DNA from: Lanius collurio
Taxonomy: Eukaryota; Chordata; Aves; Passeriformes; Laniidae
DNA: 64,000 nucleotides
Direction of reading: 5' to 3'
NCBI GenBank assembly: GCA_020086605.1
Contig: JACBWW010000008.1
Coordinates: 17,317,909-17,381,908, forward strand
A program made the position numbers and the translations under genes. The number at the start of each line of letters is the position of its first letter. Position 1 is the first letter of the stretch. Of the stretch, positions 1 through 64,000 are shown in pieces. Under the pieces are notes generated by a model. It had not been told where the DNA came from. It saw only the letters and a list, made by a program, of their open reading frames with translations, and ran no database searches.

Positions 1-735
1 CAGCACCCAGGTCTGTGGAGAAGGAGGGGGAGGAGGTGCTCCAGGTGCTGAAGCCAAAGTTCCTCTGTGGGCCGTGGTGCAGACCAGGGTGGAGCAGGTT
101 GCTGCAGCCCATGGGTCCACGGGGGATGCAGAGATCCACCTGCAGCCCGTGGGGAAGCTGCCTGTGCCGGAGCGGGTGGATGCCTGGAGGTGGCTGTGAT
201 CCAGTGGGAGACCCAGCACAGAGAGGCCCCTGCTTCCAGGCTGGAGCAGCCTGTCCTTGGAGGACTGCACCCCGTGGAGAGAGAGAACTAAAGTGCAGCA
301 GTTTTGGGAGGACTGTGCTCGTGAGATTGGGGCGACGCTGGAGAAGTTTACGGAGAACTGTCTCCTGTGAGAGGAACCCCACAGTCTGACAGAAAGGACT
401 CCTCTCCCTGAGAAGCAGAAGAAAATATCAGGTGATGAACTGAAAAACCCCCATGCTGTTTCGTTGCGCTGTTGGCGGAAAGGAGGGAGGGGATGGGGGA
501 AGGTGTCTTTAAGGGCTTATTTTACTTCTCATTACTCTCCTCTGAATTTTTAGCAATAAATTCACTTTGTATCTCTAAGTTGAGCCTGATTTTGCCCTTG
601 GAGTGTTTTCTCCTGGTCCTTAACTCAGGAACCCTTCGTTAAATTTTCCTCTCCTCTGCCTAGCTGCAGCAGAGGAAGGCAAGTGAGCAGCTTTCATGGG
701 CGCCTAGCAATTGCCCAGTGTCAAACCACAGCATT
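1..735 (+). repeat. GC-rich dispersed repeat, copy 1 (truncated by the window edge)
   Basis: The first 400 bases contain degenerate internal repeats built on TGGAGCAG and CTGCAGCCCGTGG units. An AT-richer tail follows with CTCATTACTCT, an AATAAA (about 555) and AAGTTGAGCCTGATTTTGCC. The same order of motifs occurs inverted at about 9690-10500, so this is a dispersed family. The polyadenylation-like tail and overall form suggest the 3' end of an avian retroelement (LTR type), but the family is not confirmed. The open frames here are by-products of GC-rich repeats, not genes. Confidence 0.7.
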
Positions 736-3094
736 ACTCCACCCTGCTCAGTTACATTCCTTGCCATTTCACTTTCACAAGCAATTTTTTTGCCAGCTCA
801 CTATTCATCAGTGCTCCTAAACCATCCATAAAGTTTGATAAAACTCAGTCCTAATACAGAAGCTTTGTGGAATCTTGCTTTAGCCCAGTTGAAAACTGCT
901 TATTGACTCTCTTGATTTCTGCCTGTTACTTAGATGTTAGCATTTCAAGTCTGACTGCACCACCACCTACCTTCCCCGAGAGCCTCTGCGCCGCAGCCTT
1001 CTGAAGGACCAGCTCCTCTCATTCAGCCATGCATTTGACACTGCACTTGCAGAATCTCAAGAAAGAGGCTGAAATAAATTTGTTGATTTCTTCACAAGTC
1101 CTTCAGGAGGTGGAGGATGAAAAGGAACTTCTGCAGAGCAGAACAATTCTGCTTGCAGGGCTGTTGGATGGATTCTCAGGAGAGAGACAATAAAACATCA
1201 AAATGCTTCAACAAATGAGTACGGCTGGCAGCAAAATCCTAGATGAGGACTCTTGGGATCTGGGATCTAGCCGTACATGAGGTATTACAGTAACACCGAA
1301 TAAAATGCTTAAAAGCTTTAAAGCCAGACAAGAGAATATGGGACTCTCACCACTTCCTACACCCACAGCTGTTCAATAAAACAATCTGCATCTTTTATTC
1401 CTGACCAGAGTGCTTGATGGCCAACATATAAGGATTTAATTTGTGTATTTAAGAACTGAAAAACACAACTGCTAGTGAAGCAGCAAGCACTTGCTACAGG
1501 TACATTAAACCAAAAAGCAAAAACTGGTAGCATAGAGTGTAGGAAATTATAGGGCAGAGAATTTTAGCAGCTGAGCAAGGTGAAAACCAGTTTGTGCATA
1601 TAGTTGATGCCTGTAAACTTCCTTGTATACCTGCCTGATGTTTAAAGTTGAGTTGGTGAAGCACCAGGGTGAAGGTATAATTTTTAAGTCTCTATTCCTT
1701 TGCAAGCTCAGTCAGTGAATCAGGAGTCATTCCCACAATCCAGATGTATAATAATTTCTAGTTTTTCTCAGTATCCTATAAAAATATCTGTAATATATCT
1801 CTGTCATTTTAGTTTAATAAAACAAAACAAAACCAAATTATAACAATTAATAAATAGATTATTTCCCAATAAAATAAAGACTACCTGGTTTAAAATACTT
1901 CTGAAATTACTCATGGTGTATTTTTGAAACACTGCCATGCAACAAAATAACCAGCTGTACACTTTCTCTACTCAGAATTTACCTCTCAGCAATTTCCATT
2001 TTCTTAAGGTGCTAAAGTATTGTGTGTTTGCCTATACCGCATGACCAATTCAATTGTTTCCTGAATAACTGAAACATTCTTAATTTAAACCAAAAACTAC
2101 CAACCATCAGGCAGGCCCCACAGCCTTCTGTTACTTTCCCTGATTAACACCAAAGATTGTGCTGGTGCAAATATCAGAAAAACAAATGTAACTTTTGGGT
2201 CAAATATTCGCTTCACCTAAACATTCTCCATCGATTTTTAAATGCTGCTTTAATAATCATTTTTGCTGGTTAAAATTCCAGTGGGAGGGGATGACAACCT
2301 GCAATCACAGTCAACATGACTAATTTTTTGTCATAATTTTAAGCAGTGTCTCTTCCTTAGCACTACACTCCATTATAGAATTGGGTAAGCTTTCCAGAGA
2401 TTAATATAAATCCTGAAAACTGAAAACTTTCATACTATCTGAACCAATATGCACATTCAGCAAACTGTTTTACCTAAGAATATTTATTGTGAATGTTTTG
2501 GATTTTTCACAGGTTTAGAAGTGGCAGCTTGACTCCAAAATTGGCGTGTACTTTATTAAAAGCAGATTAAGAATTTTTTTAAAAAGATTAAAATACAGCA
2601 TTAAACCTTAGGTCAAGCAATATACTTCTGTTGAGCATTTTCCCTTCTTCAGAAAGAGACAAACAGTCAACTGGTTGCACAACTCCAGCCCAGGCAAACT
2701 TCTTTGCCACCTGCCAACATCCACTGCTTACTTTGGAAACGACACACACCTTGATGTGGGTTGTGATTTTGTTCCCCATAATCAACTTCTGAGAGGCATG
2801 CTCTAGTTACATTTATGTACTGCTGGTGGAATTTGCTTGTTTGCAGCAAATTCTTTTACTCCTTTTCACTGCATTTTAGACCAAAACCAATCACTCTTTC
2901 TGTGTAAATTTTAAAACTGACTACTTCATGATCAGTATTTTCAAGCACATGGTATAAACTAGTTAGTGCAGTAGTACACATTTAGCCTAACAAAGGGGCT
3001 GCCTCACCTCTATAAAGAGTAGAGGATGCAACATTTTTAAGCACTTCTTATGAATATCCAATGAAAGAGGGTTTGTGGTGATCTGTTTATCCAC
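736..3094. other. Intergenic, no gene seen
   Basis: AT-rich unique-looking sequence downstream of IPO11 and beyond the dispersed repeat. Only short unsupported reading frames occur. No RNA gene or mobile element was recognised. Confidence 0.6.
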
Positions 3095-3405
3095 CACATT
3101 CCCCCCCCACTTTCCCCAGCCCCTGGCCCTGGTCACTCCCTCGGGCTCTCCCTGTTGGTTCCTGTACCCCAACTCTGCCCATGTACCGCCCCTGAGCAAA
3201 CCCCCCTGCGCCCAGATCACGAGGTCTCTCTGCCTCTGGGGATCGATGTCCTCTGAAAAAAAGTCCTCTGAAACCCTTTTGGAGAGACCCTTCTCTGCCT
3301 CCTTTGCCCTCACTGGTTGTAGCGCTGCTGGCTGCCGGAGCAAAACCGCGGAGCCGTCCGAGATGGGCTGCGGGAGGGCGACAGTGGTCACACTGCCCTA
3401 AGGAG
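3095..3405. other. GC-rich block of unknown origin
   Basis: A 300-bp block with far more G+C and CpG than its surroundings, with a C-run at about 3101-3108. Both strands are open: 134 codons on the minus strand (2987-3391) and 108 on the plus strand (3075-3401). Neither product is recognised and neither shows domains. It could be an old retroelement or LTR piece, a fragment of a processed gene, or a small CpG-rich regulatory element. It does not match the dispersed repeat at 1-735 by eye. Confidence 0.4.
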
Positions 3406-4059
3406 CTCTGCTGAGCTCTCAGGGAACACTGCAGCGTGCTAAGCTAAACCTAGCACTACAACAGGGGTTGTCTCCACTTAATTTGATTCCATTTTCCCCA
3501 AGAGTCAGCAAAATGTGTTATGAACAAGCTATTGAACCTTATGAAATGTTTCTACAGAAGTAGTCAAATCTGATTACCTGGTGATTAGTCATCATTATTA
3601 ATCACAGCAGTAAGATGGAAATGGTGAACATTTTAAAATTAGTAATACTTTATTTTTTGAAGCAGGAGCATTGAAGCAAGATAAGTAAATGAGTCTGAAG
3701 AGCCTTCAAAATGTGTGTTACAAAGGTGCTGCGTCTGCTAAATGAAGATGTGGCATGTTCACTGTTCCAACACTGAACTGCAATTTAGGAGCATTACTAG
3801 AGTTTGGAATTGAATAAAAACTAAGGAAAAAAGTCAAGCATACAAACCACTATTGAATAATAACTGCAAACCTGGTATCTGTGGTAATAGGATGTAGAGA
3901 AGTGATTTTATCATTGCTGAATTATCAGAGAAAGAGCACATTGTTACAATTTGTTGCTACAAGCTAAGATTCTGCTTAGAACTGTAGCCTTCATTCCAGA
4001 TACCCTGGGAGAACACATCTGAATACCTGAGTTTCCCTCCTGCAACTCCTCTAAGGCTT

Positions 4060-4172
4060 AGAATCATAGAATGGTTTGGGTTGGAAGGGACCTTAAAACC
4101 ACTGTTCCAACCCCTCTGCCATGGGTACATATGCTGTCCACTAGATCAGGGTGCTCAGTCCCATCTGAAATA
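4060..4172 (-). mobile_element. CR1-type LINE 3' fragment
   Basis: The plus strand reads GAATCATAGAATGGTTTGGG followed by TTGGAAGGGACCTTAAA, the reverse complement of the CR1 3' end. The element therefore points left on the minus strand. Only about 110 bp is left. It cannot encode protein. Confidence 0.85.
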
Positions 4173-7100
4173 GTAATTTAGGGGAAAAAGCTGATGAGTC
4201 ATTTGCTTATGCACAGGCCCTGAGGAGAAAGAACTAGACATGAGCGGCCTGCACGGTGTATTCTTCCCCAGAACGGTGGAACCTTCTCAGTGAAGGCACT
4301 GTAGGAACCCTGGGTTCAGAAAATTTCAGTCTTTCAGCGCTGACAGGCAATGATCCCCAAAAGCACACTGCATTTGACCTGAGACCTTGGGAAAGGCATC
4401 CCAAATTGTGTGATAACACTGAGGTTGTTGCTGTGTAATTGAAGTTGTATCAGTGGGCGGAATATGTAGACATGCAGAAAAATTAGGTTTATGGGATTTA
4501 GAAAGAAGATAGAGGACTTGGGGTGTGGATTTGTTCTTCTTCTTTCCTTCTTCACAAATCTGGGTATTCTGGTACCAGTTCAAAAAACCCACAGTGTGGA
4601 TCATGAACAATTAGTTATTTGATTAGAAGTAAAAATAAATTAATTGTCATTCCATAATTGGATAGTGTGGACTTTATACGGCCTTGGAAGTTAGAACTTG
4701 GGGCCATTTTCCACCTTGTTAACTTAAGAGGCACATTCCATACAGCTGTGCTATAGATAAGAAATAATAAAAATCAAATTAAAAGAACAACTCAGCACCT
4801 CCTGCATTTTAATTTAAACTCTGAGTAAAAGAACTCACGAAACAGAGGCAAAGAAGAAAAGAAGCGAAACAGAGAAAATTAATAGATACAGTGGGCAAAA
4901 CGCCTCCTGCCAATCTGCCAGCTGTGTTACAAGCAGTCACTTCCCTGACAAGGAATGGGGTTCTCTCCAGCAGCCCTGCCCACGAGGGACAGGCACCCTG
5001 CACTCCCTTTGCACCTCCTGGGACATGACCATGGCTGAGGTCTCTAGCACACAGCCTGACCCTTGCACTTGCTCACAAATGATGCAAAATCCTCCACCAT
5101 TTCACTGGAGGGAGGGTTGGAGGCCATGGGCTCACTCTTGACACAGCAAGGAGCACTGTGAGAGCACAAGGCCCTGCCCACAGGTTATGTAACCTGAAAA
5201 CATCCTTGTAAGTTAATCTACTTGTATTTTTTATGAAACACCTCAACCATTAAATAGAAATTGGTTATAGCTTGGATAAATTCAGTTTCTAAAGCTGAAA
5301 AAGATTTAACAGATTGCAATGAGATCACATGAGTTATTAACATCTCAGTTAGGCAAGAGGCTAAAAATGGTCATCACTGATACACCAAAGCTAACGTTTT
5401 GAAGATGGAAGCAGCAGAATTAGTCCTCTCATTTAACTCTTATCAGAAGCAGAAAGCTTGTCTTCACCTTAATCATTGCCTTTTCTTAAAAGTAAACTGA
5501 CAGCATTTGTAAGTATTCAGTTGTGCCACAAGAAAAAACATACCCCAATTTAAATAACTTTTCTCTTGAAAATCAAAGCCTAGAGAACAAGAGAATCAAA
5601 GATCCTTCCTCACAAAAATTTTAGGAACTGTACCTTACTGCTTTGGTGTCAGGCTAATTGCTATATTTGGTTTCTGTTCTTTCCCTAAAGTTAAAAATTT
5701 CAACAGCAAATTCAAAATGGGCTATAACTTGCTGCAGTCCTAATCCATAATCTTCCAGTGAAAATTTAATCCTATGTATAAGGGTTTAATATATAATAAT
5801 GGTATGTAAGAGTTTTTCTGCTGTTTCAAGCTGAAATTTCTTCACTTTGATCTCCACTAGATTGTTGCTGGCTGCAGATGGGCACTTGTCTGACATTGTG
5901 CTCATTGTCATATAAACAGCATGATAACAATGATTGTTTTCAATTGTTGTCCCCAGCCTCTGAGGAAAACCTTCCAAGTTGAAAAGCCAAACACCTAGTA
6001 ACAAATTTAACTTGTTCTCTAGTGCATGTGAAAGTGAACACATGCAGTTATTCAGACAAATTACTCAGAAAGTTAATCACAACTTATTGTGCTGTTATTA
6101 GCCAAAAGTATGTCCCTCATTCTTGACAGGGTCTCTGCCAACATCATGCACTAACATAAACTGCAGTTAGCACTCCACCTGGGAGGTAACGGGGGCTGGA
6201 GTTGTTCTGAGAATGATGCAAGCAGGCAGGTGTGTCTCAGCTGTGCACAGCCATAATGACAGATCTGACCTCCAGTGAGATGCTGCAGGGGAGCTGGGTG
6301 GCTTGACCACACTGCAGAAAGCAGCCTTCAGGCCAGGGCTGGACTACAGTAGGTAGGACCTGCCTTCTGAAACATTGGGGAGCACCACTCGGCACCACAC
6401 AAGGGATTTTGCAGAATGGTGATAGGCCAGTACTGCTTCCTGACAGGATGTGTTTCTGTACTCCAAGAGGTCATCCCAGCTGGGGTCAAAGCTAGCAAGG
6501 GTGACCAGATCTGCAAAGGTTTTACACTGAGACTTAGGGTGTCTGCAGATTAACTGCGCAGCAAATCCAAATTTAGTCAGAAGGCACCTGGTTCTGGTAA
6601 TTCCATGTGCAGCTGAACGAGACCATCAGCACACACTGAGTCTCTTCCCTTGCAAGTACCAAATGTAACCAGATAAACATCTTAATTATGAAATAATGTT
6701 TGGTGAATGACTGAAGAAATGACACACCCATAGCATACAAACAAATAGTAACAATTCTTCTGGCAATCCTCCCTATACCAAGGTAAAATGCAGGGAACAA
6801 TGACTTATCATACAACTTCTGCTGACAGATGCGGGCAGCAGGGGACAGGGGAGGTTTTGCATTCAGAACAGTGAGAACCCCAACAGCCTCTGACACTAAT
6901 GCCAAAGGAGGAGAGAAAGATTAGCCTGCCTCTACAAACAGAGATAAGGTCTCAAAAATGATTATTCCCCAAAAGGTCAATAAAAAAAGGCCCAGATTTT
7001 TAAAAGCATCTGGTTATCTGGTAAGATTGTCAAAAACTTGTAGGTGTCTTTAAAGAGCCAGTCCTCTCTGGGAAAAAAAAAATTATTTAACAGCTGAATC

Positions 7101-8046
7101 ATCCTTTAGTGAAGCAAAGTTAATTTCAATTTTGAAGGTGGAAGATCAGTACTTAAAAGGAAAAATCTGAAAATGGAAACCAGCATTTTTTTCTTTTTTG
7201 TACTGCAAGGTACAAAAGACAAAGGCACATAGAAAGGAGCAGCTTTACCCTGTGAGTCCTGCAGGTAATTAATGAATAATTAAAAGCAAGCCTAATGTTT
7301 GCAAATAATTGATTTAACTGTGACCATTTGGACTTAAATGTTTTAGCAACAATTCTGAAGTATCCCCATGACATGTCTTTGATGAAAAAAACACAAAGAA
7401 TTGAGATATTGTACATGGTAATTTTAAGTAGTCCAGGTACAGCCACAAATTAATTAGAATTAATTACTCACCTACCTCCAGTGAGTTTCTCTGTTATGAC
7501 AACTAAAAGTTAAATAGAAGGAACTCAAGAAAGTAATTTTTTTCGTAACAGAAATAGAGAAAACTTGGTGATAAAAAATAAAAATTCACATCTTAGATAG
7601 AAATATACATGGATGTTCTCCAACAGTTCAAATACAATTTAAGTGTTACAATCAAAGTTTCTTTTTCTCTGATACAATTCAAATGAGAATTATCTTTCTC
7701 TCATGAAGGAATATTTCTGCTCACAGTCTTACTGCTTTCCTAAGTCCTTTTGTTTGTATAGTTGAACATGCAGTCTAGAAAGAGCAATAGAAAGGGAGAA
7801 AGTTACAAATGTACAGCATTAAGGGAAGCGGCTCCTTATACTGAATTAGAGTATCAGGAGCTGCATAAACAGATGCTTCCTATTAATATATGTTAGTAAG
7901 TTCCTTCAGACCTCTGACTTTATGACATACCTTTGTAAACCAAAAAGACAGTTAAGGGTACTAAAAAATAGGACTACTTAGGGCAGCATGTATCATGTTA
8001 GGAATCACGGAAATGTTAGCTTAAAGACAAAAGCCTTAATTAACTC
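4173..8046. other. Intergenic / distal 3' flank of IPO11, no gene seen
   Basis: AT-rich sequence with scattered short reading frames of no recognisable similarity. The stretch 6180-6500 is moderately GC-richer but shows no motif. Nothing supports an RNA gene. Confidence 0.55.
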
Positions 8047-8052
8047 TTTATT
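8047..8052 (-). terminator. IPO11: Candidate IPO11 polyadenylation signal AATAAA
   Basis: Reads AATAAA on the minus strand about 175 nt past the IPO11 stop and is followed by T-rich sequence. A second AATAAA lies at 8103-8108. Either could end the transcript; no transcript data are available. Confidence 0.4.
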
Positions 8053-8225
8053 ATTAAAAATCCCCAAAGAGCATAGCTTAACAGCAACTGCAGAAACTTA
8101 TTTTTATTCTTTTGTCACAAGTTATTTTCACCTTTCATCAGACTCATCCATACAAGACAGAAGGCTAGAGTCTTCTCATATTTTTGAAAGAAAAATTTGA
8201 CATAGAAAATCTTTTTCCTGCTTCT

Positions 8226-8390
8226 TTAGAAGACTTGTAAAAATTCTTGTAGTTGGGTAACTATCTCTGTATCCACAGTTTCCATAAGGGCATGAAAACC
8301 TTGTTCTCCCAGTAATTCCTGCTGTGCCTTTAACTTCTCATAGATGAACTGCTGCAATGACACAGTGTGCACAGGGTCCTTCAGTGCAAG
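8226..8390 (-). CDS. IPO11: IPO11 window exon 23, last coding exon (165 nt with stop)
   Basis: Encodes residues 686-739, [20 protein letters not shown] through the C-terminal [10 protein letters not shown], then TAA at 8226-8228. The acceptor is ttttccacag. The last residues differ slightly from the mammalian LQGF ending. The 3' UTR continues to lower coordinates. Confidence 0.96.
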   Translation of the reverse strand, partial: LALKDPVHTVSLQQFIYEKLKAQQELLGEQGFHALMETVDTEIVTQLQEFLQVF

Positions 8391-11300
8391 CTGTGGAAAA
8401 CATGCAAATGAAAAATATATAATAATGCATTAAAAAATATTCTATGACGTATGCATTTTGATTATAACCACAGCTCAAGAAAGAAATCTGCTTTTATTTT
8501 CTTTCTACTTACTTGATAAACAAGAGGAAAAACTTGTGTAAAACAAAGATCAAATTGATTATTATTAAGGCAAATATCAGTTTAAAACTATTTGAAACAA
8601 TGTCAAATCATGCATCTTACACTTTACTCTAAGGTTTCATGCTTCTACAAGATAAAACAATTTCAAAGCTGCTTTATTAGTTACTGCTGAATGAGGTTCC
8701 TGTAATTCCTAAAAAACAGATCAGACCTTACCAAGGACTTTAGTGATGGCATACACTATGGCCAGTTTTATTTTATTAGTAAGAAAACAAAACACTGAAA
8801 AAGCTGAACTTGTTTAGACTATATGACAAACAAAATAAAATGTTCATATGTATAAAGAATGGACACACTTCAGTACAGATACCTAAAAACCTCATCAATC
8901 CACCAGGATTATACCATTTTCTTTTGGACAAGGAAGGACAATATTTGTCACTACCTTCTCACATTAGCTGTCTTTCAATGGAAATAAAAATAGGTAAAAG
9001 AGACTACATTGACAGAGGAGGTACTGCTAATTTCAGTGTCAGCAGACACGCGGGCAGGGCTCAGGATGCTGACAGTTATGCTGCATTTGTCCCTCAGTCC
9101 ACCAGGCTGGATGGAAGGGGATGGGGACACCTGGCACTTCCTGCATCATAAAGAAGTAGGTTGTTGAAATCAATGGCAATTAATGCAGACCTGTGATCTT
9201 CATCTTAGTGTCAAACCCAAACAACACTACTGTTTATGCTGGAAGGTCAGGAAACTATTTTGCTGTTTCAAGGTAGAACATGTTGATTTTATCACCTCTT
9301 CTTACCATTGCACTCTTTTCAAAGGGGCAGTAATTGCAGTAATAGTTTGGTACTCTGTAGGGTTTTTTCTAGTAAATGTATTTTGAATTTTTAGAATATA
9401 ATAGACTTTTCTAATGAAATTTCTACATCACATCTACTCTAATCAAGATTTGTTGAAGTTACTGGCATCCTTTTGTAATTAAAAAAAAAAGATTGCCTTG
9501 ATAAGGAAAGAATCTACCAGTTTCTGAAGGATTTGCACTTGTTCACCTAAAACTGTAATTTAGGATACATAAGGCATTTATAGTTATTTTCTCTAAGTTC
9601 ATAGCTTTGAATAGTCATGTACAAAATTACTCTAAGGAATTTTGCACAGAACAACAGGTATTTAAATACAAGTGTTCTCATCCTTGTGACCCTGACCAAA
9701 GCCACTCAATTATACCCTCCCACAACTGGAGGATATGATTGAGTGGGACAAAGGCTTGTGGGCTGAGATAAGAACAGGGAGAGATCACTCACCAGTTTCT
9801 CCCATAAGCAAAACAGCCTTGACTCAAGGAAATTAATTTATCACTGATCAGATCAAGGTAGGGTAATGAGAAATGTAACAAAATCTTAAAACACCTTCCT
9901 CCACTCCTCCCTTCTTCCTGGGCTCAACTTTTACCTCGTCTGGAGCAGCTTGGGGGACAGGGGAATGGGGACTGCAGTCACTTTATCACATGTTATCTGT
10001 CATGCTCCTTCCTCCTCACACTCTTACCTGGCTCCATCATGGGGCCCCACCCACAGGAGACAGCCCTTCATGAACTTCTCCAATATGAGTCCATCCATGG
10101 GCTGCAGTCCTTCACTAACTAATCCAGTAAGATCCCTTTTCTCCCACAGGGTGCAGTCCTTCAGGAACAAGCTGCTCCAGCATGGGCTCCTCTGTCCATG
10201 TGCCCACAGGTCCTGACAGAAGCCTGCTCCAGTGTGTGCTTCCCACAGGGTCAGACTCTTTTGGATATCCACCTGCTCCAACAGGGGCTGCAGGTGGATC
10301 TCTGCATCCCCAGGGACCTCCATGGTCTGCAGGGCCTCAGCTGCCTCACCATGGCCTGTACCACGGGCTGCAGGGGAACCTCAGCTCTGGCACCTGGAGC
10401 ACCTTCTCCCCTTCCTTTCTCACTGATCTCGGTATCAGCAGAGTTGTTGCTCTCACATATATTCACTCTGCTCCCTGGCTGCCTCACCATTCAAAGCAGT
10501 AGCACTTGAAACCAGCAGGGACTTCTGTAGTATGATTAATGATTGCTGCTGGAAGCATCATCTACTTTCTGTAAACCAAATGTGACTTAGAAGTCTTCAG
10601 ACCTAATCAAGGAGTTAATACACTAACTTGTTTTCATTCAGATAGTCCCATCAGAAGTATTTCAAGTAAATTAAAGAATTTCCTGCAACAACAACAGAGT
10701 TGATTTTCTTTCGCTCTACTTCTCTGGAACTTGTATTCAGAACTAACAAAACAAAAAAATAGTTTGATATAATGAATTTGTCAACAATATTAGACAGACA
10801 GCTGCAGTCTTCACTGACTAAATAAACAAAATCATAAGTGTGGAAGAACAGTAAGCACAGTTGGTGAAGGACTATATATTAAGTATGTGTGCTGACTTCC
10901 GAGGCATGTGGTCATAGTTGTTTTATTGAAATGTGCCTGATTCTGATAAGGCAAAACCAATCTATTTTCCAGTTAAAAAAACACTTGAAAATTCCAACAG
11001 CTTCTTAGTCAAAACAGCTACAGACAGGAAACAAAAATTTGGCCAGTAACTACATTCTATTGAAATGTGCTTTACGCTGCTCAGTGAAAACCTGGATTTG
11101 ACTAGCTTTTTAATCTCATTACTTTACAGATTCATCTTGAACCTGGATACAGGTGCCCTGTTGGAGCTGGACTGCAGAAACTCATCTTCCACCTCACTGG
11201 TTGTAAACACTGGCCTGAAACAAACAATTTGGAGGTTTTGCTGATTCCCTTTAGGTTGTTCTTGATTTTCCTATCACCTTACATATTTGTTCCCTCTTTA

Positions 11301-14300
11301 CTTTACCAGTGGTATCTGCTACTATAGTTTTCAGAAGTGTGTGTGCACTGGTGCTCCATCACACATAGGTAGGAATGGGCCCAGGTAGCGTATTGTTTTT
11401 AATCCAGTTTTTAAAATCAAATGCTACCTGTGCTTTGGAAGCCATGATTAACAATTCTGGTTATTATCTGACACTTCTGCTACTAGTGACCTACCCAAAG
11501 GACCTGTACAATTTTGAAATAAATAGCCAAGTGTGACATCTCAATTTCTGCACCATCAGCAAAGCTATATACAGAGCTATTTCAGTTAGGATTCAGAATG
11601 AATTTATAGCAAACATTCATAACAACTACAGCTCACTTGCTTTAATGGCTGCAAGAAACTGCATTTAAAAGAATAAGAATATAGTGTATACTAGAGTTAG
11701 CTGAAAAAATGAGAGTGCTTAAGTTGGAAATGTATCAAGAAAAATTAACTAAATATAAGAATGAGAAGACTAAAATAGACAGCTATTCTTACAAAGGAGG
11801 CTTGAAAGGAGGAAAACAAAGGATTTCCATAGTGCTTAGGAATTTAGAAAATACAGCAACCATGGAAACAGTTAGAATCTAGACTATGAAATCCAAAATG
11901 AAAATGAAGCTTTGATGTTCATGTATTCTCTGTATTTATTCTCTGTAAACCTTCCAAGAAAACAGAGACCGAAAAGGTGTTTAAGATTACTGTTAAAGAG
12001 CAGACGAGGAACAAATGACAAGCAATTCGTTAGAGAAAAAAGGTTAAGTGATATGCAAAGGAAGATATATGCAAGGGAGGTAAACCAAGACCTTGGCTGT
12101 GGTGTTGTTATCAGTTTGGTGAAGCTCCTCCTTATCAAAGCACATTTACCTTTATGCAAATGGCCAATGACTCTGTATCACATGTGATTCCCAGAACAGT
12201 TCCCTCGCTATGACTGTGTTCATTGACAATATATTGGTATGTTGTATCATTTAATGATACAGGATAATTCAGTGTACCCTGATTTTCTTTTTGCTTGACA
12301 TATCCACACTGAAGGTAGTCCACAGCAAATCTAACAAGTCTAAGTTCTGCAACATATATTCATATTATTGAAGTTAACCTGCAACTGAAAAATTAACATC
12401 TACAACAAAGCTATTAAAACTTTAGCCAGGCAGCAATGAAGTGTGAGTATATTCAAATAAAAGGAAGAACATAAAAGCATTATAGATTTAAATTTACTTT
12501 GCTTTTTAAATCTGATTAACAAACAGAACATGTCTCTCTCCCTGTTGATATATAGACATATTGATCCCTACTGATAATCATACATACGTATGCATCTATA
12601 TTGAGAGATTATTCAAAAGCACAGAGAATAAATACTATCACTCTGCAACAAACAGCTAAAATTTAAGTTCACAAGCAAGAAGATAATTTAACAGTCTACA
12701 GATGCTTTTAAGAGTAACAATTATAGAATTATAGAATACATTCTTAAGGACCACAGAAAATATTTCTGCATTTTGCTTAAATCTGAAATTGCAAGTCACT
12801 AGGAATTTCTCTTAAGGCTTTTCTAATAGCAGAATAATATAGAAGAGTTTTTGCATATTTTTAAATACATATATATGCATTTTATATTACTTTTATAAAT
12901 GTATTCCTATATATTTATTAGTATTTAAAAGAAAAGTCTACTAACAAACCACAAGTATATGCTGGCTTTTTTGTAAGAGTTCTTTACACTAGAAAAAAAT
13001 TCTATGCAAGCTCATGAATTCTTTTAAATATGAGAAATTTAGCCTACTATGACATTTCAATGAAGTTTAGCTCTCTGTTTTTTTCAATAAATTCTTTCTA
13101 TATTGTGTTAGTATTGTAATGTTCAGATTTTGTGAACAGATGGTGTTTATTTTGATAACAGTTACCAGGATGTAAAAGGAAAGCAGAAGCATAAGTGCTG
13201 TGGTTGCAAAATTTGGCATTAAATTTTCTTTTTTTGATCCAAAAGATGAGATTTCCAAGAATAATAGATCAACCAAAGCTAAAAACAATTTAGTGTAACA
13301 GAAGCGAAGCTCGTAATCAGGCCTATGACTGAATAACAGATCTAAAACTTACCATTTTTTTCCTTTTATCTTGCTCTGTTGGAGGCTCCTCATCTTCTGT
13401 AACCTTAGGCTCTTCAAAATGAGACATTAACATGCAGCTAAAAATGGGAATAAGAACAGTTTTAACATATACTCCCATTAAAAATAATTTTAAAGCACTT
13501 TTGAAAACACAGAACAGATAAGAGAGTTTGCTGAAAGCCAGGCAATCTAATAACAAGTAATTTTTTTCTGTGAACAGTGAATCTAATGAAGCCCAAATGC
13601 ATGTTCTCTGTCACCTCTAACCGTGTAACAATCTTAGTTATGCTCCATATTGTAGCTTAAGTTGTGGGTTAAAAATTCATTTGTGCATATATAAAATAGA
13701 CTACATGGCTTTAAAAAAAATAATACAGAAAAACCTACTGTTCCTAACAAGAATTTTCCCCTCTTTTCAAGAAAGTGCTAGACAAGCACTCTATGCTAAG
13801 TCAAAGTGGCACATATACAAAGATTGCAAACGTGTCTCATGGCATTCATGTTTTTCTGTGAGATCTTTGACAAAAGGACCTGAAAAACTTACAAGGACAG
13901 TGCTACTGGTTCTACAATAATATCTGCAAGACACTGAACAACAGTTTTAAACTCATTTTTTGTTATGCTCCACCCTCAATTGGCAAGTACCCACATGCAC
14001 AAGTAACAGCCATATTTTAATTATTATTTTTGAAGTAAGTATAAAACCAGAAAATATGAAGAAAAAAACCAGTTTGAAAGTCAGAGGTTTTTCTGTCTGT
14101 TTAAATGGTCTGAATGGATTTTATAAAGACATTGATAAAAGCTATCCTAAAGCAAACATGACTTTGATTCACTTTACATGCTCTATGCTCAAAGAATTGA
14201 CAAATATTCCACCACTTTATCAAATCTTTTCCTGGAATTTCTGCCTTAAAAACCAGAAGGATTTAAAAAACACTCAGGCAATGACAACTTGCCAGCATGT

Positions 14301-17300
14301 ATCAGGTGTGATTTAAGACATGAAGGACAGATAATTCACATATTACAAAGCTGCAAGACAGATGCAGATTATTATTCATTTTCAGTCCTGCACATTTTTA
14401 ATTGCTGCATTCCACTAGCATGTGAAATGCTCCATCAGCTAATGGGTGAACCCATTTTAAAGTTACTAAAACAAAAAAAAGGTTGTGATTTTACATGGTT
14501 TTACGTGAAAATACTCAGACTTACTCTATTTACATAGCTGGTTTACCATTAACGTGTGTTTAGAGCTGTATGAAGCACTTGCCAAACAGCATGGCAAGCA
14601 GGGTCAAATGCTAACACGGAAGCCATTTTTAGTAAAGGGACTAGTTATTTCAAAATAATACAGCTAATTGCATACCTCCTCTGCTCACATCTCAGTTTAT
14701 TAAAGGAAAAGGAGACAAAAATATCAATTGTCAAAAAATACAAGATTGACTTAACTTTTTCAGACTTTCATAAATTTTAGGTACCACAAAGTTTGAAACA
14801 GAAGGAGAGGAGAGAATAAAAGAAGAGATGATGATAAAATTGGGAAAAATCTGAGTATTGGTGAGACAAGACTAGAGCAATGGAATGCTCCACCTTCAAA
14901 AATATTTGAGGCTTGTAAAGCTCTCTCGTAATTATCACTACAATGTGAAATGTGAACACTAGGAAACCTGAGTGCAATCCCTTTGTATTGTAAGATGGTA
15001 TAAACTTTTCCATAACCTGATTAAAATCCAATCTAAATCTAAAAAATGACAAGACCTTTACCTCTTCCAAAATCTCTCTGCTTTAACTACAACAGTTTCC
15101 TTAAAATCCCAGTTTAAATATAGTTATTTGAAGTGGTTAAGCCACTTAAGCCATTGCTGTTGTTTAACCTTTACGATTTTCCCTGTACATGTTTACCCTC
15201 TCTTCATCCTTCAGAGGCTGACGTTCTATATTGCTTCAGCCTTGATCTTGTGTTAAATACACACATCATTTGATTTCCTGCACCACAATAATTAGCTAAT
15301 ATGATAATCAGTGGACTACACATTATCTTTTTTCTGAAGCAGTTTAGGCTTAAGCCATTCTTCTTCAGTCTGGAGAGCCACAACAATGCACATGATTTCA
15401 GATGACTGCTCTCACTTTACTTCCAAATGATGTCAAAATATATTGCACAAATGTCAGAATCTTTCAAACAGCTCTTTCAGTACCTGTCAACATAAATATG
15501 TCCTTGGTTCAGTGTGGCTATAATTTATGAAGTAAAAACAATGCCCAGAGTTTGGAAAAGTAATGACAGGTTCTACAAGCCTTCAGGCTTAAAATACGAA
15601 ATAAACTAAGATAAAGTCTATTCTCAGTGAGAACTCTTTCCAACAAGTGCTGGCAAAGCAACATGTTTAGAAATACAAAGGACTCTGCAACATTGTCTCC
15701 AATGGTAAACAAAACACAGCGCCAGACATTTTGCATATTCCCAGACTTTGGAGTTACAGCTTTTTTACTGAGAGTAAAGAGTTTGGTGGGAAGAACTCTG
15801 GCAAGCAATTCTTAGGCACAGTTCAGGCTCAGCGCATTGTGTACATGTTAAAAGTGGAGAAGAACTTAATGGATTGCATTCTGGCTGTTCTGTGTGACCT
15901 GGTTTCGGTGGTGGCAAACAACCCCTTAAGCAGTTAATTAATTAGTTCAGATACAGTCTGTTTCATCAGCATGTAGTGATCTGAAAGAAAATTCTTGATT
16001 CTTAGCATCAGAGCTTCAGTAAATTCTGCTATTAGCCTATACTGTCTGTAAGAATATCCTGCAGAGCATCTGTTTTTAATGTTTTACAACTCTCCATTCT
16101 AAAAGTGTGTAATCATTACAGAGATAAAAATGACATTAAGGTCTCTGTCCAAAAAATATCCTACTATTAATTAGGGTTTTTATTTTTCCCCAGCTTTGAT
16201 GGACTACCTCCAGTAACCAGAGAACCATGAGGATATTAATGAGTGTAGTGTGGTACTGGGAGGCAGAGCATTCTGGACACCCCCAACACCTTCCTGCCAC
16301 AAGCAAGCTCTTGCTCCTAGTTCTGGAAACTGCCTTTTGAGATATATCCTGTAGCAGTACATATGTTACATGGAACAACTGCAGAACTGTCCTTGTGGGA
16401 TATGCGTTCAAGTTCTCCAGGATGTGAAATACTGTACATTAGGTAAACTCACATGAGGTTCATATCATACTCAAAGAAACTCCAAGCTAACTCTGAGCTA
16501 GGGTGGTCCCTATCAACACACAAGCTTGTTGTATTGAAATCTTATCAAGTAAACAAAAAGCAAATGTAAACATATGAATGTTTTAAGATATCATTTAGGA
16601 GATAACTTAATGGCCAATATAAAGCTATACTGTCATTTTAAGCAATCTTTCCCCATTGCAATTATTTTCTTTTAAGACCAAAAGTTTCCTGTCTTCCTAA
16701 AATATGCACTTTTGAGGAAATAGAACTCTAACAAGCATGTTTTAACTGCCTACAGATTTTTCAAATCAAAACACTTCATATAAAACAGTATTGCTACTGT
16801 TAAACCCAACAAATTCACATTTTCCACTTACTCTTTGTATGTTCCTGTTTCAGAATCTTCAGTCATAACGTCGTGCAGTCCTTCCACTGAAATGTTGATG
16901 ATACCGCAAAATTTATCTTGGATAACACTGTAAAAGAACAAAATTTATTTTGGATAACATTGGGAAAGAACAGGAAAGCGACTTAGCTAAAGGAACTGCA
17001 CAGGAAATTGGCTCAACTGTAGAACATTTACTGAAAGGTATTTTCCTTGCTTACTGCTTAGCTGAGCATGCTATCAAGCAACTAATTCAGCATTTTTAAT
17101 TACAAAAAGACTTCAAAATACACAAGAAACATTATTCTTAAATATAATAAAACTTAATGTGCCACTGAAAACCTAGAAGTAATTGCAAAAGGAATAGAAG
17201 AAAACATACGTTAGCACAGGAGTGAAGAAGTGAGTGGGAAGGGCATGCTCCTGCCAGCAGAGAAGAGAGTAGTAGATTCTATTCTCAATATGTTTACACC

Positions 17301-20300
17301 TTTTCTACCATCACTATTCAATGCATAAACCTACATAACCCCTGAGCAATGGCCGCTTGTAAAGAAAATACACTCCCCTACTTAGCAGTATTTCTTCACC
17401 CTCCTAGGCAGCCAAATCCTCCTAGAGGGTGGAAAAACCCTGCATGCACCCAGTTCTATAGGAATGCCACTTTCCTGACTGCACAGAGAAATATGGGACA
17501 GGATTTATCTGTTTAAACATGGGCACCTCCTGCCATTTGACACACAAGGCTATTTAAGACTAATGCAAAGGGCTGATAGTATCACTTGGGACTTAAAAGG
17601 CATGAGCACCTTTACTCAGCAAGGCCTCACTAGATAGGTCCACAATGCCCAAAATTACACTAAAATTTACATTTGCCCCTGCCTGGAGAAAGGATGTCCC
17701 TGTAGCTTAAGGTCATAGAAACATGATATCCCCATGATGGATAAAGTAGGTGCCACCAGCTACTAGTTAACGGAAAGCAGCCAACTGCTGCTTCTGCTCC
17801 ATTTCCTGCTACTGTGGATTTAATGCCAGAGACTTGCTATTGTGGATCCTTGGTTCTTGGACTCCTAATCTGTGAACTGCAAAAGGGTGAAGACAAACTG
17901 CAAGTGAAAAGATGTTCATATCAGGAAAACCTCTAGCTACACGTACCAAAGAGAAAAGAGACCTAACTAGTGATGGTAAACTACAACTCTTTTCCTGGGA
18001 CTGCCATTGACTGAAGCACCTTATTGCTCCATCTGGATTTCAGGCTTAATTCTCCCAAAAGATGCTGCTACTCCCTAAGAGGCAGATACAGAAGCAGACA
18101 CACTCCATTTATTTATAGGCACTGAACACAAAGTTCATATATTGTAATTTGACTGTAGTTGACCATTGTTTTAACACAGACACATCTATTTCTTAATATT
18201 CTTTCATTTCCTTTTCTTATTTGGGATAAAAACTGAAGACATGGATAAACTGTAGCTTCTTACACAATAGCAACTGCTTTCGAAAAACTTCTTGTCAGAC
18301 ACACAACAAAATTTTACACATATGACAAACAGTTATATAGCAATAGATGCCTTGGAAAAAACGCTTATGAAATTAGAATACAAAGCATAGAAAATATTTC
18401 TTTATATTTGTCTTGATAAAATTGCAATTTCACTCACTCATGATCATTTATTTCAACGAATAGTTTTTTTCTGTTTTTTACATTCAGCTACTGTTGTATG
18501 CCAGGCTCTGAGGTGTATTTTGTATCATCAGCCTTGCAACTCCTGATTTCCACAAAATGAAAACTGACATAATTTTTACTGCCTGATTGTCAGCTATGTA
18601 TTTTAAAAGACACTTACTCCTTTGCCAAAAATCTTCCCCATCACATTCAGAAGAGCAAAGCAAAACATGTTATGAGACTGAATCCCTGTGAGGTTCTGTA
18701 GACAGCAAGCAACTTACTGATCTCACAGCACAGCTGGGAAAGTATCTCAGCCACCTGCACAGTGAGCCCTCTGAGACACAGCAGGTTTCTTCACCGAGTC
18801 AGAGGTCCTGCCTAGCACACCTCCCATTAAGACTCTTTTGCCTCATCCTCCTCTTTGAAACACATCTCTAGGAAAATGCCATTAACACGGTTAGTATTTT
18901 CCTACGTGAGTAAGGTTAATATTTTCCAATAAGCTGCCCTCAATATTTTCCAACAAGCTGCCCTCAAACTCATGTCAAGAATAGACAAGAGCCATTCAAC
19001 TGAGAAAAAATGTGAACATTTTGCACCCTGGAGAAGCAAACTATGCCCCATTCATAAGTACTATTTAATTAATAATAGAGGTTGCTGTCCACTACCTGTG
19101 TTACTTCTTCCTTCCAGGTTGCATGAATCCCAGAATGGTTTGGGTTGAAAGGAACCTCAAAGGTCACCTAGTTCTGACCCTCCTGCCACAGGACCAGGCT
19201 GCTCAAAGCCCCATTCAACCTGGCCTTGAACACTTCCAGGGATGGAGCATCCACAGCTTCTCTGGGCAACCTGTTCCAGTGCCTCAGCACCCTCACAGTA
19301 AATATTTTCTTCCTAACATCTAACCAAACCTACCCTCGGTTTAAAGCCATTCCCTCTTGTCCTATAACTACAGCTCCTGATGAACAGTCCCTCTCTGGCT
19401 TCCCTGTAGCACCCTTCAGAAGCCTACCCTCCAGGAAGGTTGTTGTGAGGTCTCTACACAATCTCCTCTCCAGGCTGAACAGCCACAATTTTCTCAGCCT
19501 GTTCATAGCAGAGGTGCTCCACTCCGCTTATCAAACTTGTGGCCTCAGGACTCCCTCCAGAAGTATCCTGTCCACCTTATATTGAGGGCTCCAGAGCTGG
19601 ATGCAGCACTCCATGTGGGGTCTTGTCAGAGCAGATCAGAGGAGCAAAAACATTTTTGTTGATAATTCCTCAAAAGCACATAGGGAAATGATTAATTTCT
19701 TGGAAAGGATATTCTTACTTTATGATATAAATGAGAAGTAGTATTTCACTTCTTTCTTTAGTGGAAGATTCACAAGAGTTTTTCTTTTTTTTTAAGGAAA
19801 ACAAAGAATGTAGAACACCTTTCAAAATGCTTGCTTGCAGCTTTTGGTAACCATACCTTTTCTTTTCTCCCCTTTCTTTTTTTCCCCTTTTAAATGGGAC
19901 ATACAGTTTCTTTCTACCAAAAACCCACTGAAATATTTACCAAGCATAGAGCTATTAAACAGTGCAACTATTTTTAGAAAAGCAGACACATGCATGTGAA
20001 AAATAAAGATACCATAGACTCATGCTTCAAAAAAAGGAATCTCAATTAAAGTTCAGTGGCAATATAAAATACATCATGCCTTATTTTCATAGATGAGAAA
20101 GCAAGTCATGCCACTCAATGTAATACCTTTTCAAAGAGACTAAAATTAGCCTGCTTATTTCAAGAAAGAATTAAGAAGTCATATGAGCAGATTCAAAGAA
20201 GACAAATGCTGTATTCAGATGAATTTTCAAACAGTTAATATGTTTCATACTAAAATCTTATACCTGGAGGAAGGCAGCATTTAAGCAGTTCCCCCCCTTG

Positions 20301-23300
20301 AATTGCATACAATTCATATTAGCAATGAAACAAACACAAGCATCAGGCCATAATTGGTTTTATAACTATGCAGTTTTCCTAAATTATTGGGACAAAACCT
20401 CATTTGGTTATGCAGCAAAAATAAAAGACCCACGATTAGGACCTAAACCACTCCATAACCCAGTTTCAAAAACATAATGACTACATTTTTTTTCATTACA
20501 GAAAGGATATTTTATGCTGCCTGTTAATAAAATTTACCTTACCAGTAACAAAAACAAAATTTAGCATTCAATGCAGCTTCCATATGAATAAACTCAAACC
20601 TTCTATTTCAAAGTTTGCATACTTTTTAGATAAAAGAATAAAAGCTTTGCATAGGATAAAACAGACCACATCTGTTCTGAAAAAAAGGCAGGATTTTTTT
20701 TTTATTCTGTCTATAATTTCTAATGCACTTGGCTACATATACAACTTTTTTATTACCCTGAGGTTTTATGTAAAAATTCACAATTTTGACTTCAATTATA
20801 TAGCTAACTACTATAGATAAAGCTCTATCATAATGTTAAAACATGTCTTGACAAATTTTTAGTGGTGTTTAAATAAAATGGACCCCATATCTGCTTTACA
20901 CATCCCTCAGAGAGGGAGAAAAAATTCTATATGAGAAAAAATACTTTTTTGGATATTAAAAGAAAGAGAAAGTATTTTCTGCTTTTCTAAATTCACCAGG
21001 ATGAAGCAATAAACACCAAAAAGAGTTTAATTTCGTATCTTTACTAGTGTACATATTGAGAAAGCTTAATTAATTCTTTATTCTTGTCTCATTAGCCAAG
21101 GAAAGAGGTGGAGTGGGACAAATAAAGATTACTTTGCACATACTGTGACGTAAATGATTATTACACACATCCCTTAGAAGCTGCACAGTACTAAGGAGCT
21201 CCTATAGCAGTAAAGCAGCAGCTAAGACAATCTTTTAAGGGGAGTCCTATGACTGACCATAAACCTGATCTTCATGAGGGCAGACTCAACTAAGTCTTCT
21301 AATGTAGTCCCTAATGATTTTAATAGACATATGAACCACACATATACATGAAGGGGTCAGTTTCCTGGAGAGAACACGGAAATATAAAAGATACTGACTG
21401 CTACAAAAAGGCATTTCTGTCACAACTGCATAATAAATCTCTCAGTTCCTTGTTAGTCTGATCCCTGTGTTGGCAAGCTGGATATTAGAGAATGTATCCA
21501 CTCCAAAGGATGTTTTTCAACTGCTTCAACTCTTTGCTTGCACAAAGAGCTGCAACACCAGTTTCCTTTCATGCTCCATCACTACAGATGGTGAGACTCG
21601 TACCTGGCAAATAACTCCCACAGCAGCTTGTCAGTGAAAAAGATGCACCTTCTGAAAAAACCTCTCATGCCTTTCTGTAGAGAGCAGCTGTGGAAACCAG
21701 AGCCTAAAATAACAGCTGCTCCCTGCCAGATTTCTTTGAGAATTAGGTTTATACAGTTTCAACCTTTGTGCACTTCCAAAATTCCTCTGTAACAAAGGCA
21801 TAGCAGTATTTCTAGCAAGAAGAACTTAACTAGTTTCTACTGCATTTGAAGTGCATTATTTCTGAAGGTGCCCAAGTAAAATTAAAAATTAGAAATATAG
21901 CACATAAAATTGCTGAACTACTGTGCAACCATTGATTGTGCAGTTGTTACTAAATGAAAACAAAATTAGCATTTATCACAAGGAATTATGTAGGAGAGAC
22001 ATAAAGTAACAAAAATGAGTTAAAGAGGGAGAGACTGCAGTGGATTAACCTCTGGGAAAAAGTGCATAAATTACATCCATTGTTTTCCCTTCTTAAAAGC
22101 AATTTCCCATTATATTTAACATCTGATCTTAAGTTAGAAAATTATTTTAAAAAACAGTTTCTACTCAGGCAGTACAAAACAGTTTAAGCTTTTCTCCTAA
22201 GTATTCCCTGGAAGTATTAGATCTATTATACAGTATATTACAGTCAAATACAGTATTATTTTATTACACTAATAAAAAACAACAGTGAAGGCACACTTGC
22301 ACATTCACACCCATTCAGAGCAGTCAAGATTTATACATGTCCTAGTAGCAGACAATAGATTTTCCTACCTGGAAAAGAACTACAGATGGACAAACAGGAT
22401 AACTGGGAGCTGCACAGCCTGGATACACACGAGTTACATGAGCAGGAAAGAGAGAGGATAGAATAAGAATGCTGAGGGCAGTTGTGGCTCAGCAGGAGAA
22501 TGCCACAGGCTCCAGGCTGAAGCCTGGAACACCAACATACTTCTACACAATTTAAATCAACACCATTGAGGAAAGTCTATGAAAGCATTGTTCCCAATTT
22601 TTTTCTTGAGGAAAATGGTCTAACTGTAAGTCATGTAACTTATAAACCACATGGCTGAAATCTTAGGGCACATGCCTGGAATAGAAAAACAGTATCTACA
22701 AAACTAAGTCCCAATAGTTGAAAATTTTACAATATTGGACTATTTGGAACATAGTTTTATGACTTTTAATTGCTGAATGAAGTTTGAATTACTGAAGTAA
22801 CAACCAGAAAAACAAAAATTGCAGAAATTCAGGTTGAAAATACAGCTACAACATGCTAGATATAATCTGACAATAACAGAACACCAATATTTGAAATAGA
22901 AGTAAAAAGTTAAATGCAACCTATATAGGAAAATATCTGTATTTGAAGATGATGCCTTCACTAAGAACACACACCATGTAAGAATATCTAACACTTCTAA
23001 ATATAAACCAAATGTGTAAATGTTTTCAGCCATTAATTTAGCACTATGTAATTACACTGTAGTGTATTTCTTCAATTTGTACCTCTTATCTAGCTAAAAC
23101 ATCCCTCAAAATATTACTACATAGATGCCAAAGTATCTTTTACTGACAATAATTAACCAGCCTAATTACCTTAGACATAATAAATTTGGTCATTAAACTT
23201 TGGTTATTTTCAACAGAAATTTAGTTTTTCTTAACTCCAGTTAGGGATATTTCATACAATGATACAGATACACACTAACAAAAAAAAGTCACTTTAATAT

Positions 23301-26300
23301 ATTCATTACACAGACTGAACGCATAACTTTGTGTACTAAAATATGCTACAGGTATTAATAGAATTTGTATAGTTCTAAATTTTTCTCTTACTCAAGAGTT
23401 TGAACATGCTAGCTGTAAATGTGCTATTTTCCACTGCGCTTTATTTTATAGAGGAAGAGTAGAAACTCTATTACAATAAACACATGAAGCACTGCTTTCT
23501 CATTCTCAAAGATTTCTTGGCTTTGTGATCCCACTAAGGAACTGATGTTTTGCTTGCTTCACAATAGCTATGGAATTTCTATAGGAATTTACATCATTAA
23601 GTACTGCAAAATAAATTAAAGGGTACTTTATACTGCATGTATACTTGAGCTATAGGTAAAAGAATCCTACAAATAGGGACTGAGGTTAATAAACTTATCC
23701 ATGTCAGATTTAAATGACATATAATGAAATAATCCATAAAGTTGAAAACATTCAGGAAGCAAACGATGATGCAGAACCCAAATTGTGCCATTTTACACAG
23801 TTCTATCAAGCAGTTGATTTTAATCAGTGGAAGTATTTTTACAAAATTGAGTTCTTGATTTCTTGACCTTTCATTTGACAGTTAACACTAAATCAAATGA
23901 GTTAAATTACAAGGATGAATGTTCAAACAAGATGACCTGTGCCTGACTTTCTGATGCTGTTCGCTTGAGCAGCCTTATTTGGTCCAGTTCTGAATGTCCC
24001 ACTGATTTCCGAGTTATGGACTGCACTGAGTCAGTTATGTTGTATCTGCCAGGCTGATAAAAGCCGTAATATTCTATACTCTTTTCCCCTGAGTTTTCCA
24101 GCACTTTTAGTTTCTGCCTAAACTGAACAATTTTACAGGTTAAGAACAGGATAATAGCACAAGCCAGAATGAAAAAGGCTAGTAAAATGTCAAAAGCTTG
24201 ATTCAGCTTTTCAACCTGTTGTGTACAAATCAGGGTTGTTTTTAACGATACAGGAGCAGCATCTGTTGTAAACAACTGCTCTTCTTCTACAGTTCTGTTA
24301 GTAGGCATAATTTCTGCTGGTATTTGCACCGGTAATGTTGATAATAATGTAGTTGCCTGTGATGGAATTTCAACAGCATATTCCTCATAGGGCAATGGGG
24401 TAGAAGATGTAGCGGTAGTTCCTTCCCAGAAAGTAACGTATTTAGTTTCTGCACTGACAAACTGTTCCAGAGTGTTGTGCCTGTTGCCTTTATGCCAGGC
24501 CATCATCACAGTGGTAGTGCTGTGACGCACTCTGACAGATCCCAGACTGGGGGCAGAGCCCGAGCCAGCTGTGAGGCCAACGCAGTTTGAAAACTGAGCC
24601 CGCTTCATGTAATACAAAGGTCTCCCACGCATACTCTGGGGATTCTGACAGTGGATTTTTGCAGAAACGAGAGATGAAGCTAGCCAATTAAGTAACCCCA
24701 GCATTTTGCAGCTGCAGTTCCAAGGATTAGAATTTACCTGTAGATGAGTTAAAGACACTAAGGGCTTGAGCACTTCAGGTTGTAACTCTGTGATGTTATT
24801 AAATGCTAAATTGAGTACTTTAAGTGACTGCCCCATTTTTTTAAAGGTACCATTACTAATAGTGGCTATTTTATTTCTGTCTAGCTGTAGATACATTAAA
24901 TTGTTCAATAAAGTAAAAGTGCTAGAATTGATATTTTCTAAATCATTATAACTTAAGATTAGCTGGCTAAGGTTGTTTAATCCAAAAAATCCATTTACAG
25001 CAATACATTTTAGCTTGACATTTTTCAAAGACAGATATTTAAGCTTGTTAAGTCCCTTAAATGCAAAAGGCTGAATTGATCCAATGGGATTGTGAGATAA
25101 AGAAAGTCTTTCAAGATTTTTGAGCCTTCCAATAGCATTTGATGGCACAAGTGTTAAGTTGTTACCTTCAAGAAACAAATACACAAGATTTTCAAGATGA
25201 TGAAATGCTGAATCTGATATCCGTGAAATCTTATTATTGGCTAGGTTTAGTGTCTGGAGTCTTATCATTCCCAAGAAAGTCCCACCTCCAAGGACACTGA
25301 GGCGATTTCTTTGAAGTGTTAAATACCTAACAGAAAGGAGATCACTAAATAATCCTCTGGGAAGAAAAGCTATTTGATTATTCTGAAGGTATAAACAATG
25401 AAGATTGGAAAGGCCTTCAAAGATTCCTGGATCCAGGTGCTTAATATTATTGTTATTTAGATGCAAGTAGCACAGTTTGGGGACTTCCACAAAAGCTTTT
25501 GGGTGTACATACAAAATACTGGAGTTATCCATGTAGAGTGCAGCAAGCTTCTGAAGGCCTCTTAGTCCATTTGGAGTGAGATGTGATATATTATTTCCAC
25601 TGAGGTAAACAAGAATTGCTGTTTTTGGAAGGTTCCAAGGGATGCTCGAAAGCCCTGCATTACGACAGCTAACTTGTCTCCCTGTGCAGAGCTGACAAGC
25701 AGATGGACAGCCAAAAGCCTCCTTCTGAAGCAGCAACAAAAGAAAACAATTTAATATATACAGGAATGCTCGTGGGCAGGGTGGAGAACTTTGCAGAACA
25801 CACATATCCCTGTCTTTGGCCTTCTTACTCATCTCTGACTTCACTAGTAGAGATAAAAAGAAGTATATAAATATTATTAATTCAGAGCTATTCATTATAT
25901 TTATCAATTACTATTAATTATTTAAATCTATGTGTACAGTCTTTAAAATATTAGCATTGCTCTCGAGACTGGTATTTTACATATTTTCCTTTCATGCCAA
26001 AAAGCAGTTTAAAACTTAAACTTACTAATGGAATTGCCCTGGAAAAAAATTCTCAAAGTAAATAGAACATTAAATAAATGTACTGCCAACACAGCCAGAA
26101 AATACTTAATTGGCTGCAGCATAAAAGCATCTAAGCTGCCAAAAAACCCAGATTTGATTAAATTAGAAATACTATTTACCAACTATTTGCTATAGTTAAC
26201 CATCACTAAGAAATGTTTCAAAAGCATTCAGGTATAAATGCCAACTGTAAACAAGTTACCTGCACTGGCAGCCCACTCACAATTTGAATTTTACTTTTAT

Positions 26301-29300
26301 AAAGCTGAGTTACATTTAAAATAAATAAAAGCAATTCCTTACCCCAAATCTGAAGTTCATTGCTTCTGTTATTTTGCTGTTTGCAGCCCACTGGACTAAG
26401 CCATAAGCTGGCGGGCTATACTTATTTGTGAAACCTTTGGACAGGCAGTATTGCTGTGTACAGCACTCACATTTTTGCCCCAGAGTTTGCAACAGTTTGC
26501 TCAGGAAACTGAGAAAGAAGTGCCTAAAGTCAGGTTGCCATGGATACAGGAAACCCTGGGACAGGAAGCCATTTTATCTGTGCTTCAGAAGTATTGTTGG
26601 AAAGGAAATCTCAATGATTTGTTTCTAGAAAACCAAGAACTATCTTAGTCTGTAACCGCTGGGTTTTGTTGTTTGGTTTGTTTTTTGGGTTTTTTTTGGT
26701 TTTTTTTTTTTTACTGATTTAACTAGGAGAGCTCAAAGGAGTTTTACCTTAGTTAGGTATAACTTTCACAATAAAGCACAACTATGTGTAACAGTACCAC
26801 TGCATTACCTCTAACTCCCTTATTTTCCAGCCAGCATCTGAAACCCTTTATTAAGTCAGTAGCAACATGTACACTGTTCTCTGTCTACAGAGCCAAACTG
26901 CTGTCACATGCACACACATTCCAGTGGTCTAGCTAAGAGGGAGAAGACACACACTCTGGAGGGGAGAGCCCAGTGCCTCCTGCCCCCTGGCAAGGCACAG
27001 CCTGCCAGTAATCCCAGAGAAACCTGTAAAATCTCAGAACATGAGACCCACATGATGTGGTACTAAACTGCTATGAACTTGTTGTGTTTCTGACTTGACC
27101 CAAGCACTTTGTTAATTCTCACTTCAGGCCACCCTTTTTAAAGCAAATTTATCCACAGAGGACTATGGGACGGTTTCTGGTTCTGAGAGCCACACCTTTG
27201 GTGCACAGCTTTCATCTCCTGCAGTGTCTCCTGGGCAGAAAAACGCTACACCAGCTATAAATATGCCTCTTGCTTAAGGACCGGAGATTACACCCTGAGT
27301 TTATCCATCACAAGGAAGAAACACTTGCAAAGTCCAGTCACATCATCAAAGGGGGGAAAGGGACATTACAAATAGGACACAACTATAATCCCATGATTTT
27401 ACTGCAACGAGACCTTCTGCTCAGCAGAAGAAAGATGACAAAGCCCATCAGTAGCCATAGGCAAAAAAGAGGCACAACACAGCAGGAGAATCAGTGATCT
27501 CACACAGGAAGCATGAGTTCATGTAAGGGGTGAAATGTAACCCAAATGTCTTTGTCTATATAATCCAATCTGAAATGCAGGAAACACACGAGAAAGGGAA
27601 GCAGAATAGACAAGGACATGCTTTTGTAGAAGCTTTCTTGCAAAAATCTTTCTAAAATAAGAAATCAGCGAGTAAAATTGGTCTATGGGCCATTTTAGAC
27701 AAAGCCCATATCAGTTACAATTCAGAATTAGAACTGTATTTGCTTATTTTTTTCTGAGACCAATAGAACAATAGGACAACTAACTGTTCTTTAGACTTGA
27801 ATATTTCTTTTCATGCTCATATTTTTCACAGTATTTAACATAATTGTTGACATAGAGACAAGTAAAATCAGATGTCATGTCATTTACTTAAAGGAAAAAC
27901 ACTGTATAGATCACAGGAAGACTGGTGAAGTACCCTGGATGTGGGGGATAGAACATTAACTGAAAATGATTATCCAGATCAAATAGAGTCAGATGAGGGG
28001 ATAATCAGAGATTAACCAAAATAGGAAAGTGACTTCAATCACTTATTGTCTTCTACCTAAGCTTCATTACCTATAGTCTATTTAATAAGGATACCTATAT
28101 GTGTAAAAAAAAAAAAAACAAACAAAAAAATTATTCTTCCAATGTGTGCTATATGAAACAACCCTTTATAGCTATGAAATAAGTCACATTTAAAAAAAAT
28201 AATTTAAAAGGCAAATGTTCACAGAGCTCTTGTTTTGCAAAATGTTAGAAGCACTACATTGTGGAAAACAAAAGGAATTAATGAAGCTCTATGGTATATC
28301 AGATAGCATAAAAATTTAGAGGAACCAGTCAAAAAGTGACCAGATAAAAGAAAGCTGATGACCAGTGAATGCCTCTGTGGTCTTGTACTGAAAGTACCTT
28401 ATGAATATTCACAAATTTTTTGTTTGAAGCATACCTCCACTGTGGTTCTGAGCACATTGCTGACCCTTCTGCTGTTGAATCCCATGTCCAAAATGGGAGA
28501 AAAAAAAGTCCTAATCAAGATCATGGCTTCTTCCATTCTGCACTAGGAAATCTAGAGAAAGTCCTGTGTTATACTTTGTAATTACTGTACCTGAAGGCCT
28601 GCAGGTCTGACTGCGATGTAATTTAGAGATATTATTTCATTAATACTACATATTGTTAGAGTATCTGAAAGCAGTATCTGTTAAGAGCAAGATGCAAAAT
28701 CATGCGCTACATAACTGATACCATTTTGGGGAAAACCATAAAAAAGGCTGGGATACATGTGTAACTTGGATCAGCATTCCTCAAATTGGCTTGTATTTAA
28801 ACAATAAAATCCATTACCTTTTGAAAACTACAAAAAAAATCCCAGGAAACACAACAAACTTAGGCAGTTCTCATAGTAGTACATTTTATTCACTGCAAAT
28901 TTTGTTCTGCAGTGAGAGAACTGCTAGGTTCTCTCAATACAGCCTCACATGGTAACAGAGAAAATGATTTTAAAACTTACAAGTGAATTTTATCTTAATA
29001 TACTAATATTGATGAAGTTACTAATGCTATAGGCTTTTTAAAAATAAAATCTAGTTCAACACTGACTCCTTATAAATACAAGCATGCAGCATGAGTAACA
29101 GTAATTTGTCAAATTGTGCATAAAATGATGGGTTCAAAGTAATAGAAAGAACATATAAGCACTCCACCCATGTTATATTAAAGCCAATATAAGGAAGCGC
29201 AAAATAATCATCCAAATCCCAGTTATGTATGGCAGAAAACATGCAACAAGTTCAAAAACAGGGTCTGAAGTCAATTTCTGAGAAGGGATTTCATGCTCAT

Positions 29301-32300
29301 AACTACGTAACATAATAATTATGTTGCAGTTCATGACTGAGGACAACCAACTTCAGCACTGTAATTATTCTTCTAAACTTGTAGGAGTGAAACTATCTAC
29401 TGCCCTCCCATTGTATATTTAGCAACTGTCTTTTCTTGCAGGTATTACTTTTATACTCCATAGGTAGGCTATTGTACAACTTTATTTTTCAAATATCTAC
29501 TTCCTTCTGCCCACACTACCTCTAGATATGAACACAAATCAAAGTAATTCAGGTACTAAACTACTTCTTGGGTAGCACAGACATCAACACTTAATTAACA
29601 TCCAGTAGGCAGGTGAACTGTAGATACCTTATTAACTTATCAGATCCCAAAACACTTTTCTGTTTTTCTCATTATCTAGTATATCTAAAAATTTCTGATT
29701 GTTTCAACTATTGCAGATTCCTTCTGGAATCTGATATTTCTGCTTAAGTAAGAATCCTGACTTACTGCTTCATTTCCTGAAAATTTCTTTTCTACAGCAT
29801 GAAAACTACAGAATTGTTTTACCCTTTAAGGATATGAAAATAAGTTTCCATTCTATAAATCTAATTTGACCTTGGACTCCAGGAAAATAATATGACAGAA
29901 AGCTCTCGTGAAACTAAAAGTACACTTTGAGAAATTGTTAGAATTAATTTCTTCTCTTTATTCAGAAAACTAAGTCTTCTATGGAGCAACCATGAAGTTT
30001 GTGAACAAAAAGTAACACAAAGAAGGTTGGCCAGGAATGTAACCCTCAGATGTGATAAGCTGGCAATAACAACATAGCTTTAACCTTTACTATTCACTGC
30101 AACATTTAGCAAATTCTGTTCAAACTATAAAAGCACTAATGAATGCAATTCAAATTAAAAGGTTTAAAGAACTTAAAGTAATTTCCCAAATTTCAACTTC
30201 CAGAAATTTAATCAAAACTAAACCCAATTGCAAAACCACACTCTGCTCACTAGTTTAGGAGAAAGGATGGGCATACATTTGGCATTAGCAACTGACAGCT
30301 CCAGATATTTAACAAAAAGAGAAAATTTCAACAATTACTAACTGCTACAGAGGCTACCACACACAAAATACAAAAGCTATGTCTTAAAAATACAAGCTTT
30401 CTTTATACTTAGGCACTTTTTTAATATCAAAACTTAATGTTTTGTTTAAAACTCTCACTTTCTCATTAAATTGTTTGAATATGAAACATTCATATTATTG
30501 ATTATGAATAATATTGAAATATTATTTTTTCAAGACAGTACTTATTTGCAGAAGTTCTTGTAGAGAAAGGAGTTGTGGTGTTTATCACTTCTGGTATCTT
30601 AGCATAATAGTCTGGCACTGTTAAAGAAAGTCACTGAAAAATCTCAGCTACTCTCTGGCAGTCTCAAATTTCACAGAGTATAGCACAGAGAGATAAGCAG
30701 ATGTACCAAAACAGCTCAGAACAAACCCAGCTGCAAAAACAGCTGTAAATCTATATTTTGTTGTTTTGGGGGTTTTTTTAACTTTTGTTAAAATTTTGAG
30801 ATTTTTACACGTTTTTAGTAATATGCTATACTTCAGTCACTACTTATTCGATATCTAATTTGCAAACATGTAAATCATACATTGCAAAGAGTTTGAAGAA
30901 AGCTAGTTAGTTTGTTATCTTTTGCCATCTTTTATTTAATTAAAATGTTAAATTTTAGGGTAAATCATAATTAAAATAGTTTTAGGAAAGACTTCTGAAA
31001 TTTTTTATATAGGCCATAAACAAAAATCAGATAGCAGCAGCAACCAAACCCCTATGACTGCAGTTTAATTTTTTGCAGCAGTTTAGTTGCAATTAGTGAC
31101 ATAATTCTTTGCCGTCACTTGGTACAACTTTCCTTGAAATTAAGGCTCAAGGGTCTTAGGGGAAAAGATAATAAGCTCCTAACCAGTCCATACTAGCAAT
31201 CAAGTGTAGGAGAAAAAATGATGGAGACTGTGAACAAGAAAAGTTTAATGAGTGCATCTTTTTGCCAATGCCATAATACGACAGGCAATTAAAGAAGTTG
31301 GCAGTGCTCTGTGTAACCTTCTGAATTATGCAGACTAAGACCAAAGCCACATTTTTCACTTTTATCATTAAAACTGCACTGTTACCTGTCAGGCAAGCTA
31401 AATAAATCCAAGGCCAAACACTGACGACAACTGCAAAATCATAATTTAAAGAGCTCCTTTAAATGCTAATAGTCTATTAGAGGCGTGGGTGAGCATACCT
31501 TTAACTAGAGGTATTAAAAAAATGGAACGGAAGATAAAATAGCTTCAGAGTATTATCCATATAAAGAAAGGACGATGTACAAGTAATTATGTAAGAAACT
31601 GTGACTTTAAAAATGAGGACATAACTATCCTGAAGAGAACATGACATTTTATTAGGTACTTTCTTGCCATCTACTAACATTACATACAGACAGCTTTTTG
31701 AGAGGAAAATTAAAATTTCTAACTAAGTAATTTTAACAAATGACAAGAGGCAAAACTCTATAATAACCTAATGAAGATTTATAATTGCATACTGTAAGTA
31801 CCTACACTCACAAAATGCCAATTATCTAACTGGCAGAACTCATACTGGCAGAACTCATACTGGCTGAAATATCACTTGTTACACAATGAGAAAAAACAGA
31901 CATTCATTCACATAACGATTAGAAACCTGGAGAACCTCTTAACCCTTTCCCACAATACATAAACATGTTTGACTCAAAGGGGTAAAATGAAAACTGCTAC
32001 TACTCACGTAGTAGAAATTAAAATGAAGAAAGATAAATTAAAATACTTTGTATTTTAGAGCCTCCTTACTTTAGAGTGGTACCACTCTGCACAAGGAGGT
32101 CCACCAAAAACGAGCCTATCCTCAAGGACCAGAATTAGTGGCCTGTTTTGGAAAGGACTGTCTTTGAGTAAAAGCAAACTCCCATTCAAGAGTGACAGAC
32201 ATAGCAGAAGTAACACTCACCTGCAGAAGGGGAGAGCTTAGCTTTCAGCATGGTGTCAAATGCTACCTGTGGGTACAGTTAGGTACCACCCCAAACCAGG

Positions 32301-35300
32301 CTGATCATTGACACGATAATCTTTCCACTTCTTTATTAGAGAATAAATGTTCCTACACTCTTTAGCATCTTTCAGTGTTGTGTTCTATTAAAATACACAC
32401 AACTGTAGGAATAAAAAGTTATCTACCTTGCTAAATAAATCACTAAAAGCTTTCAGTATCACCAAAGAAGGACAGGCCAAAACACTAGTACTGACATTAT
32501 ACTGCAGTAAGCAAGCTAATCATTTCCATACATGTAGGAAAAGGTGTCATAGTACACAGTTTTAGCCACTTTGGCATCAGGAACTACAAAGGACACTGAA
32601 AATCTCAAAATGCAGAACCCTAGATAGTGGTGGGGGCCCACACATTTTCCACAACAAATACGAGGTAGAATGCTGCTACTGACCGCATTCACCAGGCACT
32701 ATTTTAAGGACCAGGGGCATGTCTAATAAAACTCAACTCAGTCTTGAAGAGCATTCCTGAAGCTGAAAGTTCACAAACAAGCAATTTAGATCATAGACAA
32801 GCTTGAATATGACTGAACTACACCAGGAAATCATGACATTTGTGAATTTACTCATCCATGTTGCTGTCACATCGCATGTCTCACACTCTAGCTCAGATAA
32901 AACTTTCCTCCAAAAACTTCAAGTCCTCATGTGTTTTTATAAAAGCCATTACAGTTAGAGCTACTGTGTGTCTATCCACACTTTCCTCATGTCCTGAACA
33001 TGGAGACACTATAACTGCACAAGTGCATCCTTACTGCCGGAATGTTACTGCATTCTACTGTTTCAGACAACAGCATAAAGGCAAAAGTCTTTAACCTATT
33101 TTATGAAATAGTAAGATTTTTTTTAATAAATGAATGAAAACGGACATGGATGGATATGAGTGACAAACAGGAAGTAAGAATACAAAACATGGAAAATACT
33201 GCTTATTCATATATCTGTCAAACACAAAAAAATGCTAAGATTGATTGACCACACTTGGACAGCAAATGAAGACAATTTTATAGCATTTAATTTGGGCAAA
33301 CCCCAAAGTAATACCAGGAAATTACTGTTCTGTGAAAAGGTGCTGCAACACACTAATCAGGAAAGCAGCAGTTATTGTTCTTTTTTTAATATGAATTTCT
33401 AACCACTGACACAATGTGCAGCTGTGGGAAGATAAACAGGATGCTAGATCGAAGGACATGCGTACATGATTAAAATGCAGCAGTACTGCTGGTACCAAAA
33501 GCATGCCATTGCATCTGTCTCTGGATGGTACTGCTGACATGAGAAAATTAGTGTGGCTAATAATTTGTCACTTTATAACCTGCTTAGTCAAACTAGTCAG
33601 CCCAAGAGCCACTGTGAACAACTGCTCTGCAGTGAATCCTGTATTATCTGCTCTAAAATCATTCACTCATGACACTGTCAAAAGTGCTGTGCTTGAAACA
33701 GAAGATTATTTGTGTCATACTGGTTTTAAATTAATAATGACGGAAGTTTTACCTTTCCCTAAAATGCAGAAAATCCCAAGTTCCACATATTGGTAATTAT
33801 AAACATGATCACTACCTAGAGAAATACCTAATATCTATGAAGTAATACTATAGAGTTTAGATGAAGAATAAAAAAGGTCACCGTTTAATACTTTTCCCAA
33901 CATTTTATCCATAAAACAACTCTGAGGGAAGAATGAAAATACATGTTACCTTTGTTTTTCCTCCCACTATTTTTGTCTACTCCCTCTCTTTCCTCTCAAA
34001 AATAAACCAGTGTTTCAGCTATAGCCTAGAGGAAGGAACTGGTAAAAGAAGGAAGATTCTCACAAAGTGCCAGACACAGCACAGATGCCTGTTTTCCTTA
34101 TAACAGAACTTTGAAAGTCTGAGCTTGCTACTGGTACCAATCCTGACCATCACAGAGCAGAAAGCGGAGGGAAGAATCTCACCCTCCCCTTCGCCTTCCC
34201 AAGACAGCCCATCATCCATCCTCAGAAGACAAAATCCTGTTCTGCCTCTCCAGCTGAGAAATCTTGAACTTACCTTTCATATCCAAAGCAAAATCTAATC
34301 AGGAACTTGCTTAGTGAGGCATTCCAACAGGAAAAATTACTTAAGCTCTTCTTGAAAACACTTATATGAATCAAAACATTTTGTTTAAATACTGTATTAT
34401 ATTTAAAACATTTTTGCTTCAACTGTGCAAATGCACTTGCACAAGAAGCCTTACAGATACAGGATGCAGCAAGTATAATCCCCGTGATACCGCAAAACCA
34501 GAGAGGCTCACATTGTTCTAGCAAAAGAAACAATCAATTGACAGAATCCATTTCACACACTCTGTCTGAAGGTAGATTTGGCAGTCTATCAATTGTATAA
34601 GTGAAATTTTCATAGCTTTGACATAAATATGTCCACTAAAGAGAGGCTTTTTATTTGAGAAGCAGCTTCCTTAAATGATTTGAGTAACTGAAAAATAAAG
34701 CTGTCATTTGCAGAAGGTTTTATTATGTTAAGGACTGCCAGAAATAATTGGCTTTTACAGCAGGAAATCTGGAGCAGCTGAAGGTAGTCGAAAATAACAT
34801 GGTTATCTAAAGGAATTTCTTTTTTTCCTTCCTCTCTTTAAAAGAAACTTCACAGGAAGACAGATGTAGTTCAGCACCTTAAATTTTAGCTAACACCTCT
34901 TTAAACACATTTCAAGTATACTTACAAGAAACATAATACTGTTACATTTACTCAGAGAAAACCTCTCAAAGTAACAGCTTGGTTAACCTTTAGCTAGATG
35001 GTTATCCTAATTATCTACTTGACAAAAAAAAAGGAAAATTTCTGTGCATATAAAAAACAATGAAGTGTTTAAGTTAAGTTACATGTAAGTGTTGCTTGAT
35101 TTTTTTTTAGATAGTGACTACATAGATCTACAGGTTTGACAGATACTACATATTCTATGGATACTAACATAGCTTTTAGGATTTGGGAGCAACATCTAAA
35201 TTCTCAACAGATAATACTTAAAGACTGCTCAGGAAACCCAGCAGACTAAAGTTAAACTCATGCAGTCTTGTCTTCCTCAATGTCAAACAGATAAAAACAA

Positions 35301-38300
35301 TCTGATGGTAACTATGGACTTAACTCTCACTTAAACATATGTTATACATGAATTCTATCAATGACAACTTAGAAGTCAGTGTATTTAGCATTTTCATTTA
35401 AAAATTTCACTGTCTATGTACACCCAGCAATGATGATAGCTACTGAAAGGACATAGTAACATCTGCTTGCTATAAAATCTACAGTGCAAAAACTGTTTCA
35501 CAGCAACTGTTCCTTTTAATGTCATAAAGGGGAAAACCAGGATGAAAGTTCAGATCACCTACGACAGGAAAGAAAACTGAACATTATTCCCTGGCAGGGA
35601 CACCAAAATACTAACATTCCAGCTAAAGAAACTACTTAATCACAGATGAGAGAAGCAGGTATTTCAGAGTTAATGAGAATCGACAATAAATCTGCAGTGC
35701 TAGTTCCTCACTTTTAGTAAATGACATTTTCTATAAAATAGAAGAAAGGTTACTATAATGCTATGAAGGCAAATAAGAAGTTAATATGATGTAACAAGGA
35801 AATCCTATCTTTTTAAGTTTCTCTTAGGGGGAAAGAAAAAGAAGAAATAAAACTACTTATATTGGAATACTTAGGTGCAGAATTGTGAAATACTTTAAAA
35901 ATCACTCCAAGGGCCTTTGAAGCATTCTTATTTAAGGCATTGTACATTTGCTTACTTATTCAATGACGGCAGAAGAGAAAGCAATGCTAAAGCAGAAAGT
36001 TTTCGTCTTTCTGGCTGAGTGATGTTATCCATCCGATCAACCCACATTTCAATCATGTTACCAAGAATTTGGTCCACCTGCAACAGGAAACACCACGTTT
36101 CTTTTCAGTTATGAGTACATCAGCATGTTTAGTAAATAATTTATTTTATTTTTTCTACCAATTGAATACATTATTTAGTCTTGGAGAGCCACTGTACAGT
36201 TGTATATCTAACAGAAGTAGCAAGCAACAGGTACTTTTTAAATTTTCTATGACAATGCTTCCAGATGCTGAACCCTCCATACCATTAGTCATAACCTAGA
36301 CGTTTGAACTGCATTTCATTTATGGAGAGGGAACTATTTCAAGATAGTGAATTACTCAGTTTTCTCCTAACAGTCTCATACAGACAAAACACATGGACTT
36401 ATTCTGTTTTATCTACACAGTGACAAATGTAAAAAGAAAAAGACTTGTCATTATCCATTTGAAAACTGTGTCATATCCCAGAAAAGAAAATTACTAGAAT
36501 TTCACTTAAAGACATAATGCAACACTTGTAGCAAAAGAACCTCAGTAACTTCAGCAGTGAAACTGTAGCACAATGAACCTCAAACTCTAGAAATGCAGGG
36601 GAGAATGATGAGACCATTCTCCATCCAGCAAGACACATCAAGATGGCACACGGAAAGAAATTGTCACCCTACAATTGCATGGGAACTAAGGGGGTTTACA
36701 CTGTGTGATGCAGCAGGAAGAGAATTTAGGGACTGCATAAAAATTTTAATGGGATGTTTTAAGTAACAGGAACATGTAAATGTTGTTACAAGGTGTTCAC
36801 GGAAAAGAGAACAGGACAGGGAAGAGCCCCTTTTCAAGATGAACTGGGCAGGAAAAAGCACGGATAATCGAGGCAAAAGTTTCTTCAGGTCAAAAGAAGG
36901 CAAAACTTCCCTATGCAATACAGCTGAAATACCAAGACAGAAAAAAACCCCGAAAGGATAAAAAAGGACAATAAACCTTACCTCCTGACCCAATTCACAT
37001 GCCATCTGGCTCAAAAGTAATGAAAAAAACCTTGCATTTTGTAGTAGAACTCTACCCATGATCCCCAGATAAGTAGACATCACCACTGGGTATCTCTGAA
37101 ACAAAAACGAACCAAAACAAAAGGTGCTTAGTTTAACTAAAAGAAAGTACCTGACACACAGAGCAGCAATACATAGAAAGTACTTGTATGCAGCCCCTAT
37201 CTCTTTTACTATATTTTAAATTATAAATTGCAATTTAAGAGTCTCTGGGAACAGGAAACTGAGTGAGCTCAGTTCTTACAGTATGAAAACCATGGTAATT
37301 TCAAAGTCTATTTTGTCCTAACAGTCAAGACTACTTCCAAGCTGATTTCACTTTAAATTTTAAAACGTATCTTAAGGAACTAATAGTTTACTGTACTGTT
37401 AAAAAATTACTTTTGAAGCTGATTATGGTTCCAAATTACTGCTTAAAACTTAACATTAAGAACATTTAGTATTTCTGAAGTCATTACTTTTTTCATATGG
37501 AACTATAATACATTTACCAATAACTAATCTGCAAGTGTCTCAAAATTAACTGGATACAGCAGTAAGTTCATTAGTTTATTATCTTTGGTTATTATTTTTA
37601 AAAGAAGCTATAGATATTTTTTCATATTAAATTCAGCATGTAACAATATAGCTGTATTTTGTAGAAGAGCCTACTTAAAAAACAAAATGCAAACATTTAC
37701 CTGAAAATGCTAACTCAGATTAATACATTTTGAAGAGGGTACAATGAATTTATTAGTCTTTTATAAAAGACATTTTAATAATCCATTCACTATCTCTGTG
37801 CTTTGTACAGCAGAAAATATTTCGCTACATAGTATTACTTGGCTTAAATTTGGAAATCTTATTTAACTCAATAATTGGAGCCACATATTGATATTTGAAA
37901 GTCTTCAACTCAAAAAAACCAGAGGTTTTGGTAAAAGAAGTCAAAAAGCATGAAGAATTCCTACTACTGATTCCCGCTAGAACTGAAAGGTTCAACGTAG
38001 TTAAAGCATATTGGATTTTACTCATTTTCATCCAACATGGAAGTCTGTTAAATACACAGAGAGAAAAGGGAGAAGTTCAGACATCTAAGCCAGCAAAATC
38101 TTAAAAACTGTATCACACAAAGCCTTCTCACATCCTTCAGCTCTTCATATTAGATATGCCAATTAGGAATAGAAGGTCAAGTTGATCCTCTCCTGGTCCA
38201 GTTTGTTTTTCTTTGGTCAGGTACACTTAAAAAAGAATAGTATGTGTCTTTAAAAAAAACCACAACAAAAAACTCCAACACCTAGTGAGGATTAAGCTAG

Positions 38301-41300
38301 GCATAGAGTTACAGCCCTTAAAAGTGTTAATAGTGACAGAATGGCAGAACAGCAGAATAAAAGTTGTGCTGTTTTATTAAAATAAACACTATATGACAAA
38401 ACAAGTGATGGATATGTTGGTTTTTATCTTGTGCTACTGTGTTACTTTGGCTGAATTTTAAAAAGATGTCAAAAATCTATCAGATCCTCTTAAAATAAGA
38501 GAAAATGCAACATCAATATGAAAAGACTGGGCCAGATAATGGAAGTAACTGCCATTTTCAAAAGGAAAAGCAGAGAGCAGTTAAAGTAACTCTTACCTCC
38601 CCATCTATAATCCCCCTGAATACTGATGGCAGAAGGGGTTGAAACATTTGAGGACCCAACACAGGGTTGACTTTTAAGACATTTTCTACAACCTTAAGAA
38701 TAAAAGAAAAGTAGACAATTAGTAAAGTACATTCACAAATGTTAACTGAAGCTTTAAATACATGTGTACTGGTACACACATATAAAGTGCTCACAGGAGC
38801 TTTACTGTCAAATACTAGCAAACCCCAGATTTCTGAAACTATATTCTAGCATTCTGCAAACCTGATCTGCATAAACACACATGGTGAAAGCTGACATGCC
38901 AGTGAAACCCATCTAGCCAAGCACTCCACAAGCCTCCCCACAGCCCAGGCAAAGTTGATGAGATGGTTTGGAAGAAGGGACCTTGTTCAGGTTCCAGAAA
39001 AGCAGCAGATTTAGGTGGTTGACAGGGCAGTGGAGTACCAGCAGTTCAGGGCTTATTTCCATAGCTTTATCTTGTCACTTTTTTGAGAAACCACTGATTA
39101 GGACCCACCAGCTCTTCACAGGTGTGCTCTCTGAGGTGCTATTCTGTGTACCCTGCTCTGGTTCCCAATGTCTCTTTACTCTTTGTTTTTCAGCTCCTTT
39201 CCCCTCCCATGTGCTGTTCCCTGAATTAACTTGTTTCCTGACTTCTTCAGTTTTCATTTTGCCCAGATGTTTGTGCTCTCCCCTTGTACCAAGATGGAGA
39301 TAGGAAGAAGCTGTGAGAATAATAAGCTGAGAGCTGCTCACTCCTACTTCCAGGAAAAGACAGAGACCACACACATATAAAAACACTGATGTGTTCACAA
39401 AGCACATAAAGGTGCCTTAAAGGTATCTCACTTAAATACTCTTAAGTCTCCATTGACTTCCACCTCAGAGGAATTTCCACAAAGATCTACTCTTCTCTGC
39501 TCTTGTCCAACCTCTCCTAAGTATTTTTTCTCCTTTTTAAACCTTGTTTCTACTAGTTTAATTTAATTTAATTTCTATTTTCTGCCTTGAGAAAAGTGCT
39601 CAGCAGCTGACCTTTTTCAGTGCCTCTCAATTTTGTAGGCCTTTAATATGCAAAGGTAGAAAAGAAGCTTATTATATACAGAGGTAAACATAACTTTTCC
39701 TCCACTCACTTTCTGGATACTGGAAGTTTTGGCCAACTCATTTGTGCCTTACACAGTCTTTTCAAACCTTTTATTGTCTGTGTCAGATAATTAGCAAACC
39801 AAGTCACACTGGGCCTCAGCAATCTTGCAATAAATTGTCTTAGATGTCCAAATTAGTATTTTTAAACTTTATTAATTAATTTACTGTTCTAATGTCTACT
39901 TTCAATCCAGCCATAGCTGAAGGAAATGATTACAGAAAACACCCCCAGTGTTTCCGTTCCCAATGCTTATCTTAGATATTTTTTTTGTTTGTTTAATAAG
40001 TCATCATACTGAAACCTCACAAAACTTTTGCTTTTTCTAAAAATATTCACAAGGATTACAGCTCACTTATCCCTCTGGAATAAAGAGGGCATACTAGGAA
40101 ATTTCTCGAAGTTTACCAGACAAATCTTGCAGTTAATGCAAGACCACACTGGGACCGAAGTGAATAAATGATTCTGTATTAGCAGCATAATTCCGTTTTA
40201 GAAATCTGATTAAAAGCTGATGCATAAAATATTGGCCCAACTATAAACTTTAAATAATATCATTGATAGCCTGGAACTGGCATTTTAAATTTCAGAACTA
40301 GAGTCCTTAAGCTCCTCACAACAGTAACTACAAACAGGAAAGGCTATCAACTTCACCAGCTGTTTTCTGTCCTGGATTCTGCAAGCAGTTGTGTGACCCA
40401 CCAAAGAGACAGGTGGGATCCTATGTATATACTCCATTGCATTTGCAATTAATTGAATTCCAGTCCAAGTTTTCATAAGCAACACAGTGCCCCCTGCTAG
40501 TGTAACCACTGGAAATATAAGTAGTAGTAGCACACTATAGCTACTACTCAGTTACCTTTCAATGTATATTCAACTTTATTTCTGAAATTCTTCAAAAGAC
40601 ACATTCAAAGTATTGTTATTAATATTTCAAAAGCTTATGTGTTCCACAACACCATCTGAAGGTTACATGAAAATATAACTTTCTAGTACTTGAAAAACCT
40701 TTAGCAACTCTATTTAAACAGTTCTGGCCACTACAACAGCAACTTATGCCAAAGGCAAACAAAGATTGTTTGTGTCTGGTACAAATGCAAGTACGGGATG
40801 CACAGGACTTTCATGGAGACTACACACATGCAACATTCAATAAAGACTGGAAAAGTTTGCTCTATACTCACGAGTCCTCTACACACATGCACAGACTTCA
40901 ATAAATAGTTAAACCACCACTAACTCCAATGTCGAGTTCTGCTAAATACATTGGTTTCTTCCACATGTTCTACATTCTACTTGAAAATATTACATGTACA
41001 GAGCTGAGTATCTGGATATTATTTTCATTATACTCCACCTTTAAAACTTGAACTTGACCTTCAGTAGTTATGTCCTTCAAAAGCTCACAAAATGACCGGC
41101 ATAAGTCAGCAGCATACATCTAAAAAAACGAAGAAGAATGTATTATGCAAAGCATTTTATATATTAGTATATATTTAAAAACTCAATTCCTTAGTGTTTA
41201 CGTATGTCCAAACACCCAGTTTCTCTTCAAAGATTGTATCTGCTAAAATGTTCATCATTCCTAAACTAATTAAAATATAATCTAAGCATTTTGTTGAGCT

Positions 41301-44300
41301 TTTAACACTGCGGGACTTTTAAACAATCTCAAAGAATTTTCTAATGAAGAAGGTGTGCCAACAGGCATAGCATTTCTAGTTCAACTCCCGCTAGAATCTA
41401 TACTCATAATTTTAATCTGGTAGGATAATTAGAGTAACTATTACTACCCAACATAGGACCTTGTCAGATACCAAACTACTAAATCAATCCACAAAGCATT
41501 AATTCTAAATAATAATATTTCTCAAATCTGATATGAGTGTCCACTGTGCATGATGAAGAGCTAACATTAGAACACTGTATTTGTATACCCCTAAATGAAT
41601 AAGAGTATACATGTTTGTGTGTATGGTATGTTCCAATATGAGAGAAAAAACAGTTTGCCAGTAAGGAACTGAGGTGGTAATAAGAATCTTTATACAATGG
41701 TAACATACCTGCAAAAATTCAGATGATGATAGGAAAATATAAGCATTGATGATCTTAAAGCAATTTTTGAGGTTTTCTGAACTCAGCTCTGGGAAAAACA
41801 GAAATCATAATTCAGAACCTGATCACCAAACTGAAGTATAACCAAGATGATTTGCTTCTAAAAGTATTTCTCCTCTCACAGCTTATAGTGCCAGATGCCA
41901 ACAAGTAGAAAAAAGATCTTAGATCCAGTGACAATCAGGGTCTCTCCTCCTGCAGAGACAGTTACAGAAGTGAGATGACAACAGCTCTCATGCTCATATG
42001 GAAGCACAAGAAATCCTATGACCTCAAAAGCCAAAGCTAATTAAAAACAAAAACCAAACAAATGAAAGTCAGGTTTTGGATGTAATACTGGGGTAAGAAG
42101 ATATTAAAGACAGAATAAATGAAACACATACTTTAGAGACTTGCAATTACTGATAAATCATCTCTCTTACATTGAGTCAGTAAATGCTAAGCAGAATGAA
42201 TGAAATAAAGACTGCAGTTCTGCTTGTCTGACCCAGATGCCACATCAAATGGCATTGAGCTGACAAACACTGAGCTGTAGGGCATAGCTTGGTTATTTCA
42301 GGGATGAGAGAATACCCATCTAAGAGACAAATACACACAGAAGATGATATACACCAGCAGCTTGAAGAGAGAAAAGAAAGATATGTCTTCAGGCACCACC
42401 TGTAAGACTGTTTAAGAAAAAAAAAAAAAAAATCACTCTGGAACATGTATAAGCAGAACTCACAGCAAAATGAAAAATTTCAAAGTTTAACATGGATGTT
42501 GATACTAATGCAGAAAGTCCGTATTGGCTAAAAACAAGGCAAAAGACCAAAAAACCTCAAAGACATGAATTTTCTTAAAACCAGTTTGGGAGACAAACTA
42601 TTCTTGGTAAAGAAAGTGGACCTCAGCTCCATCACTTTAAAAATATCTAATAAAATCATGGAGAGGCAACAGGAAAATTCTTTTACATGAAGTTTAAATA
42701 AAATCCCTTTACCAGATGGAATCAGCATCTGGCTAAGACTTCATATGTCTCCCATGATTTGATGAAAGCAGCCTGTAAGAAAGTGTGGCTTACACCTAGT
42801 GATATTTTATAGATAAAAATTTCTACCAAAAAAAGTATCTGATAACAGAACACCATGACCATGGCTGCTTCTCCATTATAACATCTGTAAAGTTCTGACG
42901 AAGTTCAGCAGATTTTCTTTTTTCTCCCATCCATTAGGTAGAACATTCTGTGTTCTACCTAACAAAAAGAACATTAACTGATGTTCTTCCATTTGACATG
43001 GCCATAAGGACAGCTTTGCATTCACGAGTACATTCATATGTCAGTACTCAAGACAAGTCACTTCTTGTAATCATTTATTTTGAGTATTTATGTCTCTTGA
43101 CTTGAATAGAGATCACATATCAATCCAATACGCTCATCTAAAGATTCCAATATACCTATAAGTTCAGCTTCAGTAGCACATTAGAATTACACATTGTGCT
43201 CTCCTTAGAGGTCTGCATTTGTGGTTTCTTCTTTACTGCATACAACCATATTTGAAATTTCAAACACTAAAGCAAGTAGACCATTTGTAAATAAAAGGTC
43301 ATATAAACATGAAGTACTAAATTTTCCACAACCTTCTGTTCTGTGATTCTGTGATAACTGAGGAAAAGTAATAAAATACGTGTAGCAAAATTGTACTTTG
43401 GGTCAAAAGGAAAAAACAGGTATCACAGAGGCAATGGAAATGACAGAACTTCCCTCACTCATGTGCAGCTCAATGTTTACCAAAATTTTCCAGAAAGATC
43501 TCATGTTCAACTAACTGCATTTAAAAGCTAGTTATACATCAATTCTCTTGCCAGGTTTTTTTGGATTAGAGGAGTTAGTCCAGTTCCAGTAATCTGGTTT
43601 TTGCCAGTGCCCCTAAAATATAGCCCATGCACATCAAACTTGATGCTTCTTGGAACAGCTATGTCTAGATTTTGACCATATTCTCAACCTGAAATTCATC
43701 ATTTTAAGCAGCCTCAGTGAAGAAATGCTTCTATCCTCAGAGAATTAATGTATTTCTCCATTCTGCATTATTCAATACATTGCAAGACGTGTATTAAAGA
43801 GACTCTGTAACCCCTCTGTAGGGCAATTACATTTTAACAGAATTTAAACAGTAGGAGCAGTGCTGAACTGAAAATCAAGTATGACAATTATGCTGTGAAT
43901 AATTATTGTACATCAGTGATAGCACCATAATCCTTGAAGGTCGGTCACTTATGCAAGTGAAATCAAGCTTTCATATCAAATGCAACATTCTGCTCCTGAA
44001 GGCAAATCTAATTGACTTGTATAACTTCTCTGACATCCACTTCCAACAGCAGTAGTATCCTGAAATGGATACAAAATGATCTTTTCAAAAGGACAGCTAT
44101 ATCTGGAAAGGAAAAACTACATATTATTTTCAGAATAATTAAAAAAGAAAAATCAGAAATATTTATATATTTTTCCCCTTTCAGTTCAAAAATCTTACAA
44201 ATGAATTCTCTGCCTGCCTTCCAGCTCTTCTAGTTCATCCATGTTGACCCCTGACATTTTTTCTGAATGACTTTCATGCTGATGTACAAACTAAACAGAT

Positions 44301-47300
44301 CAGAAAAATAATCACATTATAGTATATTACAGTAATTCCATTCAGTAAAAATAAATTCAGAAAACAAAGGTCAGGAAGTAAACATTCCTTACATTGCATT
44401 TTCAAGAACTAATTTCTGGAGTATCTCTTCACCACTTCTCCACCCTTCTTCAAAAGACATAAGCACGGTTAACTATCTATTCAGAACTTCCCTACACCTT
44501 ATCTGTCTTCTGACTTTTACTTTGATGACTCCAGACTGAATTGAAAACCAGTTTCTGAGAAATTATCTTTTTTGCCTTATCTCAGACAGTTAAGTCACAC
44601 AAGACTTTGCAATCTGACTTCCCTGTTAAAACACCTGGTTCTGACAGGTACATCATCATGCTAAGAAGGACAGAAAGAGTCTGACTAAGTGCTGGAAGTT
44701 TCAGGTGAACACTGCTGCTGGTATACTGGAAAAACTCTGCTACAGGTTTAAGACTGAACAGTTATTTAATTAACTAGCACGGTTGATCATCACTGACCAA
44801 TACATTTCCTTTGCAAGATGCTGCACCTTTAACTGTACTGTTGCACTTGATTTAAGTGAAGAATCTCTTTTTCAAGCATCCTGTTAAGTAGCTGCCTGAG
44901 AGGCAGTTGATGGCAGTGTTATACTGGTTTTCTAACTACCATGTTTTAAAATAAGGTTAGCACTAATCCAAAATTCCAGCTCCATTTAAGCATCACAATA
45001 ACATGGCCGTGTTACGTCGAGGCTGTCTAGTCAGATTCTCCTGATGTCAACAAACAGAATTCGTAGGCAAAGAGCATGCCAGAATGGTTTCCACTTCCTG
45101 GCAAAATGTGCCAGGAAAGAAAAGAATTTTGGTCTACAGTAATCTAAATTTTTGATGAACTCGACACTCAGAAAAAAAAGACTCTTAGAAAAATGCTCAG
45201 GAAGTAAAGTAGTACAGAAGCCTGTACTACTTTTGTACAGGACAAAATCACTCTGTGATTACTCATCAGCTGCTGTGGTTTTTCCACTCCCAACCCTGAT
45301 AAAAAAAAAAGTTTGACATAAGCATGTTTGAAGGTTTGTCCTAAGAAAATCCCACCCAGCTTAACTGTACTGCTTGCTGTACTATCATCATACAGCTTTC
45401 ATTTTTCAGAATAAATAACATTGTTTTGAGAATGTGTTTGTTTTTTTTTCCAAAGGAGAGCATCACTATTCTACAGGACTCACTCATAAATTAAGGGAGT
45501 CACTACAAGTACAGAATATTCCTGAATACGTCCACCTTTTGTTAGAAGAGTACGCCAATGTTTCCATTTCTACTCATCTCTACTCTGAAAAGTATCACTG
45601 GGGAGAAAATATCAGTAGCAACAGACACGCCACAAATACAGAGTATTTCTAAATTTAACTCAAGCAGAGTAGCAGTGTGACAAACTACAAAAATCACAGC
45701 CATTCATGCAGTGCACGCTTCCTGTGGCAGGTATTACCTCCGACTGACACAGAACAGGAAGGCAGAACTGTAGGCGTGTAGTTACGGATGATGGCAACAG
45801 TATGTACTCAGCAGCTACAGAATTTGGGAGGCAGCTCTGGAGTATTTAACTATAAAACCTTATAATACTTAACAGAGCACGTCTGTCACTAGAGATCTTG
45901 TATACAATGAGAAATAACAGAAGATATCACCTGGCACCTACCTACCACGACATAACTTTCTACTGACCTTTAGTCAGAATAAAATAGTAAGCACTGGAAA
46001 CAATTATCAATTTAAAGGCTAACTTCTGTAATTCTATTAACACATTTCTCTAAAAAAATTAACCCATTTTGCTCTATTAGCTTTGCAACCTACAAAATCA
46101 CAGCTAAAGATCTAAACGCAAACATATTAACATAATAAAATGAAACCACATAATTTTTGTACTCCTTTTAATTATGAAGCAAAAGCATTTGAAATATCAG
46201 TATTTCCTAAGCACTGAATCTTAATTCTTAATATTAAGTTTATATTTTGCCAACAAACTGCTGTTTTTAATTTCAGTGCTTGACCCAAATGTTTACAGAC
46301 ATATTTAGGTAGCTTGAAAACATCCTACACTGTTATTAACTGAATAAGAGAAAAGCCAACAACTTCATTCTGGTTGTATTCCATATAATCTGGCAAGTAT
46401 TCCATATAATCAATATCAACAACACTTTGGTGATAAATTTCAGAAACTTCTTAAAATAACCTCTGAAATAATAAACTGAAACTTGTCTTATCTTTTGGGT
46501 ACAGCAGCTCCAATTTATTAAAAATAGAGAACTAGGGTAAGTAGATGATAAATGTTAAAAAAGATGAGAAAGCCAGACAATAAAAACTTGTTCCTAAATT
46601 TTTGTTATAATTTTGCAAGCTTCCATAGCACTTGAAACCACAGGAGCATTGCTTAGTGCATGAACAACAAGCAGCAGGAAAAAACTCGGAAATTTTATTA
46701 GTAAAAGACTTACCAAGAAGGGCAGACATATTCTGAAATATTCTCAGAAGTTCTGGTGTAAGACATGGACTATTCTCCAACGTCACTAACCTAAGAACAG
46801 ATTAAGCAAAATATTTCAGATGATGTACAAGTAACATTGAGCAATCATTTTGACAGATGTAAACATTTTAACTTCCAGAAATCATCTATATTATCAACAA
46901 TGTGTAACAATTACCAGAAGCGTACTTCAAGCAGAGCAACAGTCCTTACAACACACTCATCAGTATAGGCACACACATCAGTATAGGTCTTGCCAAGGTA
47001 GGAACAAAAAAAAACATGCTACTGTCTTTTTATAAAGACAACATAAGCTCTGAAATGCAACAATGAGAAAGTCTAAGTAGCCAGACAGGGAACTCAGAGA
47101 AGGTGAGTAGGGAGGGATATTTACAGTGCCAAAACAACACAGGTTGTATTCTACACCTCTAAGGTGCTGGACCTGCTCACACCTTTAGGAGATTTTTTTA
47201 TGTCTGAAATGATGCACTGATTACCATACATCATCTATAATAATTTAAAATTCCTGAGGTTTGAAAACAGTAGTTATAAATTAAGCTTGCATTTAAAGGC

Positions 47301-50300
47301 ACAGCAGCAAATTCCAGTTTTTTTCCTAGATCTCAGGCATGGGACGATCATATTTAATTAATATGCCTGGTCATGTGGAATAGCTGTTTTCCTGCTCTTG
47401 GCTGAAGAAGCCATTAGAGTCCCAACTGTTTCTGCCAGCTCCATCCAGATTGCTCTGATGCTCTCAGACATCAAAAAATACTCTTCTGCACAGACATCAG
47501 AAGAGCAACCTCAAGATCGGTATTACTAAGAAGATATAAAAGCTCTGAAATGATACATGTAAAAGGCCCCTATCCTAAATTCTGAGAAGCTCTTGCACCT
47601 TGACTAGCTGCCACCAGCATTATAAATTTCAGTTTTGCTGTACACAGAACATATCATTTGTAGGTCAATTATTTGTAATTGAAATTCACAATTTAGATCT
47701 GATTTACTACAATTTAGAACAAAGGAATTGCTCACTATTTTAAGACAAACTCTATATATTCCAGTTCTTCAGAACTATGTGTTGACTTTGGTCCAGGTAA
47801 CTGTTCTCCCCTTTTACAGCATCAGCTGCACCAGAAACAAATAAATCAGGCTCATGGCAAACTGAGGAGAGGGTCACTTCTTGTTTTATCTTCAGTCACC
47901 AAATAGTCTGAGGTACAGAAAGTAACTTCTACATTTTATCCTTGTACTTTTAACAATTCCTGTAACTAGCTCTGAGATCCATTGGCTCACTGTTCTTCCG
48001 AAGTCAAGCACACCAAATCGTTAGTTTAGCACGCACATTATAGTGAATCTAGATTTTTTGTCTTGTTGTTCATTATCACTACAGAATGGTAACTTCAGTA
48101 TCAACTGCCTGAAAATTAATGAAACACAACTAAAAATAGCTGAGTATATAAATTTCCTAATCTCCTGTCTTCTGATAAAAGGTGTGATACAGGAAATATC
48201 AAGGTAAGGTAACAAGAATATATCAATTTTAATATTCGAAGCTTTTTACAATTTTTTCTTTCATGGATACAAAAATAACTGTTTCAAAATTAGAATCAGA
48301 TAGAAAACATTCTTACCACAGCTCTAGACCATCTTCCAGAAGATAGACATGTGGAGGCTGAGAAACATCTGTACTCAGTTGGATAACTGGAAGTAGAAAA
48401 GGATAGAGATTTCTGCTGTCTGCTCCCAGTCCCTATAAAATAAGTAAGAAATATAAAATAGGTCAAAAACCTTAAATCAATCATTTCAAACTCAGCATGG
48501 AAAAGATCTACAATGCTGTTATATACATATGTAAACGTGCATTCAAGAAATCAAAGGTTGAACTTGCTTCCATTTCGTACAACAATAAAATAGTCTAATA
48601 TTCTTAAGCATACTTATCAATAGTCGGCAAAAAAAACAGTTATAAAGAACATACATTCCTAAAAACATTCCTTCCTGGAAGAGTTACAAGTCTAACAAAT
48701 ACCAAATGACTGAAAGCTGAATGTTTTACAGATCAAGAATATAATTACTTTTTGGTTCTTATAATTTACTAAATAGTTTGACACGTTCTAATAATCAGGA
48801 GAAGAATTTGTTTTTATAGCTACACAGATTCACCAACTGACGACAGTGATTTAGTTTTTAAACAATCCATGAGACTTCTGAACATTGAAGAGAAAATTGG
48901 GAACTACTGCCAATTACTGAACAGCATTACAAAATATTGTAGTATTACTACTTAAGAGAACTGAGGCTAGTAGAATGCTAAATATGCATAATTCCTGTAT
49001 TTTGATAATGGAAAATTTGCAATTATTTGATGTTTCTAAGTTGCAGCTTCTTTATGGATTTATCTACTTACTTAAACAAACATGCCTTAAAAGAAAAAGA
49101 TTCTTCTATAAATTTGTCTCATCTTTTTGTGTCTACCTAGACCAAGAGATACACCTTTAGTAATAAAATACTGATATTCCAGGCTCCACAAGGGACAGAA
49201 ACAAGAATTTCCACAATTCGTTTATGGTAAAATGTGTTTCCTCCTCATTTACAGTTATGCCACTTTAAAAAGAACCTTTATTTTGCCTTCTATAATATTT
49301 GTCATTCCCCTTTCACTCTCTCATCACTATTAACCTCTACAATACCATCCTCTTAAGTCATGCATTTCCACAAGATCAAGACTGCCTATTAAGTCTGTTC
49401 CTGGACAGACACTGTCCTAGGAGCACTTCTCTTGGTCTCTGCTATTCCTGCTATACCTTGAGATGCAGCAGGGGTTGGAGAAGGTAGGGTGGCACAGAGT
49501 CCGTATTAAAGAGGTAGTTAATAGCACAGATTCTGCAGGCAATATAGCCACATACTGTTTTATCATCACAAAAGAACTGTAGGAGATACTGACAACATTT
49601 ATGTGACTCCGATTCCTTACCTGGACGAGATGGATTAGGGTGGTTAGAATGGCACATCGTAGCATATTGTGCTCCTCACTCTGCTTCCAAAGGAGTGGTA
49701 AATACTGAACCAAACATCCTACGTATGGTCGTATCTAAAATTCAGAAAACAAATTGGTTTCTTAATTGTGAAACAAGAATAGTAATTTATCTCAAGCATA
49801 GTTTCTGAAAAATGTAGGAGCTGCTTTTGTCACAGTAAAAATTCGGAGTTTGCTTAGATCTTTCTAAAACACCATATTCTTTACTTTGTGACTGAAGTAA
49901 TTTCTGACTGCAGAGTAGTTTGAAAGAACATAATACTTATGGTGACATTTGTGCATGGCAATCAAGCTTATGTAGTAAACAGGACACTAAAAATATCTAA
50001 AACTTGATATGCAGAGATATTTTCATATTAATACATTCTTCACTTAGACAAGATTGTTAAACAACATCATACTTCAAGACCAGAAACAGTCCCAGTAAAA
50101 CCAAAAAAAAAAAAGCTGTATAACCTCAGAAGTTACCTATCCTTTGAGCAGGAGTTAGACTATGTAACTTCCAGAGATTTGTCACAGCCTACATTTTTTA
50201 TTATTATGCTCTTCAATACTAAAAGGTTAATCTATGTGTCTTTGAAAGTATTTATTTAGGCATTAACCTAAACATATTCAAGGGTTCTTTCTCAACTTGT

Positions 50301-53300
50301 TTTTAATGCTGCTTCTCTAGATGATCTAAACTGCAGGGAAATCTGCTGTCATGCTGACTTTTCCCGCAAGGGACAATTATGAAAGCTTCATCCGGCTTTC
50401 AGACAGGATTATTTGTAGAAAGATGAGATAAGCTCAAAAACATGCATTATCTCTGTCCTTAATACAGTAATAATGAAACAACCAAACCAAACTCACCACA
50501 ACAAAACTGAGACAAAAGCAGTCAGCTCTTCAGTGTTTAACTCTGCAAAACTATCTTAAAATTCTTTATGTAAAAGCTGAAGCATATACTTTAACACTAA
50601 AGTACTGAAAATTCATAATGTGAATTTGAAACCTATCATGCAGTTAAGGAGAGTGCTGTAGATGCAACTCTGACCCATACCAGTACTAACAAGAAATTAC
50701 AAATTTAACTGTACACTCCCTAGGAGTTCAAAGCATCTTTCCCCAAAAACATCTTTTTTAATATGTAGATAGATTAAAATATTAGTTCAGATATGAGACA
50801 ATTAGAATAAATCACAAATAAATAAATAAAATTGCAAGAAATGCTACAAGATGTGAAAATCATTCTGTACTCCAAAAGCTGATCCAATACAAAAAATACA
50901 TAGTAACTTATGAAAAGTAAGTTAACATTTTACACAAAAGATAAATGAGAACTGAAAAGAGAACCAAGTAATGCCAACAGTGCAGGCATCTCTGACAATA
51001 ACCAGTCTATTAATTGATAACATCTTCCTTCCACATCAAGTCTTACTCTGTGTTCTTAGGACAAAGCTAAAACTGAAATATGTATTTAAATACCTGCATA
51101 TTGACTCTTTCAATCACACAAGACAAAACATGAAGAACATGCATTTTGGTGTCACACTGTGTTACTTCTTGAAGCAGCTGAAAGAGCAGTGTAAACATGG
51201 ATTCCAGGTACTTAAAGAAAAATAAAGAAATACAGATTAGACCATCAAAAATACAACTGGTGACATGAACTTGCAATTTTCCTTTATAAGACATCCATAA
51301 ACTTTCAAAAATACAAAGCATGCAAAACATTCTCTTTCACTTGGAAAAAAGAGCATTAGCCAATCACTGCCTAAGCAAGGTAAAAAAAGTCAGATATGCT
51401 CTTACACAACAGTTCAAACATGATCAGTTTGAATGTATACAATTTTTGTGTTTTGATAAGTGTAAACATGATTTCACAGGTAAAATAGGCTGTTTCTCCA
51501 GAAGAAGCACTTTGTTACAGTCAAAGCAAAGGTACAATCTTCCAGCTTTTGGGTTAGTAGATAGAAGTTAAATATTGAACTGAAGAAGACATCTTAAAAA
51601 AATCCCAGTGTTTGCAGTCTAGATGCACTCTACATTTTTGTTTTCTTTGTTCTCAAGTGAGTTGAAATTAACATGGAAGTCATAATAAAATAAGAAAAAA
51701 CTAAATTTGAGCGATCAAAATAAAACTTTGGCGTATTTATCTCTTTTCACTGTTTACTTAATGACAACAGTAATGACCACAGTAAAGAATACAAATACAG
51801 GAGAATCAGAAAGTAGCACTTTTTTAAGGCACTACTTTAACCATACACCTATATTTAGTATTTTTAAGAAGCACCAGGTTGGAAAGTACTGCATGAAACA
51901 GGCATGTGGGAAAGCCACAGTGGTGTGGAGATGTATTTGTTAGATACAGTTTTAATAGTTTCTTATCATAAAGAATCCTACTATCTGGCAACACCCAGTA
52001 TATAGAGTACTAAACCCACTGCTATGAAGTTGTTACAGCCATAGTATTAAAATGTTCTGAACTTTTTATGTACACATTAGCAACCTTAACAGCAGCAGTA
52101 AGAGCATATATTTTGGTCTATGAAGAGTGAACATACAATACAAACATGCACACAGATCAATTACTACACAATGTAGTTCAAAATTAAATTGGACAATATT
52201 TTTTCCTGCTTTTCTCTATGGATTTATCAACTCCTCAGAATATATAAATGCTCTTACTGGTAAGAACTGGTCAGTTCTGAACTCAAAGTCATCTACAGGT
52301 AAACAAACGTTAAGGAAAAATAATACAGATTGCAGATGGATACCAAGTCTCAAATGAGAAAAAAATATAATGTGAAGAATTTGGTAGTAAGTGTAAAATT
52401 GATTGTTTTCCAGTAACTCAGAATTAAGAACTAATCAAGCAGCTTTTCAAATAAGGATATTTAACTTCAGTGTCGTAGCTGTCTCAATACGGACCTGAAA
52501 GACAAAAGCCAAGAAGCATCACACGTATGACCATTAAGCATTTTGATTATCCACATAGTATCTGACAGTATCAAATCAGCTGATGTTTTCACAATTGAAT
52601 CATTCTCTGTGTTCTATCATCCTCTAAGAGATGTAGTTAGTTCATTTTCATTCACTTTCATTTTAGTACCCTTTACATTTCATTTGTCATTGCTAAAGTG
52701 GTAGAAATTGAAAAAGCTACTCAGGCAAAACCTTCAAGGAAAAGAAGTAATTAAACAAGAAGATATCGATCTAGACAAAGCTCTTGCAATAGAGGAGTTT
52801 AACTTGGAATTATCTCATGGCTTGCTGTCAACCAAGAAGTACAGAATCAAATAAAGTTAGACTGTTCTTCCAGTAGATGCTTAGCAATGCCTTAGAAAGC
52901 ATTCAGTAAAAACAGCTGACACAGAAACAAAACCTACTCTCCAAAAGCTGACTGTAATCACAGAAGTTATCGTTATGACTGGCAATTACTAACTAATACA
53001 TAACTACCAAACTAGCAAAGTTTATTTATTGGGGTTTTTTGTGGGCTGCTAACCCTGTTTGTTCAAAAATAAAAACAAAATAAACAATAGCAAACCCAGT
53101 ATCTCAACTTCATCTCTCCTACTAGCAAATTAAAGTTGTAGCTTAAAAGCACAGATTTGTACTCAAGCAATTTAGCAAGCAATGCCTTTTATCCTATCCT
53201 GCTAGCAGGTAATTTTAATGCCTAAATAACCATAGAATCACAGAATCGTTACAGATATAAAAAGACCTTTAGGATCATCTAGTCCAGGTGGCAAACCAGC

Positions 53301-56300
53301 ACCACGATCACTAAACCATGTTCCCAACTGCCCTATCCACACATTATTGAAACATTTCCAAGCAACTCCACCTGTTCCAATGCTTGATAACTCAGTGAAG
53401 AAATTTTTCCTAATGTCTAACCTGAACCTCCCTTGGTGCAGCTTGAGGCCAATTCTCTTTGTCCTGTGACTGGGTGCCTGGGAGAAGAGACTGACCCCCA
53501 CCCAGCTACAGCTTCCTGTCAGGCAGGTGGAAAGAGTGATAAGGTCCCCCCGAGCGTCCTTTTCTGAAGGCAAAACATCCCCAGCTCCCTCAGCTGCATC
53601 CCCAGCCTGTGGGGCTGCCTGGGGTTGTTGTGACCCAAGAGCAGGACTGGGCCTTGTTTAAGCTCACACCACTGGCCTCAGCCCATGGTCCAGCCTGTCC
53701 AGATCCCTCCTGATCTGAGCATTCCTGCCTCCCAGCAGATCAACACACCCAGCTCAGTCATCTGCAAACTCACTCGATCAATGTTGTATAGTAAGGGGAC
53801 TAGTCACAGAATAATTCTGTTCTAACTACACAAAGTATCCATTCAGTTATAAATTACTGCAAGACATTTCATAATTTTATTCTTACAAAAACCAGATTGT
53901 TGTTCTTGGAACTCATTTTCCCACCGAAGTCATCATTTAATGGAACATCTTCAGGGCTCATTTAATGTTTTTGACATTACTGTTCAGTATCTCCACAATT
54001 AAACATCACCACATGTTCCCAATGGTAATCTTTTGCAAGACACAACAGACTTTAAGGCAGGATGTCATGAAATTCTCAATCAAGTTTACACAAAGTAAGG
54101 TATTTCTGTTTCATCTGTGATTACAACAAATGTGTAATCCAAAAGATCAGTTATTTATACTTACCACTAAGTCACGGTCTTGAAGCAAGTTACGAATTGC
54201 TTCATATAAAACAGGTCTCAAGTCTGATTTGAATTTTACAGAAATCCACTGTCCAATCAGCCATATTACTCGTCGGCGTATTGGTTTATACCTTTAAAAT
54301 TAGGAGGGAAAAAAATTATACTTGTTAACTCATTACACTAGTTGTAATAGAATATTTTGATGAAAAAAAATATCCAAGAATCATGATGGAAATATTACTG
54401 CCCAAAACAATTAAAAGATTTAGTTTGTCAAGATCAATTTCAGAGTAAAACCTTTTTCTATTAAAATTCTTCACAAGAAGGGTGGAGCACAGCAGCAAAT
54501 GAACAATCCTTAACAAGATCTCCCATTTTTTTCCTGCTCTTCTGACATTTAGCCTAACCATTAGAATACTTGTCTACTTGTAAACAGTAAGTGAAATCTT
54601 AGTTAAAAAAACAGTCTAACAAGAAAAAGAAAAAAAAACATTAGGAGACAGCAGGTAACCAACTGTTGCAATCATTTTTGACACTAACATAACATTATAT
54701 ATCCAAAAGTAATTAATTTTTTTAAAGTATACTGCAGTGAAAAGAAGCATTTTAGTATTTTAACAGGAACTTCCACTCTACAGGAAACTGAACCCTCTAT
54801 GTAAATAGAGCATTTGGAAATAAAAGAGCTGACTAGCAACCTATTATGGAAATAATTTACAATTTATAGTAGCTCCTAAGGGTGTAAGGAAACAAATTAG
54901 TTCGTGTTTCACATAAAGATTGCCCCTGGTAAGACGAATTGCAAATGTAGAAGAAAAACATAGTAACAGTCTTCAAAGGACATTTGGGTCACTGCTAATG
55001 ACTGTGCTGAGAAAAATAGGACATACTTATTTAAAGTCAACGGCTGATTTGAACTTGTCTGATAAGGATTAGCATGCACAATAGTGGTCACTGTCCTTCC
55101 CCTGGGGAAAGAGTGAGTTTGAGGAAAAGGGAGGAACAGTGTCTTCCAGATAGTTACAAAGAGCGACAGCTCAGTCTGTACTGAGATGACAAAAATGATC
55201 TTTTAAAATACCCCATGATATCCAATAAACAATAAGAGGTACTCATGTGAAGGCCATCCAAGTGAGGGTGACCTTGGTGAGAAGGAAACACCACAGCAGA
55301 TGGACAGTAAAAAGCTCTTCATGTAGAGCAATCATTCACTCTTTACAACACAACCCAAACCCTTAGTTCCCCTGTTTATTGCAGCAAAATTAACAGAACA
55401 GAATTACAGAGGGCCTGTATTTAAACTAAAAGAGAAGAACAAATTGCTATTTTATAAAGCTACAGTTTTATAGAGACTATTTCCACAGATCTCACTTGGA
55501 CTTTGCTGCCTAGAGGACTCCAAGGTCTCCAGAGGCCTAAACATCTTTCTTTAAATGAGAGAAGGTGGTTATCCTGAGAAGGTCTAGTCAACTGCAATGC
55601 ATGCAAGAAGACAGACAATCTACTTTTACAGAACCCTGGAAGTATCCACCACACAGTAATTTAATTACAAACTGTCAAGAACACTGTCACTTCTGTGACT
55701 GTATCAGTGATCTGTACGCATTTCATACACTTAGTGGATATGTTTCAAGGTTGAGTATTTTTCAACTCAGCAATTATTAGATATTATATCTTATCAGATT
55801 TGTATCAACAGTTTGTATTTAAATGATGAAGGCATAACAAAGCAAGATGTTTACCTGTCATGAGAAACCTGTAGTTCTGCTAACAGTTGATTTTTAAACC
55901 ACTGATCAAAATCCACACTGTCAAATAGTTCATAAGCAGCCAGTCCAACCGCATTATATACTGGGGAAAAACAATAGTTATACTTATTGTTTGCTTAAAT
56001 GTTATTTTTCATTACTAAATAATCAGATTAATCTAATATTCAAGCCACATTTTGGTAACCTGAACATAACAAAGCAAACACAACTAAAGCATATCTTCCT
56101 TTAGAAAGTTTTATCAGACCATGGTGAAAGGAACTTCAGCGGAAATTATTAGTAGAAGGAAACTACAGAAGAAAGGTTAGATTCTTGAAATTAGATAGAA
56201 GCCAAAGAACAATAAGGATCTTATTCCATCATCAAGGATGGTTCCAAAAGAAACAATTATTATCTTTTGCCAAAAAATCTCCTCACTTGTGAAGTGGACA

Positions 56301-59300
56301 GAGTATCTCCATGAAAGCACTGAAAGTCATTTACTTGGCAGAGTAGAAAGAACAGGACAGTAAAGGAGATTGCTTGCTCAAAAAAAAAAAACCCAAAAAG
56401 CAGTGTATTTTCACATAAACATTTTCAAAAGCAAAGACCAAGATCAATCAGAGGAGTACGAGGATTTAGGTACTACTTTCCAAACACCTTCAAAAAAATC
56501 TTGCAAATTCCTCATGCAATTTTTAAGAAGTCAAACACATAAACAAAAGTGGCTCTATGACTTCAAAGATAAAATAAAACTTAATTTACCAGCATCTTTA
56601 ATCAGTATAGCATTGGTATTTTCCATGTTGGTAGATCCTACAAGCCAAAGTTAAATAAAAAAAGTGTCACTAAAACAAGGAATGAAAGAAACTTTGCACT
56701 TAAATGCTTTAACAAAGTATGGCATTAATTAAGACTGCTTTTATTTAATATTCAAGTTCAATCATTTCACTTCTGATACTTCGTTCAGTAAATACACCAA
56801 AAGCAAATCTCTGCTTTTATACCCTCTTTTTGACTTAATTCTTTGGAGATAAACATTTTTAATAGCAACATAAACGTAAGTCAGAAGCAAGTACTTTAAA
56901 TGAACAGACTCAAAATCTGTAAATTGCAGACAACTGTCAACCACACCATACTACATCCAAAAGGGTCCCAGACCTAGTTCCCTTACTTTTTATATAAGTG
57001 GGCCTATAAGTAAAGATTTTCCAAAGTTTTAAGAATTAATGGATTCTTCATATCATCTACTGTACTTCAACAGTAAATCCCAATTTGAAAACATAAAGAG
57101 CAGAAGAAAGCTGCTATGGGCCCCAGGAAAGTTAAAAAAGTAAGGGTATACCTTTTATCAAGTTGGTATTAACTCATGTAATTTTTGGAAAACAAAAATA
57201 CACTACCTGTCAGCTCTACAGTAAGGAATCTTTTACTACTACCCATACTACAGCACAATGAGCCATCCCAAAACATATGTCCACAAAGTAATTTATGAAG
57301 AGATTCTGTAAACTCAGAAAATGGGTACGTATTATATTTTGATAAAATTTAATGATCCTTTCTGATAACTTTGAATACAAAATATTCTAAGTCAACTAAG
57401 GCACAACCGAGGGAAATAACCTGAGTTGAAATGAAAAAAAAAGTCACTCCCACTTACTATCTTTCCTGGCCATTATAAAACTTAGTTTGGGGACAAAGAA
57501 TAATAAAGTAAAACAAAGAAAATATGAATCATTCCTCAACGTATGAATAATTCAGCCTTCATACAGAAACCCCATAAATTTTTAAAGCAGATTCTTCAGA
57601 TTTGGAAAGTCCTCTAGGCTCTCGAAAGTGACAGTATAACTTAAATATTTTTATTTTAAAGTTTTTACTCCCCTCAAGATTTTGGCAGAGACACGGCATG
57701 AACTGCCTTGCAACATTTGAACAGAAAGTTCCCAACTAAAAACAACCCAAAGAATTCATTAAGCTTGTGGATCAATGTCAAGAAAGTCTGAAACTTCATG
57801 AAATTAGAAATGCCACATTTGTCAATTGTCTAAAACAGTATGATGAAAAGCAAAGAGCCTTTAGGACTTCCTCCTCCTAGATACGCAATGCATTTCATTA
57901 TAGGAAGTTTAGAAGTAATTTTAAAATATTAAGAGGTACTTTCAAACATACAGAGAGAATGCACTATATAAAATTAGATACTACGAGATCAAATTGTTTA
58001 ATAGTTGACCAGAGTGTGTTATGATTGTAAACAATTCTACATTTTTTAAGTCCTTCCTTTTCTTTAAGGAACTTACCATGTAGACTGTGAACCATTTCTA
58101 AAAGAACTGGGGTAAGAGTTTGATTATATTCATGAAAAATATCAATAAAAAGAACTTCCGTGCATGGCTGAAAAATTAAGAGATCTGGTTAGAATCAATT
58201 AAAATAAAGGCAATTAAAATACATTTTATGCTAACATTTTAAGTGCTGAATACCTCACACTGAAGGTCGTAATTTAAAATGCAATATATTGTAGCAAAAT
58301 CAGTATTGTAAGAAATACCACTCTTTCTACAATACACTACGCTTTAGCTCTTGCTAGAGTTTGATGGCTACATCTGTATCAACCAGTTCTGTGGCAGAAG
58401 AACAATGAATCTGTGGAGTGAAACAGCTGGAGCTGTGCAGCCTGTGCCCACACTGTGGGTATGTCACAGGTTGTTTTTGTATTGGCTTACTGGCTCTAGG
58501 TCAGTGACTTGGACTGAACACCCTTTTACAACTGGAATAGACAAGATGTACCATGTCTTAATTTTAAAATAACAGTAATAAAGCAAATAAACTTTGAGAT
58601 CTCTCTGAAAAGCAAACCACAGCAGTTACAAATGGGAGATACACTACAAGAGCATATTTCTGATCTGAACTGAATTAACTACTATAATAACTAATTAACA
58701 AACATAATTAACTAATAAATATGCACCTGAAACTTCCTTCACTCATCATGTCTACTGTCTACTAACAAAGTCGTAAGTGGTTACATCAGTTACCAGTTTA
58801 AAAAAAAGACAACTTCTGCTGACTTTAACCACATGTTACATAATTCAAATGTTGACGCAAACTCCTTTTTCCTCCCTCCTAAAACATGAAGTGCATAGAT
58901 TCCTGTGTATTTCAATAAGTTTGAACACTGATAAAAGAATGAAGTTTAACTTCACTAAATCTAAAGAAACTTAGGGATTTTTTTGAAAAATATTACCTGT
59001 CTGGGTTACAAGACTATAAAGAATTGCATTCAGGAATGTTTAATGCGTTTCTTTCAAATTGAAACACTTACTCTGAGACTGTACTTCCAAGAATCTCCTC
59101 CAGTCTCTTCCACAGCTATTATTTCACAAAGGGAAAAAAAAAAGTATTATTTCAACTATAGCTCAAACAAAGTTTAGTGTTTGGATAAGAGGCTATCATA
59201 GACTTCTGAGAAATCTCTTGTTATAAAAAGAATGTTTAGCGGGAATATTTCTCCATCTAAGAAGACTGCAGGAAAGAAAATAGCCAACGTTGCAGTAGGC

Positions 59301-62300
59301 AATTTGCAGAGACAATGTGGATATGAAGCTCTTATACAAATATCTAATTAAACTACAACCAAATGCATAGCACGTTTCTTACTGAAGCTTTCTGGATCCT
59401 CTTCCCACATGGTCAATTCTTCTTTTGTCAGCAGGAAATAGTGAGTGACTAATCTCCTACATATTTCCATTAGTGTTGGGTATGTGAAAAAAGCTGTCTT
59501 TATCTTATGTGCTTCAAGAGTTTCAGGACTGCTGTCTGAAATAAAAGCCAAAGATTTCAGATTACAATTAAGTGGCTTAATGATCAAAGACTAGTCTAGC
59601 AAAATTAAAACGAAATCAATAAATAAAACATTCCCATCCTCTAACGAAAAACAAAAAACATATATTTTCATGGCAGATTTTAACAGACTTTCAGGTGTTA
59701 AGCTGGTTTTTAAGCAAGTAATCTATTCTGACACACCAGTATGTTTATGAAACTTTTTTTCACATTCATAAAGAGAATCCTAATTGTTATCTAGTCACTA
59801 ACACACGTCAAACTATTGTGAAAGGTAGAGGTATTTTTTAAATTCATACATACAGTAGTGTATGAAGTTTCAGAATTAAACACAGTCCTACAAAGCAGAA
59901 CATATGAGCTTCTTTATATTCAACTGCATCTCCAATCCACTGTGTTTCTGTATTTCCTTGTACTAGTATTATTAATTACAGAAAATACGCCATTTTATCA
60001 ACCATACCTCATGGGAAAGATGCAACAAAAACTAGTTGATAAAAATAAACCAAACTCTATACCTCAATACATTTTAAAATTTGTTCAAAGGAAACTAAAA
60101 CAATCAAAAAAGAAAAGACATTTGTGCTCTCTTTGCATTTAAAATTCCTTTGGCATGTCATTATCTATGTACATTAATACTATAAAAATTACCAAAACAA
60201 GTATCAATACAGAGACAGAACCATAAATACTTCAGTAATTATTAAAACATTAATAAAGGAGTTTAAATTGTTGGGAATAGCTAGCAAAATGTTTCTCAAG
60301 ACATAAAAAATTACTTTAGTAAGTAGTAGCAGTACCTTCAATATTTTTGGATGGCTTGTATGCATAATTTTTTACAATCATCTTAATGAGATTCATGCAT
60401 TGTACAATAAACTGCTCAAATACAACTCCTTCACCAGCTTCTGTGAAAACATAGCTTACAGAGAACTCCAGTGATCTCTGAATCAAAGCAGTGAATGAGA
60501 AAGGATGTTGATCCAGGAAGTCTAGAAGCTTAAAATGATAAAGGAAGTAGAAAAAAAGAAATCAAAACACTTTTAGTGAAGTCTTATTAAATACTTTAGT
60601 AAATTATTCATCAAAAACATGTGCCAATTTACATAAAATTATAGAAAACTGAACACAAGAAATCAGAAAGCCATCAGTATCAATTGTTAATGAAGAATTA
60701 TTTAACAACTAAATTCTTGATTCGGGTTCAAATTTTTTTTTTTTTTTTTAAGTATGAGGAACAATAACCATTTTCACATGGACCAGCTTGCTAGAGGTAA
60801 AGTATATCAGCCATACTTAAAACAATGAATATTTCAGCAGATAATTCATCCCTATTAGAATCAGTGTAAATAAAAGCAGGATGAGATATATATAATTTCC
60901 CCTCACCCAACTCCACCACTGCAGTACAAGTACTTGCTTCCTCAACTTAGCTTTTCCAATTAATGATCTAAAATACACTGGTGGATTCCTTTAAACTCCT
61001 TTAGTACTGCAAAAATGCCTAAACCTATATTCTTGCATCTGAATTTCAAGGTGGTAGATTACCTATTAATCAATTTTACTTTCTTGTCAGGTCTCTGAAA
61101 AAAGATGCACATTTGCAATGTAAGTACTATGACAAAGACCAAAAATAATGTGTCAGAGCACCTCCAGCTCAATTTTGGTGAAGCTGATAGGTGCTTTCTA
61201 CTTCTGATAACTAGGCTGTATATTTAAAATACACTCAAGGCCCCTAAACAGAATGAGAAAACAATTAGAACTCTGTAGGTTTTGTAACTTAAAAAAAGCC
61301 AAAAAAACCCCAAAAAACAGACCAAGTATCAACGTTAAAATTACCTTCCAATACAATATGCATTTAATAGTCACAAAGAACCAGCTGACAACTCCAAGTG
61401 CATTACACAATACAAGTCTCAGAGGGCAGAAGAGTTTTTTGTTCATTTACTTTTGATTAACTAGCGTGGCCAGTAATTCCATACACCTAACAAAGCCTTG
61501 GAAATAGTGATCCAACTACCTATAAAAATAAAATTAAAAGCCTATCTCTTCTTTATTCCTTTATATTATTACCTTTGCTTTATCAATACAACCAGAACTC
61601 TTCTTTAAACAGATCCTAGCTAAATAACTTACTTATGGAATGCAATTAATTTTGTTTGAGCTAAGAATCTGTATTCTTCACTGCTGCAATCCACTTTACC
61701 ATTATTAAACAGACACCCTTTTCTTCAAAAATACATCTCCTAAAGAAGTTTTAAGTTGCAGTACCTTCCACTTCCTTCAAAGGTTAGAAATGTATTCACT
61801 TTAAGGCATGTATGTGTCTGGATGGGGACTGCTCCACCAGAACTACAAACTATACAGTAACTAGAAGGAGATTTTACTTACCACTTTAGTGAACAGAATT
61901 ATGGTCTTTTCTAGACGATCTCTGCATATGCTTTCTGCTCTTATACTTCTGCCTGGTAAATCAGACATTTAACAACTATAAATTTTCAGACTTTAGTTTT
62001 CTTTCTGGATAGCTAAATTTTAAAAAAATTAACACTGGAAAAGAACTTATTTTTTTTACTGCAGTTAAGAGATTATGTCAGCAGAAAAAAGTTCTAGGGT
62101 GGAATAAATTCAAAGTGAAATTCAAGGTAATGAGTACTGGGAATAAAAAAAATCTTTTCAATCAATTGTGACATCATTACACAAAATTCAATGACAAAAA
62201 ACTATTAAATAATGCAAGCAATTACTAGTATATACAAAAAATAAGTATGCATTGAAAATATAAAAACGTCCTTTTAATAAAACTATTACTGCATTATATT

Positions 62301-63493
62301 AAGTGCTCTTCTAGAAACTGCACCTTAAAGAATAATTTATTATAGACATTAGAAAACATTCTGGAAAAAAAAAAAACAGATCAAACTTTTATAAAAAAAA
62401 AGAAAAACGAAAAAGGGGCATATTGAAGGCATACAGGCTGAAACATGATATAATAAATGTAAACACTAATCCTGTAAGGTAGTTGTACCTGCTTTTGCAA
62501 AACAACTTACTGACAAGAAAAGTGGAAGTGGAAAGGTTCAGCTCAGTTCTTGTCTTAGAACACAGAAATCCCACAGTCCTCATATTCTAGGGGACTACAA
62601 TTACCACCAAACTTCAGCACAGGATGACCTTCAATTCCTTCCATTCAAACTATGCACCTTTCTTGTAAAAAATGAAAGGACAGCCAGAAGGAGCCTGACT
62701 GCAGTATAGTAAAAGTGACAAATGAGGCTCAAAGCCCAGATCAGCCGTCTTACTGAAGTACAGGCTCCTGGAAAAAGGAACTTCATCAAAATATCAAAAT
62801 TAAAAGTAACTTATTTTATAAAGATTCTTCCTATTCAGTTTGGGCATCTATTCTCAAAAGAAGTATTGTTGAAGTATGACACCAAATACAATTTTGGAGT
62901 GATTTTACTCTGTTGATACAAAAAGACACTTTTACTGAATTCTTTGATAGTTTCAGCAGCATTTAAAGAAGTTGCTTCGACTTACAAAAAAAATACCTTG
63001 CACCTAAATGATTATTTGTGGACACAAAAATGCTGCTAGCTTGAAAAATCCTTGCTATTTTTCTAGTCCTGTTGGAGGTTTTTCTCTCTCACAGAAGCTG
63101 TTAGGAAGTTTTAACACCTATGACCTTGTAAAGCTTTGTTTATAATTCAACAGGAAAATATTTTGATAATGAATGTTTTAGGATTTTGGCTAATGATCCC
63201 AAAGGGGTGGTGTGTCTTTGACCAAGTAGCTTATGAAGAAAAGGTCTATGATATAGTGGGAAATAATTAATAAATTCATTATTCTTGGAGCATCACTCCT
63301 GCCAGCTGGTCTTCTCTCTCTCCTTCTCTCTGCCACTACTCCGGGGCCTGCTGTCATAATTACTGATGATACACTAGGCTGTGTACTTTCACCCAGCTTC
63401 TAATGTTCAACAATGAAGACAAAGAAAAATATTCAGATACTTACTACACTCCAGAAACTGCTTCAGCCGTTCAAATACAGCATGTAGAAAACC
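8226..63493 (-). CDS. IPO11: IPO11 importin-11, joined CDS of 23 exons, 5' part off the window
   Basis: Importin-11 is a karyopherin-beta nuclear import receptor. Family knowledge: it carries cargoes such as charged class III E2 ubiquitin-conjugating enzymes through the nuclear pore and releases them on RanGTP binding. Exons in transcript order are 63493-63445, 61952-61882, 60528-60336, 59535-59383, 59115-59072, 58167-58077, 56637-56590, 55960-55855, 54291-54165, 52494-52461, 52298-52258, 51210-51094, 49734-49621, 48432-48317, 46790-46714, 41788-41709, 41119-41039, 38692-38597, 37095-36982, 36077-35956, 16927-16832, 13437-13353 and 8390-8226. They sum to 2220 nt, 739 codons plus TAA, with no internal stop. 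The translation is nearly identical to mammalian importin-11 from [16 protein letters not shown] to its C-terminus. The part present is HEAT-repeat solenoid; the N-terminal Ran-binding region is not in the window. All introns are GT-AG except the one between exons 10 and 11, which is AT-AC. Exon numbers here count within the window only. The match rests on recalled protein sequence, not an alignment run. Confidence 0.96.
8391..13352 (-). other. IPO11: IPO11 last intron
   Basis: A 4.96-kb GT-AG intron holding the inverted second copy of the GC-rich dispersed repeat (about 9690-10500). The rest is AT-rich and unremarkable, with very AT-rich runs near 12480-12960. Confidence 0.9.
9690..10500 (-). 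repeat. GC-rich dispersed repeat, copy 2 (inverted)
   Basis: Read on the minus strand this gives GAGAGCAACAACTCTGC, then GGTGCTCCAGGTGCCAGAGC. TGGAGCAG and CTGCAGCCC units follow, then GAGTGTGAGGAGGAAGGAGC and a tail with TTTCTCATTACCCTACC and GATAAATTAA. The order matches copy 1 at 1-735, and this copy extends further in the 5' direction. The 88- to 106-codon open frames here come from the repeat. Likely retroelement-derived; class not established. Confidence 0.7.
13353..13437 (-). CDS. IPO11: IPO11 window exon 22 (85 nt)
   Basis: Completes Asp657 and encodes residues 658-685, [20 protein letters not shown] then EQDKRKKM. This is the acidic-then-basic linker near the C-terminus of the family. 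The acceptor is atttttag and the donor is gtaagtttt. Confidence 0.96.
13438..16831 (-). other. IPO11: IPO11 intron between window exons 21 and 22
   Basis: A 3.4-kb AT-rich GT-AG intron. The open frames here (for example around 13960-14316) lack recognisable domains. No mobile element was identified. Confidence 0.85.
16832..16927 (-). CDS. IPO11: IPO11 window exon 21 (96 nt), with duplicated acceptor region
   Basis: Completes Asn625 and encodes residues 626-656, [20 protein letters not shown] through ETGTYK, plus two bases of a split Asp codon. The acceptor is ttttacag and the donor is gtaagtgga. The first 21 nt and the adjoining 11 intron bases are repeated directly upstream as a 32-bp tandem copy in which the acceptor reads AA. 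Confidence 0.95.
16907..16970. repeat. 32-bp tandem duplication across a 3' splice site
   Basis: Units 16907-16938 and 16939-16970 are directly adjacent and agree at 28 of 32 positions. The inner unit contains the first 21 nt of IPO11 window exon 21 and its acceptor. The outer, intronic unit has AA in place of the acceptor AG. Confidence 0.92.
19122..19650 (-). mobile_element. CR1-type LINE, 5'-truncated
   Basis: The plus strand starts CCCAGAATGGTTTGGGTTG. It continues through the hallmark CR1 phrases for failed bird LINEs (CTGGCCTTGAACACTTCCAG, CATCCACAGCTTCTCTGGGC, TCCTAACATCTAACC, CTCCAGAGCTGGATGCAGCA), which are reverse-complement CR1 3' sequence. About 530 bp of 3' end remains. No functional reverse transcriptase is present. 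Confidence 0.93.
23907..25805 (-). CDS. LRRC70: LRRC70 leucine-rich repeat-containing protein 70 (632 aa)
   Basis: A single-exon coding region for a type I membrane protein of the LRR family, related to synleurin (LRRC70), which is reported to sensitise cells to cytokines. From the N-terminus: hydrophobic signal peptide (about 11-31); Cys-rich LRR N-cap (Cys33, 37, 40, 47); about twelve 24-residue LRRs (about 62-357); LRR C-cap starting NPWNCSC (Cys364, 366, 386, 408); Ser/Thr-rich stalk (about 410-525); transmembrane segment at about 539-559; and a 73-residue cytoplasmic tail ending VILFEHSSL. Length is close to the mammalian protein (about 622). The reading frame stays open upstream to 25907, but similarity to mammals starts at the ATG at 25805. 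An in-frame ATG at 25832 would add nine residues. The gene lies inside an IPO11 intron on the same strand, an arrangement known in mammals. Confidence 0.95.
   Translation of the reverse strand: MCVLQSSPPCPRAFLYILNCFLLLLLQKEAFGCPSACQLCTGRQVSCRNAGLSSIPWNLPKTAILVYLSGNNISHLTPNGLRGLQKLAALYMDNSSILYVHPKAFVEVPKLCYLHLNNNNIKHLDPGIFEGLSNLHCLYLQNNQIAFLPRGLFSDLLSVRYLTLQRNRLSVLGGGTFLGMIRLQTLNLANNKISRISDSAFHHLENLVYLFLEGNNLTLVPSNAIGRLKNLERLSLSHNPIGSIQPFAFKGLNKLKYLSLKNVKLKCIAVNGFFGLNNLSQLILSYNDLENINSSTFTLLNNLMYLQLDRNKIATISNGTFKKMGQSLKVLNLAFNNITELQPEVLKPLVSLTHLQVNSNPWNCSCKMLGLLNWLASSLVSAKIHCQNPQSMRGRPLYYMKRAQFSNCVGLTAGSGSAPSLGSVRVRHSTTTVMMAWHKGNRHNTLEQFVSAETKYVTFWEGTTATSSTPLPYEEYAVEIPSQATTLLSTLPVQIPAEIMPTNRTVEEEQLFTTDAAPVSLKTTLICTQQVEKLNQAFDILLAFFILACAIILFLTCKIVQFRQKLKVLENSGEKSIEYYGFYQPGRYNITDSVQSITRKSVGHSELDQIRLLKRTASESQAQVILFEHSSL
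25844..26342 (-). other. LRRC70: Putative 5' UTR intron of LRRC70
   Basis: The minus strand carries a donor-like TTTGGG|GTAAGGAA at 26342-26341 and a pyrimidine-rich acceptor tttatctctactag ending at 25844, 38 nt above the LRRC70 ATG. Together they would remove about 500 nt of leader. The same acceptor could accept IPO11 readthrough splicing. Inferred from splice motifs only. Confidence 0.4.
26534..26547. promoter_or_regulatory. Possible RFX X-box near the LRRC70 leader
   Basis: GTTGCCATGGATAC resembles the palindromic RFX X-box GTTGCCATGGCAAC with two mismatches in one half-site. It sits just upstream of the putative first LRRC70 exon. A CCATTTT motif of the YY1 kind follows at about 26571. 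Weak, single-site evidence. Confidence 0.25.
26661..26712. repeat. T/G-rich low-complexity tract
   Basis: A run of T blocks separated by G or GG, ending in about 12 T. It lies upstream of the putative LRRC70 leader and has no coding potential. Confidence 0.8.
28105..28130. repeat. A-rich tract
   Basis: Fourteen A followed by CAAACAAAAAAA. Simple sequence inside the large IPO11 intron. Confidence 0.8.
31829..31864. repeat. 15-bp tandem repeat, 2.4 copies
   Basis: ACTGGCAGAACTCAT occurs twice perfectly, followed by a partial third unit ACTGGC. Intronic. Confidence 0.9.
35956..36077 (-). CDS. IPO11: IPO11 window exon 20 (122 nt), last exon before the LRRC70-bearing intron
   Basis: Encodes residues 585-624, [20 protein letters not shown] through [10 protein letters not shown], plus two bases (AA) of a split codon that becomes Asn rather than the Ser of mammals. 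The acceptor is tgttgcag and the donor is gtaagcaaa. Confidence 0.95.
36982..37095 (-). CDS. IPO11: IPO11 window exon 19 (114 nt)
   Basis: Encodes residues 547-584, [20 protein letters not shown] to MACELGQE, in phase 0. The acceptor is tgtttcag and the donor is gtaaggttt. The second half is more divergent from mammals than the first. Confidence 0.95.
38597..38692 (-). CDS. IPO11: IPO11 window exon 18 (96 nt)
   Basis: Encodes residues 515-546, [20 protein letters not shown] through GIIDGE, in phase 0. The acceptor is attcttaag and the donor is gtaagagtt. Confidence 0.95.
41039..41119 (-). CDS. IPO11: IPO11 window exon 17 (81 nt)
   Basis: Encodes residues 488-514, [20 protein letters not shown] to GQVQVLK, in phase 0. 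The acceptor is ttttttag. The donor gtggagta is weak but keeps the reading frame and matches the expected VLK-VVEN junction. Confidence 0.93.
41709..41788 (-). CDS. IPO11: IPO11 window exon 16 (80 nt)
   Basis: Completes Glu461 and encodes residues 462-487, [20 protein letters not shown] to SSEFLQ. The acceptor is ttcccag and the donor is gtatgttac. Confidence 0.95.
42934..42962. repeat. Perfect 12-bp inverted repeat, 5-nt loop
   Basis: TTAGGTAGAACA, loop TTCTG, then TGTTCTACCTAA. Can form a perfect intronic hairpin. No terminator or RNA-gene context. Confidence 0.9.
45206..45233. repeat. Perfect 12-bp inverted repeat, 4-nt loop
   Basis: AAAGTAGTACAG, loop AAGC, then CTGTACTACTTT. A second perfect intronic hairpin 2.3 kb from the one at 42934; the two stems are unrelated in sequence. 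Confidence 0.9.
46714..46790 (-). CDS. IPO11: IPO11 window exon 15 (77 nt)
   Basis: Completes Trp435 and encodes residues 436-460, [20 protein letters not shown] to MSALL, plus one base of a split Glu codon. The acceptor is gttcttag and the donor is gtaagtctt. Confidence 0.95.
46953..46988. repeat. 18-bp tandem repeat, 2 copies
   Basis: ACACTCATCAGTATAGGC followed by ACACACATCAGTATAGGT, 16 of 18 positions identical. Intronic. Confidence 0.85.
48317..48432 (-). CDS. IPO11: IPO11 window exon 14 (116 nt)
   Basis: Encodes residues 397-434, [20 protein letters not shown] through LLEDGLEL, plus two bases of a split Trp codon. The acceptor is ttttatag and the donor is gtaagaatg. Confidence 0.96.
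49621..49734 (-). CDS. IPO11: IPO11 window exon 13 (114 nt)
   Basis: Encodes residues 359-396, beginning [20 protein letters not shown] and ending TTLIHLVQ, in phase 0. The acceptor is attttag and the donor is gtaaggaat. Identical to the recalled mammalian sequence over its length. Confidence 0.96.
51094..51210 (-). CDS. IPO11: IPO11 window exon 12 (117 nt)
   Basis: Encodes residues 320-358, beginning [20 protein letters not shown] and ending CVIERVNMQ, in phase 0. The acceptor is tctttaag and the donor is gtatttaaa. Confidence 0.95.
52258..52298 (-). CDS. IPO11: IPO11 window exon 11 (41-nt microexon after an AT-AC intron)
   Basis: Encodes the rest of Thr306 and residues 307-319, [13 protein letters not shown]. 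The intron before it ends in AC after a TTCCTTAAC branch-site motif. An alternative AG three bases after the first coding base (ctgtag) breaks the reading frame. The downstream donor is gtaagagc. Confidence 0.92.
52299..52460 (-). other. IPO11: U12-type AT-AC intron in IPO11
   Basis: The intron starts ATATCCTTAT, close to the U12 donor consensus ATATCCTTT. It ends in AC, with an exact TTCCTTAAC branch-site consensus ending 10 nt before the 3' end. There is no polypyrimidine tract of the major type. At 162 nt it is the shortest intron in the window. These boundaries are the only ones that give the conserved TLKLTVDDFEF reading frame. Confidence 0.9.
52461..52494 (-). CDS. IPO11: IPO11 window exon 10 (34-nt microexon before an AT-AC intron)
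   Basis: Encodes residues 295-305, [11 protein letters not shown], plus the first base of a Thr codon. The upstream acceptor is the usual tttcag. The downstream junction has no GT: the intron begins ATATCCTTAT, a U12-type AT donor. Joining it to exon 11 restores TLKLTVDDFEF exactly as in mammals. Confidence 0.92.
52495..54164 (-). other. IPO11: IPO11 intron between window exons 9 and 10
   Basis: A 1.67-kb GT-AG intron (donor gtaagtata, acceptor tttcag) directly upstream of the microexon pair. About a third of it is the CR1 copy at 53231-53800. Confidence 0.9.
53231..53800 (-). mobile_element. CR1-type LINE, 5'-truncated
   Basis: The plus strand opens CATAGAATCACAGAATCGTT and goes on through reverse-complement CR1 phrases (AAATTTTTCCTAATGTCTAACC, split here as AAATTTTTCC and TAATGTCTAACC; CTCAGTCATCTGCAAACTCA near its right end). 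About 570 bp, GC-richer than the intron around it. The 111-codon minus-strand frame here is not a gene. Confidence 0.92.
54165..54291 (-). CDS. IPO11: IPO11 window exon 9 (127 nt)
   Basis: Encodes residues 252-294, beginning [20 protein letters not shown] and ending LLQDRDLV. The acceptor is tttaaag and the donor is gtaagtata. A typical HEAT-helix pattern of basic and hydrophobic residues. Confidence 0.95.
55855..55960 (-). CDS. IPO11: IPO11 window exon 8 (106 nt)
   Basis: Encodes residues 217-251 with the motif [20 protein letters not shown] and ends in VSHD plus two bases of an Arg codon. The acceptor is tttccccag and the donor is gtaaacatc. Confidence 0.95.
56590..56637 (-). CDS. IPO11: IPO11 window exon 7 (48 nt)
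   Basis: Encodes residues 201-216, [16 protein letters not shown], with split Gly and Val codons at its edges. The acceptor is gcttgtag and the donor is gtaaattaa. This stretch is less conserved against mammals than the flanking exons. Confidence 0.92.
58077..58167 (-). CDS. IPO11: IPO11 window exon 6 (91 nt)
   Basis: Encodes residues 171-200, starting [20 protein letters not shown], plus the first base of a split Gly codon. The acceptor is atttttcag and the donor is gtaagttcc. Confidence 0.95.
59072..59115 (-). CDS. IPO11: IPO11 window exon 5 (44 nt)
   Basis: Encodes residues 156-170, [15 protein letters not shown], with the Thr codon completed from the previous exon. The acceptor is aataatag and the donor is gtaagtgtt. 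A short exon found by phase and protein match. Confidence 0.94.
59383..59535 (-). CDS. IPO11: IPO11 window exon 4 (153 nt)
   Basis: Encodes residues 105-155 with the motif [20 protein letters not shown] and ends in MWEEDPESF, with a split Thr codon. The acceptor is tatttcag and the donor is gtaagaaac. Almost every residue matches the mammalian protein. Confidence 0.96.
60336..60528 (-). CDS. IPO11: IPO11 window exon 3 (193 nt, longest in window)
   Basis: Encodes residues 41-104 ([12 protein letters not shown] to AYKPSKNIE) plus one base of a split Asp codon. The acceptor is tttaag. The donor gtactgc is weak by the usual GTRAGT standard, but phase and homology require it. Confidence 0.94.
60733..60749. 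repeat. 17-T homopolymer tract
   Basis: An uninterrupted run of 17 T in an IPO11 intron. Confidence 0.9.
61882..61952 (-). CDS. IPO11: IPO11 window exon 2 (71 nt)
   Basis: Encodes residues 17-40, including [15 protein letters not shown]. The acceptor must be tttaccag ending at 61953. The AG four bases downstream (ggcag) looks similar but would create an immediate in-frame stop, so phase decides the boundary. The donor is gtaagtaaa. Confidence 0.93.
63445..63493 (-). CDS. IPO11: IPO11 window exon 1 (49 nt)
   Basis: Encodes residues 1-16 of the window product, [16 protein letters not shown], plus the first base of a split Ser codon. The acceptor is ttttttag and the donor is gtaagtatc. Matches the importin-11 stretch just before the Cys-Ser-Arg-Ser motif. 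Upstream coding sequence lies beyond position 64000. Confidence 0.93.
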
Positions 63494-64000
63494 CTAAAAA
63501 ACAAATGTGTCTTTTAAAGATGAAGCCTATTCTGCACTGTATTATGAGAACAAAGTTACGTCAGACATAAGTCAGTTCAGATGTCTTACCAGCTCAGACA
63601 TGACCTCATAACTTTTAATTGAACTCTTTGATTATTTTGAACAATTTCCTTGTGAAATTAATAATTAGCTAGCAAGTAGACTGCATAGGTGATCCAAACT
63701 GTTCTTATTAGTACTACATAAACAGCACAGAAGCTCTAGTAGAAGGAAAGACAGGTAACTACACACACAACCTTTAATATATGCTTATCCAGTTCTACCC
63801 TCTTCTCAACTTCCTAGCAGAGGACATAAGTTGCAGGAACTCAATTCCTCAGCAAAACAGGCAGCACTTGCGGTTAAGGAAGGTGCTCAGGTTTCTTTCT
63901 CTGACCCTACCCTCTCCATGGGCTGCATATCACAGGCTTTCATCTCAATCAAACCAATTTTATCAAAAGAATATGATAGGACAAGTATGGCATCACATTT

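Follow-up and report, generated by a model that had tools for sequence, protein, structure and literature searches.

A U12-type AT-AC intron in the importin-11 gene of Lanius collurio and its probable trace in amniote protein records

Results

An AT-AC intron between coding exons 16 and 17 of IPO11

Intron 16 of the Lanius collurio importin-11 gene (IPO11) is almost certainly a true minor-spliceosome (U12-type) intron with AT-AC ends, and was most likely already present in the amniote ancestor. The original prediction of a 162-nt AT-AC intron in IPO11 was borne out, with every one of its features in place. IPO11 is a minus-strand gene in the window (the whole 64-kb stretch of DNA that was analysed), and the intron and its flanking exons are read on that strand at the following coordinates (slashes mark splice junctions here and below):

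52461..52494, minus strand: IPO11 coding exon 16 (exon A), 34 nt, encoding VRIETATTLKL and the first base of codon 542
Upstream acceptor of exon A, minus strand: TTTGTCTTTCAG, U2-type
52299..52460, minus strand: U12-type AT-AC intron 16 of IPO11, 162 nt, phase 1
52460-52451, minus strand: start of intron 16, ATATCCTTAT
52453..52460, minus strand: 5' splice site of intron 16, ATATCCTT, 8/8 to RTATCCTT
52309..52317, minus strand: branch site of intron 16, TTCCTTAAC, 9/9, intron positions 144-152
52299..52300, minus strand: 3' splice site AC of intron 16, ending 10 nt after the branch motif
52258..52298, minus strand: IPO11 coding exon 17 (exon B), 41 nt, encoding the rest of Thr-542 and VDDFEFRTDQFLP
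Donor of exon B, minus strand: CCA/GTAAGAG
52293..52298, minus strand: CTGTAG, a possible AT-AG 3' splice site 6 nt downstream of the AC, in frame, which would give KLNDFEF

Joining 52494-52461 to 52298-52258 reads VRIETATTLKLTVDDFEFRTDQFLP and yields a protein without stops in the KLTVDDFEF frame, as these boundaries had been predicted to do. The exact branch motif and the AC 10 nt later, also part of that prediction, are present as TTCCTTAAC at 52317-52309 and AC at 52300-52299, and two candidate branch adenosines lie 12 and 11 nt upstream of the last base of the intron. The bases at the two junction edges differ, so no other junction position gives the same mRNA. That there is no intron here at all, exons A and B being fused or the locus being a pseudogene or an assembly error, would suit a length divisible by three; the chance of this is close to nil, as the unspliced reading runs through KLNILI to a stop at codon 546, all 29 coding exons are intact across 975 codons and the end of the intron recurs in records of other amniotes.

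The IPO11 gene model

The gene was rebuilt, as coding exons only, by matching the database protein P0001 to the window extended by 60 kb of the same contig. The model comprises 29 coding exons and 28 introns and encodes a stop-free protein of 975 aa, a length obtained with the exon 4/5 boundary set at the GTAAGTGAT donor, and 955 of 975 residues are identical to P0001. The gene is distributed as follows:

8226..63493, minus strand: IPO11 coding exons 7 to 29, within the window
Beyond the right end of the window: IPO11 exons 1-6, with the start codon 14.9 kb beyond

AT-AC ends occur in intron 16 only, the other 27 of the 28 introns being GT-AG. Intron 16 is also the shortest (162 nt), followed by one of 267 nt, with a median of about 1.47 kb and a maximum of 19,028 nt. 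The whole 975-codon frame of P0001 lies on a contig of 3,202 nt, whereas the gene extends over about 70 kb, so P0001 must come from spliced RNA or from a copy of such RNA. The best named match was P0002 from the songbird Haemorhous mexicanus (98% identical), and a search of solved structures listed Kap120 and, weakly, an importin-7 and nothing else; Kap120 aligns mvddwnf where IPO11 has TVDDFEF. An Rfam scan of the window gave no match, and a search for IPO11 relatives in viral contigs found none. The 19,028-nt intron 26 contains, on the same strand, a single-exon leucine-rich-repeat open frame of 666 codons (23907-25907, minus strand), which we take to be LRRC70-like.

Assignment to the U12 class

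The 5' splice site of U12-type introns has the consensus RTATCCTT and the branch site, near the 3' end, the consensus TTCCTTRAC; another mark of the class is that no distinct polypyrimidine tract precedes the 3' splice site. By eye, the last 20 nt of intron 16 (TTTCCTTAACGTTTGTTTAC) hold 15 pyrimidines, in part owing to the pyrimidine-rich branch motif, so that this mark is blurred here. The donor consensus is in line with the examples in Table 1 of PMC7367187. Intron 16 matches the donor consensus at 8/8 and the branch consensus at 9/9 positions, against 2-5/8 for the donors and 5-7/9 for the best branch match near the 3' end in the other 27 IPO11 introns, all GT-AG. This scoring used GTAATG as the donor of intron 4 (1,577 nt), for which the final model has GTAAGT and 1,586 nt, the end of exon 4 having moved by 9 nt.

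Other properties fit the class. Its introns may end in AT-AC or GT-AG, and those of intron 16 are AT-AC. The distance from branch to AC, 11-12 nt, falls inside the optimum of 11-13 nt between branch point and 3' splice site that excerpts of PMC3584512 give for U12-type introns. Intron 16 is in phase 1, at codon 542, and phase 0 is disfavoured among U12-type introns according to the excerpted text of PMC7367187, as a class tendency only. The frame, both consensus matches and the snRNA genes described below thus support the U12 reading; the accompanying remark that AT-AC ends are rarer still was overstated, given that Table 2 of PMC7367187 puts them at 18% of U12-type introns in chicken and 26% in human. 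Compared with the AT-AC subtype as portrayed in PMC7367187 and PMC3584512, donor, branch, branch-acceptor distance, ends, non-zero phase and host snRNA genes are all alike and nothing of substance differs, the IPO11 intron being short for its gene and placed after a 34-nt exon. A close parallel in Table 1 of PMC7367187 is the AT-AC U12 intron of dog SMYD2 (ACAAAT/ATATCCTTTA...CTTTCCTTGACA...AGCAC), which shares the donor octamer, the AC end, phase 1 and nearly the same branch motif; it differs in belonging to another gene and in having TTGAC where IPO11 has TTAAC.

Taken singly, the motifs are about as frequent in the 64-kb window as expected by chance, with two instances of TTCCTTRAC found (2.16 expected) and five of RTATCCTT (4.54 expected). 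Their pairing was assessed in 300 simulated single strands of 64 kb, generated by a third-order Markov model, with a pair defined as a donor, a branch motif within 250 nt and an AC or AG 4-15 nt after the branch motif. Pairs up to 250 nt apart arose twice in the 300 strands and pairs up to 2 kb apart 24 times, in 22 of the 300, these being numbers for the pair alone, without the coincidence with exon edges. The single such pair in the window is that of IPO11 intron 16. A chance origin is very unlikely, as this pair also sits exactly on the frame-restoring exon edges. The second exact TTCCTTAAC in the window (63873-63881, minus strand) has no RTATCCTT 40-2000 nt upstream and is expected by chance.

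Minor-spliceosome snRNA genes

Minor-spliceosome snRNA genes were sought by Rfam cut-offs in the host genome, G000 (1.097 Gb in 2,132 contigs, the window lying on contig C8). All four were found in the host, while 14 control genomes gave no minor snRNA matches:

G000, contig C35: U6atac gene, 135.8 bits
G000, contig C5: U12 gene, 149.7 bits
G000:C105:712114-712242 and C104:714868-714997: U11 genes, 111.4 and 105.5 bits
G000, contig C14: U4atac gene, 87.8 bits

The host U12 gene contains TAAGGAAAA, complementary to TTTTCCTTA of intron 16. The TCCTT of the intron donor is complementary to AAGGA of the host U6atac gene and, with one wobble, to AAGGG of host U11. The two U11 genes are near-identical and lie at similar offsets on their contigs, perhaps as haplotype copies of one locus, and a weaker second U6atac match (G000:C15:12700180-12700296, 65.4 bits) lacks AAGGAGA and is probably a pseudogene.

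Database proteins disturbed at the junction

The 634-aa part of the protein rebuilt from the window was used as a query, and the best 120 of 1,300 matches were examined. At the exon A/B junction, 77 of these 120 carry the canonical peptide, 30 continue from the 3' end of the intron into exon B (...PVDDFEF) and another 13 are disturbed in other ways, the 43 disturbed records falling within P0006-P0105. One of the 13, P0084 from Pterocles, reads KLNI, as would be produced by reading through the donor A/ATATC. All 25 records entitled 'IPO11 protein, partial' among the best 120 of 1,300, which are taken as genome-only annotations, are non-canonical. The records sourced only from 'lgn', presumably assemblies of public sequencing reads, are all canonical (four out of four among the best 120, on contigs of 3.2-4.5 kb and with P0001 included).

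As a control, 19 junctions were checked for alignment breaks up to 8 residues away in the best 120 of 1,300 proteins. Gaps affect 40 of the 120 at the exon A/B junction, 22 at the upstream YKPI/A junction, where they are explained by loss of exon A, and 0-2 at any one of the remaining 17. This gaps-only count was made after a looser count had been seen, in which substitutions were included and which flagged 42 of the 120 at the exon A/B junction, 25 at the one upstream, 19 and 17 at two further junctions and 0-1 elsewhere; at each of those two further junctions, all but one of the flagged proteins are free of gaps. The scale of the annotation error at this junction is unexpected.

GT donors near the junction were scored with a matrix of vertebrate donor frequencies, leaving out a GT at the very first base of exon A. 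The original statement that no GT donor exists after the conserved LKL codons needs a nuance, as the intron does contain GT dinucleotides and another, at 52465, overlaps the K codon, but as a statement about usable donors it stands: the 11 GTs from exon A to the end of exon B score -3.5 or lower, against -1.0 to 8.4 for 18 IPO11 GT donors in the window (18 of 21, those of introns 7-9 being left out). A U2-type GT-AG intron with a weak exon-A donor, for example GAA/GTTAAA joined to the AG before 52348 to give VRIETATTLKLGIHLQSVLFFLNVCLPVDDFEF, is extremely improbable. Seven GT/GC-AG introns 30 nt or longer do keep the frame free of stops, and a Coccothraustes peptide (P0034) nearly matches VRIETATTLKLGIHLQSVLFFLNVCLPVDDFEF; these seven donors, however, score only -6.2 to -7.7, and their products gain intron-coded residues or lose conserved ones. 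The source of P0034, an unnamed product, is moreover a contig of 80 Mb, and all four 'lgn' records on short contigs, which are taken to be transcripts, read KLTVDDFEF. Other U12-like cuts were rejected, as they add or remove conserved residues. Of all the boundaries considered, none but the AT-AC pair yields the conserved protein.

Probable occurrence of the intron in other amniotes

A second search was baited with a 40-residue read-through peptide, and the best 120 of 354 matches were listed. It added snakes, Varanus, horned lizard, tuatara and turtles, as well as bear, bats, pig, whale, hamster, dingo and naked mole-rat, and its human record, importin 11, isoform CRA_b, reads ...IFLNCSSPVDDFEF. 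The union of both searches holds 202 listed proteins, with 114 canonical, 74 read-through and 14 otherwise disturbed, counts that, owing to the bait, are not frequencies. Many of the records are close relatives or isoforms of one species.

In the 74 read-through proteins, the residue preceding PVDDFEF is always either L (57 proteins) or S (17), in line with an intron that ends ..(TTA/CTA/TCA) C/CT, that is, in AC. The pattern [F/L/S/I][F/L/S][L/F]N, two residues and [L/S]P, which is how TTCCTTAAC, 10 nt and AC would read in translation, spacing included, is retained by 59 of them. The motif peptide is not complete in the other 15, among them those of Heterocephalus (naked mole-rat; YALTAFLP) and dingo (YSLTTLP), and in several, including some owls, the predicted exon apparently starts past the branch site. 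In turtles and pig the peptide has FFN, as a TTCTTTAAC-like site, one letter off the consensus, would encode. Read back from mistranslated proteins, where codon degeneracy allows other spellings, the intron letters of these species point to a site resembling TTCCTTAAC, with the AC some 10 nt further on, in birds, turtles, squamates, tuatara and several mammals including human. Intron 16 thus appears to be common to birds, reptiles and mammals, and so to be old, and on this peptide pattern a bird-specific origin is very unlikely. No amphibian or fish records were seen among the matches listed (best 120 of 1,300 and best 120 of 354). The pattern agrees with PMC2831892, an excerpt of which reports conservation of U12 introns in at least 90% of human versus other-vertebrate comparisons.

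The same records bear on the choice of 3' splice site. If the minor spliceosome removed the intron mainly as AT-AG, through the in-frame CTGTAG, the product would read KLNDFEF. VVNDFEF is seen in P0040, P0079, P0082 and P0100, though these also lack exon A, and KLNDFEF occurs in none of the 202 database proteins (best 120 of 1,300 and best 120 of 354). With a branch-acceptor distance of 17-18 nt, such a site would lie outside the 11-13 nt optimum, and AT-AG combinations are disfavoured, both according to the excerpted text of PMC3584512. We regard predominant AT-AG splicing as very unlikely, and retain AT-AC as the ends of intron 16.

Discussion

The U12-type class of introns is well known, and IPO11 intron 16 is a well-behaved member of it. 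The intron is probably in U12 catalogues already, because it appears to be conserved across amniotes, and the chicken U12-type intron set summarised in Table 2 of PMC7367187 probably overlaps a bird-wide set. A full-text literature search for IPO11, importin-11 or RanBP11 with U12 or minor splicing found no relevant paper, which is not evidence that the intron is unlisted, since catalogues live in databases and supplements. The protein records show a concrete cost, at this junction, of gene finding that expects GT-AG introns, and the resulting false peptides could mislead work on IPO11 evolution or isoforms. Mistranslated ends can also reveal conserved U12 branch sites, indirectly but at little cost, without genome alignments.

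By the complementarity seen in the host genes, U11 would pair with the intron 16 donor and U12 with TTTTCCTTAAC, bulging a branch adenosine 11-12 nt from the AC end; in keeping with the class, U6atac would then replace U11 on TCCTT. Cutting at AT/...AC/ would excise the intron and restore Thr-542. Exon A, of 34 nt, lies between a U2-type acceptor and a U12-type donor, and the excerpted text of PMC8034651 describes contacts between spliceosomes of both kinds across such exons through U11-59K. Skipping exon A or exon B alone shifts the frame, and skipping both (34 + 41 = 75 nt) keeps it.

Because a retained intron would stop the frame after KLNILI, we infer that the minor spliceosome is required for IPO11 output. 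The further idea that the intron has been kept across amniotes as a nuclear-import switch, with the supply of minor spliceosomes setting the amount of working importin-11, is unlikely. Were it so, a limiting minor spliceosome would lead either to IPO11 transcripts that stop at codon 546 through retention or to the loss of exons A and B, an in-frame change that would remove 25 residues from the importin helical-repeat body. IPO11 intron 16 provides a clear AT-AC U12 case, open to experimental testing, in a gene for nuclear import.
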